64,000 nucleotides of DNA from Plazaster borealis (taxonomy: Eukaryota > Echinodermata > Asteroidea > Forcipulatida > Labidiasteridae). Below are positions 1 to 64,000 of this stretch, one piece after another. The position numbers and the translations under genes were made by a program. How positions within the stretch are numbered: position 1 is the stretch's first letter; every line of letters begins with the position of its first letter. The notes beneath the pieces were generated by a model. The model worked only from the letters and a program-made list of their open reading frames with translations. It made no database searches and had not been told where the DNA came from. The stretch is from assembly GCA_021014325.1 (NCBI GenBank), contig CM037472.1:31706234-31770233 (forward strand). Reading direction: 5' to 3'.

Positions 1-310
1 TGAACTCAGCTTATGAAGTTTAGTGTCGTGACGTTGATCTGAACAGTCCCAAAACATTCCATGTAATACGAACATTCTAAAATTCTCGGGTCACAATTTA
101 TTTGACCCGCTTCCGGGTCCCAAAGATCCTGTGTCCCATTTCTGGGTCACTGTAATCTGGAATCTGAGTCAAAATGACCCAGAAATGGGTCAAACTGTCG
201 CAGAAGCCAAGCTAAAATCCAATTTTTATCCAGTTACCGGGTTAGCCTGACACAGTTATAGGTCAGGTCCACTTGGACCCGGAATCCGGGTCAATTATGA
301 CCCAGGAGTT
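1..310. repeat. GGGTCA/TGACCC-rich repeat
   Basis: About ten occurrences of GGGTCA, TGACCC or one-base variants lie in 310 bp. They form everted pairs (TGACCC-6-GGGTCA around 175-192) and inverted pairs (GGGTCA-4-TGACCC around 289-304). The arrangement looks like a degenerate palindromic repeat cut by the window edge. The motif equals a nuclear-receptor half site, but binding is not implied by sequence alone. Confidence 0.45.
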
Positions 311-1424
311 CGTTCGAGTGCATTCCTTTTAAAATGGTGGCTATTATACGTCATTGCATTTTAACTTACAAGGGTAAACAGCATTCAGATAAATCGAGAT
401 TGTCTAGAATGGCTAATCTCTTAAAAAAGAAAACACCGTTTCAATTACATTCCCGCAAGCGGTGAATATCCTACCAATATTAATGAATAGTTAATTCCGC
501 TGGACTGCAGCTATGGATGAAAGACGTTTAGAGAAGAAAAAGAGATCAACAGCTGTGCTTTTTACAGCTTGATCCACTCAATATATTCACAGCCACGATC
601 ATTAGTAACTTCAATAAACAGCTTTACATAATGATTGTCCTGTTTGTATAGTTCGTGGAAGCTTGCGAAATGTTGGGAACAGATCAAGAAAGGACTGGGG
701 AAAAACACTGCGAGTTAACCATGCATCAGCCTCGATGCATGAACTGTATGGGCCAAATAATTATGATAAACGATGACACAACAATCTGCAAAATATACAT
801 TAAAGGAACGTTACAGAACTGGTAATTAAAATTTTCTTTAAGATCACAGATTTACATAAAACTTACACGCTCTAATGATGATGATAGTAGAAAACATCCC
901 TAGAAATATTTCTGTCTGAAATGCCATATTTGATGAGAAATCAATAAAACTAATCTCCGATTGGAGTTTATCGCTCATGAGCGTTTTATTCATGCATTGT
1001 ATAACACATGCAAATGTGTAATCAATTTTTCACTATTTTCTCGTGACCCAGATGGCCGATCGATCTCAAACTTCTACAGATTTGTCAGTTTATGTATATG
1101 GTGGATTATATAAAGTGCTTACACTGTGAGCAACTGTTTTGTTAGCAAAAACCAATTCTGTAATGTTCCTTTAACAAAACATGGAGAAAAAGAACTTTGC
1201 GCGGGATTAGATTTATTCTGTTGACTATTCTGATCAATCCATCAGAGGGGAGGGGGAGGGAGATATGAACGGACTTTGTGTCGCTGTAATTTCCATTATT
1301 AATACCGGATCCGTTTTGTTTGCTTGGGGAACTACCTATCGAGCGTTCGCGGACATGCATCATGAATCTTCGTATGTTTACGTTCAGAGCATCCTGTTCT
1401 AGTAAATCGTACTCATCAGCGCTA
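311..1424. other. Non-coding, nothing recognised
   Basis: AT-rich sequence with no long open frame, splice-bounded exon or repeat that I could recognise. Confidence 0.6.
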
Positions 1425-1772
1425 TTAAAGGGAGGGTAAACCTTTGGTTATTACTCACAAAATTAATGACCATAAAAACTTACTTGTTAAAGAGCACTAT
1501 GGAGAGCTGTTGATATTATAAAACATTGTTAGAAACCACCCCCTTTAAAGTAATGTAGATTTAGAGAAAAGGGACAATTTTCACCAACAATTTTGAATCT
1601 GAGAAAGGCTTCAGGCATGAAGCCTTTCTCAGGCATCTAAAAACACACAATTCTATGCACCAAGGGTGGTTTTCTTTGTCATTATTTTCTTGCAACTTCG
1701 ATGACCAATTGAGCATGTTGGGATACACCAAGTGAGCATAATGACAATTAACAAAAGTATACCCTGCCTTAA
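1425..1772. mobile_element. TTAA MITE family A, copy 1
   Basis: The element starts TTAAAGGGAGGGTA and ends CCTGCCTTAA, so it is bounded by TTAA on both sides. The interior matches four other copies in the window, sharing blocks such as AACATTGT, TTGCAACTTCGATGACCA and TGGGATACACCAAGTGAG. A palindrome at about 1599-1632 (CTGAGAAAGGCTT/AAGCCTTTCTCAG) sits in the middle. There is no coding capacity. The TTAA target is shown by empty sites at copies 3 and 4. Confidence 0.8.
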
Positions 1773-2608
1773 AAAGAGCAGCGGCACATTATTTCCTGGA
1801 CAATGTCTTCTTGATAACCCCGATTTTATTGAAACAGACGGGCCACGCAAACCTTATTACAATGGGCATATATTATATGAGCGACTGATGCGATTTTGAA
1901 TCACGTAATACAATTTGGCAGAGAGGCTATCATTTTGTGAGAATAAATTAAGGCCTAAGGTTTGACGATACTTCAAGAGAATGAGGTCCCAGCTTTGTGT
2001 ACAGGATGACCCGGTTCGTTTCTGGAAGGTTTAGGCATGTTAACCTACCGCTACGTCCTTCATATATGCTTCAGACCTCTGTTAGAATGCAATAAAACAC
2101 GTGCAATTTAAACACCATAGGTGTTTTATCAAGAACAGTAATATTATGTTTGATGTGTGAAGACAGTGTTTGCTCTCAGCCGCGCCTGTCATTAATGTGT
2201 TCGTGATAATACACGCTCGATTTTTTGTGCGTTTAGTGACTTTAAGTTGATCAATAACTTCAAGGGGGATACAATCATTTCAGTTTCCTCACAGCTTTAA
2301 CCTGAACTAAATTGATCGTCATCAACCGTCACATAATGAACGTTACTTAATACTCGCGATTGTGATTGGTTAAGTGAGATTGTAGTCGACGGATTTGCTT
2401 GGATGTGTGTGTACGTGTGTTTAGTCGGAAACAGTCTCGCTGTGTATACGCACCTATAGCATCACCGTCATCAACATTTGCACGGTACTGTGTTATGCTG
2501 TTTCCCCCCACTCTGATTTTCTGGGATTGCCTTTTACATAATTTATTATACACAGGCAGCATTTTATTAGATGATGAACGTGATATGCAGACAGTGCACT
2601 GGGGCGAT
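1773..2608. other. 5' flank of the ankyrin gene
   Basis: AT-rich non-coding sequence upstream of the ankyrin gene. It probably contains its promoter and 5' untranslated region. No convincing TATA box, initiator or splice junction could be assigned. An in-frame TGA at 2609-2611 marks the limit of the downstream reading frame. Confidence 0.5.
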
Positions 2609-2629
2609 TGAAGTATTTGTTGGGCTTCC

Positions 2630-4363
2630 ATGATTGAAGAGACTCTAGATGAGACTGCGGGGTCAGCAGAGAGCATTGTACGTTCGTCGCATAATTTATC
2701 CTCAAATGCAGGAAGCGGGTCGCAGAAGCGAAATAGACGGCAGAGCACAGAGACTGATGGATGCTCGCTTATAACGGAAGGTGTGATTGCAGCGGACAGT
2801 ATGTCGGCTAAAGACACGTTATTCCGCCGTATACCTTCCATACGAGACCGCATTAGGAGGCGGGGAAGCTTGGGGCAAATCTCTGGTGCTGTGGCCATCC
2901 ACGATGCGGTTGCTAAGGGGAAGATTCACCTTGCTAAATTCATCTTAGATGCCGTGGAAGGACAGCTACTGGTTGATTCAAAAAATGCTCACGGTAAAAC
3001 GCCTCTTATTTGTGCTGTACGGATCACGGACGAGAGTGTTCGTAATAGAGTTGTGGATATGTTGATAGGCTACAACGCGAGCGTAAATTTGTTAGACAAC
3101 GTTGGACGCAGCGTGCTCAGCTACTCGTGTGAGCTGCACTGCAATGCCGTCGTTAGGAAACTTGTGAAGAATAATGTGGACCCCAACTTAGAGGATAACA
3201 ACGGCAATACGCCACTGATGTACTGCGCTATGGTGAACAACACCACAGGGATCGAGATAATAGCGCGGAGTTATCGCCGGCTCGGGCTGGAGGTTGACAA
3301 GGTGAACGCGGACGGAATGACACCCCTAATGGAGGCCTCAAAGAACGGCTACCTCGAATGTGCACGTCTTCTGATCCACGAGGGGAAAGCCTCGGTCAGC
3401 CCACGGGATATCGTAAGGAACATGACCGCCGCGGATTGGGCGCGAGAGGCCGGCTGCACCGCCCAAGAGATTCAGGCCCTCCTTCAAATAACACAACGAC
3501 CGCGCCCACTAACTGGGAAAACATCAGCTGCAAATACATCTCAATCAAGAAAGGAGGACAACAAGTGTAGGAACCATGTGGGACGTAATCGTGAGTTTAC
3601 TCCAAGTCTTAGCTCAGACTCTTCCTTGTTGGAGTTATTGGATAAAACTGGAAATCCTAGTACCGGTACATCCCCAGAGCAAGACAACACGCCGAAGGAG
3701 CAAAAGGGCAAACATTACCCTGTGAGCATGGAAGAGCTACCAGGAAAATTTAAGGAGCTGCGTTCTGGAGTTCAGCATACCACAGCCAGTTTCCCAGAAT
3801 TGGTCACGAAAGAAAAACTCAACGCTTCAAAAAATGGCCACTACTTCGCTGTTCAGAATCTGCCGCAGTCCAAACCAATCGCCAGTGCACCGCAGGGAGG
3901 TGCGTTCGCCAAGCGCCCTAAGCCACCCTCGCAACCCAGACGGCCTCACTCGGCGGCAGCATACGCCCTGAGCAAGCTCAAACACCGGCCAACCAAAAGC
4001 TGCGAAAGCATCCTCGTGCGGACGTCTTCCTCCATGGAAGATTTATTACTAATTCGTGATTGTAATTCCCCTTCGATGCATCCCCGTGCTCCGTTTACCC
4101 CTAAGGTTAAATCGAACAGCACGAGTCACTTATACCATCGGATCGACTCGTCATCCGGTAGCCAGAGTTCGGAGCAGTGGGATGTTATATGCTGTGAAGA
4201 TGAGAAACTCGTTGATCTTAAATTCCACGCGGGGAATATCGCTTGCCGAGAGCGGGCCATTTCCAACCCCGTGCACAGCGAAAATCTAGCTTTCTCCTCT
4301 AATCAGTTACGACTGGAGTCGAACACACACCTCCCGCCCATTTCCCCTAACCATAGATCGTGA
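2630..4363 (+). CDS. Ankyrin-repeat protein, 577 aa
   Basis: An uninterrupted 577-codon frame preceded by an in-frame TGA at 2609-2611, so the ATG at 2630 is the first possible start. Residues 1-80 are polar and basic (KRNRRQS, RDRIRRRGS; possible kinase or nuclear-targeting patches). Residues about 86-290 form five or six ankyrin repeats with recognisable cores: GKTPLICAV (121-130), GNTPLMYCA (192-200), GMTPLMEASKNGYLECARLL (229-248) and a degenerate last repeat ending in AREAGCTAQEIQALL. Residues 290-577 are low-complexity and rich in S, P, K and N, probably disordered. Ankyrin stacks are protein-binding scaffolds, so the likely role is as an adaptor with no enzymatic activity. The layout of short N-terminus, ankyrin stack and long disordered tail recalls the small vertebrate ANKRD33/34/63 group, but orthology is not shown. 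No TM segment or signal peptide is visible. GC content is higher than the flanks, as expected of a constrained gene. Upstream untranslated exons cannot be excluded. Confidence 0.85.
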   Translation: MIEETLDETAGSAESIVRSSHNLSSNAGSGSQKRNRRQSTETDGCSLITEGVIAADSMSAKDTLFRRIPSIRDRIRRRGSLGQISGAVAIHDAVAKGKIHLAKFILDAVEGQLLVDSKNAHGKTPLICAVRITDESVRNRVVDMLIGYNASVNLLDNVGRSVLSYSCELHCNAVVRKLVKNNVDPNLEDNNGNTPLMYCAMVNNTTGIEIIARSYRRLGLEVDKVNADGMTPLMEASKNGYLECARLLIHEGKASVSPRDIVRNMTAADWAREAGCTAQEIQALLQITQRPRPLTGKTSAANTSQSRKEDNKCRNHVGRNREFTPSLSSDSSLLELLDKTGNPSTGTSPEQDNTPKEQKGKHYPVSMEELPGKFKELRSGVQHTTASFPELVTKEKLNASKNGHYFAVQNLPQSKPIASAPQGGAFAKRPKPPSQPRRPHSAAAYALSKLKHRPTKSCESILVRTSSSMEDLLLIRDCNSPSMHPRAPFTPKVKSNSTSHLYHRIDSSSGSQSSEQWDVICCEDEKLVDLKFHAGNIACRERAISNPVHSENLAFSSNQLRLESNTHLPPISPNHRS

Positions 4364-7153
4364 CTTGAGATCAAACTTCAAGCTTAATGTGGTCGTATTG
4401 CCAACATCACCACATCAATTCCCGTGTACGGTTGTACATCTACACCGTTGCCGCAACATGTAAATTGGAACCTATACACACTGTACATGTAATTTATATA
4501 TACGTATTATGGGTAAATGCAAACAAACCGTAAACGTTTGTGATTTATTTTCCTTGTGGAATCTGTTTCGCACATTGATATCTAAACATCACCATAAACT
4601 TGAACTACACACAATGTACATGTATACATGTTGTAAATATAAACCATAAGCTCATAGCATGTAAAAGAAGCGTTGATTTTTTTAAAATCATTTTTACCGG
4701 ATATTTTTATTCCAATAATCTTAACTATAATATGTGTACTGTACATTGGGTAGTAAAATATATTTGTAAAGGTTTATGTCTATCGGTAGACAAGCATATT
4801 GCTTCTAACCATTTTGGTTAATATTCCTAGTATTATTTTTGCTATTTTTCCTTCTCGGTTGAAAAAAAGGGATTTCCTAATTAGGGTTCTTTGATAAATG
4901 TTTTAAAAAAATTTACAATATAATGTAAACTTAAACATCAGTATATGGAAGGAACAGCAAGAGTAACAGCAAATATTCAAATAATATTGAAACTCTTAAA
5001 CTTATGAGGCATAAACATCAAAACCTTAATTGAAAAACTTCTTTTTTAAACAAGGTGTATTAAAGCAACATTAAACGAGGTAAACAAAAGAAGAAGACTA
5101 CAAATTAGTAATTGCAAATGCAAAAACAAGGTCAATTTATAAAGCAGTAGTAACAAACAACAATGACAGCTCCATTTTACAGAGACACACACACACAAAC
5201 CTTGTAAACACGAAATTAACGTTCAAATGTAATTATGTCGTTTGTGCAGAACAAAACCAATAAAATACGCTTTATACGACAAGCCATAAAAAACTTTTGT
5301 TCAAAGAAATTATGCTCAAAATGAGCAAACGGAGTCATTTCGAAATTATTGAAATTGGAAAGAGGTTCTTTCTTCATCTGAGCATGCTCTATGCTCTGGG
5401 CGTGTAGTTGGCTCTCTCTGTCTGCTCGGGGTGCGCGGACAACCCAGCTCGACTGCGTCGGTCTTAAAGGTACGGTCCTACATTGGTTTTTGTCAACGTA
5501 ATGCTGATTTAGGAAACATTATAAAGAAAGATACAATAAAAGTCACATGAGAAAGTTTCAGCTGAATACACTGTCTACTTGCTGAGAAACAGCAAAAAAA
5601 CTGTCACTTTCACAAGAACGTCGAATTCATCCACGTTTACCGAGGTGACAGCGGGTACCAACAGCATCTCTTACCTTAGCATTCACGAACGGACACCAAC
5701 GCTCAGAAATCTGCTCAGATTCAAATGTTTTTTGGTGACAAATTATCCAAGCCATGTAATACTACAAAGGGAATCCTTTCATAGCTACAGTGTTTCTCAC
5801 CAAGTAAATGTTTATGGTCATTAATTTTTTGAATAGATACCAATCTACGAACCTAGCTTTAAGACTTGTATACTCAGGTGAAATATGTTTGTGGTTATCG
5901 TTTTGTTGCATATTACCTAACCATAGAGACATGATAAACGTGTCCTGTGAATTATTTTCATCCGAAGCACTGCCATGTTCGAGAAAATGTTCGAGAAAAT
6001 TGTCCATGTCGAATTATTATGTAAAATAATATGAACGTGCATAAAAGTAGGCCTACATCTTAGACCTTCGTTTTTTTCTCGAAAACCTGACCACTTTATT
6101 TATACGCTGAAACAATTTATTTATGTAGTATGGTGTGGGTTTTTCCCAAATCAATGAGGTCAGCCTTCATTCTAAAAATGTCCACGCCCGCGGTGCAAAT
6201 TGTTGTATCACTCGACCGTCACTCTAATTATCATACAACATTAATATAAAAATGTCCTTCCGAGAATAATACTCCGGGTTGCTCCATATTGGGTTACAAT
6301 TACGTCAATATTACGTCACTATTAAGGGGGCACCGTCCGTAGAAATGTCATTAAATCAGCTAATGCAAAAACCTAGGTCCACGTAGACTTGTTTTTGTGC
6401 TATTATTATTATTATTTACATCATCATAATATTTGCAATGTGGTAAGTAAGATGCAGAGATCGAGTTTCTTTAATGTTTGTATCTTTCTCTTGCCGTCCC
6501 GGCCGGAATTAATTTCCGGGATTTCTGTTATTATTATTATTTTTTTTTTTTCATTAAAGATGGATTTGCAACATCCCTGAAACTGACATCCAAACACAAT
6601 TCTGTCAAGTTCCGCTCACAATATTTTTATTTTACTATTTTACTATTCATGTATCGTCGTCTCCCCTCCCCCCCCACCAAAAAACAAAACCCAAAAAGTT
6701 CAACATGGTGTTGTGATAATAGTAAAAAAAACTGTCTCGTTTTCCGAATCTTTCTAACACATGACTCTAAAGGGTTTTTTAATTATTGGGAGTGGGTAAT
6801 TCGATCAACAAAATATAAAACGAGTGCTTATTTTGAAGATGTTCATATATTGCTGCCAAAACATATGATAAATATTTCAGTTCGAAATGCAAATGTATTT
6901 TCTACAAAGATGCGTGTGCCCCCACCCCCCGCCCTCTCTCTCTCTGTCTCGTCTAAGTAGCCTACAATGCATATTAGTTGCCGATGAGCCTCCGGCTAAA
7001 CAGTCTGTACAACAAATTAACTGAATCTATCCAGTCTTTTTGCAATATGTATAGCTCCTTTAGTTGAGCACTGTCAGAACCTGCAGTTTACCTCATACTT
7101 TACCAACAATGCATTGTATTAAAAAGTAATTAACATTTCAACGTACATGATAT
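4364..7153. other. 3' flank of the ankyrin gene, AT-rich
   Basis: Holds the probable 3' UTR. Candidate poly(A) signals AATAAA lie at 5259-5264 and 5535-5540. An ATT microsatellite is at about 6401-6418, a T-run at 6539-6551, and C-rich and CT tracts at 6660-6680 and 6920-6950. Short open frames here lack any protein character. Confidence 0.5.
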
Positions 7154-7559
7154 TTAAAGGGAGGGTATACCTTTGGTAATTACTCCAAAAATTAATGACC
7201 ATCAAAACTTACTTGGTAAAGAGCGCTGGAGATATGTTGGTAATATAAAACATTGTTAGAAACAACACCCTCTGAAGTAATGTAGTTTTAGAGAGAGAGG
7301 TATTTTTTTACCAAAACATTCGAATCTGAGAAAGGCTTCAGGCATGAAGCCTTTCTCAGGCATCAAGCCTTTCTCATGCATCTGAAAGCACACAATTCTA
7401 TGCAACAAGGGTGGTTTTTTTTCTTTCATTGTTTTCTTGCAACTTCGATGACCAATTAAGCCCAAATTTTCACAGGTTTGTTATTTTATGCATATGCTAA
7501 GATACACCAAATGAGGATACTGGTCTTTGACAATCTCCAAAAGTATAGCCTGCCTTTAA
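7154..7559. mobile_element. TTAA MITE family A, copy 2
   Basis: Begins TTAAAGGGAGGGTATACC and ends GCCTGCCTTTAA, flanked by TTAA. It is closest to copy 1 in the terminal sequence. Its central palindrome (about 7328-7375) is the same GAGAAAGGCTTCA/TGAAGCCTTTCTC type as copy 1 but carries an extra half-unit. Non-coding. Confidence 0.8.
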
Positions 7560-8469
7560 AAGAACAAACCGAGTATCTTATAGGTATGTAATTCTATTTT
7601 AACTGGCCTATGTGTTTTTCCTTTTTAAAAGACAATTTCAATATTATTAATTGTTATTTTCAAACGAGAAAAATATCAGTTCCTCAAAATAAGATTCCAC
7701 ATATTGCTCAAACTTATATTTATGAATATTCATGAAATCCAACGAGGCATAATATCCACAGAGCCATTCGGAATACGTCATTCCATTGTCCATGGTATAG
7801 TCGGTTACATTCAGCACACAATACATTTCGATACTCAAAACTATATAACGACAACACAAAATTCAATTTCGCTGGTAATAAAAAATTACCCGGGGGAAAT
7901 TGTCTGTGGTCATCAATATATAACCACAGTCCTTCTGGGAAGAAGATATACATTTTATTTTGTTGGTTTCAATTACAGGTAATTTTAGTCTATGTATGTT
8001 TTGAGGTATATTCGTTCATACGGTTCCAAACCAAACATTTGGCGTTCGGCTGATGTGGTCAATTAATTCAAAATGTACATGTATTATTATTTGTTTGTAA
8101 CTTATTTTATTTTATATTTTATTTTAAGTTATTTCTTGTTTTTTTTGTGTGGGTTTTTGGGGGAGGGGGGTCTTTCTTTATGTTTTAGTTATTTAGGGAA
8201 TAACAGTAGGGTACCTTGTCTTCACTACGTGGTAGTAACCGTGTTTAGGGACTGGCCACTGTTGATGGGTCGAGCTGAAGGTGAGGTCCTGCATTTAATA
8301 ACAGCAACCATCCACCAACCAAGGTCATTTCCACACAGTGAAGACCGGCTACTAGTCCCTTAAATAAACATACTTAACGAAAAAAAAGGGTGTAATCATT
8401 CTCAGCATATGCGATTATTTTTGTCTCCGATGTTTGAGACCATGAGCTATTACTTATTAGAATTAACGT
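7560..8469. other. Non-coding, nothing recognised
   Basis: AT-rich sequence with T-runs around 8100-8150 and a G-rich patch at 8158-8170. No gene or defined repeat seen. Confidence 0.5.
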
Positions 8470-8667
8470 TATTTGCACTTTGCACGGTCAGCCATTTGCG
8501 TGTGGAGCCTTGAATTGGGGACAGCAGTGAATGAAAGCATTATATAACTCTGTAATGTCACGGTAATGTAATGACATCACTTTCATCCAAACAGATGCAT
8601 AATACAATACAAATGGAGCATGAAGTCGAGGCTCCACACGCATAGCGGATCCGTCAAGTAGCGAATA
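8470..8667. mobile_element. Palindromic MITE family B, copy 1
   Basis: Terminal inverted repeats read TATTTGCACTTTGCACGGTC at the left and, inverted, TATTCGCTACTTGACGGATC at the right. Inside them a second inverted block (GCCATTTGCGTGTGGAGCC and its complement) continues the hairpin. The same element recurs at 18214-18376 and 32029-32191, in the opposite orientation. Confidence 0.7.
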
Positions 8668-8719
8668 CCGGTAGGCCCTACTTTATTAATATTTACATCA
8701 TCCTGCCGCCATCTTGGTT

Positions 8720-8796
8720 GTTTCTTCTAATCGTGTCTACAACCTCTTTTCGTGATGGCATGGCGCCCTACCGCAGTGACGTCATGTACATAAGAT
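8720..8796. repeat. 77-bp direct repeat, unit 1
   Basis: A 77-bp block starting GTTTCTTCTAATCGTGTC recurs at 8887-8963 with a few mismatches. Each unit carries a perfect CRE palindrome TGACGTCA (8777-8784 here). A YY1-like GCCGCCATCTTGG lies just upstream at 8705-8717. Confidence 0.75.
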
Positions 8797-8886
8797 GAAC
8801 CAATGAACCAATGGAAACACTGAGCTGCATGCTGCATGCGCATGCCGCACATGATGGGCCAATGAACAATCTCAATAAACCTCTAC

Positions 8887-8963
8887 GTTTCTTCTAATCG
8901 TGTCCACTACCTCTTTTCGTGATGGCATGGCGCCCTACCGCAGTGACGTCATGTACATAAGAT
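8887..8963. repeat. 77-bp direct repeat, unit 2
   Basis: Second copy of the block at 8720-8796, in the same orientation with a 90-bp spacer. CRE palindrome at 8944-8951. Confidence 0.75.
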
Positions 8964-9005
8964 CCATACCTGTAACGTTGCCTTGGATTTTGGGCGTTTT
9001 GGGCT

Positions 9006-9223
9006 ATAAAAAGCGTTTGTTATGAAATGAATATTGATGGAAAGATGTTTTTAAAGTAGAATATAATGATTCACACAAAACATCTCTCGAAATTGCGTTT
9101 TTCTTGTTTTACTTCGTAAACTAACACGGTCCGCCGTTTTGTAGAACCAAACTTTTGACTCCAATACAAACAGGTAAAATATATTTCCAAATATATTATC
9201 ATTTTATAACAAACGCTTTTTAA
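9006..9223. mobile_element. Short TIR element (MITE family C)
   Basis: The ends are inverted copies of one another: AAAAAGCGTTTGTTATGAAA on the left, and TAAAAAGCGTTTGTTATAAA read on the other strand at the right. About 218 bp, no coding capacity. A single copy was seen here and the target duplication is not resolved. Confidence 0.6.
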
Positions 9224-10100
9224 ACATGGACATACTTTGGTTGTTGGTGTTCGTCTGTTTGCTTTGCATTATGGAGTTGGGGGGGGTTACGGTTCGCACC
9301 AGCTATACCTGAAATTGATTTGTTTTCGTTGCGCGTTCCGAGGCATCCATGCAGAGTGAACCAAAAGCTCTTTGCCAAAGTAAAGCAAAAAGTATGCAAA
9401 ACAAAACGTCGATTTGATTGTATCCGCACAGTGCATACACCTGTTTTACACAAATGCTCGTGGCTATTACTTTATTCGCTCTAGTTCACAGAGCCGGTTT
9501 TTACTATTGTGATATTTTCACTTGTTAATACCATGGAGGTAGCACGTGACCAGTCTTTGGCGAATCAGAATGCATATTATTTTAATATATTTATTAATGT
9601 CTCTTCAAAATATATGTAATTATCACTGGATGATTAAAACGATAAATCTTGAACACAGGCTGGGTTGAAACACAATGAGCGCAATTGCCGTCTGTCATCA
9701 AACTCATTAGTTTTCCGTGAGGAACGACAGTAGGCCTGTTTAGATGTAGGCCTGTAGGATGTTGCAGGGCACATAAATGAAACCAACCAAATGAATGTAA
9801 TTATCATAGGCCTACTGTTAGACAATTAATTAACAGAACTTGGCCTGAACATGGCATGACGACCGCCTCGGCTGTCCTCCATTCAATGCATTATGGGGAT
9901 AGAATATATCAGTTTGGATGACACTCACAGACGAGTGTAGACTATGGGGTTATCTTCACAATGAGTCAGTTTGCACTTCTCGTATATAGGCGACGTATAC
10001 ACGCTGGCCTCTGCACTGAAAGTGCGCTATTTGTGTGACCTCTGACACCCTATTTTGACACCCTTTTAGTTTTAACGCCGTTTCATCACCTCCCCCCGCC
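9224..10100. other. Non-coding, nothing recognised
   Basis: No gene or clear repeat. The short minus-strand open frames at 9220-9453 and 9634-9825 have no domain character or splice context. Confidence 0.45.
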
Positions 10101-10103
10101 CTG

Positions 10104-10297
10104 GGCACAATTTCATAGAGCTGCTTAATACGCAGAAAAAGTAGCTAAGCATAACAAAATTATGCTTACCAGAATGGGGTTACCAGCCAAACTACCATGT
10201 CACATGTACAATTTGTGACTGGTATCCTGCTCATTTCTGCTAAGCAGAAAACTGTTAAGCAATATTTTCTGCTTAAGCAGCTCTATGAAATTGGGCC
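10104..10297. mobile_element. MITE family D, CTG target duplication
   Basis: Terminal inverted repeats GGCACAATTTCATAGAGCTG and, inverted, GGCCCAATTTCATAGAGCTG (the right end has one substitution). The arms continue into GCTTA-rich inner hairpins. Directly repeated CTG flanks the element at 10101-10103 and 10298-10300. A second copy at 61888-62016 is flanked by CAG. Three-base CWG duplications fit a PIF/Harbinger-like transposase, but none is encoded here. Confidence 0.75.
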
Positions 10298-10300
10298 CTG

Positions 10301-11194
10301 GAATCATCAGCTGCAAAGTATGAAAATCAGAGAGCGCCATGTTCGCTTTAACACACCACGAAGTGATCGAACGAATCGGTCTTCAGTATGGCCTACCGCT
10401 CAAATCATTTCCATCAGCAACATTTACCGTAATCGTCCCCGTTAATTTTGTTATCATGATAACAACCGTCATTCTTCGTCATTTCCATCAATATCAATAG
10501 GGCATTATAAATGCAGAGTTATTAAAGACCAGCTTGAACGAAAACGGCAATAAGTCATCTTGCTGAAATTCATTTAAAAAAATGTTGTGAATCAATAAGG
10601 AAATTGAGTTCACATCGTCCTTTTCAGAAAGATTCGCGCAAAGCCCCGTTATAATACGTCATCACCCATTACGTCATTTGTGTGAGCTCCGTTTCGTATA
10701 GCTGGCCATGGAGGTATAACAAAGCAACATCCAATCACACATGACGTCAACGTATTGTCATTTTTGACGCACGCCGTCAATGACAGAAGTGTAGCTAGTT
10801 TTTCAAAACCTTAGGTTGGGGCCTAATTTTTTGGTCGATAATTACGAACAATTCAGAAGTGTAAACTTATTAAAATTACCATGAACTTTGATAAACAAAC
10901 ACATGATAAAGAAGTATTTCCATTAACAATTTTTCGCTCAAGTAGTTGTTTTTAATGCATAGAGTTTTATCTCTTTAACAACGAATTTCTTATGAAATTG
11001 AATTTACGAAGTGCATCCCACCAATATTAAATACATGTGTCTTCTAACATTAACTTATTGGTGGTGATTGGGTGTTGTTTTTGTTTTGTTAAGTTTTATG
11101 TACATGCCAGATAAACGATGACAAATAAAATGCCAGAAATGGCAAGAATGAAACCAAATTTACTGGTGTAAGGACATTTCAATCAACCGTAAAG
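10301..11194. other. Non-coding, one CRE palindrome
   Basis: No gene seen. A perfect TGACGTCA lies at 10742-10749 and a CGTCA half-site near 10665. The remainder is AT-rich. Confidence 0.45.
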
Positions 11195-11562
11195 TTAAAT
11201 AGGCCTACAGTATTGGTAGAGCTGACAAAATGAGTCACAGGCAGTGTTCAGGGCTTTTGTGATCAACCATACATCAAATAAAAAACCTGTGAAATTTTGG
11301 GCTTAGTCCGTCGTGTGAGTCAGGAGAAAATAGTGGAAAACCATGCACAATTTTCAGCATGTAAACACTTTGTTCTTAATTTGGGTTGTAACAATTTAGG
11401 TTTTTAGAAAGAGTTTTCTTGAATATGACTTCATTTCAGAGGGAAATATTTCACAGAAGAAATGGTTTTAGTATAAACTTCATAATCAGAGCTTTCAGAC
11501 TAAAATTAAACAGTTATGGTGTTTTTTTTAATATTTATCAATCCTGTATAAATACCTTTTAA
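11195..11562. mobile_element. TTAA MITE family E, copy 1
   Basis: Bounded by TTAA at both ends, with inverted termini containing TATTGGTAGAGC (left) and TATACAGGATTGATA (right, other strand). Body homologous to 15132-15851 (without its nested MITE) and 28555-28929. Non-coding. Confidence 0.65.
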
Positions 11563-12455
11563 TTGATGGAAACTATTGTTTCTTCGGCTGATAGTTGATG
11601 TTATCCCCCACTGTTCAGCTTCAACCTCTGCAGTAGCCTATCATCATTCATAAACGACATCCATATACCGTTTGAGGTGCCCCCACCCCCCCCCCCCCCA
11701 CCCTACACACACACACACACACACACATCCTTACGGATCCGGTTTGTGGGGTACTGCTATTGTTGTTCTATTATTCCCTTTTCTGAAGAATTCCCTTGTG
11801 GGGCCCAATTGTTCCTATTGAAATGACCTTGTGGGGTCAATTGTTCCATTGTTGTCAGGACCCCACATATGCCCTTCCGTGTGTCCACAAACACACACAT
11901 ACATCTTGTTTCTTGATTCACGGCTTATTCTTGTTCATTTTGATCCAAAATTAATGACTCTCTTCTACACAAGAAATAATGAGAGTGAAGCTAGCTTGTT
12001 TATACGATACTGAGATTGTGACTCGTTTTTATTCTTGAGGGAAAATAATTTGTTTTGATAACCCAACACAAAAGGAAGGAAATTTATTTAAAGTGTATAA
12101 GTATTCTGAACCTGTGAAGGACTTAATTGTTTCAACTGTGACTTTGTAAGGGAGGTATATCTGCTGATAAAATTTAGGGACTTTCCTATTTTGTTATTTG
12201 TTCCCCCCTTTTTTTGGGGGGGGGGGGTCCGGTCACTTTCATACATCTTTGAATTGTTCCTATATTCCTCTTGTTTACCCATCACTGTCCCTTCAATCTC
12301 AGGGAGTGTTTAAAGACAAAAAGACCACACGCTCACATTCCTTACCATCCACGAACTTACCAAAAAGAACATGACTATTATTCTCTGAATTTTAGTCCAG
12401 TGTCCCCCCCCCTCCCTACCCCAACCACTCCCCGCCCTCCCTCATTTTTGTTCAT
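11563..12455. other. Microsatellites and low-complexity flank
   Basis: Poly-C with (CA)n at about 11680-11728, a CACA tract near 11888-11905, a T7G13 run at 12211-12230 and a poly-C run near 12405. No gene. Ends where the duplicated block begins. Confidence 0.6.
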
Positions 12456-12912
12456 CCCTTGCTGGTGATGTTTATATTAAATTCTTGTTGCTAGCAGTAG
12501 TTTCAATGTTCCCATACCTTGCTTCGATCCAGTATCCAACGATTACTCTGTGTCTCGTAGCAACTACACACAGAAATAACAAAACTCCACAGTACCGCGC
12601 GGTCGAAGTCCGGTCGTGTCGCCCGGTAAGGCCATGTTTTGCAGCTCTCGCTCGACTCGAGAGTCTCGCATAAAATGATAACCTAATTTATAGAGCAGTA
12701 TAAATAAATGATTGTTGAAGTCAAGAGTCACCGCTGTACTGCATCCAGCAAGAAGTCAGTTTGCATCCAAGTCACGTCATTCAATTAAGCAGTTAAAGAT
12801 ACTGTTGTGTATAGTATTGTATAGTCAAACACATGACATTGTTAATAATAAGCCTACTTTTATTATAGGCCTATATTTTGCACCTTGTGTCTGGACTGTT
12901 CAAACCATAGAT

Positions 12913-13298
12913 TTAAAGGTATCGTAGATTTAAAGGTATCGTACACGTTTGGTAATTACTCAAAACAAATATTAGCATAAAAATTTACTTGGTAACAAGC
13001 AACGGAGAGCTGTTGATAGTATAAAACATTGTAGAAAACGACTCCCTCTGAAGTAACGTAGTTTTTGAGAGAGGTAATTTCTCACTAAAATAATAAAAAC
13101 TTCTTGCAAGAAGTTTTTATTCCTATCTGAAAGCACACAAATTTGTACAACAAGGGTGTTTTTTCTTTCATCATTTTCTTGCAACTTCGATGACCAATTG
13201 AGCCCAAATTTTCACAAGCTTATGTTATGCATATGTTGGGATACACCAAGTGAGAACACTGGTCTTTGACAATTACCAAAAGTCTTCAGTGCCTTTAA
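12913..13298. mobile_element. TTAA MITE family A, copy 3
   Basis: Starts TTAAAGGTATCG and ends CAGTGCCTTTAA. The homologous position in copy II (26856-26859) holds a single TTAA with matching flanks, which proves insertion at TTAA with duplication. The first 17 bp are repeated in tandem (second TTAA at 12930-12933). The central palindrome is AACTTCTTGCAAGAAGTT. Confidence 0.92.
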
Positions 13299-13663
13299 CG
13301 CCAAAGTCTAAAGCCTCCTACAATTTTTTGACAGAAATTTGTTAGAATGGACCCTGATGCATTTATGTCATCAAGCCGCCATCTTAGAGGTAAAATGGTT
13401 ATGAAACAATGGAAACGCGTATAGCTACGTACGCACGTCGCACTGCTATCGTCCAATTTGCCTCCTTTGGCCTCAGTGAGGGCGCTTTTTGGCCTCAGTG
13501 AGGGCTTTTTTAGAGTGTGACGTCATATGCAAGGGGTCTATACCTTCTTTTGACCCCCAGCCGAGGGCGCCCTAATCAAATGACGTCATGTGCATCAGGT
13601 CAAATCGATATGCACATGGCAGTATAATCTAGACTACCAATAATACTACTCTTCTGTGCACGA

Positions 13664-16600
13664 TTAATTTGTATCCAAGTCCACCACAAAGCGTCGAATA
13701 TTGGGTGGTTCCGTACCGAGCACCTCCTCGCCCTCATAAAAGTGTTCCAATTCTTTAGGAATAACCAAGCCTTTCCATTTGACTCCATGGTATGTACGCA
13801 AAATCTGTAAGAAAACCAATACAAAATCCTTATTACAACAATAATAGTGGCCATTTGTATTGCACCATGTAGGTCTAATAAAAAGACACTCTTGGCACAG
13901 GAGAGATGCAGATAAAACAAGTGGGCCCACAATGAGTTACAAAGATGACAATTTAAACACATAAATAAGTTTTCAGATGAGTTTTGAGTCTGGTATCTGT
14001 AGTGACTTTTCGGAGATTGGGTGGGAGTTCATTCCATAGTGATGGACCAGAGTGTGAGAAGGATCGGGTTCCCCATGAGTAGTGTGTGCATGGAAACCTT
14101 TATTTCATTTCTGTCATTATACTGTCACTTTTCGATGGAGTGGTACATCCGTGCTACAAACAAACAATCAATTCAACTCTACATTTGTTTTTCCATCAAA
14201 TTATAACGAAATGCTGAATCATCAAATTCAAATATAATGTTAACGCGTGTCAAATGTCCATTAAAAACACCTTAAGTAGGTTTTTTTAATGAGCTAGATT
14301 TGTTCTTGAGAACTTGTCTTATTTATTTATTCTACTGCCGCAAAGTAGATTTCGGAATTCGGGAGACTACTTAAAAACGTTGCATGGCCCGATTTTTTTG
14401 CAGAAAGAAAAATTGTTGAAATATTTTTTTCTCTGAACGAATAATGACATAATTATTAATGCTGAATTTAAACATAATTTTGATGCTGTGTCGGCCAAGG
14501 TTAACGTTTTTCTGAACGAATTTTTACATAATTATGATGCTGTTGCAAAACGAAAAACCGAAAACAACTTTCGCACTACGGAGAGTACACAAAACACGTT
14601 AAATGCTAAAAAATAAACGCAATACCCTTGAAAGCTCATAATTTCCTTGAAAATATACAAATAGCTAATTATAATTCAAATATAAATTTTCGGGTCAAAT
14701 CAGCCATAAATCGGACTAAGCATCTTTAAAATGGCAAATATCATTAAACATTATTTATCAAAATATTTCTCTGTGAGATTAGTACTTCAACTTTGAAAAA
14801 CTTGACACAAATAAAAACAATTCTTTGATAATTTACAAATTACGTACTTTAGGTATAAGTATCTATAGCTATCTATATTATCTTTATAAAGAACGAACAA
14901 TTTTAGTTACATACATTTGTAGCAATGGTGGGAACAAATGTCGAATGAGGAGCGTATTTAAGGTGCTTGTAAAATTCTGCACTCTCCTGTCTCTGACTAG
15001 TAACATGAATGTATCGCACTTTGAGACACCTCCTGGCGTAGTCTTCCATCAAATGGTGCAGTTTCTTTCCTAGTCCTCCATTCCTTCTGCTTTTCTTGAT
15101 CACAACTACATGTATATAAAATTGATTAGACTAAAGGTGTTGTACAGGATTGGTAGAGCTGACAAAATACAGTCACAGATGTTTTGTACAATCAACCATG
15201 AAATAACTTATCTGTGAAAATTTGGGCTTAAAGGTATCGTACACGTTTGGTAATGACTCAAAACAAATATTAGCATAACAACTTACTTGGTAACAAGCAA
15301 CGGAGAGCTGTTGAAAGTATAAAACATTGTAGGAAACGACTCCCTCTGAAGTAACGTATTTTTTGAGAAAGAGGTAATTTCTCACTAAAATAATAAAAAC
15401 TTCTGCTGAAAGCACCATTTGTACAACAAGGGTGTTTTTTCGTTCATCATTTTCTTGCAACTTCGATGACCAATTGAGCCCAAATTTTCAAAGGCTTGTT
15501 ATTTTATGCATATGTTGGGATACACCAAGTTAGTGAGAACACTGGTCTTTGACAATTTCCAAACGTGTTCAGTGCCTTTAATTCGTTGTGTAAGGAGTAG
15601 GGAGAAAGTAGTGAAAAACCATGCACAAGTCAGCTTGTAAACACATTGTCCTTAATTTTGGTTGTAACAACCGAAATGCGCCTTGGAGGGTTTTCATATA
15701 CAATTTTTTCGAACAGGACTTCATTTCAGCAGAGAGGAATATTTCACAGAAATATTGTTTCTAGTATGAACTTCATAATCAGTAAGCTTTCAGACTAAAA
15801 TTAAACATTGATGTTTTTATCCTTACCAATCCTGTATAATATATCCTTTAACTTTTATTAACAGGCCTAGTATTTATATCTGTTAATAATTATAACACCA
15901 TCATTATTATTGTCTGATTTCTTCGTTTTCTTTGCCTGTTTCTTTGCATTATGGGAATTGTTGGGGTTGATTGTTTGTTGTTTGTGTTTTTTGTATTTCA
16001 CAATGAGTAATGCATACGCCTGGTTTTAAATGCCATTTCTCTCAAGCTTTAACGACAGAGAACATGAATAAATCAAACCAGAACGAAGGCAGAGTCCAAA
16101 TTAACAAACATCGGAAACGGTTAAATATAACAAAGTAATTTAAAACCCACAGTAAAAACAAACAAAAAATTCCCACAGTAAAAACAAACAAAAATTCCCA
16201 CAGGCCACAACTTCTATTGGCACAATGGCCGTTGGTCGCACGTTTTGTACAGATATGTCGCGTCTGTGACATCACATGCACACAAAAACAGTCGACTGGG
16301 TCAACAACGGATCAAAAGACCTCTTATATTTCGTAGATGCCAAAGGTTTTAACAACTGAAAGACTATAGGTTCTGTTATGCTTTCAGAAATTAAATGTAT
16401 CAAATTCATGTGTAATCAACACATTATTAAGCTTGACCAGCATAAAATGCCAGGAAAAAGTGTACTCTAAATCTTTTCTGATATGTTGGTGTTGTTTATT
16501 ATAATATACCTGCTTCAGCATACACTCGGTTTTCGTCTCCGTCGACCCCGCATACTCTCACGTGACCGACAACTTCCTTTGTCGTTGTAGCGCCCCCTCG

Positions 16601-18858
16601 CGCCTCAGTCATTATTAGCGAACACGGCAGACCTGTACACTGCGGCGTTTCGATCAAATGCAATCTATCAAAATGAAGAGGTAATGAAAAAAATTGCTGC
16701 AAGTCTGTCTCGAAAACTTGGGCTAAATGTAGCCTGAAACTTTTTCCTAAATGTAGCCCTGTCCTTTTTTGTAGCCCCGAAATTGAACACAAGTGTAGCC
16801 CCGTCCTAAATGTAGCCCCAACCTAATGTAGCCCCGAACTTGTACCTATTAGAAAAGTGGCCCCAAATTGTACCTAATTGCAGCCCAACTTAAATGTAGC
16901 CCAAAGTTGTACCTAAATGTAGCCCCGACCTAAATGTAGCCCCAAACTAATTGAAGCCCTGAATCTGTACCTAATTATATAGCCCCAACCTAAATGTATA
17001 GCCCAAAACTTGTACCTAAATGTAGTCCCGACTCATTTGTATTCCCCAAATTTGTACCTAACTGTAGTCCCGACTTATTTGTAGCTCCAAACTTGTACCT
17101 AAATGTAGCCCCGACCTTATTGTAGCCCGGGCTTGCAGGGTCCCAACGGCAAGGCGACGTTTTTTGGTCTATGGGAACTCGAAGCCCGCGCCGTATTTAA
17201 ATACCCAGAAGGGTTGGCAACCTTCCTGAGGAGAGGGTATCCTTCTTGAACTAATTAATGGTCCACTTAAGGAAGAAAAGTACTAGCAAGCAGGTTCATG
17301 CATTGCCAACAATTATGATACCTAAGAAAATACGGTGACTAAAGACAAAAATAAGTTGAACCTGGCAAAAAGACATAATTCGGTGTTTACCTGCTTACCC
17401 AAAAAACTGATTGAAATGTAAAACGTAACCAATCCTTTAAAGGGAAATACTTTAAGCCTAATTAGTTCGTAAATCGTTGTCATCAAGTATTAATTATACA
17501 GACTTATTTACCATAATTTCACAGATGACTAATGCCGGAGGGGAACGAGCACACCGCCGTTGAATGATGATTGACATCGGCGGAAGCCCTACTAATTCTT
17601 ACATTTAGGTACAAGTTTTAAGCTACATTTACGGGCTGCACAGGTTGGGAATATTGAAATTATGAATTAGGGATTACAATATCCTGATGGAGCTAATGAG
17701 TAAAACTATAGAGTCTACGTAGGAAGGTACCGTCAGACACACTATATCCCCAAGGGACCATAGTTTTCATGCAGTACATTGTAGCCTACCGGATCTGTTA
17801 TTCACCTTTCAAAAGCTTATTCGTGACATCATCCAGCGAAATCTGACTGTGGGAGTTTATACACACAACCATCTGAATACGATACGGTTGATGATTAGAG
17901 AGCTCGAGGTTCAAAGTTCATTCGGGACCACGTATGATAGTTCGTGGTTTACCAACATGGTACCCCACCCAAGCTCTTCATTGTTAACTTCGTTTAATGG
18001 TATTAAAATGTTCGTGTGTGTATAAGGACCAGTAAAGTCTACTCTTTGACAAAATTAAACTGGGTGGTTCCTTGGTTGTATTTTTAGAACAAAACCACGT
18101 CGATGAAACAAAGTAAAGATAATTGTCATTTACTGGTAATTCGACAAGTGCGATGTGAGTTCTCTCGCTACTGGACCAACTTCCGGGGTATACTCTAAAA
18201 TGGGAACAACGCTTATTCGCTACTTGCACGGATCTGCCATTTGCGTGTAGAGCCTCGACTTCATACTTCATTGCTATTGTATTTATGCATCTGTTTGGAT
18301 GAAAGTGTTCACTGCTGTCCCCAATTCGAGGCTATAGGCTCTACACGCAAATGGCTGACCGTGCAAAGGGCGAATACCTCTTTAAGGCAGAAATGAACAA
18401 CACTATACCTAGCTGAGGAATTTCTAAAGAATGGACAATAGAGGGAAAATGGAGCTCAATTATTGTCAATGAATAACATATATCTCAGTTTGTATTAATA
18501 AACACCTCGATACATAAACCTTTAGTGATCACTATACACGGAGAGAAATGGGTTAAGATGGCACTCATGGTAATAACAGTTCAATTAGGCTACACGTGAT
18601 GAGGACTTTAAATGAAAACACCCTATCATAAAGATTCATTAATAATGACAAATAAATAAATAAATCGTTTTTATATCATAGAGGCCTACCCCCGTGGTTA
18701 CAATCCAATGTAGGCTCTTAGTTACATATGACTTGGTATAGAGGGCCAATGGTGCCATACCTCTCCGCTAAACAATCCGGCCATTCCTCTTTCAGAATGC
18801 TTATGGTGTCTTCGACCAAGTCTAAATTGGCATGAACAGGTTCCAGAGAAAATGTCAT
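13664..18858 (-). CDS. NAA80: NAA80-like GNAT acetyltransferase, 4 exons
   Basis: Predicted exons on the minus strand: 18761-18858, 16510-16664, 14915-15105 and 13664-13804 (98+155+191+141 nt, stop TAA; 194 aa). All introns are GT-AG and the phases join. Seen: LEPVH and KEEWPDCLAER in exon 1; LPCSLIM and EVVGHVRVCG in exon 2; the acetyl-CoA loop RRNGGLG (R-x-x-G-x-G), then HVTSQRQESAEFYKHLKY, in exon 3. The order and spacing match NAA80 (NAT6), the cytosolic enzyme that acetylates the processed actin N-terminus. The C-terminus is short and lacks the proline-rich region of mammalian NAA80. The first ATG of copy I is at 18996 (46 extra residues), but copies II and III lack one base in that stretch, so the conserved ATG at 18858 is preferred. 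Introns contain MITEs and an AT-rich or minisatellite filling. Alternative: another small GNAT acetyltransferase. Confidence 0.68.
15132..15851. mobile_element. TTAA MITE family E, copy 2, with nested MITE-A
   Basis: Starts CTAAAGGTGTTGTACAGGAT and ends with the inverted form (AATCCTGTATAATATATCCTTTAA). It matches 28555-28929 and 11195-11562, with MITE-A copy 4 nested inside at 15228-15581. Lies just 5' of exon 3 of the NAA80-like gene, in intron 2. Confidence 0.7.
15228..15581. mobile_element. TTAA MITE family A, copy 4 (nested)
   Basis: Flanked by TTAA in the context GGGCTTAA...TTAATTCGTTG. Copy II has the undisturbed GGGCTTAATCCGTTG at 28659-28673, a second independent empty site. This copy has lost most of the central palindrome. 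Confidence 0.92.
16724..17130. repeat. TGTAGCCC degenerate minisatellite, copy I
   Basis: Around twenty imperfect repeats of a unit like TAAATGTAGCCCCRAACTTG with a TACC spacer, in intron 1 of the NAA80-like gene. A single inverted unit (TTAGGTACAAGTTTTAAGC) lies 0.5 kb further at about 17605-17640. The whole may therefore be an element with a terminal array at one side. The equivalent array in copy II is at 29828-30252. Confidence 0.7.
18214..18376. mobile_element. Palindromic MITE family B, copy 2
   Basis: A 163-bp hairpin element bounded by TATTCGC/GCGAATA with inner inverted blocks GCCATTTGCGTGTAGAGCC. Present at the same place in copy II (32029-32191), so it predates the duplication. 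Lies in intron 1 of the NAA80-like gene. Confidence 0.75.
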
Positions 18859-19128
18859 CGTTTTTATATCGACTATACGGACCGGCTGCTTTTTGGTTGA
18901 TTGGAACTCAGTCGGTGTAGTTTTTGAGCGATGGATGCGGAAGTCATTGACTAACGTACGTTTCTGTTGCGTACCGGTAAAGTCAACCGAAGCCATAATA
19001 TGACCTGCAATGGCATGACAGAATTGTGTGTGTACATGTAAATGATTGCTTGCACAGGTCATACAATATGCACAGGTTATTGCAATTTGCACATTGCACC
19101 ATATAGTCCACGACTTCACTACTGTGCA

Positions 19129-19955
19129 CAGGTCACACAAATTTTGATAATCTGGATAAATCATTTCAAATAGGTCTCAAATTGAAGAGATTAATGAAAG
19201 AAACACAAAACTGTAAAAAAAATTGAAATCGGACCTATCGTTCTTGAGTTACGGCAAATTATAGAGGTCAAATTTGAATAGCAGTTTCAGCCATTTTGGT
19301 AAAAAAGGAGGAAATTTGAATAATTTACATTTTAACTGTTCTTTTTTAATACCAATTAGTAGATCTGATCAGTCAAGTTTTGAATTTTTCCAATATTTAG
19401 GCAGGGAACCTGAAAAAAACAACAACAAAAATGCCCAATTAAGTCTTAATTTGGGCATAGGGCTCGTTAAATATGGTCCATCATGCTACGGTCCTATGAC
19501 GGGACAAGATGGATTTCATGAAAAATGACAAAGTCCAGCTAATTAATATGCATAAATGCTCTAATGTGAGAATGGTTCATCTGACAAGCCTGAATTTTGG
19601 CATAAATATTGTTTGTACTAAAAGCTTTGTTTCTGTAAAATATGGGGAAGAAAAAAATTAATTGATTTGCTAATTTGCATATTTAATTACAATATTTGGG
19701 TTTTTCGCCTCGTTATGTATGCGTAATGATTGTATATGTACTTGTAACTGGTTTCATTGTAATAATAATTTGCATATTAATACATCTGCATATATACAAT
19801 GTATATTAAATGCAATGGATATGCCACCATGTTTAAGCTCATTCTATTTTCTTGTTTTCTTTTTAGGTAGAAATAAATTCAACAAAAAATTGGGGGAACA
19901 AAAGCTGCGTGTGATATATCTGAATGATGATTGAGTTACGTACACATGTGATCAT
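19129..19955. other. Unassigned sequence next to duplication breakpoint
   Basis: Copy I departs from copy II at 19128. What follows is AT-rich with no gene and forms the 3' side of the broken transposase-like gene. No terminal inverted repeat or target duplication was found that would define the end of an element. Confidence 0.4.
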
Positions 19956-22900
19956 TCATGGTAACATAAGATCCAGCATGCCTTCGTCCCATTCTTTTTC
20001 CAGGGGATAGGACAAAAGTTCTTCAAATGGGGGGTCATACATTATTACATAGAAAGTTTTAACACCAATAAATTTCCTGTCGCCTCTTTCTACGAGCTTC
20101 TCGATGTCATCCTCACTGGCTCTCCTCAAGACTGTGCCTTTGCAATGAATAAACCCCCCAGTCTCTGAATCCAAGAACATGTGCCTGATCCTCTTTGAAA
20201 TAATTCTATCCCCTGGAAAAGGACCCCTTCGTCGTTTTTTTGCCAATAGTTTATCTTTAAGTTGTTTTATTTTTTCCTCTTTGTCAATTTCTGGAGATGA
20301 TTGTGATGATGTTCCTGGCTGCTCCTGGTCATTTGCGGTCACTACTTGTGTTATTATTGATCGGAGGTGTTTTTCTAGCTGCTCAAGGGACAATTTCTGG
20401 CCTTTCGAAGTTAAATAAAATAGATCTTTAGAGATGCCACCTTTGCTACAAGTCTTCCAATGTTTGATTTGTGAAATTAGGGCTAGCTCCAGTTCTTTGT
20501 TTGTCTTCATTTCTTCTTTTATTTTATCTGCATCTTCTTGCGAGTTGCATAGCAGTTTACAGATTTTCAGGGCATTTGCTGTGTTTTCAGTTGCCTGCTT
20601 GGTTAGTGCCTTGCTTCTTTCTTCTCTTTATTGACCCTCAATTTCTCTACAACTATCTTTTTTATATTCTCACTTTTCCGTTGGTATAGTTTAAGAAATG
20701 AAGCCCGTTGCTTTCGCGCATTGTTAATGAATTCTGATTTCTTGTCTGGGTCCATTTCATCAAGGTACGATCTTGTCTTGTTCAGACTCCATAGCAAAAT
20801 GCCCTCAAATGCAGTGTTAGCATTGGGCATTTTCCTCCGCAGATGGTCCAGACCGGCAAAGACCCGTTCTGCAGCAAGATTGTCTTTAGGGCTTGATCCT
20901 GTCTGCAGTCGTAGTTCTTCTGAAGCATTGTGGAACCGTCCACCTGTGGTAAATGATCTTCAACTTGACGGCTGATGCAAACTACAAAATGGTGGAGTAT
21001 GATAGAAAGTGCCTGTTTTGTGAGATGTTCAATGGTTGCCGTGGTGGGTGCATAGAGTGCTGTATGAAGTTGGTCCTTTGAAGGTGGGATATCTGTGAAC
21101 AACACACAACTATCATTTACCAGGGGAGATGGATCCATCATCCATTCTTCAACTTTTTTTAACAGTCGGGTGTAATATTTGTCGGTATCCATAATGTGAA
21201 TATCACTTTCCACCATTTTCATTAGCGGTGTGGTTATGTGTTGGGAAATTATTCCCATTGCTCGGATGCCTGCAAGGATGATGTCATCTTGCAAGTCAAG
21301 TTTCAAACATTTGATGTACAAGTTTTCTTCTCGTTTTGTGTCGAACGAGGTGCACAGTGTGTGGAAATGGTCGATGTGATGATAAACGGCGGCAGAGTTG
21401 TGAAAAGGTATATTAAACCTATTACCCCTGTATGCTACCAAATGAGATGTTGGTGTAATTGCTTTGAACTCTTCCACCATGCCAGACTGTTCATCACAGT
21501 CTGGCCCCAGTACGTTACAGAATGTCCTGACAGTCAGAAGAGAAGCAGATTCTTTTCCCCTATTCCACAACAACTTCTTCTCTCTGCCAATTTTGTTTTC
21601 TTCGGCTTCTATTTGTTCCCATTCAAACAGAGCAGTAGCGGCATATTCTTGCAGATTTAATACAAGGTGTTTGCCACAATATAGGTCATTGATGGTGCTA
21701 ATTTCTTGTTTGATGTGGTCTATTTCGCTCCAGTTTTTAATCACCTCAGGGAGCACTGACGCTCTCCATTTTTCAAGCAGAAATATGTAGGCTTTATTCA
21801 CTATGCATCTGTCTGTCATTGTATTCTTCACTTTCGCAAGCATCTCATGGACCTGTTGTGGGGAATTGTCTTGAACACTGAGTGTAAGTAGTTCTTCCAA
21901 TGTTTCTTTGGTTTCTTGTAGTAGAGTGTCGGCACTTTCGGAGTGAACATCATGCAGGCTCATTCCGACTGTTCCTTCATCTGTTGATGCAAGGAATGTG
22001 GTATATGCTTTTCTCTTTTTGTTCGTACCATCCACGTGCAGTGTAACTGGGTTTTTTTATGCTTGTATTTTTGACCTTGCTGCCTCTTTATTTAGCATAG
22101 CTTGCTCAATACTCAGGTACCTTATCAGTGTGGGTTTTGGCAATCTATGTATGTTCATATTGGCCACATCTTTCAGTACAATTCGTATGATCTCAGATAC
22201 TTGACTACTTGGAACACCACGAGCGATCAACTCAAACAAGGTAAGTCTAATGTCGTTTGTGTACTTCCCATTCTCAAATGACACTATTTCCCGATTGTGG
22301 ATGATGTCATCTAAACGACTCTTCAAATCCTCATTCTCGTCTGTTACTTCTTTCAATTCTTTTTTCAAGTTTTTCACAACTTCGGTATTTTTCTCACTCT
22401 GTACTACCTTGAAGTGTCTTCGGGAATTCCCCAACTGTTTTTTGTCCTTCTGCAGTCCTTTAATCTTTTTTTCCATCATTTGTATTTTTGTTTAGTATTT
22501 GTCTTGCCTTGGCCTCTTCTTGTAGTTCATCTTCTCGTCTCTGAAGTCGTCGTACAATATTTTTCTTCTGTAGACTGTTGATTTCTTTTTTCAAAGATTC
22601 ATTGATCTCCTTTAAATTGGCAAGGGTCTTGTCAAGTTTTTCGGCATGAATCTGGGATTTTTGATGCTGCTCAACCTCATCTTGCCATAGATCAACAACG
22701 TACTCCATGCAGTCACCCATATGCTCTAGTGTGTGTTCTGAGATTATATCTGGGTAGAATTCAAGATCATTATCATTACCACTGTCATCATCATCCACGT
22801 CCTCATTATCTTCATCGCATTGTGGTTCTTTTCTTGGAGTTGGGATGGTGTAAGATGCTTCAAGGAATTCTTGTAATCGTTCTTTCCTTAGATGATGTCG

Positions 22901-23390
22901 CTTCTGTGTCAAGGATTGCCAACTACTATAAACAGTACCCTGGGGTGGTAGGGTGCTGTCAGATCCAAAGATGTTGAGCCACCATAGCTCACAAACTGTT
23001 CTCCATGAGGCATTTGTTCGTTGCCGAAAATAGTGCAGCTCAAGAATCATTGCATTAGTGATTTCTTTCGGTTGGCCATCTGTACGTGTGTCAGCACGCA
23101 GCAACTCTGGTGTTAAACCACTGCTTTGGCATTGCGGACCTATAATATGACTGCTTTTTGAAGTCAAATCTGGCATTTCTAGGGACAGACCAATGATATG
23201 CTTTTGTTTTTTCTGGCTTTGCTGACATGTCGTTTTATTTTTGCAAGCATCCCTCCAATGTGTGCTGGCATATTGAGATTCAAAGCCTCGAAAACTCTTG
23301 GGAAAACCTCCCGGTACGTTTTATTGGACCTGTCAATTCGTTGACGTATTGCTTCCAGAAAAGCTATATTTGGGATCCCTTGCCAATGAT
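19956..23390 (-). pseudogene. Broken transposase-like coiled-coil protein
   Basis: Consecutive minus-strand frames give one long protein of about 1,100 codons, broken by frameshifts near 23170, 22470, 20960 and 20610 and by a TAA at 22057-22059. The first exon seen starts after a good acceptor (TTTTCAACAG, 23391-23400), so a further 5' exon is missing or unrecognised. In order: a region with MPAHIGGMLAKIKRHV; a segment around WRTVCELWWLNIFG; an acidic tract (DNEDVDDDDSGND); a coiled coil; a core beginning LHVDGTNKKRKAYTTFLAST, then MTDRCIVNKAYIFLLEKWR, CGKHLVLNLQ, GNRFNIPFHN and ERVFAGLDHL, followed by PNANTAFEGILLWSLNKT; then a second coiled coil. The DGT and DR motifs plus the ERVF-type motif look like an RNase-H-fold transposase, and I recall similar uncharacterised proteins in fish, corals and molluscs. 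Family name not known to me. No terminal repeats were found, so host origin remains possible. Confidence 0.55.
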
Positions 23391-23612
23391 CTGTTGAAAA
23401 TAAAAAAAATTAAAAATTACAAATACCAATTATTTATGTGTGCCCCCTCATATGTCACAGAAAATCACAGCAATAGAAAAAGAAAAAATGTTTTTCCAGA
23501 AGTACAAAATTCCATATAATTTTTAACAATAGATGCTGGAAAAAAATTGTGATTGAAGTTTTTTTTAACACAATCGCGAGGAGTAACACCACAGGATAGA
23601 ACCAGTCCATCG
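23391..23612. other. Intron or breakpoint flank
   Basis: AT-rich sequence between the transposase-like exon (acceptor at 23391) and the start of the third NAA80-region copy. It probably includes intron sequence of the former. Confidence 0.4.
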
Positions 23613-23633
23613 AGGGCCAATAATGTGCCATAC

Positions 23634-23731
23634 CTCTCCGCTAAACAATCCGGCCATTCCTCTTTCAGAATGCTTATGGTGTCTTCGATCAAGTCTAGAT
23701 TGGCATGAACAGGTGCCAGAGAAAATGCCAT
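23634..23731 (-). pseudogene. NAA80-like exon 1, orphan copy III
   Basis: The 98-nt exon is intact, from ATG at 23731 to a preserved donor (GAGAG|GTATGG). It encodes MAFSLAPVHANLDLIEDT followed by ISILKEEWPDCLAER. No downstream exons follow on this side before the unrelated transposase-like region, so no complete product is possible. It might be spliced to exons of copy I some 7 kb away, but nothing in the sequence shows this. Confidence 0.7.
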
Positions 23732-23926
23732 CGTTTTTAAATCGACAATACGGCTCGCTGCCTTTTGGTTGGTTGGAACTCAGTCGGTGTAGTTTTTGAG
23801 CGATGGATACGTAAGTCATTGACTAAGAATTGTGTGTGTGTACATGTAAATGATTGCTTGCACATTTATAATACACCGCGCCACAGGTCATCGCCACACA
23901 ATATGCAAGGGTTATTGCAATTTACT

Positions 23927-25933
23927 ATGGAGTTCCATATGTGCCACTCCTTTGGAAAAAAATAATTCCGTCGCATTTTTTTTTTTCCGTCGCATTTTTT
24001 TTTTTCCGTCGCATTTTTTTTTCCCGTCGCATTTTTTTTTTCAGGCACATTTTTTTTTCAGGCACATTTTTTTTCTGAATCGGTCACGTGACCGTCACAT
24101 GATGTCCATGTGATGATTTTTTGGCTCCGCTATTGCAGTTGGTGTGTGAACAATTCTATTCTTCTCCTTCAGGGTTGCGGCCATTGCTGTATTACAATTC
24201 GTTACAACTGTTTTTGACCATGTAGTGTTAAAACGCGCGCATCTAACATTTTTTTCAAGTGTTAAAACATACTGCTTTTCTATAATTAATGCATGCCTAA
24301 TTCACATTGTGCGTGGGACGCGCGCGTATACTAAGTGAGGCCAACGCAAAAAAACAAAGGAAACACAATTTATATTCAAAATTAATGTCCACACCCGTCA
24401 TCTGTGGCACCGCTGTTGCGAAAAATATAACCATTCCATTCTAGGGGGTAATTAATGATAACTGATTGATTGCGTCCGAGTCATCATAGTAACCATTGAT
24501 GACGTATGTTTTGTGCGCATGTGCAATAACTTAATCTAACAACTTAACTTTTTAGATTTAAGTGGGGTACTAAGATAAGTGGGGTACTTAGATGTTTTGT
24601 GAATAGCTACTAATAAGCGCCCCACTTAAAGGGACACACCGGTTACCTGTTTACGTAATTTAGTCATGTAGAATTTTGAAACAACGGATTCGATCAGCGA
24701 GGTGTGCCGACTAGCAAACCCGCAGTAACAACAACGTATAGTTAGTGGTCTGGCTCCCTACCCCTCCCACATGTTCATGAGCTTCCAGGTACAGCTATCT
24801 CTTGGCTAGCGGGTTTCTGTCGCGCTAGCACCGCCGAGATACTCTGCTCGCCAGCTACACGACTGCCCCTGTGTTGCGTGTAGCGAGTCCCCACGCTGTG
24901 CACTGTAATACAAGCTTCCGTTGCTCGGACTCTCTGAAATAAAATCTTACGTTCGATTTGTTTGTATTGTTTACAACTTGTATCCATAATTTGACTACCC
25001 TGTTCTTCTCCATTCCTGGAAGACCTTTAGAGTCATGTTTTAGTGTATTTTGTAGCCTTAAAAGCCCAACGAAGCCGGTGTGCCCCTTTAACTTGGAGTA
25101 CTTAAGTTTGCACTTAAGTCTTAACCCTGCTAACTTAAAGGGACACACCGGCTTCGTTGGGCTATTAAGGCTACCAAATACACTAAAACATGACTCTAAA
25201 GGTCTTCCAGGAATGGAGAAGAACAGTTGAAAAAAGAACCGAGCAACGGAAGCGTGTATCACAGTGCTAGTGCGACAGAAACCCGCTAGCCAAGAGATCA
25301 GTTATCATTACCCCTCGAATGGAATGGTTATGTGGCAACAGTGGTGCCACAGATGACGGGTGTGGACATTAATTTTGAATATAAATTGTGTTTCCTTTGT
25401 TTTTTTTGCGTTGGCCTCACTTAGTATACGCGCGCGTCCCACGCACAATATGAATTTATACATGCATTAACTATAGAAAAGCAGTATGTTTTAACACTTG
25501 AAAAAAATGTTAGACGCCAACTGCAATAGCGGAGCCAAAAAATCATCACATGGACATCATGTGACGGTCACGTGACCGATTCAGAAAAAAAAATGCGCCT
25601 GAAAAAAAAAAATGCGCCTGAAAAAAAAAAAATGCGACGGAAAAAAAAAATGCGACGGAAAAAAAAAAATGCGACGCCCAAAAAAAAATGCGACGCCCAA
25701 AAAAAAAAATGCGACGGAAAAAAAATGCGGCCCCCCAAAAAAAATGCGCCTGAAAAAAAAAAATGCGACGCAAAAAAAAAAATGCGACGCAAAAAAAAAA
25801 AAAATGCGACGGAAAAAAAAAAAATGCGACGCAAAAAAAAAAATGCGACGCAAAAAAAAAAATGCGACGCAAAAAAAAAAAAAATGCGACGGAATTATTT
25901 TTTTCCAAAGGAGTGGCACATATGGAACACCAT
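23927..25933. mobile_element. TU-like foldback transposon, 2.0 kb giant palindrome
   Basis: The whole element is an inverted repeat. The outer ends read ATGGAGTTCCATATGTGCC and, inverted, ATGGTGTTCCATATGTGCC. Next come arrays of short poly-T/CCGTCGCA units, about 6 on the left (23968-24075) and about 16 on the right (25585-25900, inverted). Then unique arms follow, including the matched inner blocks 25002-25094 and 25134-25226 around a 39-bp loop. A segment of roughly 95 bp (about 24145-24240) exists only in the left arm. It is flanked by 8-bp repeats AATTTACT (23919-23926) and AATTTACC (25934-25941). Empty-site homologues read AATTTGCA in copies I and II. Long inverted repeats with outer satellite domains and an 8-bp duplication are the hallmarks of sea urchin TU and Drosophila FB foldback elements. 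No coding capacity; the transposase must act in trans. Confidence 0.85.
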
Positions 25934-26190
25934 AATTTACCTATTGCACCCTTAGTCCACGACTTCACTACTGTGCACTAGTACCATGCTAGTACGTAGC
26001 ATACGAGGATCGAAAAGTAACCCGCCGAAAGAGACTGCCAGGAGACTGCGCTATAAAAGCGCCCTCTACTTTTGGTATTGGTAAGTTTCAGCCACACCAA
26101 CATCCGACACTCACTCCAAAAATATCATCACTATTAATAGTTGCTATAACTACAGTAACATCGGTAATGTTGTTGTGGGTTTTTGTTTTT

Positions 26191-26408
26191 TTGTGGGGTT
26201 TTGTTTTGGGGTTGTTGGTTGTTTTTTGTTTTTTTTTTTTTTTTTGGGGGGGGCGAGAATATTAATTGGGGGGTGCAAATCTAAAAGAAAAATTACATCG
26301 GCGCTTTAGCGCCGCCCGTCGCGCGCAGCGTCACGGGGGAGTTGGAAATGTTTTGTAAATGAATGCCCAATTCTAGCTGTTTGGTCCATTTTTGCGCTTA
26401 TTTTTTTA
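26191..26408. other. GT-rich and G-run spacer
   Basis: Long T and G runs (T18G8 at about 26229-26254) followed by a GC-rich palindromic patch (GGCGCTTTAGCGCC). A similar T-to-G run plus GCGAAAATGAA occurs at 55540-55575. No gene. Confidence 0.5.
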
Positions 26409-28554
26409 CCCTTGCTGGTGATGTTTATATTAAATTCTTGTTGCTAGCAGTAGTTTCAATGTTCCCACACCTTGTTTCGATCCAGTATCCAACGATTACT
26501 CTGTGTCTCGTAGCAACTACACACAGAAATAACAAGAAGCCACAGTACCGCGCGGTCAAAGTCCGGTCGTGTCGCCCGGTAAGGCCATGTTTTGCAGCTC
26601 TCGCTCGACTCGAGAGTCTCGCATAAAATGATAACCTAATTTATAGAGCAGTATAAATAAATGATTCTTGAAGTCAAGAGTCACCGCTGTACTGCATCCA
26701 GTAAGAAGTCAGTTTTCATCCAAGTCACGTCATTCAAATAAGCAGTTAAAGATACTGTTGTGTATAGTATTGTAAAACACATGACATTGTTAATAATAAG
26801 CCTTCTTTATTAGGCCTATTTTGCACCTTGTGGCTGGACTGTTCAAACCACAGACTTAACGCCAAAGCCATCAAGCCGCCATCTAAGAGGTAAAATGGTT
26901 ATGAAACAATGGAAACGCGTATAGCTACGTACGCGCGGCGCACAGCTATCGTCCAAATTGCCTCCTTTGGCCTCAGTGAGGGCGCTTTTTGGCCTCAGTG
27001 ACGGCGCTTTTTTAGAGTGTAACGTCATATGCAAGGGGTCTATGGTCTATACCTTCTTTTGATCCCCAGCCGAGGGCGCCCTAATAAAATGACGCCATGT
27101 GCATCAGGTCAAATCGATATGCACATGGCAGTATAATCTAGACTACCAATAATACTACTCTTCTGTGCACGATTAATTTGTATGCAAGTCCACCACAAAG
27201 CGTCGAATATTGGGTGCTTCCGTACCGAGCACCTCCTCGCCCTCATAAAAGTGTTCCAACTCTTTAGGAATAACCAAGCCTTTCCATTTGACTCAGTGGT
27301 ATGTACGCAAAATCTGTCAGAAAACCAATACAAAACCTATAATAACAACAATAATAGTGGTTATTTGTAATGCACCATGTAGGTCTATAAAAAGACACTC
27401 CTGGCACAGGAGAGATGCAGATAAAACAAGTGGGCCTACAACGAGTTACAAACATGACAGTTTAAACGCACAAATAAGTTTTCAGATGAATTTTGAAGCT
27501 GGTATCTGTAGTGACTTGTCGGAGATTGGGTGGGAGTTCATTCCATAGTGATGGGCCAGAGTGTGAGAAGGATCGGGTTCCCCATGAGTGGTGTGTGCAT
27601 AAAAACCTTTATTTCATTTCTGTCATTATACTGTCACTTTTCGACGGAGTGATACATCCGTGCTACAAACAATCAATTCAACTCTACATTTGTTTTTCCA
27701 TCAAATTATAACAAAATGCTAAATTATCAAATTCAAATATAATGTTAACGCGTGTCAAATGTCCATCAAAAACACCTGAAGTAGGCTTTGAATGAGCTAG
27801 ATTTGTTCTTGAGAACTTGTCTTATTTATTTATTCTATACTGCCGCAAAGTAGATATCGGAATTCGGGAAACTACTTTAATGTTAAACGTTGCATGGCCC
27901 GATATTTTGCAGAAAGAAAAATTGTTGACATATTTTTTTCTCTGAACGAATAATGACATAATTATTAATGCTGAATTTAGACATAATTATGATGCTGTGT
28001 CAGCCAAGGTTAACGTTTTTCTGAACTAATTTTTACATAATTATGATGCTGTTATATGTTAAAAGTAAATGCAAAACCTTGAAAGCTCATAACTTTATTG
28101 AATATATACAAATAGCTATTTATAAATCAAATATAAATTTTCGGGTCAAATCAGCCATAAATCGGACCAAGCATCTTCTAAATGGCAAATATAATAAAAC
28201 GTTATTGATCAAAATATTTCTCTGTGAGATTAGTACTTCAACTTTGAAAAAATTGACACAAATAAGAAAAATTCTTTGATTTACCAATTACGTACTTTAG
28301 GTAGGGCCTATATACATAACGAAAAATATTATAGTTACACTTGCAGCAATGGTGGGTACAAATGTCGAATGAGGAGCGTATTTAAGGTGCTCGTAAAATT
28401 CTGCATTAACCTGTCTCTGACTAGTAACATGAATGTATCGCACTTTGAGACACCTCCTGGCGTAGTCTTCCATCAAATGGTGCAGTTTCTTTCCTAGTCC
28501 CCCATTCCTTCTGCTTTTCTTGACCACAACTACATGTATATAAAATTGACTAGA

Positions 28555-28929
28555 CTAAAGGTGTTGTACAGAATTGGTAGAGCTGACAAAAAATATAGTC
28601 GCAGATGTTCTGTACGATCAACCATATATACATGAAATAACTCATCTGTGAAAATTTGGGCTTAATCCGTTGTGTGAGTCGAGAGAAAGTAGTAAAAAAC
28701 CATACACGATTGTCAGCGTGTAAACACATTGTCCTTAATTTTGGTTGTAACAATGAGCTGTTGCGCTTTGGGGGTTTCCAGATACAGTTTTTTCGAACAT
28801 GACTTCATTTCAGCAGAGAGAAAGATTTCACAGAAATATTTGTTCATATGAACTTCATAATCAGCAAGCTTTCAGACTAATTAAACATTGATGTTTTTAT
28901 CCTTTACCAATCCTGTATAATACCTTTAA
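28555..28929. mobile_element. TTAA MITE family E, copy 3
   Basis: CTAAAGGTGTTGTACAGAAT at the left and, inverted, TTAAAGGTATTATACAGGAT at the right. Same location as copy 2 but without the nested MITE-A. The single TTAA at 28662-28665 is the empty site. Confidence 0.75.
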
Positions 28930-29827
28930 CTTTATACAGGCCTAGTATTTATATCTGTTGATAATTATTACACCATCATTATTATTGTCTGTTAGGTATT
29001 TCTTTGTTTTCTTTGCCTGTGTCTTTGCATTATGTAATTGTTGGGGTTGATTGTTTGTTGTTTGTGTTTTTTGTTTTTCACAATGAGTAATGCATTACGC
29101 CTGTAGTTTTAAATGCCATTTCTCTCAAGCTTTAACGACAAAGAACCCGAATAAATCAAACCAGAACGAAGGCAGAGTCCAAAGTAAACAAACATTTGAA
29201 ACGGTAATTAAAAAAAAAAAACAGTAAAAGCAAAAAAAAACATTCCCACAGGCTACAACTTTTATTGGCACAATGGCCGTTGGTCGCACATAATAAAATA
29301 CGATACTGATGTTAGTTTTCTACAGATATATGTCGCGTCTGCGACATAACATGCATACAAAACAGTCGACTGGGTCAACAACGGATCAAAAGACCTCTTA
29401 TATTTCGTAGATGCCAAGGGTTTTAACAACTGAATGTATATTTAAAGGCCTATAGGGTCTGTTATGCTTTCAGACATTAAAAGTAATGTATCAAATTCAT
29501 GTGTAATCAACACATTGTTAAGCTTGACCAGCATAAAATGCCAGGAAAAAGTGTACTCTAAATCTTTTCTGATATGTTGGTGTTGTTTATTATATACCTG
29601 CTCCAGCATACACTCGGTTTTCGTCTCCGACGACCCCGCATACTCTCACGTGACCGACAACTTCCTTTGTCGTTGTAGCGCCCCCTCGCGCCCAGTCATT
29701 ATTAGCGAACACGGCAGACCTGTACACTGCGGCGTTTCGATCAGAATGCAATCTATCAAAATGAAGAGGTAATGAAAAAATTTGCTGCAAGTCCGTCTCG
29801 AAAACTTGGTAATGTGCTGCCCCTAGA

Positions 29828-30252
29828 TGAAGCCCTAAATGTAGCCCGACCTAAATGTAGCCTGAAACTTGTTCCTAAATGTAGCCCTGTCCTTTTTGGT
29901 AGCCCCGAAATTGAACATAAGTGTAGCCCCGTCCTAAATGTAGCCCCAACCTAATGTGGCCCCAAACTTGTACCTATTAGAAAAGTGGCCCCAAATTGTA
30001 CCTAATTGCAGCCCAACTTAAATGTAGCCCAAAGTTGTACCTAAATGTAGCCCCGACCCAAATGTAGTCCCAAACTAATTGAAGCCCTGAACCTGTACCT
30101 AATTATATAGCCCCAACCTAAATGTAGCCCAAAACTTGTACCTAAATGTAGTCCCGACTCATTTGTATTCCCCAAATTTGTACCTAACTGTAGTCCCGAC
30201 TTATTTGTAGCTCCAAACTTGTACCTAAATGTAGCCCCGACCTTATTGTAGC
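29828..30252. repeat. TGTAGCCC degenerate minisatellite, copy II
   Basis: Counterpart of 16724-17130 with near-identical unit order, so the array predates the duplication. A few extra units at its left end (AAATGTAGCCCGACC type) are missing from copy I. Confidence 0.7.
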
Positions 30253-30921
30253 CCGGGCTTGCAGGGTCCCAACGGCAAGGCGACGTTTTTTGGTCTATGG
30301 GAACTCGAAGCCCGCGCCGTATTTAAATACCCAGAAGGGTTGGCAACCTTCCTGAGGAGAGGGTATCCTTCTTGAACTAATTAATGGTCCACTTAAGGAA
30401 GAAAAGTACTAGCAAGCAGGTTCATTGCCAACAATTATGATACCTAAGAAAATACGATGACTAAAGACAAAAATAAGTTGAACCTGGCAAAAAGACATAA
30501 TTCGGTGTTTACCTGCTTACCCAAAAAAACTGATTGAAATGTAAAACGTAACCAATCCTTTAAAGGGAAATACTTTAAGCCTAACTAGTTCGTAAATCGT
30601 TGTCATCAAGTATTAATTATACAGACTTATTTACCATAATTTCACAGATGACTAATGCCGGAGGGGAACGAGCACACCGCCGTTGAATGATGATTGACAT
30701 TGGCGGAAGCCCTACTAATTCTTACATTTAGGTACAAGTTTTAAGCTACATTTACGGGCTGCACAGGTTGGGAATATTGAAATTATGAATCAGTGATTGC
30801 AATATCCCGATGGAGCTAATGAGTAAAACTATAGAGTCTACGTAGGAAGGTACCGTCAGACACACTATATCCCCAAGGGACAAGGTTTTCATGCAGTACA
30901 TTGTAGCCAACCGGATGTGTT

Positions 30922-31616
30922 GGCCTGCGCTAAACGTCGTACTTTTGCCGTGTCGAACTCAAATGATTTTTGCACGGCAAAAGTGCGGCAATTAAAACGA
31001 ATTGGTGACAAACGTTAAATTTAGTAAAATAGTTTGCCGCACTTAAAGTAATTCAAGACGGCGACGCGAGAGAAAATTGCTAAAGAGTCATGTTTCATGA
31101 TGTCAATTCAAGCTGTGACATTCAATAATGACAAAATCATAATGACATTGTTTCCCAACTTAAATGTTGTCATTATTATTACCATCGTTGGTGAGTGGCG
31201 CATCGTCTTTTTTCAGAGTGTCAAACAAAATCAATTAGTTTAACTCTGACATCTATTATGTTTATTCCAGTCAGGAGTTGTTTCCTTTCCCATCCCGGAA
31301 TACTCTCAGCTACGGTACTAACAAGGAGAATATTCACATTATTAGAAAATACAAATAAAACTTGTTTCAAAAGTTTTGCGCATGCGTATTCCCAAAGAGC
31401 ATCGCTCGACTGAGAATTCAATTTGATTCGACACGGCAAGAGCGCGACGTTTGTCACCACGTCGTGCAACTACCGTGTAGCACGTCAGCGCTTGCCGTGC
31501 TACACGGCAGTGTCGAATTTAAATCAAAGGTTTGCGCTAAACGTCGCTCTTTTGTCGAATTTAATTCATCATTTTCTAAGTTCGACACGGCAAAAGTGCG
31601 ACGTTTAGCGCAGGCC
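30922..31616. mobile_element. TIR element (MITE family F), absent from copy I
   Basis: Ends are near-perfect 38-39-bp inverted repeats starting GGCCTGCGCTAAACGTCG. The interior has further inverted blocks containing CGGCAAAAGTGCG and a GTAGCACG-centred hairpin. The uninterrupted homologous site in copy I is near 17797-17801. The target duplication is unclear because the right junction has gained extra bases (TAAAATTA). Non-coding. Confidence 0.8.
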
Positions 31617-32028
31617 TAAAATTATATTCACCTTTCAAAAGCTTATTCGTGACATCATCCAGCGAAATCTGACCGTGGGAGTTTATCACACAACCATAAA
31701 TGATGATTAGAGAGCTCGAGGTTTACAGTTCATTCGGGACCACGTACGATAGTTCGTGGTTTACCAACTGAATGGTACCCCACCCCAGCTCTTCATTGTT
31801 AACTTCGTTTAATGGTATTAAAATGTTCGTGTGTGTATAAGGACCAGTTGAGTTTACCCTTTGACAAAATTAAACTGGGTGGTTCCTCGGTTGTATTTTT
31901 AGAACAAAACCACGTCGATGAAACAAAGTAAAGATAATTGTCATTTACTGGTAATTCGACAAGTGCGATGTGAGTTCTCTCGCTACTGGACCAACTTCCG
32001 GGGTATACTCTAAAATGGGAACAACGCT

Positions 32029-32191
32029 TATTCGCTACTTGCACGGATATGCCATTTGCGTGTAGAGCCCCGACTTCATACTTCATTGATATTGTATTTA
32101 TGCATCTGTTTGGATGAAAGTGTTCACTGCTGTCCCCAATTCGAGGCTATAGGCTCTACACGCAAATGGCTGACCGTGCAAAGGGCGAATA
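32029..32191. mobile_element. Palindromic MITE family B, copy 3
   Basis: Duplicate of 18214-18376 within segmental copy II; same TATTCGC/GCGAATA ends. Confidence 0.75.
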
Positions 32192-32953
32192 CCTCTTTAA
32201 GGCAGAAATGAACAACACTATACCTAGCTGAGGAATTTCTAAAGCATGGACAATAGAAGGACAATGGAGCTCAATTATTGTCAATGAATAGCATATAGCT
32301 CAGTTTGTATTAATAAACACCTCAATACCTTTAGTGATCACTTCACGGAGAGAAATGGGTTAAGATAGCACTCATGGTAATCACAGTTCAATTAGGCTAC
32401 ACGTGATGAGGACTTAAATGAATACACCCTATCATAAAGATTCATTAATAATGACAAATAAATAAATAAATCGTTTTTATATCATAGAGGCCTACCCCCG
32501 TGGTTACAATCCAATGTAGGCTCTTAGTTACATATGACTTGGTATAGAGGGCCAATGGTGCCATACCTCTCCGCTAAACAATCCGGCCATTCCTCTTTCA
32601 GAATGCTTATGGTGTCTGCCACCAAGTCTAAATTGGCATGAACAGGTTCCAGAGAAAATGCCATCGTTTTGATATCGACTATACGGCTCGCTGCTTTTTG
32701 GTTGATTGGAACTCAGTCGGTGTAGTTTTTGAGCGATGGATGCGGAAGTCATTGACTAACGTACGTTTCTGTTGCGTACCGGTAAAGTCAACCGAAGCCA
32801 AAATATGACCTGCAATGGCATGACAGAATTGTGTGTGTACATGTAAATGTTTGCTTGCACATATACATCGTGCCACAGGTCATCGCCACACAATATGCAC
32901 AGGTTATTGCAATTTGCACATTCAACACTAGTCCACGACTTCACTACTGTGCA

Positions 32954-33184
32954 GTAGTAGCGTACGGGGATCGAAAAGTAAACCCGCTGACAGAGACTGC
33001 GCTATGAAAGCGCCCTCTGCTTTTGGCATTGGTAAGTTTGAGCCACACCAACACTGACACTCACTCCAAAAATATAACCACTAATAATAGTTGCTATAAC
33101 TACAGTAACATCGGTAATGTTGTTGATGTTTTGTTATTGTTCGTTGTTGTTATTGTTGTCCAGGCCCGTAACCATGGATGTCTT
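32954..33184. other. Upstream flank shared with 25980-26190
   Basis: Continues the homology of the third copy. Contains the hairpin-like GCGCTATGAAAGCGC (GCGCTATAAAAGCGC in the other copy) and, 30 bp on, the donor-like GGTAAGTTT on the plus strand. Ends at a (TTTA)n tract. No gene assigned. Confidence 0.45.
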
Positions 33185-33211
33185 ATTTTATTTATTTATT
33201 TATTTTGTATT

Positions 33212-33258
<47 letters not shown>

Positions 33259-33261
33259 TTG
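33185..33261. repeat. (TTTA)n microsatellite
   Basis: TTTA tract directly left of a LINE 3' end (33278). On the LINE strand this is (TAAA)n following the 3' terminus. Confidence 0.95.
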
Positions 33262-33277
33262 TTTTTTTTTTTTTTTT

Positions 33278-33571
33278 CTTGATGTGGAGTTAAACTACTC
33301 CGTTTATTCAACAACAACATCAGCAACAACATACATCAAATAAAACAAGCTCCAATAAATACAGTTATCATATAACAGATACAATGAGCTACGGGAGGTA
33401 ATACAAACTTTTAAATTGATAACATACAAAAAAACAAAAAAACAAACAATTATATATACATTTTAGCGTGACATAGAGTTCGAGAAAACAATGGGATGAA
33501 ATTACTTCAGACAAATAGAAAATAAAATAAAAACAAAAACAAAAAACATAAAAAGGAATATGGTGACGGCC
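33278..33571 (-). mobile_element. 5'-truncated Tx1-like LINE fragment D'
   Basis: Matches the 3' UTR of copy C. It ends (minus strand) in the hairpin GGAGTAGTTTAACTCC plus CACATCAAG, then A-rich, and is truncated just after the C stop-codon region. Both sides are (TTTA)n. Confidence 0.75.
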
Positions 33572-33634
33572 TTTATTTATTTATTTATTTATTTTTTTTT
33601 TTTTTTTTTTTTATTTTTTTTTTTTTTTTTATTT
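33572..33634. repeat. (TTTA)n/poly-T tract
   Basis: TTTA units followed by T-runs separating fragment D' from the 3' end of LINE B. Confidence 0.9.
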
Positions 33635-33894
33635 AGTGGAGTTATATTACTCCTTTTATTTCACACTCCAATCAATAAATCAATACTGACAATCTACAAG
33701 GAAACAATAAATAGCAAAATTACAAGAAACAAACAAAGAACAAATCCATAAAGGAAATGAACGACAATTATGGCTATATACAGTTTGTACAAATTAAATT
33801 AACATACAAATAAAAATATACAGCACACTCAACAAAAGAGTTTTGCACGAAAACAGATATGCTAAAAGGAAAGAAGGACAAACCAAAACAAAAA

Positions 33895-36800
33895 TTAATA
33901 ATTGAATTCTAATTGGGTTTTTTTATTTATGGAGCACAGGGTGTTGTTACGAGTGTAAACAGTTTTGAACTTTTCAAGATTCATTCTGCCCTTCTCTAGG
34001 GTCAAGAACCGTTTAAGCTTAATTTTGAACTGAAAAATTATATCAATATCGGATGGGTTCTTATAATTACTAAATACTCTTTTACAACGGATGTTCCAGA
34101 TTTGGCGGAGCATTTTAACGACAATAACACCTTGAACTGGTTGTAAATCATAACCCAGAATTCTATTTTGATCGCTAAGACAGAAGTATTTGTTGCCTGT
34201 ATATTTCCTAATAAGGTACTCGACAAAAATCCAAGCGTTTAAAGTGCTGATACAATAAATGAACAAATGCTGATGGGATTCTGGTTCAGTTTCACATAAT
34301 GGACATTTAACATCAAAAACTTTACCTATTTTGTACAAAAAATCTCTAGTGGGGAGAATCATATGTTTTAATCTATACCAAAACTGTTTATCTTCAGGAT
34401 CAAGCAGGTTGTTTTTGAAACCGTTTTCCCATATCATGGACCAGTTTAAATCTTGAGCGTAGCAGAGGACTTCTTGCCAAACATTCTGACATTTTGGCGG
34501 AATGAATTTCTTGGAAATTAATCTAGAATAGTTGGATTTGGAATTTGTGTTCTTTATTTTGATATCACTGTTGGCATCATGGTCGGGAAAAACAAGCCAG
34601 TTACAGATATTATTAGCAGGGCCATGTCTCCGTTCTCTTACTAATGTGAAATCTAAATGATCTTTCAACCTGCCCATGATTCTACCTGCATTGATTCTTT
34701 GAATTGAACATTTGTTTGCAACTATTTTAAAGGAAATCAGGCTACCTTGTCTGGTCACATTTTTAACTTTGGTCATACCAGCAGATTTAAGAACAGGACT
34801 TTTTTAAATAGTGTTGTCCCATGTGGCAATGCAATTGTTGAAAATAGGAACGTCACGTGTCTCTAAAAGACTTGAAAATTACACGTTAGACTGCCACCAG
34901 CTTTCCAAAAGGCATCAATAACTTCCTCGTAGAAAGGAGTAGTTTGGTTCTTAGTAGGCCTATTAGTATTAGCGAAAATGTACCAACCTAAATTGGCATT
35001 ACCACTAGCTTTATCTATCCAATGTTCAAAGAAAATTTTCCACTTGCCCTCCGCGCTAACCAGTTTAATTTTAAGCTAGTTAGCTTACACTGAACGTCTA
35101 GAAGACCTGTTCCACCTTGCGCTTTAGGACCGATAACAGTATTTCTTTTTATCTTGTCATTCGGGCCATTCCAAAAGAAATTCCAGATGCTTTTGTTAAT
35201 TTTCTTTACAAATTCCACTGGGCAGGCCAGAACGCTGCCTAAGTAGTTTATACCAGCACCAATGAAAGTGTTAACAATGACAGTTTTTCCCGTATAAGTC
35301 AAGTTACGTTTAGACCACTTGTCAAGTACACAATTGATTTTGTTAGTTCTTTGTCCCCAGTTGTCCTGCGCTGTTACCTCGTTTCCAAAAACAATACCAA
35401 GAATTTTAATCTTATCATTACACCAACTAAAACGACAAGGTTTGTCTTGCCTCTGCTTCCATTTGCCAAGCCACAGGCCTTTGGTCTTATTAACATTAAG
35501 TTTGGAGCCGCTACCCTTGCAATATGTAGCAAAAAGGTCTTCCACAATATTAAACTCGCATTCATTGCCAATAAAAATGTTGGTATCATCAGCGTGTTGG
35601 ATTAATTTAACACTCGTATCACCATTGGGAGTCTGAATGCCTCTTAAAAACTGGTTGTTTCTAATAAGACTACCCAGACCTTCGGCACATATGGCGTAAA
35701 GTAGCGGAGACAGCGGACAACCTTGTCTAATCCCTCTAGTAATCTTGACAGGTGAACCAATGAAGTTATTTAAGATAATTCTGCAGTTGGGTTTACTGTA
35801 GAAGACTTCAATCCATTTTATGAGTAAGGGGGGAAGATTCATTTTACGCATAATAGAAAACATGTACTCCCAATTAATTCTATCAAATGCTTTTTCTTGG
35901 TCATAACTGATAACAGCGGCACCTAGATTTTCCCAATGGACATAATCAATCGTATCTCTTAAAAGCATGAGGTTATCTTGAATTTTCCGGTTGGGCACTC
36001 CACATGTCTGTTCTTCGCCAATAATAAAAGGCATGGCTAATTTAAGGCGATTGGTGATGGCTTTAGACAATATTTTATAGTCCACTGTCAGAAGGCTTAT
36101 TGGACGCCAATTTTTCAGGTCATAGCGACTTCCCGAATTCTTATAAATGAGTCTAACGAGAGCCGAATTCATGGAATTGCACAAAAGCCCATTTTTAAGA
36201 CAGTCTTTGTAAACTTCAAGAATATCCTTTCCAATAATGTGCCAATAACTTTGGTAAAATTCGACTGTCAAGCCGTCGATACCGGGGCTTTTGTTTTTAT
36301 TCATTTGGAAAAGAGCATTTTTAATCTCTTCTTCGGTAATCTCTCTACCAAGATCTTCAAGAACATTGTCAGGAATAGTTTCAGTTTTGATATTGGAAAT
36401 GATTTCATCCAAATGGATTTTTGAAAGGTTCTCAGAACTATACAGATTACTGTAGAAATCATTGACAATTTCAAGCATTGTATCTGGCTGATCAAATGGT
36501 ACTCCCTCACTGTTAAAAAGTTTATCAATTTTTAAGCTGTGAATCTGTTGTCTTTCAAGATTGAGAAAATATTTTGAAGCTGTTTCGCCTTCTTCTTTTT
36601 GAATGTTATGGGTTCTTATCTGGGCCTTCTTCCATTCATTAATTTCATACTGTTTAAGATTATGTTCGAGTTCTTTTATCTCGTCATTACACTCAGTATC
36701 ATGGTTTTTGATTAAAAGATCGTAACGTTTCTGTAGCTTGATGCGGTTTTGTTTGAGAGTACGGGCTTTTTCTTTGCCAAATTCCTGAATAATTTCTTTC

Positions 36801-37676
36801 ATACGGAATTTGCCAGTTTCCCACCATTTGGAGAGGGAGTCATATTGACGTTTTTGGGTTTTCCAAAATATCCAAAGATTAATAATACGAGAAGTGCATT
36901 CAGGATCTTGTAATAGAGAATTGTTACATACCCATCGGCCTTGACCGTGGGGAGTGTCTATATCATCTAGTTTCAAACCAACAATTTGATGATCAGAAAA
37001 AACCCATGAGGAAACAGAAACGTCATTTACATTGTTTATAAGATTTGAAGACACAAAAATGTAATCAATTCTGCTGGAATGGCTACTACCTTTATGAAAA
37101 TGAGTGAATCCTTCTTTGTCAGGGTGAAATGTGCGCCAAGAGTCAATAAGGTCTTTTTCCTGTAAAACATTGGACAAAACAGTTTTGCTGGGCTCCTTAA
37201 CATTTATGTTGTCAAGGTTACAATTAAAATCACCTCCAATAATCCAATTTTCAAGACCGGTAATATGATCACAATAATTATCAAAGAAGTTAGTGCGATC
37301 ACGAATTTGATTAGGGGCATAGACGGAGGAAATAAAGCAGGTATTGTTGCTCCAGACCATTTGGGCCTTTATCCATCTTCCTTCGTCATCAGTGGTAATA
37401 TTGGAAATATTAAGACGAACCTTTTTTGAGGTAAGAATAGCTACCCCCCTAGATTGGCGGTTGCCATGACTAAAATACATTTCACCCTGCCATTGCTTAC
37501 TCCACTCAGATTCATCATTGACATCACTATGAGTCTCTTGAATAAAAATAAGACTGAATTTTTACTTTGTAAGTAATAAAAAAAACACTTCTTTTAAGAT
37601 CGTTCCTTAAACCATTAACATTTATAGAGGCAATGGATAAAAAAGACATAATACATATTAGATAGAACCACTTCAT
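33895..37676 (-). pseudogene. LINE B ORF2: endonuclease-reverse transcriptase (broken)
   Basis: ORF2 makes the nicking endonuclease and reverse transcriptase used for target-primed reverse transcription. The central frame 35015-37480 (821 aa) is open. It contains APE-like endonuclease signatures (GGDFNCNL, RIDYIF, SDHQIV), RT boxes SYDQEKAFDRI, GIRQGCPLSPLLYAI and QHADDTNIFI, and the thumb region. Small indels around 37540-37570 disconnect the first 50 codons (SIASINVNGLRN). A net 13-bp deletion near 35065 shifts the frame. A further disruption near 34800 separates the C-terminal frame 33895-34776, which carries the Cys-His finger CPLCETEPESHQHLFIYC. The start is set by homology with copy A (ATG 37676). 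Confidence 0.88.
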
Positions 37677-37736
37677 GGAACAGGTTTGTAAAGTACAATA
37701 TTTTTGTTTACCAAAGGTGATCAAACAGTTCAAAGT

Positions 37737-39572
37737 CTATGTGGATCTCCCTCTACCTCTCCCCTTCTGTTGTCTCTGCTGACTTTGCTGGCTCTGCTGA
37801 CTTTGCTGGCTCTGCTGACTTTGGTGGCTCTGCTGTCTTTGCTGGCTCTGCTGACTTTGCTGGCTCTGCTGGCTTTGCTGGCTCTGCTGACTTTGCTGTC
37901 TCTGCTGACTTTGCTGTCTTTGCTGGCTCTGCTGACTTTGCTGGCTCTGCTGGCTCTGCTGGCTCTGCTGACTTTGCTGGCTCTGCTCGTTTTGATAGCT
38001 CTGCTGGCTCTGCTGTCTCTGCTGACTTTGCTGTCTTTGCTGGCTCTGCTGACTTTGCTGGCTCTGCTGACTTTACTGGCTCTGCCGACTTTGCTGGCTC
38101 TGCTCGTTTTGGTAGCTCTGCTGTCTCTGCTGACTTTGTTGTCTTTGCTGGCTCTGCTGTCTTTGCTGGCTCTGCTCGTTTTGGTGGCTCTTCTGACTCT
38201 GCTGGCTCGGCTTGCTAGAATGACTTGATGAAGAGGTGGGCTCTCGGTCGTCGACTGGTTTTCTTGTCCACGACAACCGTTTCTTTCGAAATCTTCGGAT
38301 GCTGCCTCTCATGTAGGGGACGAAGTCGCCTTCGGGGTCTTCATCGGATATTGTTGACTCTGGATGTGATTGGTCCCTTTGGTCGCCGGGAGTTTGTACT
38401 CCTCCCCTCATGTAGGGTGTAGTTTCACCTTCCGAATCCACGTCGTCAGAATGTTCCTGGCCATCCATTTGCTCTTGTGTCTCATCAACTGGGTATTGGT
38501 TGTTGTCGGCCAAAATGTCCATATCTGTTTGAATTGTTTCATCGCGAGCTATTTTCGATGCTTCTGATTGTGTTTCAGTTGATTTTCTTTTCCTTGATGT
38601 CTTATTAACCGCTTGGCTCGTCATAGCTAGGTCCCAGAATCCTTTGGGTTTTTGAGGAATGTTGGGTATGTTCTTGATGCTTGTTCCCGTAACTGCTTCT
38701 TTGAAGGACTTTTTAAGTTTAGAGGTGGCTTCTTTAGGTGGGCACTGTTCGATGTTGTCTGTTTGTTCCGAACCTTTCTTTTCCTCTCCTGTGTTTGTTT
38801 TTGAGCTTGTTGTTTCATCTTTTGCGGGCGGTTCTGTGTTGTCGAGTTGCTGCTCACTGTTCTCTTCCTTTTCTCCAGTAGCGTCTTCTTCCTCCTGGTT
38901 TTCATTTTCAGCATGTACATTTATTACCTGGGTGTCATCATAGGTTCCCTCTTGTTCACTGTTATCATATTGGTCGTGCCATGCCGCCCTATGGTTGTAG
39001 CTTCCACATACGAAGCATCTGCTTCTTACTGGACAGTCTCGTGCAAGATGGTCTGTTCCCTCACATATTTTGCAGGTCTTCTGCTGTCCCTTATATCGCA
39101 CTGGCATTGTAAAGCCGCTGAATTTGATAAAACTTGGTATCGGTTTCTTGAGGCTTTTGACGAGGCAGCTTCTCACGCCGGTTTCTATGTTGTCGTCAAA
39201 TCCATGTAGTTGACGTCGGATGTTGACGACAGTTCCATAGCGAGACAGCAGCGTTGTTATGGCTTGGTCTGAAATCTCGTACGGTGCCTTGATGTAGGCG
39301 ATGACTGAGTTGCGTATATTTGCTCTTTCACACTGAATAAGGGCATTATGTAATATCATGCCTTGCTGGGCTAAAGACTCACAATCTCTCTCATTGTCAA
39401 AGGTGACGTTGTACCATTTACGATCCAGTTCAGCAATGCACACAATGGTTGATGTTGTATCCAATTCGTGATTGACAGCATTGTAAACGTCTTGGGGCGT
39501 GACACCTTTTGTAAGATGGTGGGTGTTGAACCTCACGGTGTTTGGTCTGTTGAGACCCATGGCAGAAAACAT
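37737..39572 (-). pseudogene. LINE B ORF1: RNA-binding protein with QS tail (nonsense)
   Basis: Matches ORF1 of copy A nearly residue for residue: an N-terminal RRM-like part, two zinc knuckles (CKICEGTDHLARDC and CFVCGSYNHRAAWH), an acidic/lysine-rich middle and a QS-repeat tail. A single change (CAG to TAA at 38073-38075) ends the frame at 499 aa inside the repeat. The remaining tail and the RGRGR end are open beyond it. The repeat is 9 bp (one QQS unit) longer than in copy A. Confidence 0.88.
37764..38215. repeat. 9-bp coding minisatellite (QQS repeat), copy B
   Basis: Tandem units of the GCTGGCTCT/GCTGACTTT/GCTGTCTTT type encode SQQ/RQQ repeats on the minus strand. The interrupting QNEQ units (CTCGTTTTG) sit at the same places as in copy A (53286-53728). 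Confidence 0.9.
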
Positions 39573-39798
39573 GGCGGCCGAGTATCACCGCCGTTGATTT
39601 GATTTGAGAGAGTGTTTTTAGGGCCAAAAGGCCCTAAAGGTAGTTTTGACCACTCTTACCTCAATGAAAGTGTTCTAGGTAGGCTTGAAAGGACACTTGC
39701 AGGTTGAAATAGCTTCCACAACAACGTAAAAAGGTGAATTTCTGATGCTTTCCTGGAGCCCGATGTTGAAGCACGTCTTGCGCCCTCAACGCACAGTG

Positions 39799-40042
<244 letters not shown>

Positions 40043-40962
40043 CTCTTGATGTGGAGTTATACTACTCCGTTTATTCAACACAAATTATCTGCAACAACAT
40101 ACATCAATACAACAAGCTCCAATACATACTGCTATTATATAACAGATTAAATGAGCTACGGGCTGTAATACATAGAAATTAAATTGATAACATACAAACA
40201 AGAACAAGAGACATAAATATTTATATATACATTTTAGCGTGACTTAATCACGGTGATCGAGAAAAACAATGGGTAGAAATTATTTAAGACAATCGAGGTT
40301 AATAAAACAAAAAATAAATAAACAAAAAGGTCATAAAAAGGAACACGGTGACGGCCTATGGTGAAAAAGCAATTAGTAATCAAAATTGACATCATCATTA
40401 ACAGTGAAACACAACGCATTATTTCTAGTGTAAATAGTTTCAAAAGATTCTGGGCTCAATCTGGTCTTTTCCATACGGAGAAAGTATTTCAAGGATTTTT
40501 TTAACTGAATGATGATGTCAATTTCTGCTGGACTGGAATAACTGTTGAACACCTTTTTGCATCTTATATTCCAGATCAGTCTAAGCAGTTTAGCTACGAC
40601 GATAGCCTGAACTGGTTCTAAATTATAACCAAGAATTCTATTAGAGTCATTCAAGTAATAGTGTTTGTTACCAGTATATTTTCTGAGTAGTCTTTCCACA
40701 AAGATCCAAGCCTCCCAAGTGTGGGTACAATAAATAAAGATATGTTCGTGAGTTTCATTGTTAACGTTACAAAGCGGACATGTTAGTTCTTTAACGACAC
40801 CTATTTTCAGCAAAACGTCTTTAGTTGGTAGAATTCTATGTCTAAGTTTGTACATAAACTGTTTGTCATCCGGATCCATTAACCCATTTTTCCAATTACT
40901 CATCCAAACTGAAGCCCAAGGTAAATCTTGTCCTAGATCTACTTTATCTGTCTCTGTGAAAA

Positions 40963-43579
40963 GTAATGACGTCCAATACACAACTTTTCAATCTCTTCAT
41001 GCTGAGGTTTCCGGAAACTCTAAATCTGTTCGCCTTGTCATTGTATACAGACCTGAAAGAGATTCTAACGGCCAACATGTGACTTTCTCAAGTTTTCTTA
41101 AGGAATTTGAGAATTTGATTTTAGAATATCTCCTTCATCCATCGGAAATCATCATCACTGGTGACTTTAACATTCATGTTGATGACATCTACAACACCAA
41201 TGCAAACCAGTTTAAGCATCTACTTCAGGCTTTCGGTCTTACCCAGCATATCAAGGAGCCGACTCATCGTCTCGGTCATTGCCTGGACCTTGTCATAACT
41301 CGTGACATCACCCCACCTATTGTCTCAAACTTTGTTATTCTACCTGGATTCTCAGACCATTATGCAGTCATGTGTAACTTGAGTCTGTGCAAGCCCAAAG
41401 TCCCAACCGTCACTATAAAGAGCCGACAGTGGAAACATGTGAATTCTCCTGAAGTGTTCCGCGACATAGGAACTCATTTAGCAAAGCTGGAAATTGATCA
41501 CGACTGCTTGGATTCCTATGTCAGCCAATATGAGAGTACTATCAGTGACATCTTGGATAAATACGCACCCTGGAAAACAAGATCAGTCAAGGTCCGAACT
41601 GAAGTTTCCTGGTTCAATGATGATATTCGTACAGCAAGAAAGATCTGTCGTCAACTTGAGCGGAAATGGCGGAAAAATGGCAAGTTGGAAATAAAACGAC
41701 AAGAATATCGCAACCAATGTAAGGTAGTCAGGAATTTGATCAACCAGGCAAAGATCACCCATTATTCATCCCAAGTACAAGAATCCTCAGGAGATCAAAA
41801 GAAGCTCTTCAAGATAATTGGTAAGTTGTTGCTCAATCCCAATAACCCCGTCCTTCAATCCACTTACAATGATCAGGACTTGGCAATTGTCTTCCAGAAA
41901 TTCTTTGTCACCAAGATTTCAGACATCCGCTCATCTTTTCATCAGTCCCTTACAACGTGCCGCAGACATTGCCACATCTTCAACCAGAGTGTAGACTATC
42001 TGTGTTTGAGCCTGCCACTGTTGCTGAGATTCAAAGGGTTATTATGAAATCTCCTTCAAAATCCTGTGAGCTGGATCCAGTGTCAACATCCATGATGAAG
42101 CAAAACATTGATATATTTTTACCCTACATCACTAATCTTGTAAACGAATCTCTCAGTTCCGGTTGTTTCCCCGATAGCCTCAAAGTTTCCTACATCAGGC
42201 CGCTCATCAAGAAACCAAACCTGGACAAGGAGATATTCAAAAACTACAGACCGGTTGCTAACTTAAAATATCTTGGAAAAGTCATCGAACGAGTAGTTTC
42301 ATCACGCATTTCTGATCACATTCATCATTTCAACCTGTCCGACGTGTTCCAGTCAGCATACAAGCCTTTCCATGGGACAGAAGCTGCACTAGTCCGTGTG
42401 AGCAACGATATTCTTTCTGCAATGGACAATGGTAACCTAACAGCACTAGTCCTGCTAGACTTGAGTGCTGCCTTTGACACTGTTGATCACAACATCCTTC
42501 TCTCTCGGCTCCAGAATTACCTTGGCATAGAGGACACAGCCCTAGCATGGTGCAAATCGTATCTCTACAATAGAACTCAGCATGTATGTATTGGCACCGC
42601 AATATCAGACCCTGTTGTTTTGAACTACTCTGTGCCACAGGGGTCGGTACTGGGCCCGCAGTGGTTTACACTGTACACTTTACCGATTCGTGACATCATC
42701 CTGAAATTTAATCTGAATTACCATGTGTACGCAGACGACACTCAGCTATACATCACGTTTAAATCTTCTCAAGAAAACGCCAATGCATCTATTGCAAGAC
42801 TTGAGAAATGCATCCAAGAGATTCGACGTTGGACACAACAAAACTTCCTGAAGTTAAATGATGATAAGACAAAGTTCCTTCTATTTGGGTCACGTCAACA
42901 GTTAACAAAGGTTTCAGTTCCATACATTTCCATCGGTGATGCTCGGATAGCTCCCTCGCTGCAAGCTCGGAACTTAGGGGTTATTTTTGATTCATCGATG
43001 ACACTTCAACCACACATCAACAACATCGTTCGTCTGTCATCATATCACATCAGGAATATTGGTAAGATTCGCAAGTACTTGGACAAAAGTGCCACTGAAA
43101 AGGTCATTCATGCATTTGTTACTTCTCGTCTTGACAACGGCAATGCTCTTCTCTACAGTCTTCCTAACAACCAGATTTCCCGTCTTCAACGCCTCCAAAA
43201 TACCGCTGCCCGCATTGGGACACTGTCTAGAAAATCCTGTTCTATCACCCCCATTCTGAAACAACTACATTGGCTCCCTATCTCTCAACGAATCATCTTC
43301 AAGCTAATGCTCATTGTCCACAAAGCACTTAATGGCAAGGCTCCCCACTATATTTCTGAACTACTTCAAGTTTACACTCCATCAAGGAATCTTCGATCAA
43401 GTTCCATGCTTCTCCTCGTTGAACCCAAGTCTCGACACTCATGGGGTGACAGGTCTTTTTCTTCAGCTGCGCCACGCATCTGGAACTCTCTACCGCTTAA
43501 TCTTAGATCTTGTTTTTGTACCACAAAATTCAAATCTCTTCTCAAAACTTATCTTATGTCACAGGTTTTCAAGGACTAA
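40963..43579 (+). pseudogene. CR1/L2-type endonuclease-reverse transcriptase
   Basis: Two overlapping frames: the first up to 42047 holds most of an APE-type endonuclease (IITGDFNIHVDD, LVITRD, GFSDHYAVM). The second, 41957-43579 (540 aa), holds a complete reverse transcriptase (LLDLSAAFDTVDHNILL, SVPQGSVLGP, HVYADDTQLYI) and the C-terminal region ending in FKSLLKTYL. One frameshift near 41955 separates them. The N-terminal part of the endonuclease is lost by 5' truncation. Otherwise well preserved, so a relatively young insertion. Probably inactive. Confidence 0.9.
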
Positions 43580-43710
43580 TTTTTTTTGTGTCTGTTTTTT
43601 GTCTTTGTTTTGTTTTGTTTTGTTTTTGGGTTTTTTACTGCGCCTTGAACACCCAGCAGGGTGGATATGTGCGCATTACAAGTCTTATTATTATTATTAT
43701 TTATTATTAG
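40963..43710 (+). mobile_element. CR1/L2-type LINE, 5'-truncated, nested in LINE C
   Basis: A plus-strand non-LTR element flanked by the 7-bp duplication GTGAAAA (40956-40962 and 43711-43717). The two halves of LINE C rejoin across one copy of it. The 5' end is cut inside the endonuclease domain. The 3' end shows CGCCTTGAACACCCAGCAGG, then GTGCGCATTACAAG and an (ATT)n tail, typical of CR1/L2-group LINEs. Confidence 0.92.
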
Positions 43711-46700
43711 GTGAAAAATGTGTTTCCATTTAACTTGCACCTTGGGAGAAACAAATTTACACATTATGCAGTTCATATAATTAGACTTCACATTAGTTTC
43801 ACAAATAGGAACAGTTTTGCTTTGATGATCACAAATGGCAAGCCAGTTACTTGTGTGCACTGCCGGTCCTTCTCTTTTCTCATTGATTAACGTATAATCT
43901 ATGTGTTTTTCAATTCTCTTCAAAATTCTACCAGCATTAATATGTTTGATTTGACATGCTCTGGCAATATCATGAAAGGAGAACAGTTCTCCGTGTCTGA
44001 CAACATCACCCACATTAAAACAACCCACAGATTTTAGAAGAGGGCTCTTTAAAAGTGATTCATCCCTAGTAACCTTGACATTGTTCCACAGTGGAACTAC
44101 CATGGCTTCCCAAATGCTGGTAAAATTGCATAAAAGCTTCCCTCCTGCGTACTTAAAAGCAACGATAAGTTCATGGTAAAACGGGGTGATTTGAAGATTC
44201 TTACGAATGTTAGCAAATATGTACCATTCTAAATGATCGTCTGCTCCGGCACATTTCAACCAGTAATCAAAATACAGTTTCCATTTACCTTCAGAGGATG
44301 GGTACCGAACTAACCATTGAAGCTTAAGACTCATTAATTTACTCTCAATATCCAAAGGCCCATTCCCCCAATTCTGGGGACCTATGATGGTATTTCTCTT
44401 GATTTTTCCATTTTCCCACTCCAAAAAAATTTCCAAATAAGATCATTCATCTTTTGATCCAGTAGTTGGGACATTCAAGCACGCTTCCCAAATAGTTAAT
44501 CCCTGCTCCTATCAAATTGTTCACAATAACTACTTTACCTTTTAAATTGAGGTGACGTTTGGACCATTTGTCAAGGGTAGAGCTAATTTTGTTAATTCTG
44601 GGACCCCAATTGTCTTCAGGCGTAATGTCAGTCCCAAATATGATACCGAGAATTTTAAGTTTCTTAACAAATTTGAAACTACCAGGGCTATCTTTTCTAC
44701 TTCTCCAGTTCCCTAACCAAAGACCTTTAGATTTATCAACATTAAGTTTAGAACCACTACCTTTACAATACACGTTGAGAATGTTCTGAACTACATCGAA
44801 TTCCTTATTGTCACTAACAAATATATTAGTGTCGTCAGCATGTTGGATTAAACGAACACTGCATTCCCCATTAGGGGTAACAATACCTTTAAGTTTACAA
44901 CTACTTCTGACTAGGGAGGCTAACCCCTCCGCACAAATGGAGTACAACAAAGGAGATAATGGGCACCCTTGTCGTATCCCTCGTTCAACCTTAACGGGAG
45001 CGCCAATAAAATTGTTCAGGATAATACTACAATGAGGATTACTGTAAAGAACTTTGATCCACTTAATCAATTTCGGTGGGATACCCATTCTGTCCATAGC
45101 AGTAAACATATAAACCCAGCTAATACGATCAAAAGCTTTTTCTTGATCTATACTTAGAAGACAAGCTTGTAAATTATTCCAGTTAGCAAAATCAATAACA
45201 TCTCGTAAAAGCATAATATTCTCTTGAATGTTTCTAGAGGTTACCCCACAAGTTTGCTCTTCGCCGATAATAATGGGCATGATTAGTTTCAATCTGTTTG
45301 TGATCACTTTAGCCAGGATTTTATAATCCACGTTGAGCAGACTAATGGGACGCCAGTTTTTCAATTCGTATCTATCGCCCACATTTTTATAAAAGAGTCT
45401 AACCAAAGCGGAATTCATAGAGTTACACATTGTACCTTTGTTAAGACAATCATTATAAACATCAATCAAATCTGGGCTAATAACATCCCAATTGGTTTGG
45501 TAGAATTCTACTGTCAGACCATCCTGCCCTGGGGACTTATTTTTGTTCATCTGGAAAATAGCTTTCCTAACTTCGTCGGCTGTAATTTCACAATCAAGGT
45601 TAGACTGAATCTCTCCAGGAATTTGTTTGGTTTCTATTTTGGAAATAATGTCATCTAGGTGGAAAGGAGATATTTCCTCTGCCTTATATAAATTACTACA
45701 GAACACATTGGCACAGTTCAACATAGTGTCTGACTGGTTGGCATAACTACCATCGTTGGTGAGTAATTTGTCGATTTTCCCATTATTTACTTGCTGCTTT
45801 TCCAGGTTGAGGAAATATTTAGAAGCTTTTTCGCCTTCATCTTTTACAGTGTTGCGGATTCTAATTTGGGATTTTTTCCACTCATTAGTCTCATAGGTTT
45901 TAAGCTCAGTTTCAATTTCATTAATAGCATCAGTGTCACAGTTTAAGCCCTTACTCAGTAAATACGCATGGCGTTTCTGTAAGTGAACGAAGTGACGTTT
46001 TTATCAGAGGCTTTTTCTTTTCCAAAGTCTCGAATAATTTCCTTTATTCTAAATTTGCCACTTTCCCACCAGTCAGACACCTTGTCATAATTATACTTTT
46101 GTGTTCTCCAATAACTCCAAAAGGTAACAACCCTGAAGTTGCAATCTTCGTCTTTCAGCAGACTATTATTGCAAATCCATCTGCCTTGGCCGTGAGGTGT
46201 CAATATTACACAATTTAAGACCTGTAACTTGATGATCAGACAGACCACTGGGAATAACAGAGACCTCATTAACATTATTCAATAGATTTGACGAAATAAA
46301 CAGATAATCAATTCTACTGGCTTGATTGCAACCTTTATGATAATGGGTGTAACCTTCTTTATCTGGATGAATGGTACGCCAGGAATCAACCAGGTCTTTT
46401 TCTTGAAGTACGTTAGTTAAAACAATTTTACTACCATCTCTAATTGGATTATCAAGGTTACAGTTAAAATCCTCCTACAATCCAATCGTCTACACTAGTG
46501 ATTTGGTCGCTAAGATTATCGAAAAACTGAGTACGTTGGTTAATCTGGTTGGGGGCATAGATAGAAGCAATGCAAAATGTATTTTTGTTCCAGTCAACTT
46601 GAGCTTTAATAAATCTACCTTCATCGTCACGTGTAATATTGGTAACATTTAGACTGACCTTGTGAGAAGTTAGAATTGCTACTCCTCTAGATTGTCTATT

Positions 46701-46944
46701 TCCATGACTAAAGAACATTTTGCCTTGCCACTGCTTGTCCCACACAACTTCATCGTTTAATTCACTGTGGGTCTCTTGCAGGAAAATGAGACTAAATTTC
46801 CGGCGACATAAAAATCAAAAATAACATTTCTTTTCAGATCATTCCTTAATCCATTGACATTTAGTGAAGCAATGGATAATAGAGACATAAACACCAGTAA
46901 ATGTATATTAAACCAGTTCATGTTCGTATTGGTGATGAGGGTAT

Positions 46945-48368
46945 TTACACTTTTTCAACTGGTCTCCCCCTTCCCCTTCCTCTTGGAGTACTTGGCTGAC
47001 TGGGCCGACTGGTTTGTTCTTGCTTGTCATTACTCTTGCTTGTAGATGGTTGCGAGTCAGAATGTGTGTCCGTTGTTTTCCGTACCCACGCGGTTCTTTT
47101 TCCTTCTTCTTCGTACTCCTCCTCTAGTGTAAACGACGAAACCATCTTGGTCTGTTTCATCCTCGTCCATAGGAGAGTTGTCCGATTTACCGTCGTCATC
47201 GTTGACTCCTTCACGACTGTCTCTGGATCTGTATTTTGTTGTAGTTTTCCTTTCCGGTCTGTTTATCTCAAATTGCTTCCCTTGGGATGTTAACTCGGGT
47301 CCGGATGAGTTTTCTTGTTCGGAGCACTGGTTATGTACTTCTTCCATGTCAGATTCCTCTTCATATCTGTCATCTCTGGACATCTTGTTGCTTGTGCTTG
47401 TACTCTGGTTCTCTTCTGGTGATTTTCTTTTCATCGATTTTGATGGTTTTGCCTTGAGTGCCACTTTGACACTTCCTGTTTCAACAGCATCATCCCAAAA
47501 TGATGGAGGACGACTTGACTTTCCATTTTCTTTTGATTGACCTGATTTGGAGGCAGCTTCAGCGAAGGATTTCTTGTTCATGGTAACCTTTGGGGTTCAG
47601 GTTCAGGTTCAGTTTCTTTGGTTTCAGTAGTGGCTGTGTCCTCGTCGTCATGGTTCTGTTCTTCATGGTCGGAGTTTGTTGGTCTTTCCTCGGTACATAT
47701 ATAACCTGAGTGCTTTCTGTGTCGCGGTTGTCTTCCTGGTCAGACTCATCCGTCGTATTGTTGTACTTGTCATTTGTTCTATGCCAGTTTGCTTGGTGGC
47801 TATAACTCCCGCATACGAAACATCTCCCTCTTGCTGGGCAGTCTCTTGCAAGATGGCCGGGTTCTTCACATATCTTACACGTTCTTTGCTGCCCTCTGTA
47901 TCGGACTGGTAAAGTGAACCCACCGACTTTCACATAACTTGGTACCGCTTTTTTTAAGTTCTTTACTAGACAGCTTCGGACACCAGTCTCTATATCTTCG
48001 TTGAAATTGTGGTGTTGTCTCCTGATGTTGGCCACTGTGCCGTAAGGTGAGATAGCATTTAATACTATCTGATCGTTCATCTCGTACGGTACCTTGATGT
48101 AAATTACTGCACTGTTCTGTATATTCGCCCTTTCACATTGGATAAGTTGCTTCTGGAGAATCATACCTCTGTTAGCAAGTTGGACACAGTCTTTCTCGTT
48201 GTCAAAGGACACGTTAAACCAGCCATTTTCTAGTTCAGCAATGCATTTCAATGTTGCGACTGATTTAAGCTCTTTCTGTACAGCTGTATGGATTTCTTCG
48301 GGCGTGACGCGGCTTTCCATTGATCTTGTGTTAAACCTCACAGTGTTGGGCCTATTGAGCTGACCCAT
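46945..48368 (-). pseudogene. LINE C ORF1: zinc-knuckle RNA-binding protein (frameshifted)
   Basis: Starts MGQLNRPNTVRFNT at 48368. It keeps the RRM-like part and zinc knuckles CKICEEPGHLARDC and CFVCGSYSHQANWH (frame to 47559). The lysine/serine-rich middle follows in another frame (47581-47057), and the tail RPSQPSTPRGRGRGRPVEKV is in a third (47214-46945). The tail shows the ancestral state: a short S/Q/P stretch before RGRGR, without the expanded QQS repeat of copies A and B. Confidence 0.82.
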
Positions 48369-48595
48369 GATTCAAAATGGCCGTCTTCCCGGCCTTTCTC
48401 AACATGAAATTCTGAGGCCCCAGGCCTCAGAACCACCAATATTGTTCAAACTGCACTCCAGATGTGATGTATGTCACCTACCCTACTAGGAGAAACGTCT
48501 GTCACTGTCACTCGTTGCCAAAAACGGCTGATAAAACGCAATTTCACCAAAATAAACAGGAGCGATGTTGAAGCACGTCTTGCGCCCTCAACGCA

Positions 48596-48790
<195 letters not shown>

Positions 48791-49074
48791 CTTGATGTGG
48801 AGTTTATTACTCCGTTTATTCAACATTCATCAGCAAAAGTATACAATACATCAAATAAGCACACTGTTAAAAGACACTCCAGTAAATACTTCTAATATAA
48901 TACAGGTACAGTAAGTAACATGAAGTAGCTCAGAAAATAACAACAATAATTATAATAATAATAATAATAATAACAATAATAATAAACAAAAATTAAATAG
49001 TTCAATGAATACCTTTAATGTATATACAAATATCTACAATTTAGCGTGACATAATCACGTGGTTCGGGAAAACA
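48791..49074 (-). mobile_element. 5'-truncated Tx1-like LINE fragment D
   Basis: 3' UTR fragment related to copy C: CACATCAAG preceded by GGAGTAATAAACTCC, and TTTAGCGTGACATAATCACG at the far end. Diverged from D', with a (TAA)n expansion at 48952-48985. (TTTA)n on both sides. Confidence 0.7.
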
Positions 49075-49142
49075 TTTATATATTTATTTATTTATTTATT
49101 TATTTATTTTTTATTTTATTTTTTATTATTTTTTATTTTATT
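49075..49142. repeat. (TTTA)n tract
   Basis: Degenerate TTTA/TTTTA repeat between fragment D and the 3' end of LINE A. Confidence 0.9.
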
Positions 49143-49403
49143 TAGTGGAGTTATATTACTCCTTTTATTTCACACTCCAATCAATAAATCAATACTGACA
49201 ATCTACAAGGAAACAATAAATAGCAAAATTACAAGAAACAAACAAAGAACAAATCCATAAAGGAAATGAACGACAATTATGGCCATATACAGTTTGTACA
49301 AATTAAATTAACATACAAATAAAAATATACAGCACACTCAACAAAAGAGTTTTGCACGAAAACAGATATGCTAAAAGGAAAGAAGGACAAACCAAAACAA
49401 AAA

Positions 49404-52400
49404 TTAATAATTGAATTCTAATTGGGTTTTTTTATTTATGGAGCACAGGGTGTTGTTACGAGTGTAAACAGTTTTGAACTTTTCAAGATTCATTCTGCCC
49501 TTCTCTAGGGTCAAGAACCGTTTAAGCTTAATTTTGAACTGAAAAATTATATCAATATCGGATGGGTTCTTATAATTATTAAATACTCTTTTACAACGGA
49601 TGTTCCAGATTTGGCGGAGCATTTTAACGACAATAACACCTTGAACTGGTTGTAAATCATAACCCAGAATTCTATTTTGATCGCTAAGACAGAAGTATTT
49701 GTTGCCTGTATATTTCCTAATAAGGTACTCGACAAAAATCCAAGCGTTTAAAGTGCTGATACAATAAATGAACAAATGCTGATGGGATTCTGGTTCAGTT
49801 TCACATAATGGACATTTAACATCAAAAACTTTACCTATTTTGTACAAAAATCTCTAGTGGGGAGAATCATATGTTTTAATCTATACCAAAACTGTTTATC
49901 TTCAGGATCAAGCAGGTTGTTTTTGAAACCGTTTTCCCATATCATGGACCAGTTTAAATCTTGAGCGTAGCAGAGGACTTCTTGCCAAACATTCTGACAT
50001 TTTGGCGGAATGAATTTCTTGGAAATTAATCTAGAATAGTTGGATTTGGAATTTGTGTTCTTTATTTTGATATCACTGTTGGCATCATGGTCGGGAAAAA
50101 CAAGCCAGTTACAGATATTATTAGCAGGGCCATGTCTCCGTTCTCTTACTAATGTGAAATCTAAATGATCTTTCAACCTGCCCATGATTCTACCTGCATT
50201 GATTCTTTGAATTGAACATTTGTTTGCAACTATTTTAAAGGAAATCAGGCTACCTTGTCTGGTCACATTTTTAACTTTGGTCATACCAGCAGATTTAAGA
50301 ACAGGACTTTTAAAATAGTGTTGTCCCATGTGGCAATGCAATTGTTGAAAATAGGAACGTCACGTGTCTCTAAAAGACTTGAAAAGTTACACGTTAGACT
50401 GCCACCAGCTTTCCAAAAGGCATCAATAACTTCCTCGTAGAAAGGAGTAGTTTGGTTCTTAGTAGGCCTATTAGTATTAGCGAAAATGTACCAACCTAAA
50501 TTGGCATTACCACTAGCTTTATCTATCCAATGTTCAAAGAAAATTTTCCACTTGCCCTCCGCAAGGGGGTAACGAGCAAACCAGTTTAATTTTAAGCTAG
50601 TTAGCTTACACTGAACGTCTAGAAGACCTGTTCCACCTTGCGCTTTAGGACCGATAACAGTATTTCTTTTTATCTTGTCATTCGGGCCATTCCAAAAGAA
50701 ATTCCAGATGCTTTTGTTAATTTTCTTTACAAATTCCACTGGGCAGGCCAGAACGCTGCCTAAGTAGTTTATACCAGCACTAATGAAAGTATTAACAATG
50801 ACAGTTTTTCCCGTATAAGTCAAGTTACGTTTAGACCACTTGTCAAGTACACAATTGATTTTGTTAGTTCTTTGTCCCCAGTTGTCCTGCGCTGTTACCT
50901 CGTTTCCAAAAACAATACCAAGAATTTTAATCTTATCATTACACCAACTAAAACGACAAGGTTTGTCTTGCCTCTGCTTCCATTTGCCAAGCCACAGGCC
51001 TTTGGTCTTATTAACATTAAGTTTGGAGCCGCTACCCTTGCAATATGTAGCAAAAAGGTCTTCCACAATATTAAACTCGCATTCATTGCCAATAAAAATG
51101 TTGGTATCATCAGCGTGTTGGATTAATTTAACACTCGTATCACCATTGGGAGTCTGAATGCCTCTTAAAAACTGGTTGTTTCTAATAAGACTACCCAGAC
51201 CTTCGGCACATATGGCGTAAAGTAGCGGAGACAGCGGACAACCTTGTCTAATCCCTCTAGTAATCTTGACAGGTGAACCAATGAAGTTATTTAAGATAAT
51301 TCTGCAGTTGGGTTTACTGTAGAAGACTTCAATCCATTTTATGAGTAAGGGGGGAAGATTCATTTTACGCATAATAGAAAACATGTACTCCCAATTAATT
51401 CTATCAAATGCTTTTTCTTGGTCATAACTGATAACAGCGGCACCTAGATTTTCCCAATTGACATAATCAATCGTATCTCTTAAAATCATGAGGTTATCTT
51501 GAATTTTCCGGTTGGGCACTCCACATGTCTGTTCTTCGCCAATAATAAAAGGCATGGCTAATTTAAGGCGATTGGTGATGGTTTTAGACAATATTTTATA
51601 GTCCACTGTCAGAAGGCTTATTGGACGCCAATTTTTCAGGTCATAGCGACTTCCCGAATTCTTATAAATGAGTCTAACGAGAGCCGAATTCATGGAATTG
51701 CACAAAAGCCCATTTTAAGACAGTCTTTGTAAACTTCAAGAATATCCTTTCCAACAATGTGCCAATAACTTTGGTAAAATTCGACTGTCAAGCCGTCGAT
51801 ACCGGGGCTTTTGTTTTTATTCATTTGGAAAAGAGCATTTTTAATCTCTTCTTCGGTAATCTCTCTACCAAGATCTTCAAGAACATTGTCAGGAATAGTT
51901 TCAGTTTTGATATTGGAAATGATTTCATCCAAATGGATTTATGAAAGGTTCTCAGAACTATACAGATTACTGTAGAAATCATTGACAATTTCAAGCATTG
52001 TATCTGGCTGATCAAATGGTACTCCCTCACTGTTAAAAAGTTTATCAATTTTTAAGCTGTGAATCTGTTGTCTTTCAAGATTGAGAAAATATTTTGAAGC
52101 TTTTTCGCCTTCTTCTTTTTGAATGTTATGGGTTCTTATCTGGGCCTTCTTCCATTCATTAATTTCATACTGTTTAAGATTATGTTCGAGTTCTTTTATC
52201 TCGTCATTACACTCAGTATCATGGTTTTTGATTAAAAGATCGTAACGTTTCTGTAGCTTGATGCGGTTTTGTTTGAGAGTACGGGCTTTTTCTTTGCCAA
52301 ATTCCTGAATAATTTCTTTCATACGGAATTTGCCAGTTTCCCACCATTTGGAGAGGGAGTCATATTGACGTTTTTGGGTTTTCCAAAATATCCAAAGATT

Positions 52401-53198
52401 AATAATACGAGAAGTGCATTCAGGATCTTGTAATAGAGAATTGTTACATACCCATCGGCCTTGACCGTGGGGAGTGTCTATATCATCTAGTTTCAAACCA
52501 ACAATTTGATGATCAGAAAAAACCCATGAGGAAACAGAAACGTCATTTACATTGTTTATAAGATTTGAAGACATAAAAATGTAATCAATTCTGCTGGAAT
52601 GGCTACTACCTTTATGAAAATGAGTGAATCCTTCTTTGTCAGGGTGAAATGTGCGCCAAGAGTCAATAAGGTCTTTTTCCTGTAAAACATTGGACAAAAC
52701 AGTTTTGCTGGGCTCCTTAACATTTATGTTGTCAAGGTTACAATTAAAATCACCTCCAATAATCCAATTTTCAAGACCGGTAATATGATCACAATAATTA
52801 TCAAAGAAGTTAGTGCGATCACGAATTTGATTAGGGGCATAGACGGAGGAAATAAAGCAGGTATTGTTGCTCCAGACCATTTGGGCCTTTATCCATCTTC
52901 CTTCGTCATCAGTGGTAATATTGGAAATATTAAGACGAACCTTTTTTGAGGTAAGAATAGCTACCCCCCTAGATTGGCGGTTGCCATGACTAAAATACAT
53001 TTCACCCTGCCATTGCTTACTCCACTCAGATTCATCATTGACATCACTATGAGTCTCTTGAATAAAAATAAGACTGAATTTTTTACGTTGTAAGTAATCA
53101 AAAAAAACACTTCTTTTAAGATCGTTCCTTAAACCATTAACATTTATAGAGGCAATGGATAAAAAAGACATAATACATATTAGATAGAACCACTTCAT
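49404..53198 (-). pseudogene. LINE A ORF2: endonuclease-reverse transcriptase (few frameshifts)
   Basis: The N-terminal frame is open from ATG 53198 (MKWFYLICIMSFLSIASIN) to 51939 with a complete endonuclease (IFIQETHS, GGDFNCNL, RIDYIFMSS, SDHQIV). RT boxes lie in the frame 51705-50281 and the finger CPLCETEPESHQHLFIYC in 49847-49404. Breaks are a stop-creating change near 51942 and one-base deletions near 51716 and 49853, each visible by comparison with copy B. The minimal damage suggests an otherwise recently active master sequence. ATG 53171 is an alternative start. Confidence 0.9.
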
Positions 53199-53258
53199 GG
53201 AACAGGTTTGTAAAGTACAATATTTTTGTTTACCAAAGGTGATCAAACAGTTCAAAGT

Positions 53259-55085
53259 CTATGTGGATCTCCCTCTACCTCTCCCCTTCTGTTGTCTCTG
53301 CTGACTTTGCTGGCTCTGCTGACTTTGCTGGCTCTGCTGACTTTGGTGGCTCTGCTGTCTTTGCTGGCTCTGCTGACTTTGCTGGCTCTGCTGGCTTTGC
53401 TGGCTCTGCTGACTTTGCTGTCTCTGCTGACTTTGCTGTCTTTGCTGGCTCTGCTGACTTTGCTGGCTCTGCTGGCTCTGCTGACTTTGCTGGCTCTGCT
53501 CGTTTTGATAGCTCTGCTGGCTCTGCTGTCTCTGCTGACTTTGCTGTCTTTGCTGGCTCTGCTGACTTTGCTGGCTCTGCTGACTTTGCTGGCTCTGCCG
53601 ACTTTGCTGGCTCTGCTCGTTTTGGTAGCTCTGCTGTCTCTGCTGACTTTGTTGTCTTTGCTGGCTCTGCTGTCTTTGCTGGCTCTGCTCGTTTTGGTGG
53701 CTCTTCTGACTCTGCTGGCTCGGCTTGCTAGAATGACTTGATGAAGAGGTGGGCTCTCGGTCGTCGACTGGTTTTCTTGTCCACGACAACCGTTTCTTTC
53801 GAAATCTTCGGATGCCGCCTCTCATGTAGGGGACGAAGTCGCCTTCGGGGTCTTCATCGGATATTGTTGACTCTGGATGTGATTGGTCCCTTTGGTCGCC
53901 GGGAGTTTGTACTCCTCCCCTCATGTAGGGTGTAGTTTCACCTTCCGAATCCACGTCGTCAGAATGTTCCTGGCCATCCATTTGCTCTTGTGTCTCATCA
54001 ACTGGGTATTGGTTGTTGTCGGCCAAAATGTCCATATCTGTTTGAATTGTTTCATCGCGAGCTATTTTCGATGCTTCTGATTGTGTTTCAGTTGATTTTC
54101 TTTTCCTTGATGTCTTATTAACCGCTTGGCTCGTCATAGCTAGGTCCCAGAATCCTTTGGGTTTTTGAGGAATGTTGGGTATGTTCTTGATGCTTGTTCC
54201 CGTAACTGCTTCTTTGAAGGACTTTTTAAGTTTAGAGGTGGCTTCTTTAGGTGGGCACTGTTCGATGTTGTCTGTTTGTTCCGAACCTTTCTTTTCCTCT
54301 CCTGTGTTTGTTTTTGAGCTTGTTGTTTCATCTTTTGCGGGCGGTTCTGTGTTGTCGAGTTGCTGCTCACTGTTCTCTTCTTTTTCTCCAGTAGCGTCTT
54401 CTTCCTCCTGGTTTTCATTTTCAGCATGTACATTTATTACCTGGGTGTCATCATAGGTTCCCTCTTGTTCACTGTTATCATATTGGTCGTGCCATGCCGC
54501 CCTATGGTTGTAGCTTCCACATACGAAGCATCTGCTTCTTACTGGACAGTCTCGTGCAAGATGGTCTGTTCCCTCACATATTTTGCAGGTCTTCTGCTGT
54601 CCCTTATATCGCACTGGCATTGTAAAGCCGCTGAATTTGATAAAACTTGGTATCGGTTTCTTGAGGCTTTTGACGAGGCAGCTTCTCACGCCGGTTTCTA
54701 TGTTGTCGTCAAATCCATGTAGTTGACGTCGGATGTTGACGACAGTTCCATAGCGAGACAGCAGCGTTGTTATGGCTTGGTCTGAAATCTCGTACGGTGC
54801 CTTGATGTAGGCGATGACTGAGTTGCGTATATTTGCTCTTTCACACTGAATAAGGGCATTATGTAATATCATGCCTTGCTGGGCTAAAGACTCACAATCT
54901 CTCTCATTGTCAAAGGTGACGTTGTACCATTTACGATCCAGTTCAGCAATGCACACAATGGTTGATGTTGTATCCAATTCGTGATTGACAGCATTGTAAA
55001 CGTCTTGGGGCGTGACACCTTTTGTAAGATGGTGGGTGTTGAACCTCACGGTGTTTGGTCTGTTGAGACCCATGGCAGAAAACAT
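53259..55085 (-). CDS. LINE A ORF1, intact 608-aa RNA-binding protein
   Basis: Open from ATG 55085 in a strong Kozak context (GGCCGCCATG) to TAG at 53259-53261. Residues 1-165 are an RRM-like nucleic-acid-binding region (PNTVRFNT, ETGVRSCLVKSLKKPIPS). Residues about 166-205 have zinc knuckles CKICEGTDHLARDC (CX2CX4HX4C) and CFVCGSYNHRAAWH (CCHH variant). Then comes an acidic/lysine-rich linker with two YMRGG motifs. Residues about 455-600 are an almost pure SQQ/RQQ repeat. The last residues are KGRGRGRST. In L1/Tx1 LINEs ORF1 coats the element RNA and acts as nucleic-acid chaperone. The QS tail is prion-like in composition and may promote self-association (inference). ORF2 starts 60 nt downstream. 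Confidence 0.9.
   Translation of the reverse strand: MFSAMGLNRPNTVRFNTHHLTKGVTPQDVYNAVNHELDTTSTIVCIAELDRKWYNVTFDNERDCESLAQQGMILHNALIQCERANIRNSVIAYIKAPYEISDQAITTLLSRYGTVVNIRRQLHGFDDNIETGVRSCLVKSLKKPIPSFIKFSGFTMPVRYKGQQKTCKICEGTDHLARDCPVRSRCFVCGSYNHRAAWHDQYDNSEQEGTYDDTQVINVHAENENQEEEDATGEKEENSEQQLDNTEPPAKDETTSSKTNTGEEKKGSEQTDNIEQCPPKEATSKLKKSFKEAVTGTSIKNIPNIPQKPKGFWDLAMTSQAVNKTSRKRKSTETQSEASKIARDETIQTDMDILADNNQYPVDETQEQMDGQEHSDDVDSEGETTPYMRGGVQTPGDQRDQSHPESTISDEDPEGDFVPYMRGGIRRFRKKRLSWTRKPVDDREPTSSSSHSSKPSQQSQKSHQNEQSQQRQQSQQRQQSQQRQQSYQNEQSQQSRQSQQSQQSQQSQQSQQRQQSQQRQQSQQSYQNEQSQQSQQSQQSQQSQQSQQRQQSQQRQQSQQSQQSQQSQQSQQSQQRQQSHQSQQSQQSQQSQQSQQRQQKGRGRGRST
53286..53728. repeat. 9-bp coding minisatellite (QQS repeat), copy A
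   Basis: About 49 units of 9 bp encoding SQQ/RQQ on the minus strand, in frame and uninterrupted. Antisense frames read as repetitive LLTLLAL or ADFAGS and are artefacts. Confidence 0.92.
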
Positions 55086-55311
55086 GGCGGCCGAGTATCA
55101 CCGCCGTTGATTTGATTTGAGAGAGTGTTTTTAGGGCCAAAAGGCCCTAAAGGTAGTTTTGACCACTCTTACCTCAATGAAAGTGTTCTAGGTAGGCTTG
55201 AAAGGACACTTGCAGGTTGAAATAGCTTCCACAACAACGTAAAAAGGTGAATTTCTGATGCTTTCCTGGAGCCCGATGTTGAAGCACGTCTTGCGCCCTC
55301 AACGCACAGTG

Positions 55312-55546
<235 letters not shown>

Positions 55547-56219
55547 TTGGGGGGGGGGGCGAAAATGAATTTTTTTTTGGGGGGGGGAGGAAATGAAAGA
55601 AAGTTTGAAAAATTTTGAAGGTCCAATTCAAGCCATTGTTGGTCTTTTTTTGCGCTTGTTTTTGTACGCACCATTTTCTTTTTTGGGGTGGACTTTTTCT
55701 TCTTCTTTTTTTGATTTATGGAGACTTTTTTTTGGGGCGTCCATCTTTTTGTAATATGTTTTTATATATTTTTAATCAATTCAGTTTCATGGGCCTCCGT
55801 TTGTCAATATTATTGTTTAGCACAACTTTGACATGTTTTTACCACGCTTTCTGATATGAACCATTGAAAGTGTTGCCAAAATTGTAAAGTAATGTGCTTT
55901 TTGAATCTTTGTTGTAAACCATGTTACACTTGCCTATATAATATTTGAGTCTTATAGCGCACGTATCCACTAATAAGATGCTCAAGGCTCTTTAACAAAG
56001 AGAAACACCTTTTGAGACAGGTTTTGAAGTTTATTTATTGGTATTTATTTTATTTATTTGTATTTAAAGACAAAATTACCAACAGCTGTAGCTGAATGGG
56101 TCACTTAACAATGATAACAATATAATAACATACACAAAACAAACATTTACAAACAATTCCTGTAAAACAAAAGAGTAAAAAGTAATATGGATAAAAGCAA
56201 TCTGACCATCTGATATTTA
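55547..56219. other. Low-complexity and non-coding
   Basis: G-runs with quadruplex-like spacing at 55548-55590, T-rich sequence after it. No gene recognised. Confidence 0.5.
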
Positions 56220-56368
56220 CATAATATTGGATGGCTTTGAGTGTGATACAAGAATATATTGCTCGAGCTATGACAATATTGGACGAGTCGAAGACGAGTC
56301 CAATATTGTCATAGCGAGAGCAATATATTCTTGTATCACACGAAAACAAAGCCATACAATATTATTAT
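56220..56368. repeat. Long palindrome (hairpin repeat) 1
   Basis: Arms of roughly 65 bp with few mismatches: ATGGCTTTGAGTGTGATACA onward pairs with the stretch ending TGTATCACACGAAAACAAAGCCAT's core. The loop lies around GAGTCGAAGACGAG. Probably a MITE hairpin. Confidence 0.8.
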
Positions 56369-56529
56369 TTTTATCTATATCAGGCTGACCAGCGAAATAA
56401 AATTTGTTAACTTGCCTAAATGCTAAAAAAGACAGACATAAAACTTCACAAAAGAAATTCGTTAACACACGCGCGCTCGTGGAATACGGAAAAGTATAGC
56501 GCGTTTGTGTCCTAGCGAAAACAATATTA

Positions 56530-56730
56530 GGGAGTTTTCGTTTTGGACGACGGACGGTTCTGCAACGGTGAAAATGACACCTCGAGCTATCTGCGCATGC
56601 GTCGACTCTGAGGCTTCGTCGGCCTTCAATTTCTACGACAGTACTTGGGGTGAATCTGCGTTGTGCTGAAAACGACAACGTTTGGGTTCAACCGTTGTAG
56701 AACCACCCGTCGTCCAAAACGAAATCTCCC
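56530..56730. mobile_element. TIR element (MITE family G), TA flanks
   Basis: Terminal inverted repeats of about 40 bp: GGGAGTTTTCGTTTTGGACG on the left, GGGAGATTTCGTTTTGGACG inverted on the right. TA is on each side (ATATTA...TACTG), consistent with a TA target duplication. Inserted in what looks like a unit of the 62-bp tandem repeat. The minus-strand open frame across it has no protein character. Confidence 0.75.
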
Positions 56731-56734
56731 TACT

Positions 56735-56881
56735 GATCTGTCACACGGGTACTTGCGCGAAGTTCCCGGATGACAGAGCAATACGAAAACAATATTGATC
56801 TGTCATCCGGGTACTTGCGCGAAGTTCCCGGATGACAGAGCAATACGAAAACAATATTGATCTGTCATCCGGGTACTTGCG
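56735..56881. repeat. 62-bp tandem palindromic repeat
   Basis: Units start GATCTGTCA at 56735, 56797 and 56859 (the last is partial). Each contains an inverted repeat CTGTCATCCGGG...CCCGGATGACAG. Confidence 0.85.
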
Positions 56882-56938
56882 GTGAAGATATCAAATACAC
56901 TGATTTATTGTACCACTTGGAAGCCTTATATAGATAAT

Positions 56939-57115
56939 AATATACAAATAATGAATGTTTATGAGTGCAATGGTGCGAATATTTTCATGAGTTGAAAGAT
57001 GGAATGTTCTTTTCAACGAGGCGGAGCCAAGTTGAATTGAACATTCCATCTTTCAACGAATGAAAATATTCGCACTATTGCACGAATGAAAAACATTCAT
57101 TATTTGTTTTATATA
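56939..57115. repeat. Long palindrome 2
   Basis: Arms of about 75-80 bp: ACAAATAATGAATGTTTATG onward pairs with the inverted stretch ending TTCATTATTTGT. The loop is around CGAGGCGGAGCC. Near-copy at 57550-57685. Confidence 0.85.
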
Positions 57116-57545
57116 ACATCCAATTAGATATTTGTCATTTTGATTGGAGGATACAACTTTCAAAACAAACAAAGCGTACAAAATTTAGTTGTGACATTGG
57201 ACCATTGATCTCTATTATAATATTGAGATCAATGCATTAGAACCATTTCTTTTGGTTCGGCTTGTTTGGATTCAACAGTGACTAAGTGCGTTCTGTACTG
57301 CTATTTTGAGACACGCGGGCGCCACGTGCCTTGCAGTACTGTACTGCTGCATTAACAAAGACACGCGCACGCAATGATGTGGTACGCTCCGTGCAATATA
57401 ACAAATCGGATGGAACGAAAAATGCACGGTGAATGGAACGAAAAATGCACTGTAAATGACGTAGCGTGCAATGGTACGTTTATTTGCTAACACGTGACGG
57501 ACAATCCTCCAATCAAATGGCAATGATCTGCTTGGGTGTTATATA
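57110..57545. mobile_element. TIR element between two palindromes
   Basis: Terminal inverted repeats of about 40 bp: TATATAACATCCAATTAGAT at the left and, inverted, TATATAACACCCAAGCAGAT at the right, each followed by CATTTGATTGGAGG or a one-base variant. Interior GC-richer, no open protein. The flanking palindromes 2 and 3 make the overall structure symmetric. Confidence 0.7.
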
Positions 57546-57549
57546 ATAT

Positions 57550-57685
57550 ACAAATAATGAATGTTTATGAGTGCAATGGTGCGAATATTTTCATGAGTTG
57601 AAAGATGGAATGTTCTTTTCAACGGGGCGGAGCCGAGTTGAATTGATCATTCCATCTTTCAATGAAAATATTCGCACTATTACAC
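57550..57685. repeat. Long palindrome 3
   Basis: Shares its left arm almost base for base with palindrome 2 and keeps the loop GGGGCGGAGCC. The right arm is shorter. Confidence 0.8.
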
Positions 57686-57778
57686 CATTTGATGGAATAA
57701 TGTCTACATTGGTTTACAATCCATGTGACACTTTCAATAACTTGTATGAGTCGTTGTGAACCATGTAAATTTAATCAT

Positions 57779-57936
57779 CATAGACTACTTCGCAAATACT
57801 CAGTGCGCATGCGTCAGTTGTGGAATGAGGTGCATGCTGGTCTAGTTAGTAACCAAATGTTGTCACTAACTAGACCAGCATGCACCTCATTCCACGGATA
57901 AGGCATGCATACCGAGTATTTGCGAAAAAGTCTATG
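57779..57936. repeat. Long palindrome 4
   Basis: Arms start CATAGACTACTTCGCAAATA and end with the inverted TATTTGCGAAAAAGTCTATG. The inner arm GGAATGAGGTGCATGCTGG is perfectly matched around a ~14-bp loop (AACCAAATGTTGTC). Confidence 0.85.
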
Positions 57937-58575
57937 TAGCGAACGCAAGTGCGCCCTCAATCTTAATTAGGCCTGATGCAACTTTCTTTCATATTTACTG
58001 TAAAAACTTAAAGTTTGTGTCCGCAACCTTAGGACCACTCTCTTTTTCACTTTTAGCTTTAAGCAAGCAAGACAGAGCAGATTTATTTTCTGTGGATACG
58101 TTTCTCTAATTGTAGGGAGTATGAAAACTGCTTACTTGGGAGGGATAATGCCCTAGAGCTCTCTGTCGAGTCTTGTTTTGTGTTTAAATCTTTCTTTTTT
58201 TATCAGAGAAATATTGTAATTTTTAGGGCTATAGTTGTATCGGGTATACTATTTTTTGTACGTATGTATTCAGTATGTACGTATGTATGTTGACTTTTTA
58301 CTCTTCACAGAAGTGACTGTGTGTGCTGTTTGTATTGTGTGCTATTGATTGGAGGATTAAAATCAATTCAAGTGCAGGAGATCATTTTCTATTTTATACG
58401 TCATCGTATGGATTTTGCGTTTAGTATTTTAGTGAATTCTCGTCCTTTTTAATTAGAGGGCCGGCCTCCTTTCCACAATCATAAACATGGTTTATATATA
58501 AAGCATGGTTTATAAACCATACAAAATTGAATCATCTAGAAAACGTGGTCTTTAAACCATGAAAATTGAAGCATC
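57937..58575. other. Non-coding, small hairpin only
   Basis: No gene recognised. An ATGGTTTATAAACCAT palindrome lies near 58503-58520. Confidence 0.45.
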
Positions 58576-58949
58576 TTAAAGGTATCGTACACGTTTGGTA
58601 ATGACACAAAACAAATATTGGCATAAAAACTCACTTGGTAACGAGCAACAGAGAGCTGTTGATAGTATAAAACATTGTGAGAAACGACTCCCTCTGAAGT
58701 AACGTAGTTTTTGAGAAAGAGGTAATTTCTCACTAAAACAATAACAACTTCTTGCAAGAAGTTTTTATTCCTATCTGAAAGCACACAAATTTGTACAACA
58801 AGGGTGTTTTTTCTTTCATCATTTTCTTGCAACTTCGATGATCAATTGAGCCCAAATTTTCACAGTCTTGTTATTTTATGCATATGTTGGGATACACCAA
58901 GTGAGAACACTGGTCTTTCACAATTTCCAAACATGTTCAGTGCCTTTAA
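58576..58949. mobile_element. TTAA MITE family A, copy 5
   Basis: TTAAAGGTATCGTACACG at the left, CAGTGCCTTTAA at the right, TTAA on both sides. Central palindrome AACTTCTTGCAAGAAGTT as in copy 3. Confidence 0.85.
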
Positions 58950-59291
58950 AAGACAGTTAAACAGTTTCTCACTGTGTGAATCGGTACTGTGTGTGAGTAT
59001 CGCACGTCGATGGCTAGCCCTGCAGGCAGGGCGTCGGTGTCCCTGCACTGACGTCCTGGGTATAATAAAGCTTCTCTATACAACTCGAACAAAATGTTAA
59101 CTAAGGGGTTTTTTTAACCTGATTTGAGAAGCTGAAATTCCGTTAAATTCTTCACGTCCATAACTCCATGCCTGCTGGGTCCAAAAATAACAAATAATTA
59201 TATCCATGGTTGAAACTATTTCCGAAAAAAAAATCGCTGATCCACGCTAGCGTTTTAAACATCATGTACCGATTAACATGTTGGCACGTGT
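58950..59291. other. Non-coding, nothing recognised
   Basis: Intergenic sequence up to the 4-bp target site of the Gypsy element. The short plus-strand frame ending at 59100 is an extension through MITE-A and is not supported. Confidence 0.45.
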
Positions 59292-59295
59292 GCAC

Positions 59296-59492
59296 TGTTA
59301 TGAGACCCTAATACATGTACATGTAATTACGTGTATACAACGCCCGCTGTCAATCATTTTCTGTGTGTAATTCCGTTGACCCTATAGTGGGCGGCGTTAA
59401 TCCGTTATGAAGGATCTAGAATGATCTAGGCTCTGGAAGTTTGAAGTTAGTTTTAGAACTTTCCAGAAAACAACACAAATCCTTTATATACA
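59296..59492 (+). repeat. Truncated 5' LTR
   Basis: First 197 bp of the LTR, including the TATA-like CTTTATATACAGG at its end. Compared with the 3' LTR it has a few substitutions and small indels. Confidence 0.9.
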
Positions 59493-60315
59493 GGGCTGGA
59501 CAATTGTGTTGTCTATATTGATGACATTTTGGTATACAGTGATAACTGGAAAGACCATCTGAAACACTTGGGTGCCCTGTTTGATAAGCTTTCTAAAGCA
59601 AACTTGGTGGCGAATCTCAAAAAGAGTGAGTTTGCCAAAGCAACGGTGACCTACTTAGGTCATGTGGTCGGTCAGGGTCACGTGCTACCCCGAGTAGCAA
59701 AGATCAAAGCTATTCAAGAATTTCCCATGCCCACAGGAAAGAGAGAATTGATGAGATTCCTGGGTATGAGTGGATTTTACAGAAAGTTGGTTCCAAACTT
59801 TAGCACCATTGCGACTCCATTGACTCAACTTTTACAGAAGAATGTAAAGTTTGTTTTGTCTGACTCTTGTCAAAAGGCGTTTGATAATTTAAAGGCCATT
59901 CTGACAAACGAACCAGTTCTGGCTACACCAAATTTTGACAAGGCGTTCAGAATAGCCATTGACGCCAGTGATGTTGGTGTCGGAGCAGTTTTGCTCCAAG
60001 GTGATGAGTCTGGAATCGAGCGACCTATCAGTTACTTTTCAAAGAAACTGAACAAATACCAGGCAAAATACTCCACCATCGAAAAAGAGGCGTTAGGTTT
60101 AGTTCTTGCCCTACAACACTTTGAGGTGTATGTAACGAATGGTGCTGGGGAGACGATCATTTATACTGATCATAACCCACTTGTGTTTTTGGAGAAATTC
60201 AAAACCAAGAACCAGAGGTTATTCCGCTGGAGTTTGATTTTGCAACCATATCCACTCAAGATTGTTCATCGCTGGGAAGAGCAATGTAATTGCGGATGCT
60301 CTGTCCAGAGTTTAG
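59493..60315 (+). pseudogene. Gypsy RT-RNase H fragment
   Basis: Starts in the RT catalytic box (VVYIDDILVYSD), so the finger and palm start are missing. Then RT thumb (YLGHVVGQGHVLPRVAKI, MRFLGMSGFYRKLVPNFS) and RNase H with its acidic residues in AIDASDVGVGAVLLQ, EKEALGLVLALQ and YTDHNPLVFL. A one-base deletion near 60276 shifts the last dozen codons. In the other frame the sequence has the ADALSR-type RNase H end and stops at TAG 60313-60315, only 212 bp before the 3' LTR. No integrase follows RNase H. In canonical Gypsy elements integrase comes next; in the Gmr1-like group of deuterostomes it precedes RT. Confidence 0.85.
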
Positions 60316-60517
60316 AATAATGTACTTAAACACAATTGGTATTATTTCTGATGTGCTAAACCAGTAACAGTGTTTGTAAGATTATTGCTGTTAGCAGATT
60401 ATGGTAAAATGTCTAAGTCGGACGTAACTAAATTGCTTAAATTTTAAATAATTTTGAAGTTTATGTTAACATTCCTTTTTGAAACGAAAATTTCCTTATG
60501 TAAATTTTCTTATTTTA

Positions 60518-60527
60518 TGGGGGGAGA
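60518..60527 (+). other. Polypurine tract
   Basis: GGGGGGAGA immediately 5' of the LTR TG. It primes plus-strand DNA synthesis in LTR retroelements. Confidence 0.8.
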
Positions 60528-61412
60528 TGTTATGAGACCCTAATACATGTACATGTAATTACGTGTATACAACGCACGCTGTCAATCATTTTCTGTGTGT
60601 AAGTCCGTTGACCCTAGTGGGCGGCGTTAATCCGTTATGAAGGATCTAGAATGATCTAGGCTCTGGAAGTTTGAAGTTAGTTTTAGAACTTTCCAGAAAA
60701 CAACACAAATCCTTTATATACAGGCTGGGGATCAATCTTCGAGGGGACACAAATACTCAAGACTGGTGGAAGCTACGACTTCTGTGATTGTGATTCAACT
60801 CGTTGGAGGAGCTTTTGGTAGAGTTCGCTTTTGACCGTGTGCAGTTAAAGAGCTTAATTTAAATCCGGAAAGGACAGTTTCGAACTTAATCTACAGTTCG
60901 GTATTTTGGGGTCTTCTTCCCCATATTTTGTGGCGGGTGTCAGATTGTGTACCCGTTGTTGCTTCGTCTTCTTCTGGACATTTTTCGGAGTGAGTTCGCC
61001 CCGTGATAGCTCATAGTCACATCGGCAAAGAACTGTTTTACCGCCCCTGGAGTTGATCGTTTTAGAGCCAGTGTATGTGATCCTCACTGTATCTTCTGTT
61101 GCCGTGATCCTCGCCTGTATTTCATCCCGGTTGACGTATTAGCCTGTGAGATTACTTATTTTGTATACGATCTATTTTAATGTACACTTGTTTTACTCAA
61201 TCATTGTACGTTTTTTAAACCCAATAGGTATTTGAAGTGGCCGATAGTTTCATTATTAAATCACTTTGATTCTGTGTTCTTTACATCCGTGTCACCTTGT
61301 TTGATTTCTTTGTTGGGGTGCCCTGTTTGATTTCTTTGTTGCATCTGAGAAAATTCAGGCTTTTTGAGTGATTTATATTCACGGATAGTTTGGAGATTTT
61401 TGGATCGTAACA
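60528..61412 (+). repeat. 3' LTR
   Basis: 885 bp, TG...CA ends. Contains the TATA-like TTTATATACAGG about 190 bp in. Short frames inside it are not genes. Confidence 0.9.
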
Positions 61413-61416
61413 GCAC

Positions 61417-61739
61417 ATGCGCGAAATGCGTAGCACCTCCATCGGATTTCGAGTCATTTCATCAAGTGTGCGAACGAGTGTAGTTCAGAAAGTTCAATAG
61501 AGACGTAAATTTTCATTTTATTTTCAAAAATAATGTCATCCAAGGTTAAAATTTACAATGCTGACCCCAGCAGGCATGGAGCTCATGACACAATGAACAT
61601 TTGAACGAAGTTTCGGCTTCCTCCATCAGGTATAAATATGAAGAAGACACACACAAAAAAATCCGCAATGGTAGTACGGGACCTTTATACCCTGGACTCC
61701 GTCATGTTGTATGCAACGGAGGAGTCCAACCTGGGCTAG
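61417..61739. other. Leader of a second Gypsy element or flank
   Basis: No gene. A short hairpin TGGACTCCGTC...GGAGTCCA lies at about 61694-61730. The LTR of the second element was not found within the window. Confidence 0.4.
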
Positions 61740-63650
61740 ATGATTGCGCTATCTTCCGTGGGGGCGCCCTCCATATTAATCGGTCGGTTGGATCAGTACG
61801 ACCAAGTGGAGGATATAAACAATTATCTTGAGAGAATTGAACTATACTTCATAGCCAATGACATACCTGCTGTTAAGAAATTTGCAGGGCCCAATTTCAC
61901 GGCTCTGCTTACCGCGGAGTTCTGCGCTTACGCCCAGCTGCGTCCCGCAGAAATACACACGTTACAATGCACGAAAGCGCATAATTATTTGGTAAGCAGT
62001 GCCATGAAATTGGGCCCAGTGCTGTCGAGTGTGGCTGGACCTAGCAGTTTACAAGACTGTGAAAAGTTTGTCGGAACCAAGCCTAGTATCAGAACAATTA
62101 TACAAAGAACTGTGTGATATGCTCATTTCACACTTTGGCCCTCAGCGGTTGGTCATAGCGGAACGGTTCCGATTCTACAAACGCTGGATGGAGAGACAGT
62201 TGCCCAGTAGGCCTACGCAGTGGAACTACATACATTGGCAGGTCTATGTAAATTTGGCGCATTCCTTGATGATGCACTACGAGATCGGCTGGTTTGTGGC
62301 ATTACCAGTCAATACATCCAAAAGCATCTGCTGACAAAAGATGGATTGACTTTCCAAAAAGTTGTTGAAGTTGCCAAAACCCTAGAAACAGCAACAAAAG
62401 ATTTGAAGAAAATCAAGTCGAGTGGAGATGGAGCTGCTGATGCAGACTATTTTCCGCAAAGCCAGTAGGCCTACGCCAAAGGCTCGAGGAAAACCTACTG
62501 GAGGAAACAGACACAAACCAATAAAGCCACCACATGAGGAAACCCTTTGTAACCATTGCCGCTATGACGTATCGCATCAGTCATGCCTAGCCAAGGAGCG
62601 AACCTGTGACAACTGCAAGAAGATTGGACATTGCAAAGGTGTGCAGATCTCCACGTAAACAAATTAGGGCAGTTCTCCAATCAAACGATGATAAAAGTTG
62701 CCAAAGAGATGAAAGTGATTTCTTCGTCGGTGCCATTAACCACGAAACGCTGCAAATAGACGATGTTTGGAAACAAAATCTCTACATACATGGCAACTGC
62801 GTGTCCTTTCTGTTGGACACTGGTTCGGTGGTGAACATTTTGCCGAACAGGATCTACCAATCCCTCAACATTGTAGACAAGACAGTAAACCGATCATCCA
62901 CACACGCCTGTCTGGATTTGTTGGTGGTAAAGCAACACCACTAGGTCCAAACCAGACTGATATACCAGGTGAAGGACAAAACACAGCTGTGTACACACCA
63001 GGGAAATTTCTTGTTGTAGCTGATGCCCTCTCAAGAACACCATTGAAATCAACAGAAGATGGGACTGATAAGTTTACAGAGGAAGTAGAGGCTCACATCA
63101 ACTTGATCACGAAGCACTGGCCAGTCTCTGAAAGGGAAACTAACCGAGACAAAACAGGAGACTGCTCTTGATACTTGATAACAGCTTAACACTAATTTGT
63201 CACATCGTACGTCAAAGAGTGGATGGCCGATGTATACCAAAGATCTTGAATCTGCAAGTGTTCTTCGCTACTGGGAAGAACAAGACTAAATCAGTGTGAT
63301 CATGGAGCAATAAACTAGATTATTGCTCCATGGTGTGATTGATGTCATCCTAACGTATTGTGATCGCATCATAATCCCAGTAAAGATGCGTCAAGACATG
63401 CTGACAAAAATACATGCAGGTCACCAGGGTATCTCCAAATGCAGACTTCGAGCTGGTCAAGCAGTCTGGTGGCCAAGTATTGGCACTGATATAGCTCAAT
63501 ATGTCAAGATGTGTGATCACTGCCAACATAAACAGACGGCCCACTGCCAGACAGTCCATGGCAACGAATAGCCATGTGTTTTTGGATTGTTACTCGAAAT
63601 GGATCAAAGAGGTTTCCAGATGGTTGTCGAAATATTTCGTTCCATTAAGT
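61740..63650 (+). pseudogene. Second Gypsy element: gag, protease, RNase H end and integrase remnants
   Basis: Gag: LDQYDQVEDINNYLERIELY (from about 61770), interrupted by a MITE, resuming with ERFRFYKRW, then DDALRDRLVCGITSQYIQK and FQKVVEVAKTLETATKDLKK (to 62468). Nucleocapsid-like Cys/His: CDNCKKIGHC. Protease: FLLDTGSVVNILPNRIYQSL (about 62803-62862). The RT and most of RNase H are deleted; YTPGKFLVVADALSR (about 62992-63036) is the RNase H end. Integrase HHCC region: [20 protein letters not shown] and MCDHCQ (63415-63525), followed by a short core remnant. Several frameshifts. The order protease, RNase H, integrase is that of ordinary Gypsy/Metaviridae elements, unlike the element at 59296. 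Confidence 0.85.
61888..62016. mobile_element. MITE family D inside gag, CAG target duplication
   Basis: 129 bp with terminal inverted repeats GGCCCAATTTCACGGCTCTG and, inverted, GGCCCAATTTCATGGCACTG. Flanking CAG at 61885-61887 and 62017-62019. Removing it and one CAG restores a continuous gag frame across the site. Same family as 10104-10297. Confidence 0.88.
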
Positions 63651-63828
63651 TATTTACTAGTTGAATGGCCCTAAACATAACATAACCATAGCGTGTAAAC
63701 CACAAAGAGGTTTCCAGATGGTTGTCCGAACATTTCGTTCCAAAGTTATTCACTAGTTGAAGGACCCTAAACATAACATAACCCTAGCGTGTAAGCCACA
63801 AAGAGGTTTCCAGATGGTTGTCAGAATA
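63605..63828. repeat. ~97-bp tandem repeat
   Basis: Units start CAAAGAGGTTTCCAGATGG at 63605, 63703 and 63799 (the third is partial). The first unit overlaps the integrase remnant, so the array arose by amplification of its end. Confidence 0.8.
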
Positions 63829-64000
63829 TAGAGCAGTCATCCAAGCTACACAATTCTGCATTGTTTTCATGCTTATTCCTGCGTGACCAGTGTTGTAACA
63901 CATGCTCGTGACCCTACTTACGCATTTCTCATAATAATGGGGGATAGAATCTCTGGAACAGATTTTCCTGGGACACCGGGACCACACAGCTTCTGTTGTA
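63829..64000. other. Window edge, unassigned
   Basis: No recognisable feature in the last 170 bp. Confidence 0.4.

Follow-up and report, generated by a model that had tools for sequence, protein, structure and literature searches.

Two of the described foldback elements, the sea urchin TU element and Galileo of the P superfamily, duplicate 8 bp and 7 bp of their targets respectively, and TU carries outer repeats of 15 bp. Foldbacks have mostly been assigned to the Mutator superfamily, although exceptions exist, according to the sections cited of PMC4079207 and, for Tm1, of PMC3169594. In Galileo the tandem units of the arms are described as binding its transposase domain (PMC3688188). Complete families of the IS3EU superfamily are described as always having TA..TA termini and usually making 6-bp duplications (PMC10045372), and fungal IS3EU elements as having the ends TAYGG..CCRTA, a 6-bp duplication and inverted repeats of more than 30 bp (PMC12730594). 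The element discussed here, from the starfish Plazaster borealis, is probably a non-autonomous foldback DNA transposon that would be moved in trans by an IS3EU-type transposase encoded in another element.

The window is the whole stretch of 64,000 nucleotides that was analysed, and it belongs to an assembly of 560.6 Mb in 717 contigs. A protein of the host is 88% identical to an Asterias rubens protein. The published assembly is reported as 561,050,340 bp in 801 scaffolds, 22 of them chromosome-scale, built from long reads with Hi-C (PMC9270726). The features of the element and its surroundings are collected in Table 1.

Table 1. Positions of the element, its parts and the surrounding repeat in the window.
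Feature	Position	Strand	Basis
Tandemly duplicated region with a probable NAA80-like acetyltransferase gene	12441-19128 and 26397-33138		
Paralogous empty site A, single ATTTGC	19085..19090	.	sequence
Third first-exon fragment of the NAA80-like repeat (copy B)	23609-23826		
Left target duplication copy ATTTAC, 6 bp	23920..23925	.	sequence
Whole element TATGG...CCATA, 2,009 bp	23926..25934	.	compared with 46 two-ended copies
Left terminal core, begins TATGGAGTTCCATATGTGCCACTCCTTTGG	23926..23968	+	arm comparison
Left outer array, 6 units of 16-19 bp	23966..24074	+	unit count
Left inner domain	24075..24466	+	arm comparison
Palindrome CGGTCACGTGACCG within left inner domain	24081-24094		
Palindrome CACATGATGTCCATGTG within left inner domain	24096-24112		
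Left middle segment, absent from right arm (part of ~332-bp deletion)	24467..24625	+	arm comparison
Central segment, TTAA-bounded, short inverted ends AGGGACACACCGG / CCGGTGTGCCCCT	24626..25091	+	
Loop between arms, 37 bp	25095..25131	.	
Second copy of central segment, inverted, internally deleted	25132..25298	-	
Right inner domain, lacks about 97 bp relative to left	25297..25584	-	
Right outer array, 16 units of 16-22 bp	25585..25891	-	unit count
Right terminal core	25892..25934	-	arm comparison
Right target duplication copy ATTTAC, 6 bp	25935..25940	.	sequence
Paralogous empty site C, single ATTTGC	32912..32917	.	sequence

The initial annotation had described an element of 2,007 bp (23927-25933) with an imperfect 8-bp target duplication (AATTTACT/AATTTACC). 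Both values had to be corrected. Once the boundary is moved outward by one base, the element is flanked by two perfect copies of ATTTAC and its ends read TATGG...CCATA. Forty-eight loci were examined, and 46 two-ended copies were retained after two with a single end each (L029 and L030) had been dropped; the 46 are best matches or listed ends and form a non-random sample. A perfect 6-bp duplication is present in 41 of these 46 copies, the window copy counted in, and the chance of one is 3.3e-4 per copy. The five others score 5/6, 5/6, 4/6, 3/6 and 3/6. No copy has a perfect 7- or 8-bp duplication at the corrected boundary, and at the boundary one base further in a perfect 8-bp match is found in three of the 46. 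The 41 hexamers have G or C at position 1 in 30 cases and at position 6 in 31 (p 1.4e-5 and 2.6e-6, respectively, against a GC content of 38.9%), and this preference at the outer positions is symmetric.

The initial annotation was right that the window contains homologues without the element. The sequence AATTTGCA at 19084-19091 and 32911-32918 corresponds to both element-free paralogous sites. The flank of the element is part of a tandem repeat with three copies, A, B and C, and the insertion is in B. Near the site the identities are 93.6% for A-B, 93.6% for B-C and 97.0% for A-C. Position 5 of the hexamer is A in both duplications in copy B and G in copies A and C, so the insertion probably took place after copy B had split off. 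The repeat is probably an NAA80-like acetyltransferase gene. One of its exons matches the GNAT family (E 7.7e-7), with Drosophila CG8481 (E 0.013) and human NAA80 (E 0.076) as the best solved structures, and its first exon has a weak match to NAA80 (E 1.7). Of copy B only a piece resembling the first exon is left. The insertion site is about 195 bp upstream of the initial Met in that frame, assuming this Met to be the start codon. Elsewhere in the window there are two copies of a 6.5-kb non-LTR retrotransposon in the same orientation (33572-40038 and 49075-55548, 99% identical). Both contain an 18-bp repeat array, and the first has an endonuclease and a reverse transcriptase. A fragment of a Gypsy-like reverse transcriptase and RNase H is found at 59457-60320 (+).

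The inverted repeat fills the whole span of the element, as had been claimed, with arm-to-arm matches down to E = 5e-88, and it extends further in than had been apparent. The arms are collinear up to 25094 on the left and 25132 on the right, and in the middle BLAST aligns left positions 871-905, 974-1002 and 1074-1168 with right positions 636-670, 667-695 and 708-802. Because the arms are collinear through the middle, the element forms a single palindrome whose loop is 37 bp long. The order from the outside in is terminal core, unit array, inner domain and middle. There is one mismatch over 42 bp between the terminal cores, and the ungapped identity of paired arm segments outside the arrays is 93-98%. 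Compared with the left arm, the right arm is missing about 97, 332, 72 and 59 bp. The right inner domain of the window copy (275 bp) is the shortest of those extracted, the others being 305-379 bp. The deletion of about 97 bp and the 6-unit left array distinguish the window copy.

The central segment looks like a TTAA-type miniature transposon that may have been trapped in the arm. In 290,719 bases it has 235 matches within family copies versus one outside them; since this sole outside match is weak (79% over 72 bp), that the segment was a free-standing miniature transposon is something we infer from its structure. It is 99-100% identical at the 40 places scored, which were the best 40 of 903 candidates. 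The same inverted partial copy adjoins it at 38 of the 40, so the asymmetric middle is a trait of the family.

A search of the starfish genome with the element gave 480 matches, and among the best 40 of 1,096 candidates, which were scored, at least 32 other places align in one piece over query positions 81-1618 or more at 91-99% identity. The ends of the family are fixed (TATGGTGTTCCATATGTGCCACTCC), and a 25-mer from them matches the genome at 160 places with at most one mismatch, versus none for the reversed-pattern control. Of these ends 131 were located, and 49 pairs are spaced by under 30 kb. In the 46 copies, which were selected with a 23-mer allowing up to 4 substitutions, 86 of 92 termini are exact to a 30-nt consensus TATGG... 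and the maximum is 2 mismatches. The initial annotation asked whether other copies have common ends and an 8-bp duplication; they do have common ends, and their duplication is constant in length, at 6 bp. Paired-end copies range from 207 to 9,664 bp and are mostly 1.9-2.9 kb, some sizes being accurate to some tens of bases. The 207-bp copy (L069) consists of two cores and 7 units and has the perfect duplication ATACGC. The middle of a 9.7-kb copy (L064) has far longer arrays of the same unit and another satellite with repeated SCARDNM frames. In viral contigs neither an 18-base end nor a two-unit pattern had a match, and bacterial and archaeal genomes gave five 18-base end matches, none adjoining an array, which is by estimate about the number due to chance. 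A protein search with the array reading frame gave none at E <= 1 among 1,686 candidates.

The number of units varies among copies. Where both arrays could be parsed (34 copies) they have 6-20 and 7-24 units, and the two numbers are equal in four copies. The inequality of the two arrays in the window copy, already seen in the initial annotation, is confirmed by the unit counts. It had been attributed to unequal exchange or slippage, and this explanation is supported in part, by a tandem block duplication in the right array (25737-25814 and 25817-25894 are 96% identical) and by signs of exchange between the arms. Across these 34 copies the left arrays tend to have more units where the right arrays have fewer (rho -0.40, p 0.018), a correlation that was set aside, as it fails when the arrays are measured in bp (rho -0.25, p 0.15; permutation 0.078).

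The history of the arms can be followed in the inner domains. Both domains were extracted and compared for 24 copies, two further ones (L074 and L080) having been dropped as recombinant or poorly aligned. Left and right domains of the same copy differ by 3.0% and a left domain differs from the right domains of other copies by 3.1%. The divergence among left domains is 1.4% and among right domains 1.2%. As both of these are lower than the divergence within a copy, the arms were inherited as distinct parts and were not homogenised copy by copy. Most copies descend from one asymmetric palindromic master. In a few copies there are signs of arm-to-arm exchange. L027 and L072 have right-type markers across the array-side portion of the left inner domain, and L027 does not show the reverse change in its right arm. 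Among the other copies, the unit type TGCGGCCCCCC is present in 13 of 33 left arrays and in none of 33 right ones (Fisher p 5.6e-5, with copies treated as independent), and in the window copy this left-type unit is located in the right array. The innermost unit pair is 'Ct' in 19 of 34 left arrays and 'tC' in 28 of 34 right arrays; the window copy has 'tt' on the left and 'CC' on the right, which may point the same way, but the left pairs of its close relatives L010 and L012 are also 'tt'-like. A nearest-neighbour classifier of whole arrays, correct for 55 of 66, places each array of the window copy with those of the other arm, and for the right array the margin is just 0.002.

The ends of the starfish family, TATGG..CCATA, fit the TAYGG..CCRTA motif given for fungal IS3EU. 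The 6-bp duplication agrees in length, and the inverted repeat goes beyond 30 bp, as the 42-bp core is followed by the arrays and inner domains. The placement in IS3EU rests on the ends and the duplication length, because no copy was found that encodes an IS3EU transposase. The same absence from the copies read leaves some room for a foldback that makes 6-bp duplications as well but belongs to a different superfamily, described or not. Such duplications are not unique to IS3EU, being listed for Polinton (PMC10045372), and Dada elements are said to duplicate 6-7 bp (PMC3706591). This alternative is nevertheless unlikely, given that the five-base end TATGG fits the TAYGG reported for fungal IS3EU (PMC12730594). 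Dada in particular is described as having no terminal inverted repeats and as sitting in small RNA genes (PMC3706591), whereas the starfish family has long inverted repeats and 41 diverse hexamers.

A TU- or FB-type foldback of the Mutator superfamily, with duplications of 8-9 bp, is a far weaker candidate. It would share the overall build, in which long inverted arms carry tandem units, and it would belong where most foldbacks have been placed. However, the starfish family makes perfect 6-bp duplications in nearly all of its two-ended copies, neither the 8 bp of TU nor the 8-11 bp that PMC6446971 gives for Mutator. The initial annotation had called the element TU/foldback-type. The foldback part of this description is supported, with satellite-like arms, and the kinship with TU is not supported, given the shorter duplication and the IS3EU-like ends. 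Long inverted repeats are hard to assemble, but an inverted chimera of the assembly is most improbable, as the left and right arm variants are common to many copies, the arms also differ by indels and array content, and target duplications and empty paralogues are present.

With a non-autonomous IS3EU-type foldback as the preferred reading, a source of transposase was sought. The window element had been proposed as a case for defining the transposase of the family, and no copy that fills this role was found. No IS3EU transposase was seen in the family copies read, most single ends having been read for 1.5-3 kb at most or less. The rve_3 and IS481 profiles match many long frames of LTR-element size. 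From 61 and 68 matches (among the best 150 of 487 and 68 of 1,052 candidates) 94 integrase-type places remained after duplicates had been merged by eye, and no pair formed by the 131 located ends (of 160) encloses any of them, the nearest being 8.7 kb from a located end. The top IS481-like match (L084) was rejected as a partner, since by eye it sits in a Gypsy-like element. An alpha-kinase is described as a companion gene to the transposase in TET-bearing fungal IS3EU (PMC12730594); the genome has only two matches to it, near none of the 131 located ends. Long copies were also considered as autonomous members. In the one of 9.0 kb (L065), family sequence flanks a nested DDE_Tnp_4 gene and a frame for a BESS protein on both sides, and the 9.7-kb copy has satellite-like frames only. 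The six-kilobase insert with the DDE_Tnp_4 and BESS frames (L065:2358-8583) seems to be a Harbinger-type element that landed in a foldback copy. Inward of eight single ends (L050, L059, L047, L039, L040, L058, L085 and L086) there is unrelated DNA, additional family sequence or, as judged by eye, a frame resembling reverse transcriptase.

The neighbouring gene at 19956-23320 (-) has no ends in common with the element and was rejected as a partner. Pfam gives no match above the cut-off for any of its four frames, and no PDB structure matches the model of one frame (mean pLDDT 67) at E <= 0.001. Protein relatives are found in Asterias rubens (69%) and Amphiura filiformis (55%). The conserved motifs DGT, KNTMTDR and GNRFN suggest that it encodes a transposon protein.

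In the mechanism proposed here, an IS3EU-type transposase with an integrase-like DDD/E domain would act in trans, cutting and joining the ends with a 6-bp stagger. The terminal core would be the cleavage site. By analogy with Galileo, the arrays of ~19-bp units are candidates for repeated or extra transposase-binding sites. The arrays may change when blocks are duplicated in tandem or lost, and also when the inverted arms of an element exchange sequence or convert one another.

No report of an IS3EU foldback with satellite arms was found in a literature search that excluded Repbase and subscription journals, where an entry is possible. The top-ranked papers on foldback, IS3EU and starfish name neither foldback nor IS3EU. 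Where foldback and IS3EU co-occur in one paper, IS3EU is mentioned in a classification table of satellites. The word 'foldback' is absent from the main text of the Plazaster genome paper (PMC9270726).

There is an even chance that the foldback design has arisen in IS3EU as a third superfamily besides Mutator and P, and that within single elements the two inverted arms swap their satellite sequence, the hairpin serving as a small nursery of recombining satellite in a starfish genome. If the IS3EU placement is true, satellite-armed foldbacks would be favoured by unrelated transposases, beyond those of Mutator and P, and one possible ground for this is that they offer many weak binding sites close to short ends. 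The many similar copies (91-99% in 32 long matches) and the arm-specific markers make array growth and arm exchange readable, and the 207-bp copy does the same for the minimal mobile ends.

The starfish family has the long inverted arms, outer tandem repeats and variable unit number of a foldback. Like TU it resides in an echinoderm, and TU has likewise long inverted arms and outer tandem repeats; the two are set apart by description, with 8 bp and 15-bp units in TU versus 6 bp and 16-22 bp units in the starfish. Galileo likewise has foldback arms in a superfamily other than Mutator, but it is P-type and thus set apart by description as well. FB, Tetris and Tm1 of the Mutator group share with the starfish family composite arms, variable tandem units, non-autonomous copies and MITE-like short forms, whereas duplications of 8-10 bp are given for Tetris (PMC4079207) and Tm1 (PMC3169594). 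IS3EU, including GingerRoot (Repbase; PMC10045372, PMC12730594), has the same end motif, 6-bp duplication and inverted repeats of more than 30 bp. The starfish family differs from the described IS3EU elements in that its copies read contain no transposase and in being a near-complete palindrome with satellite arms.
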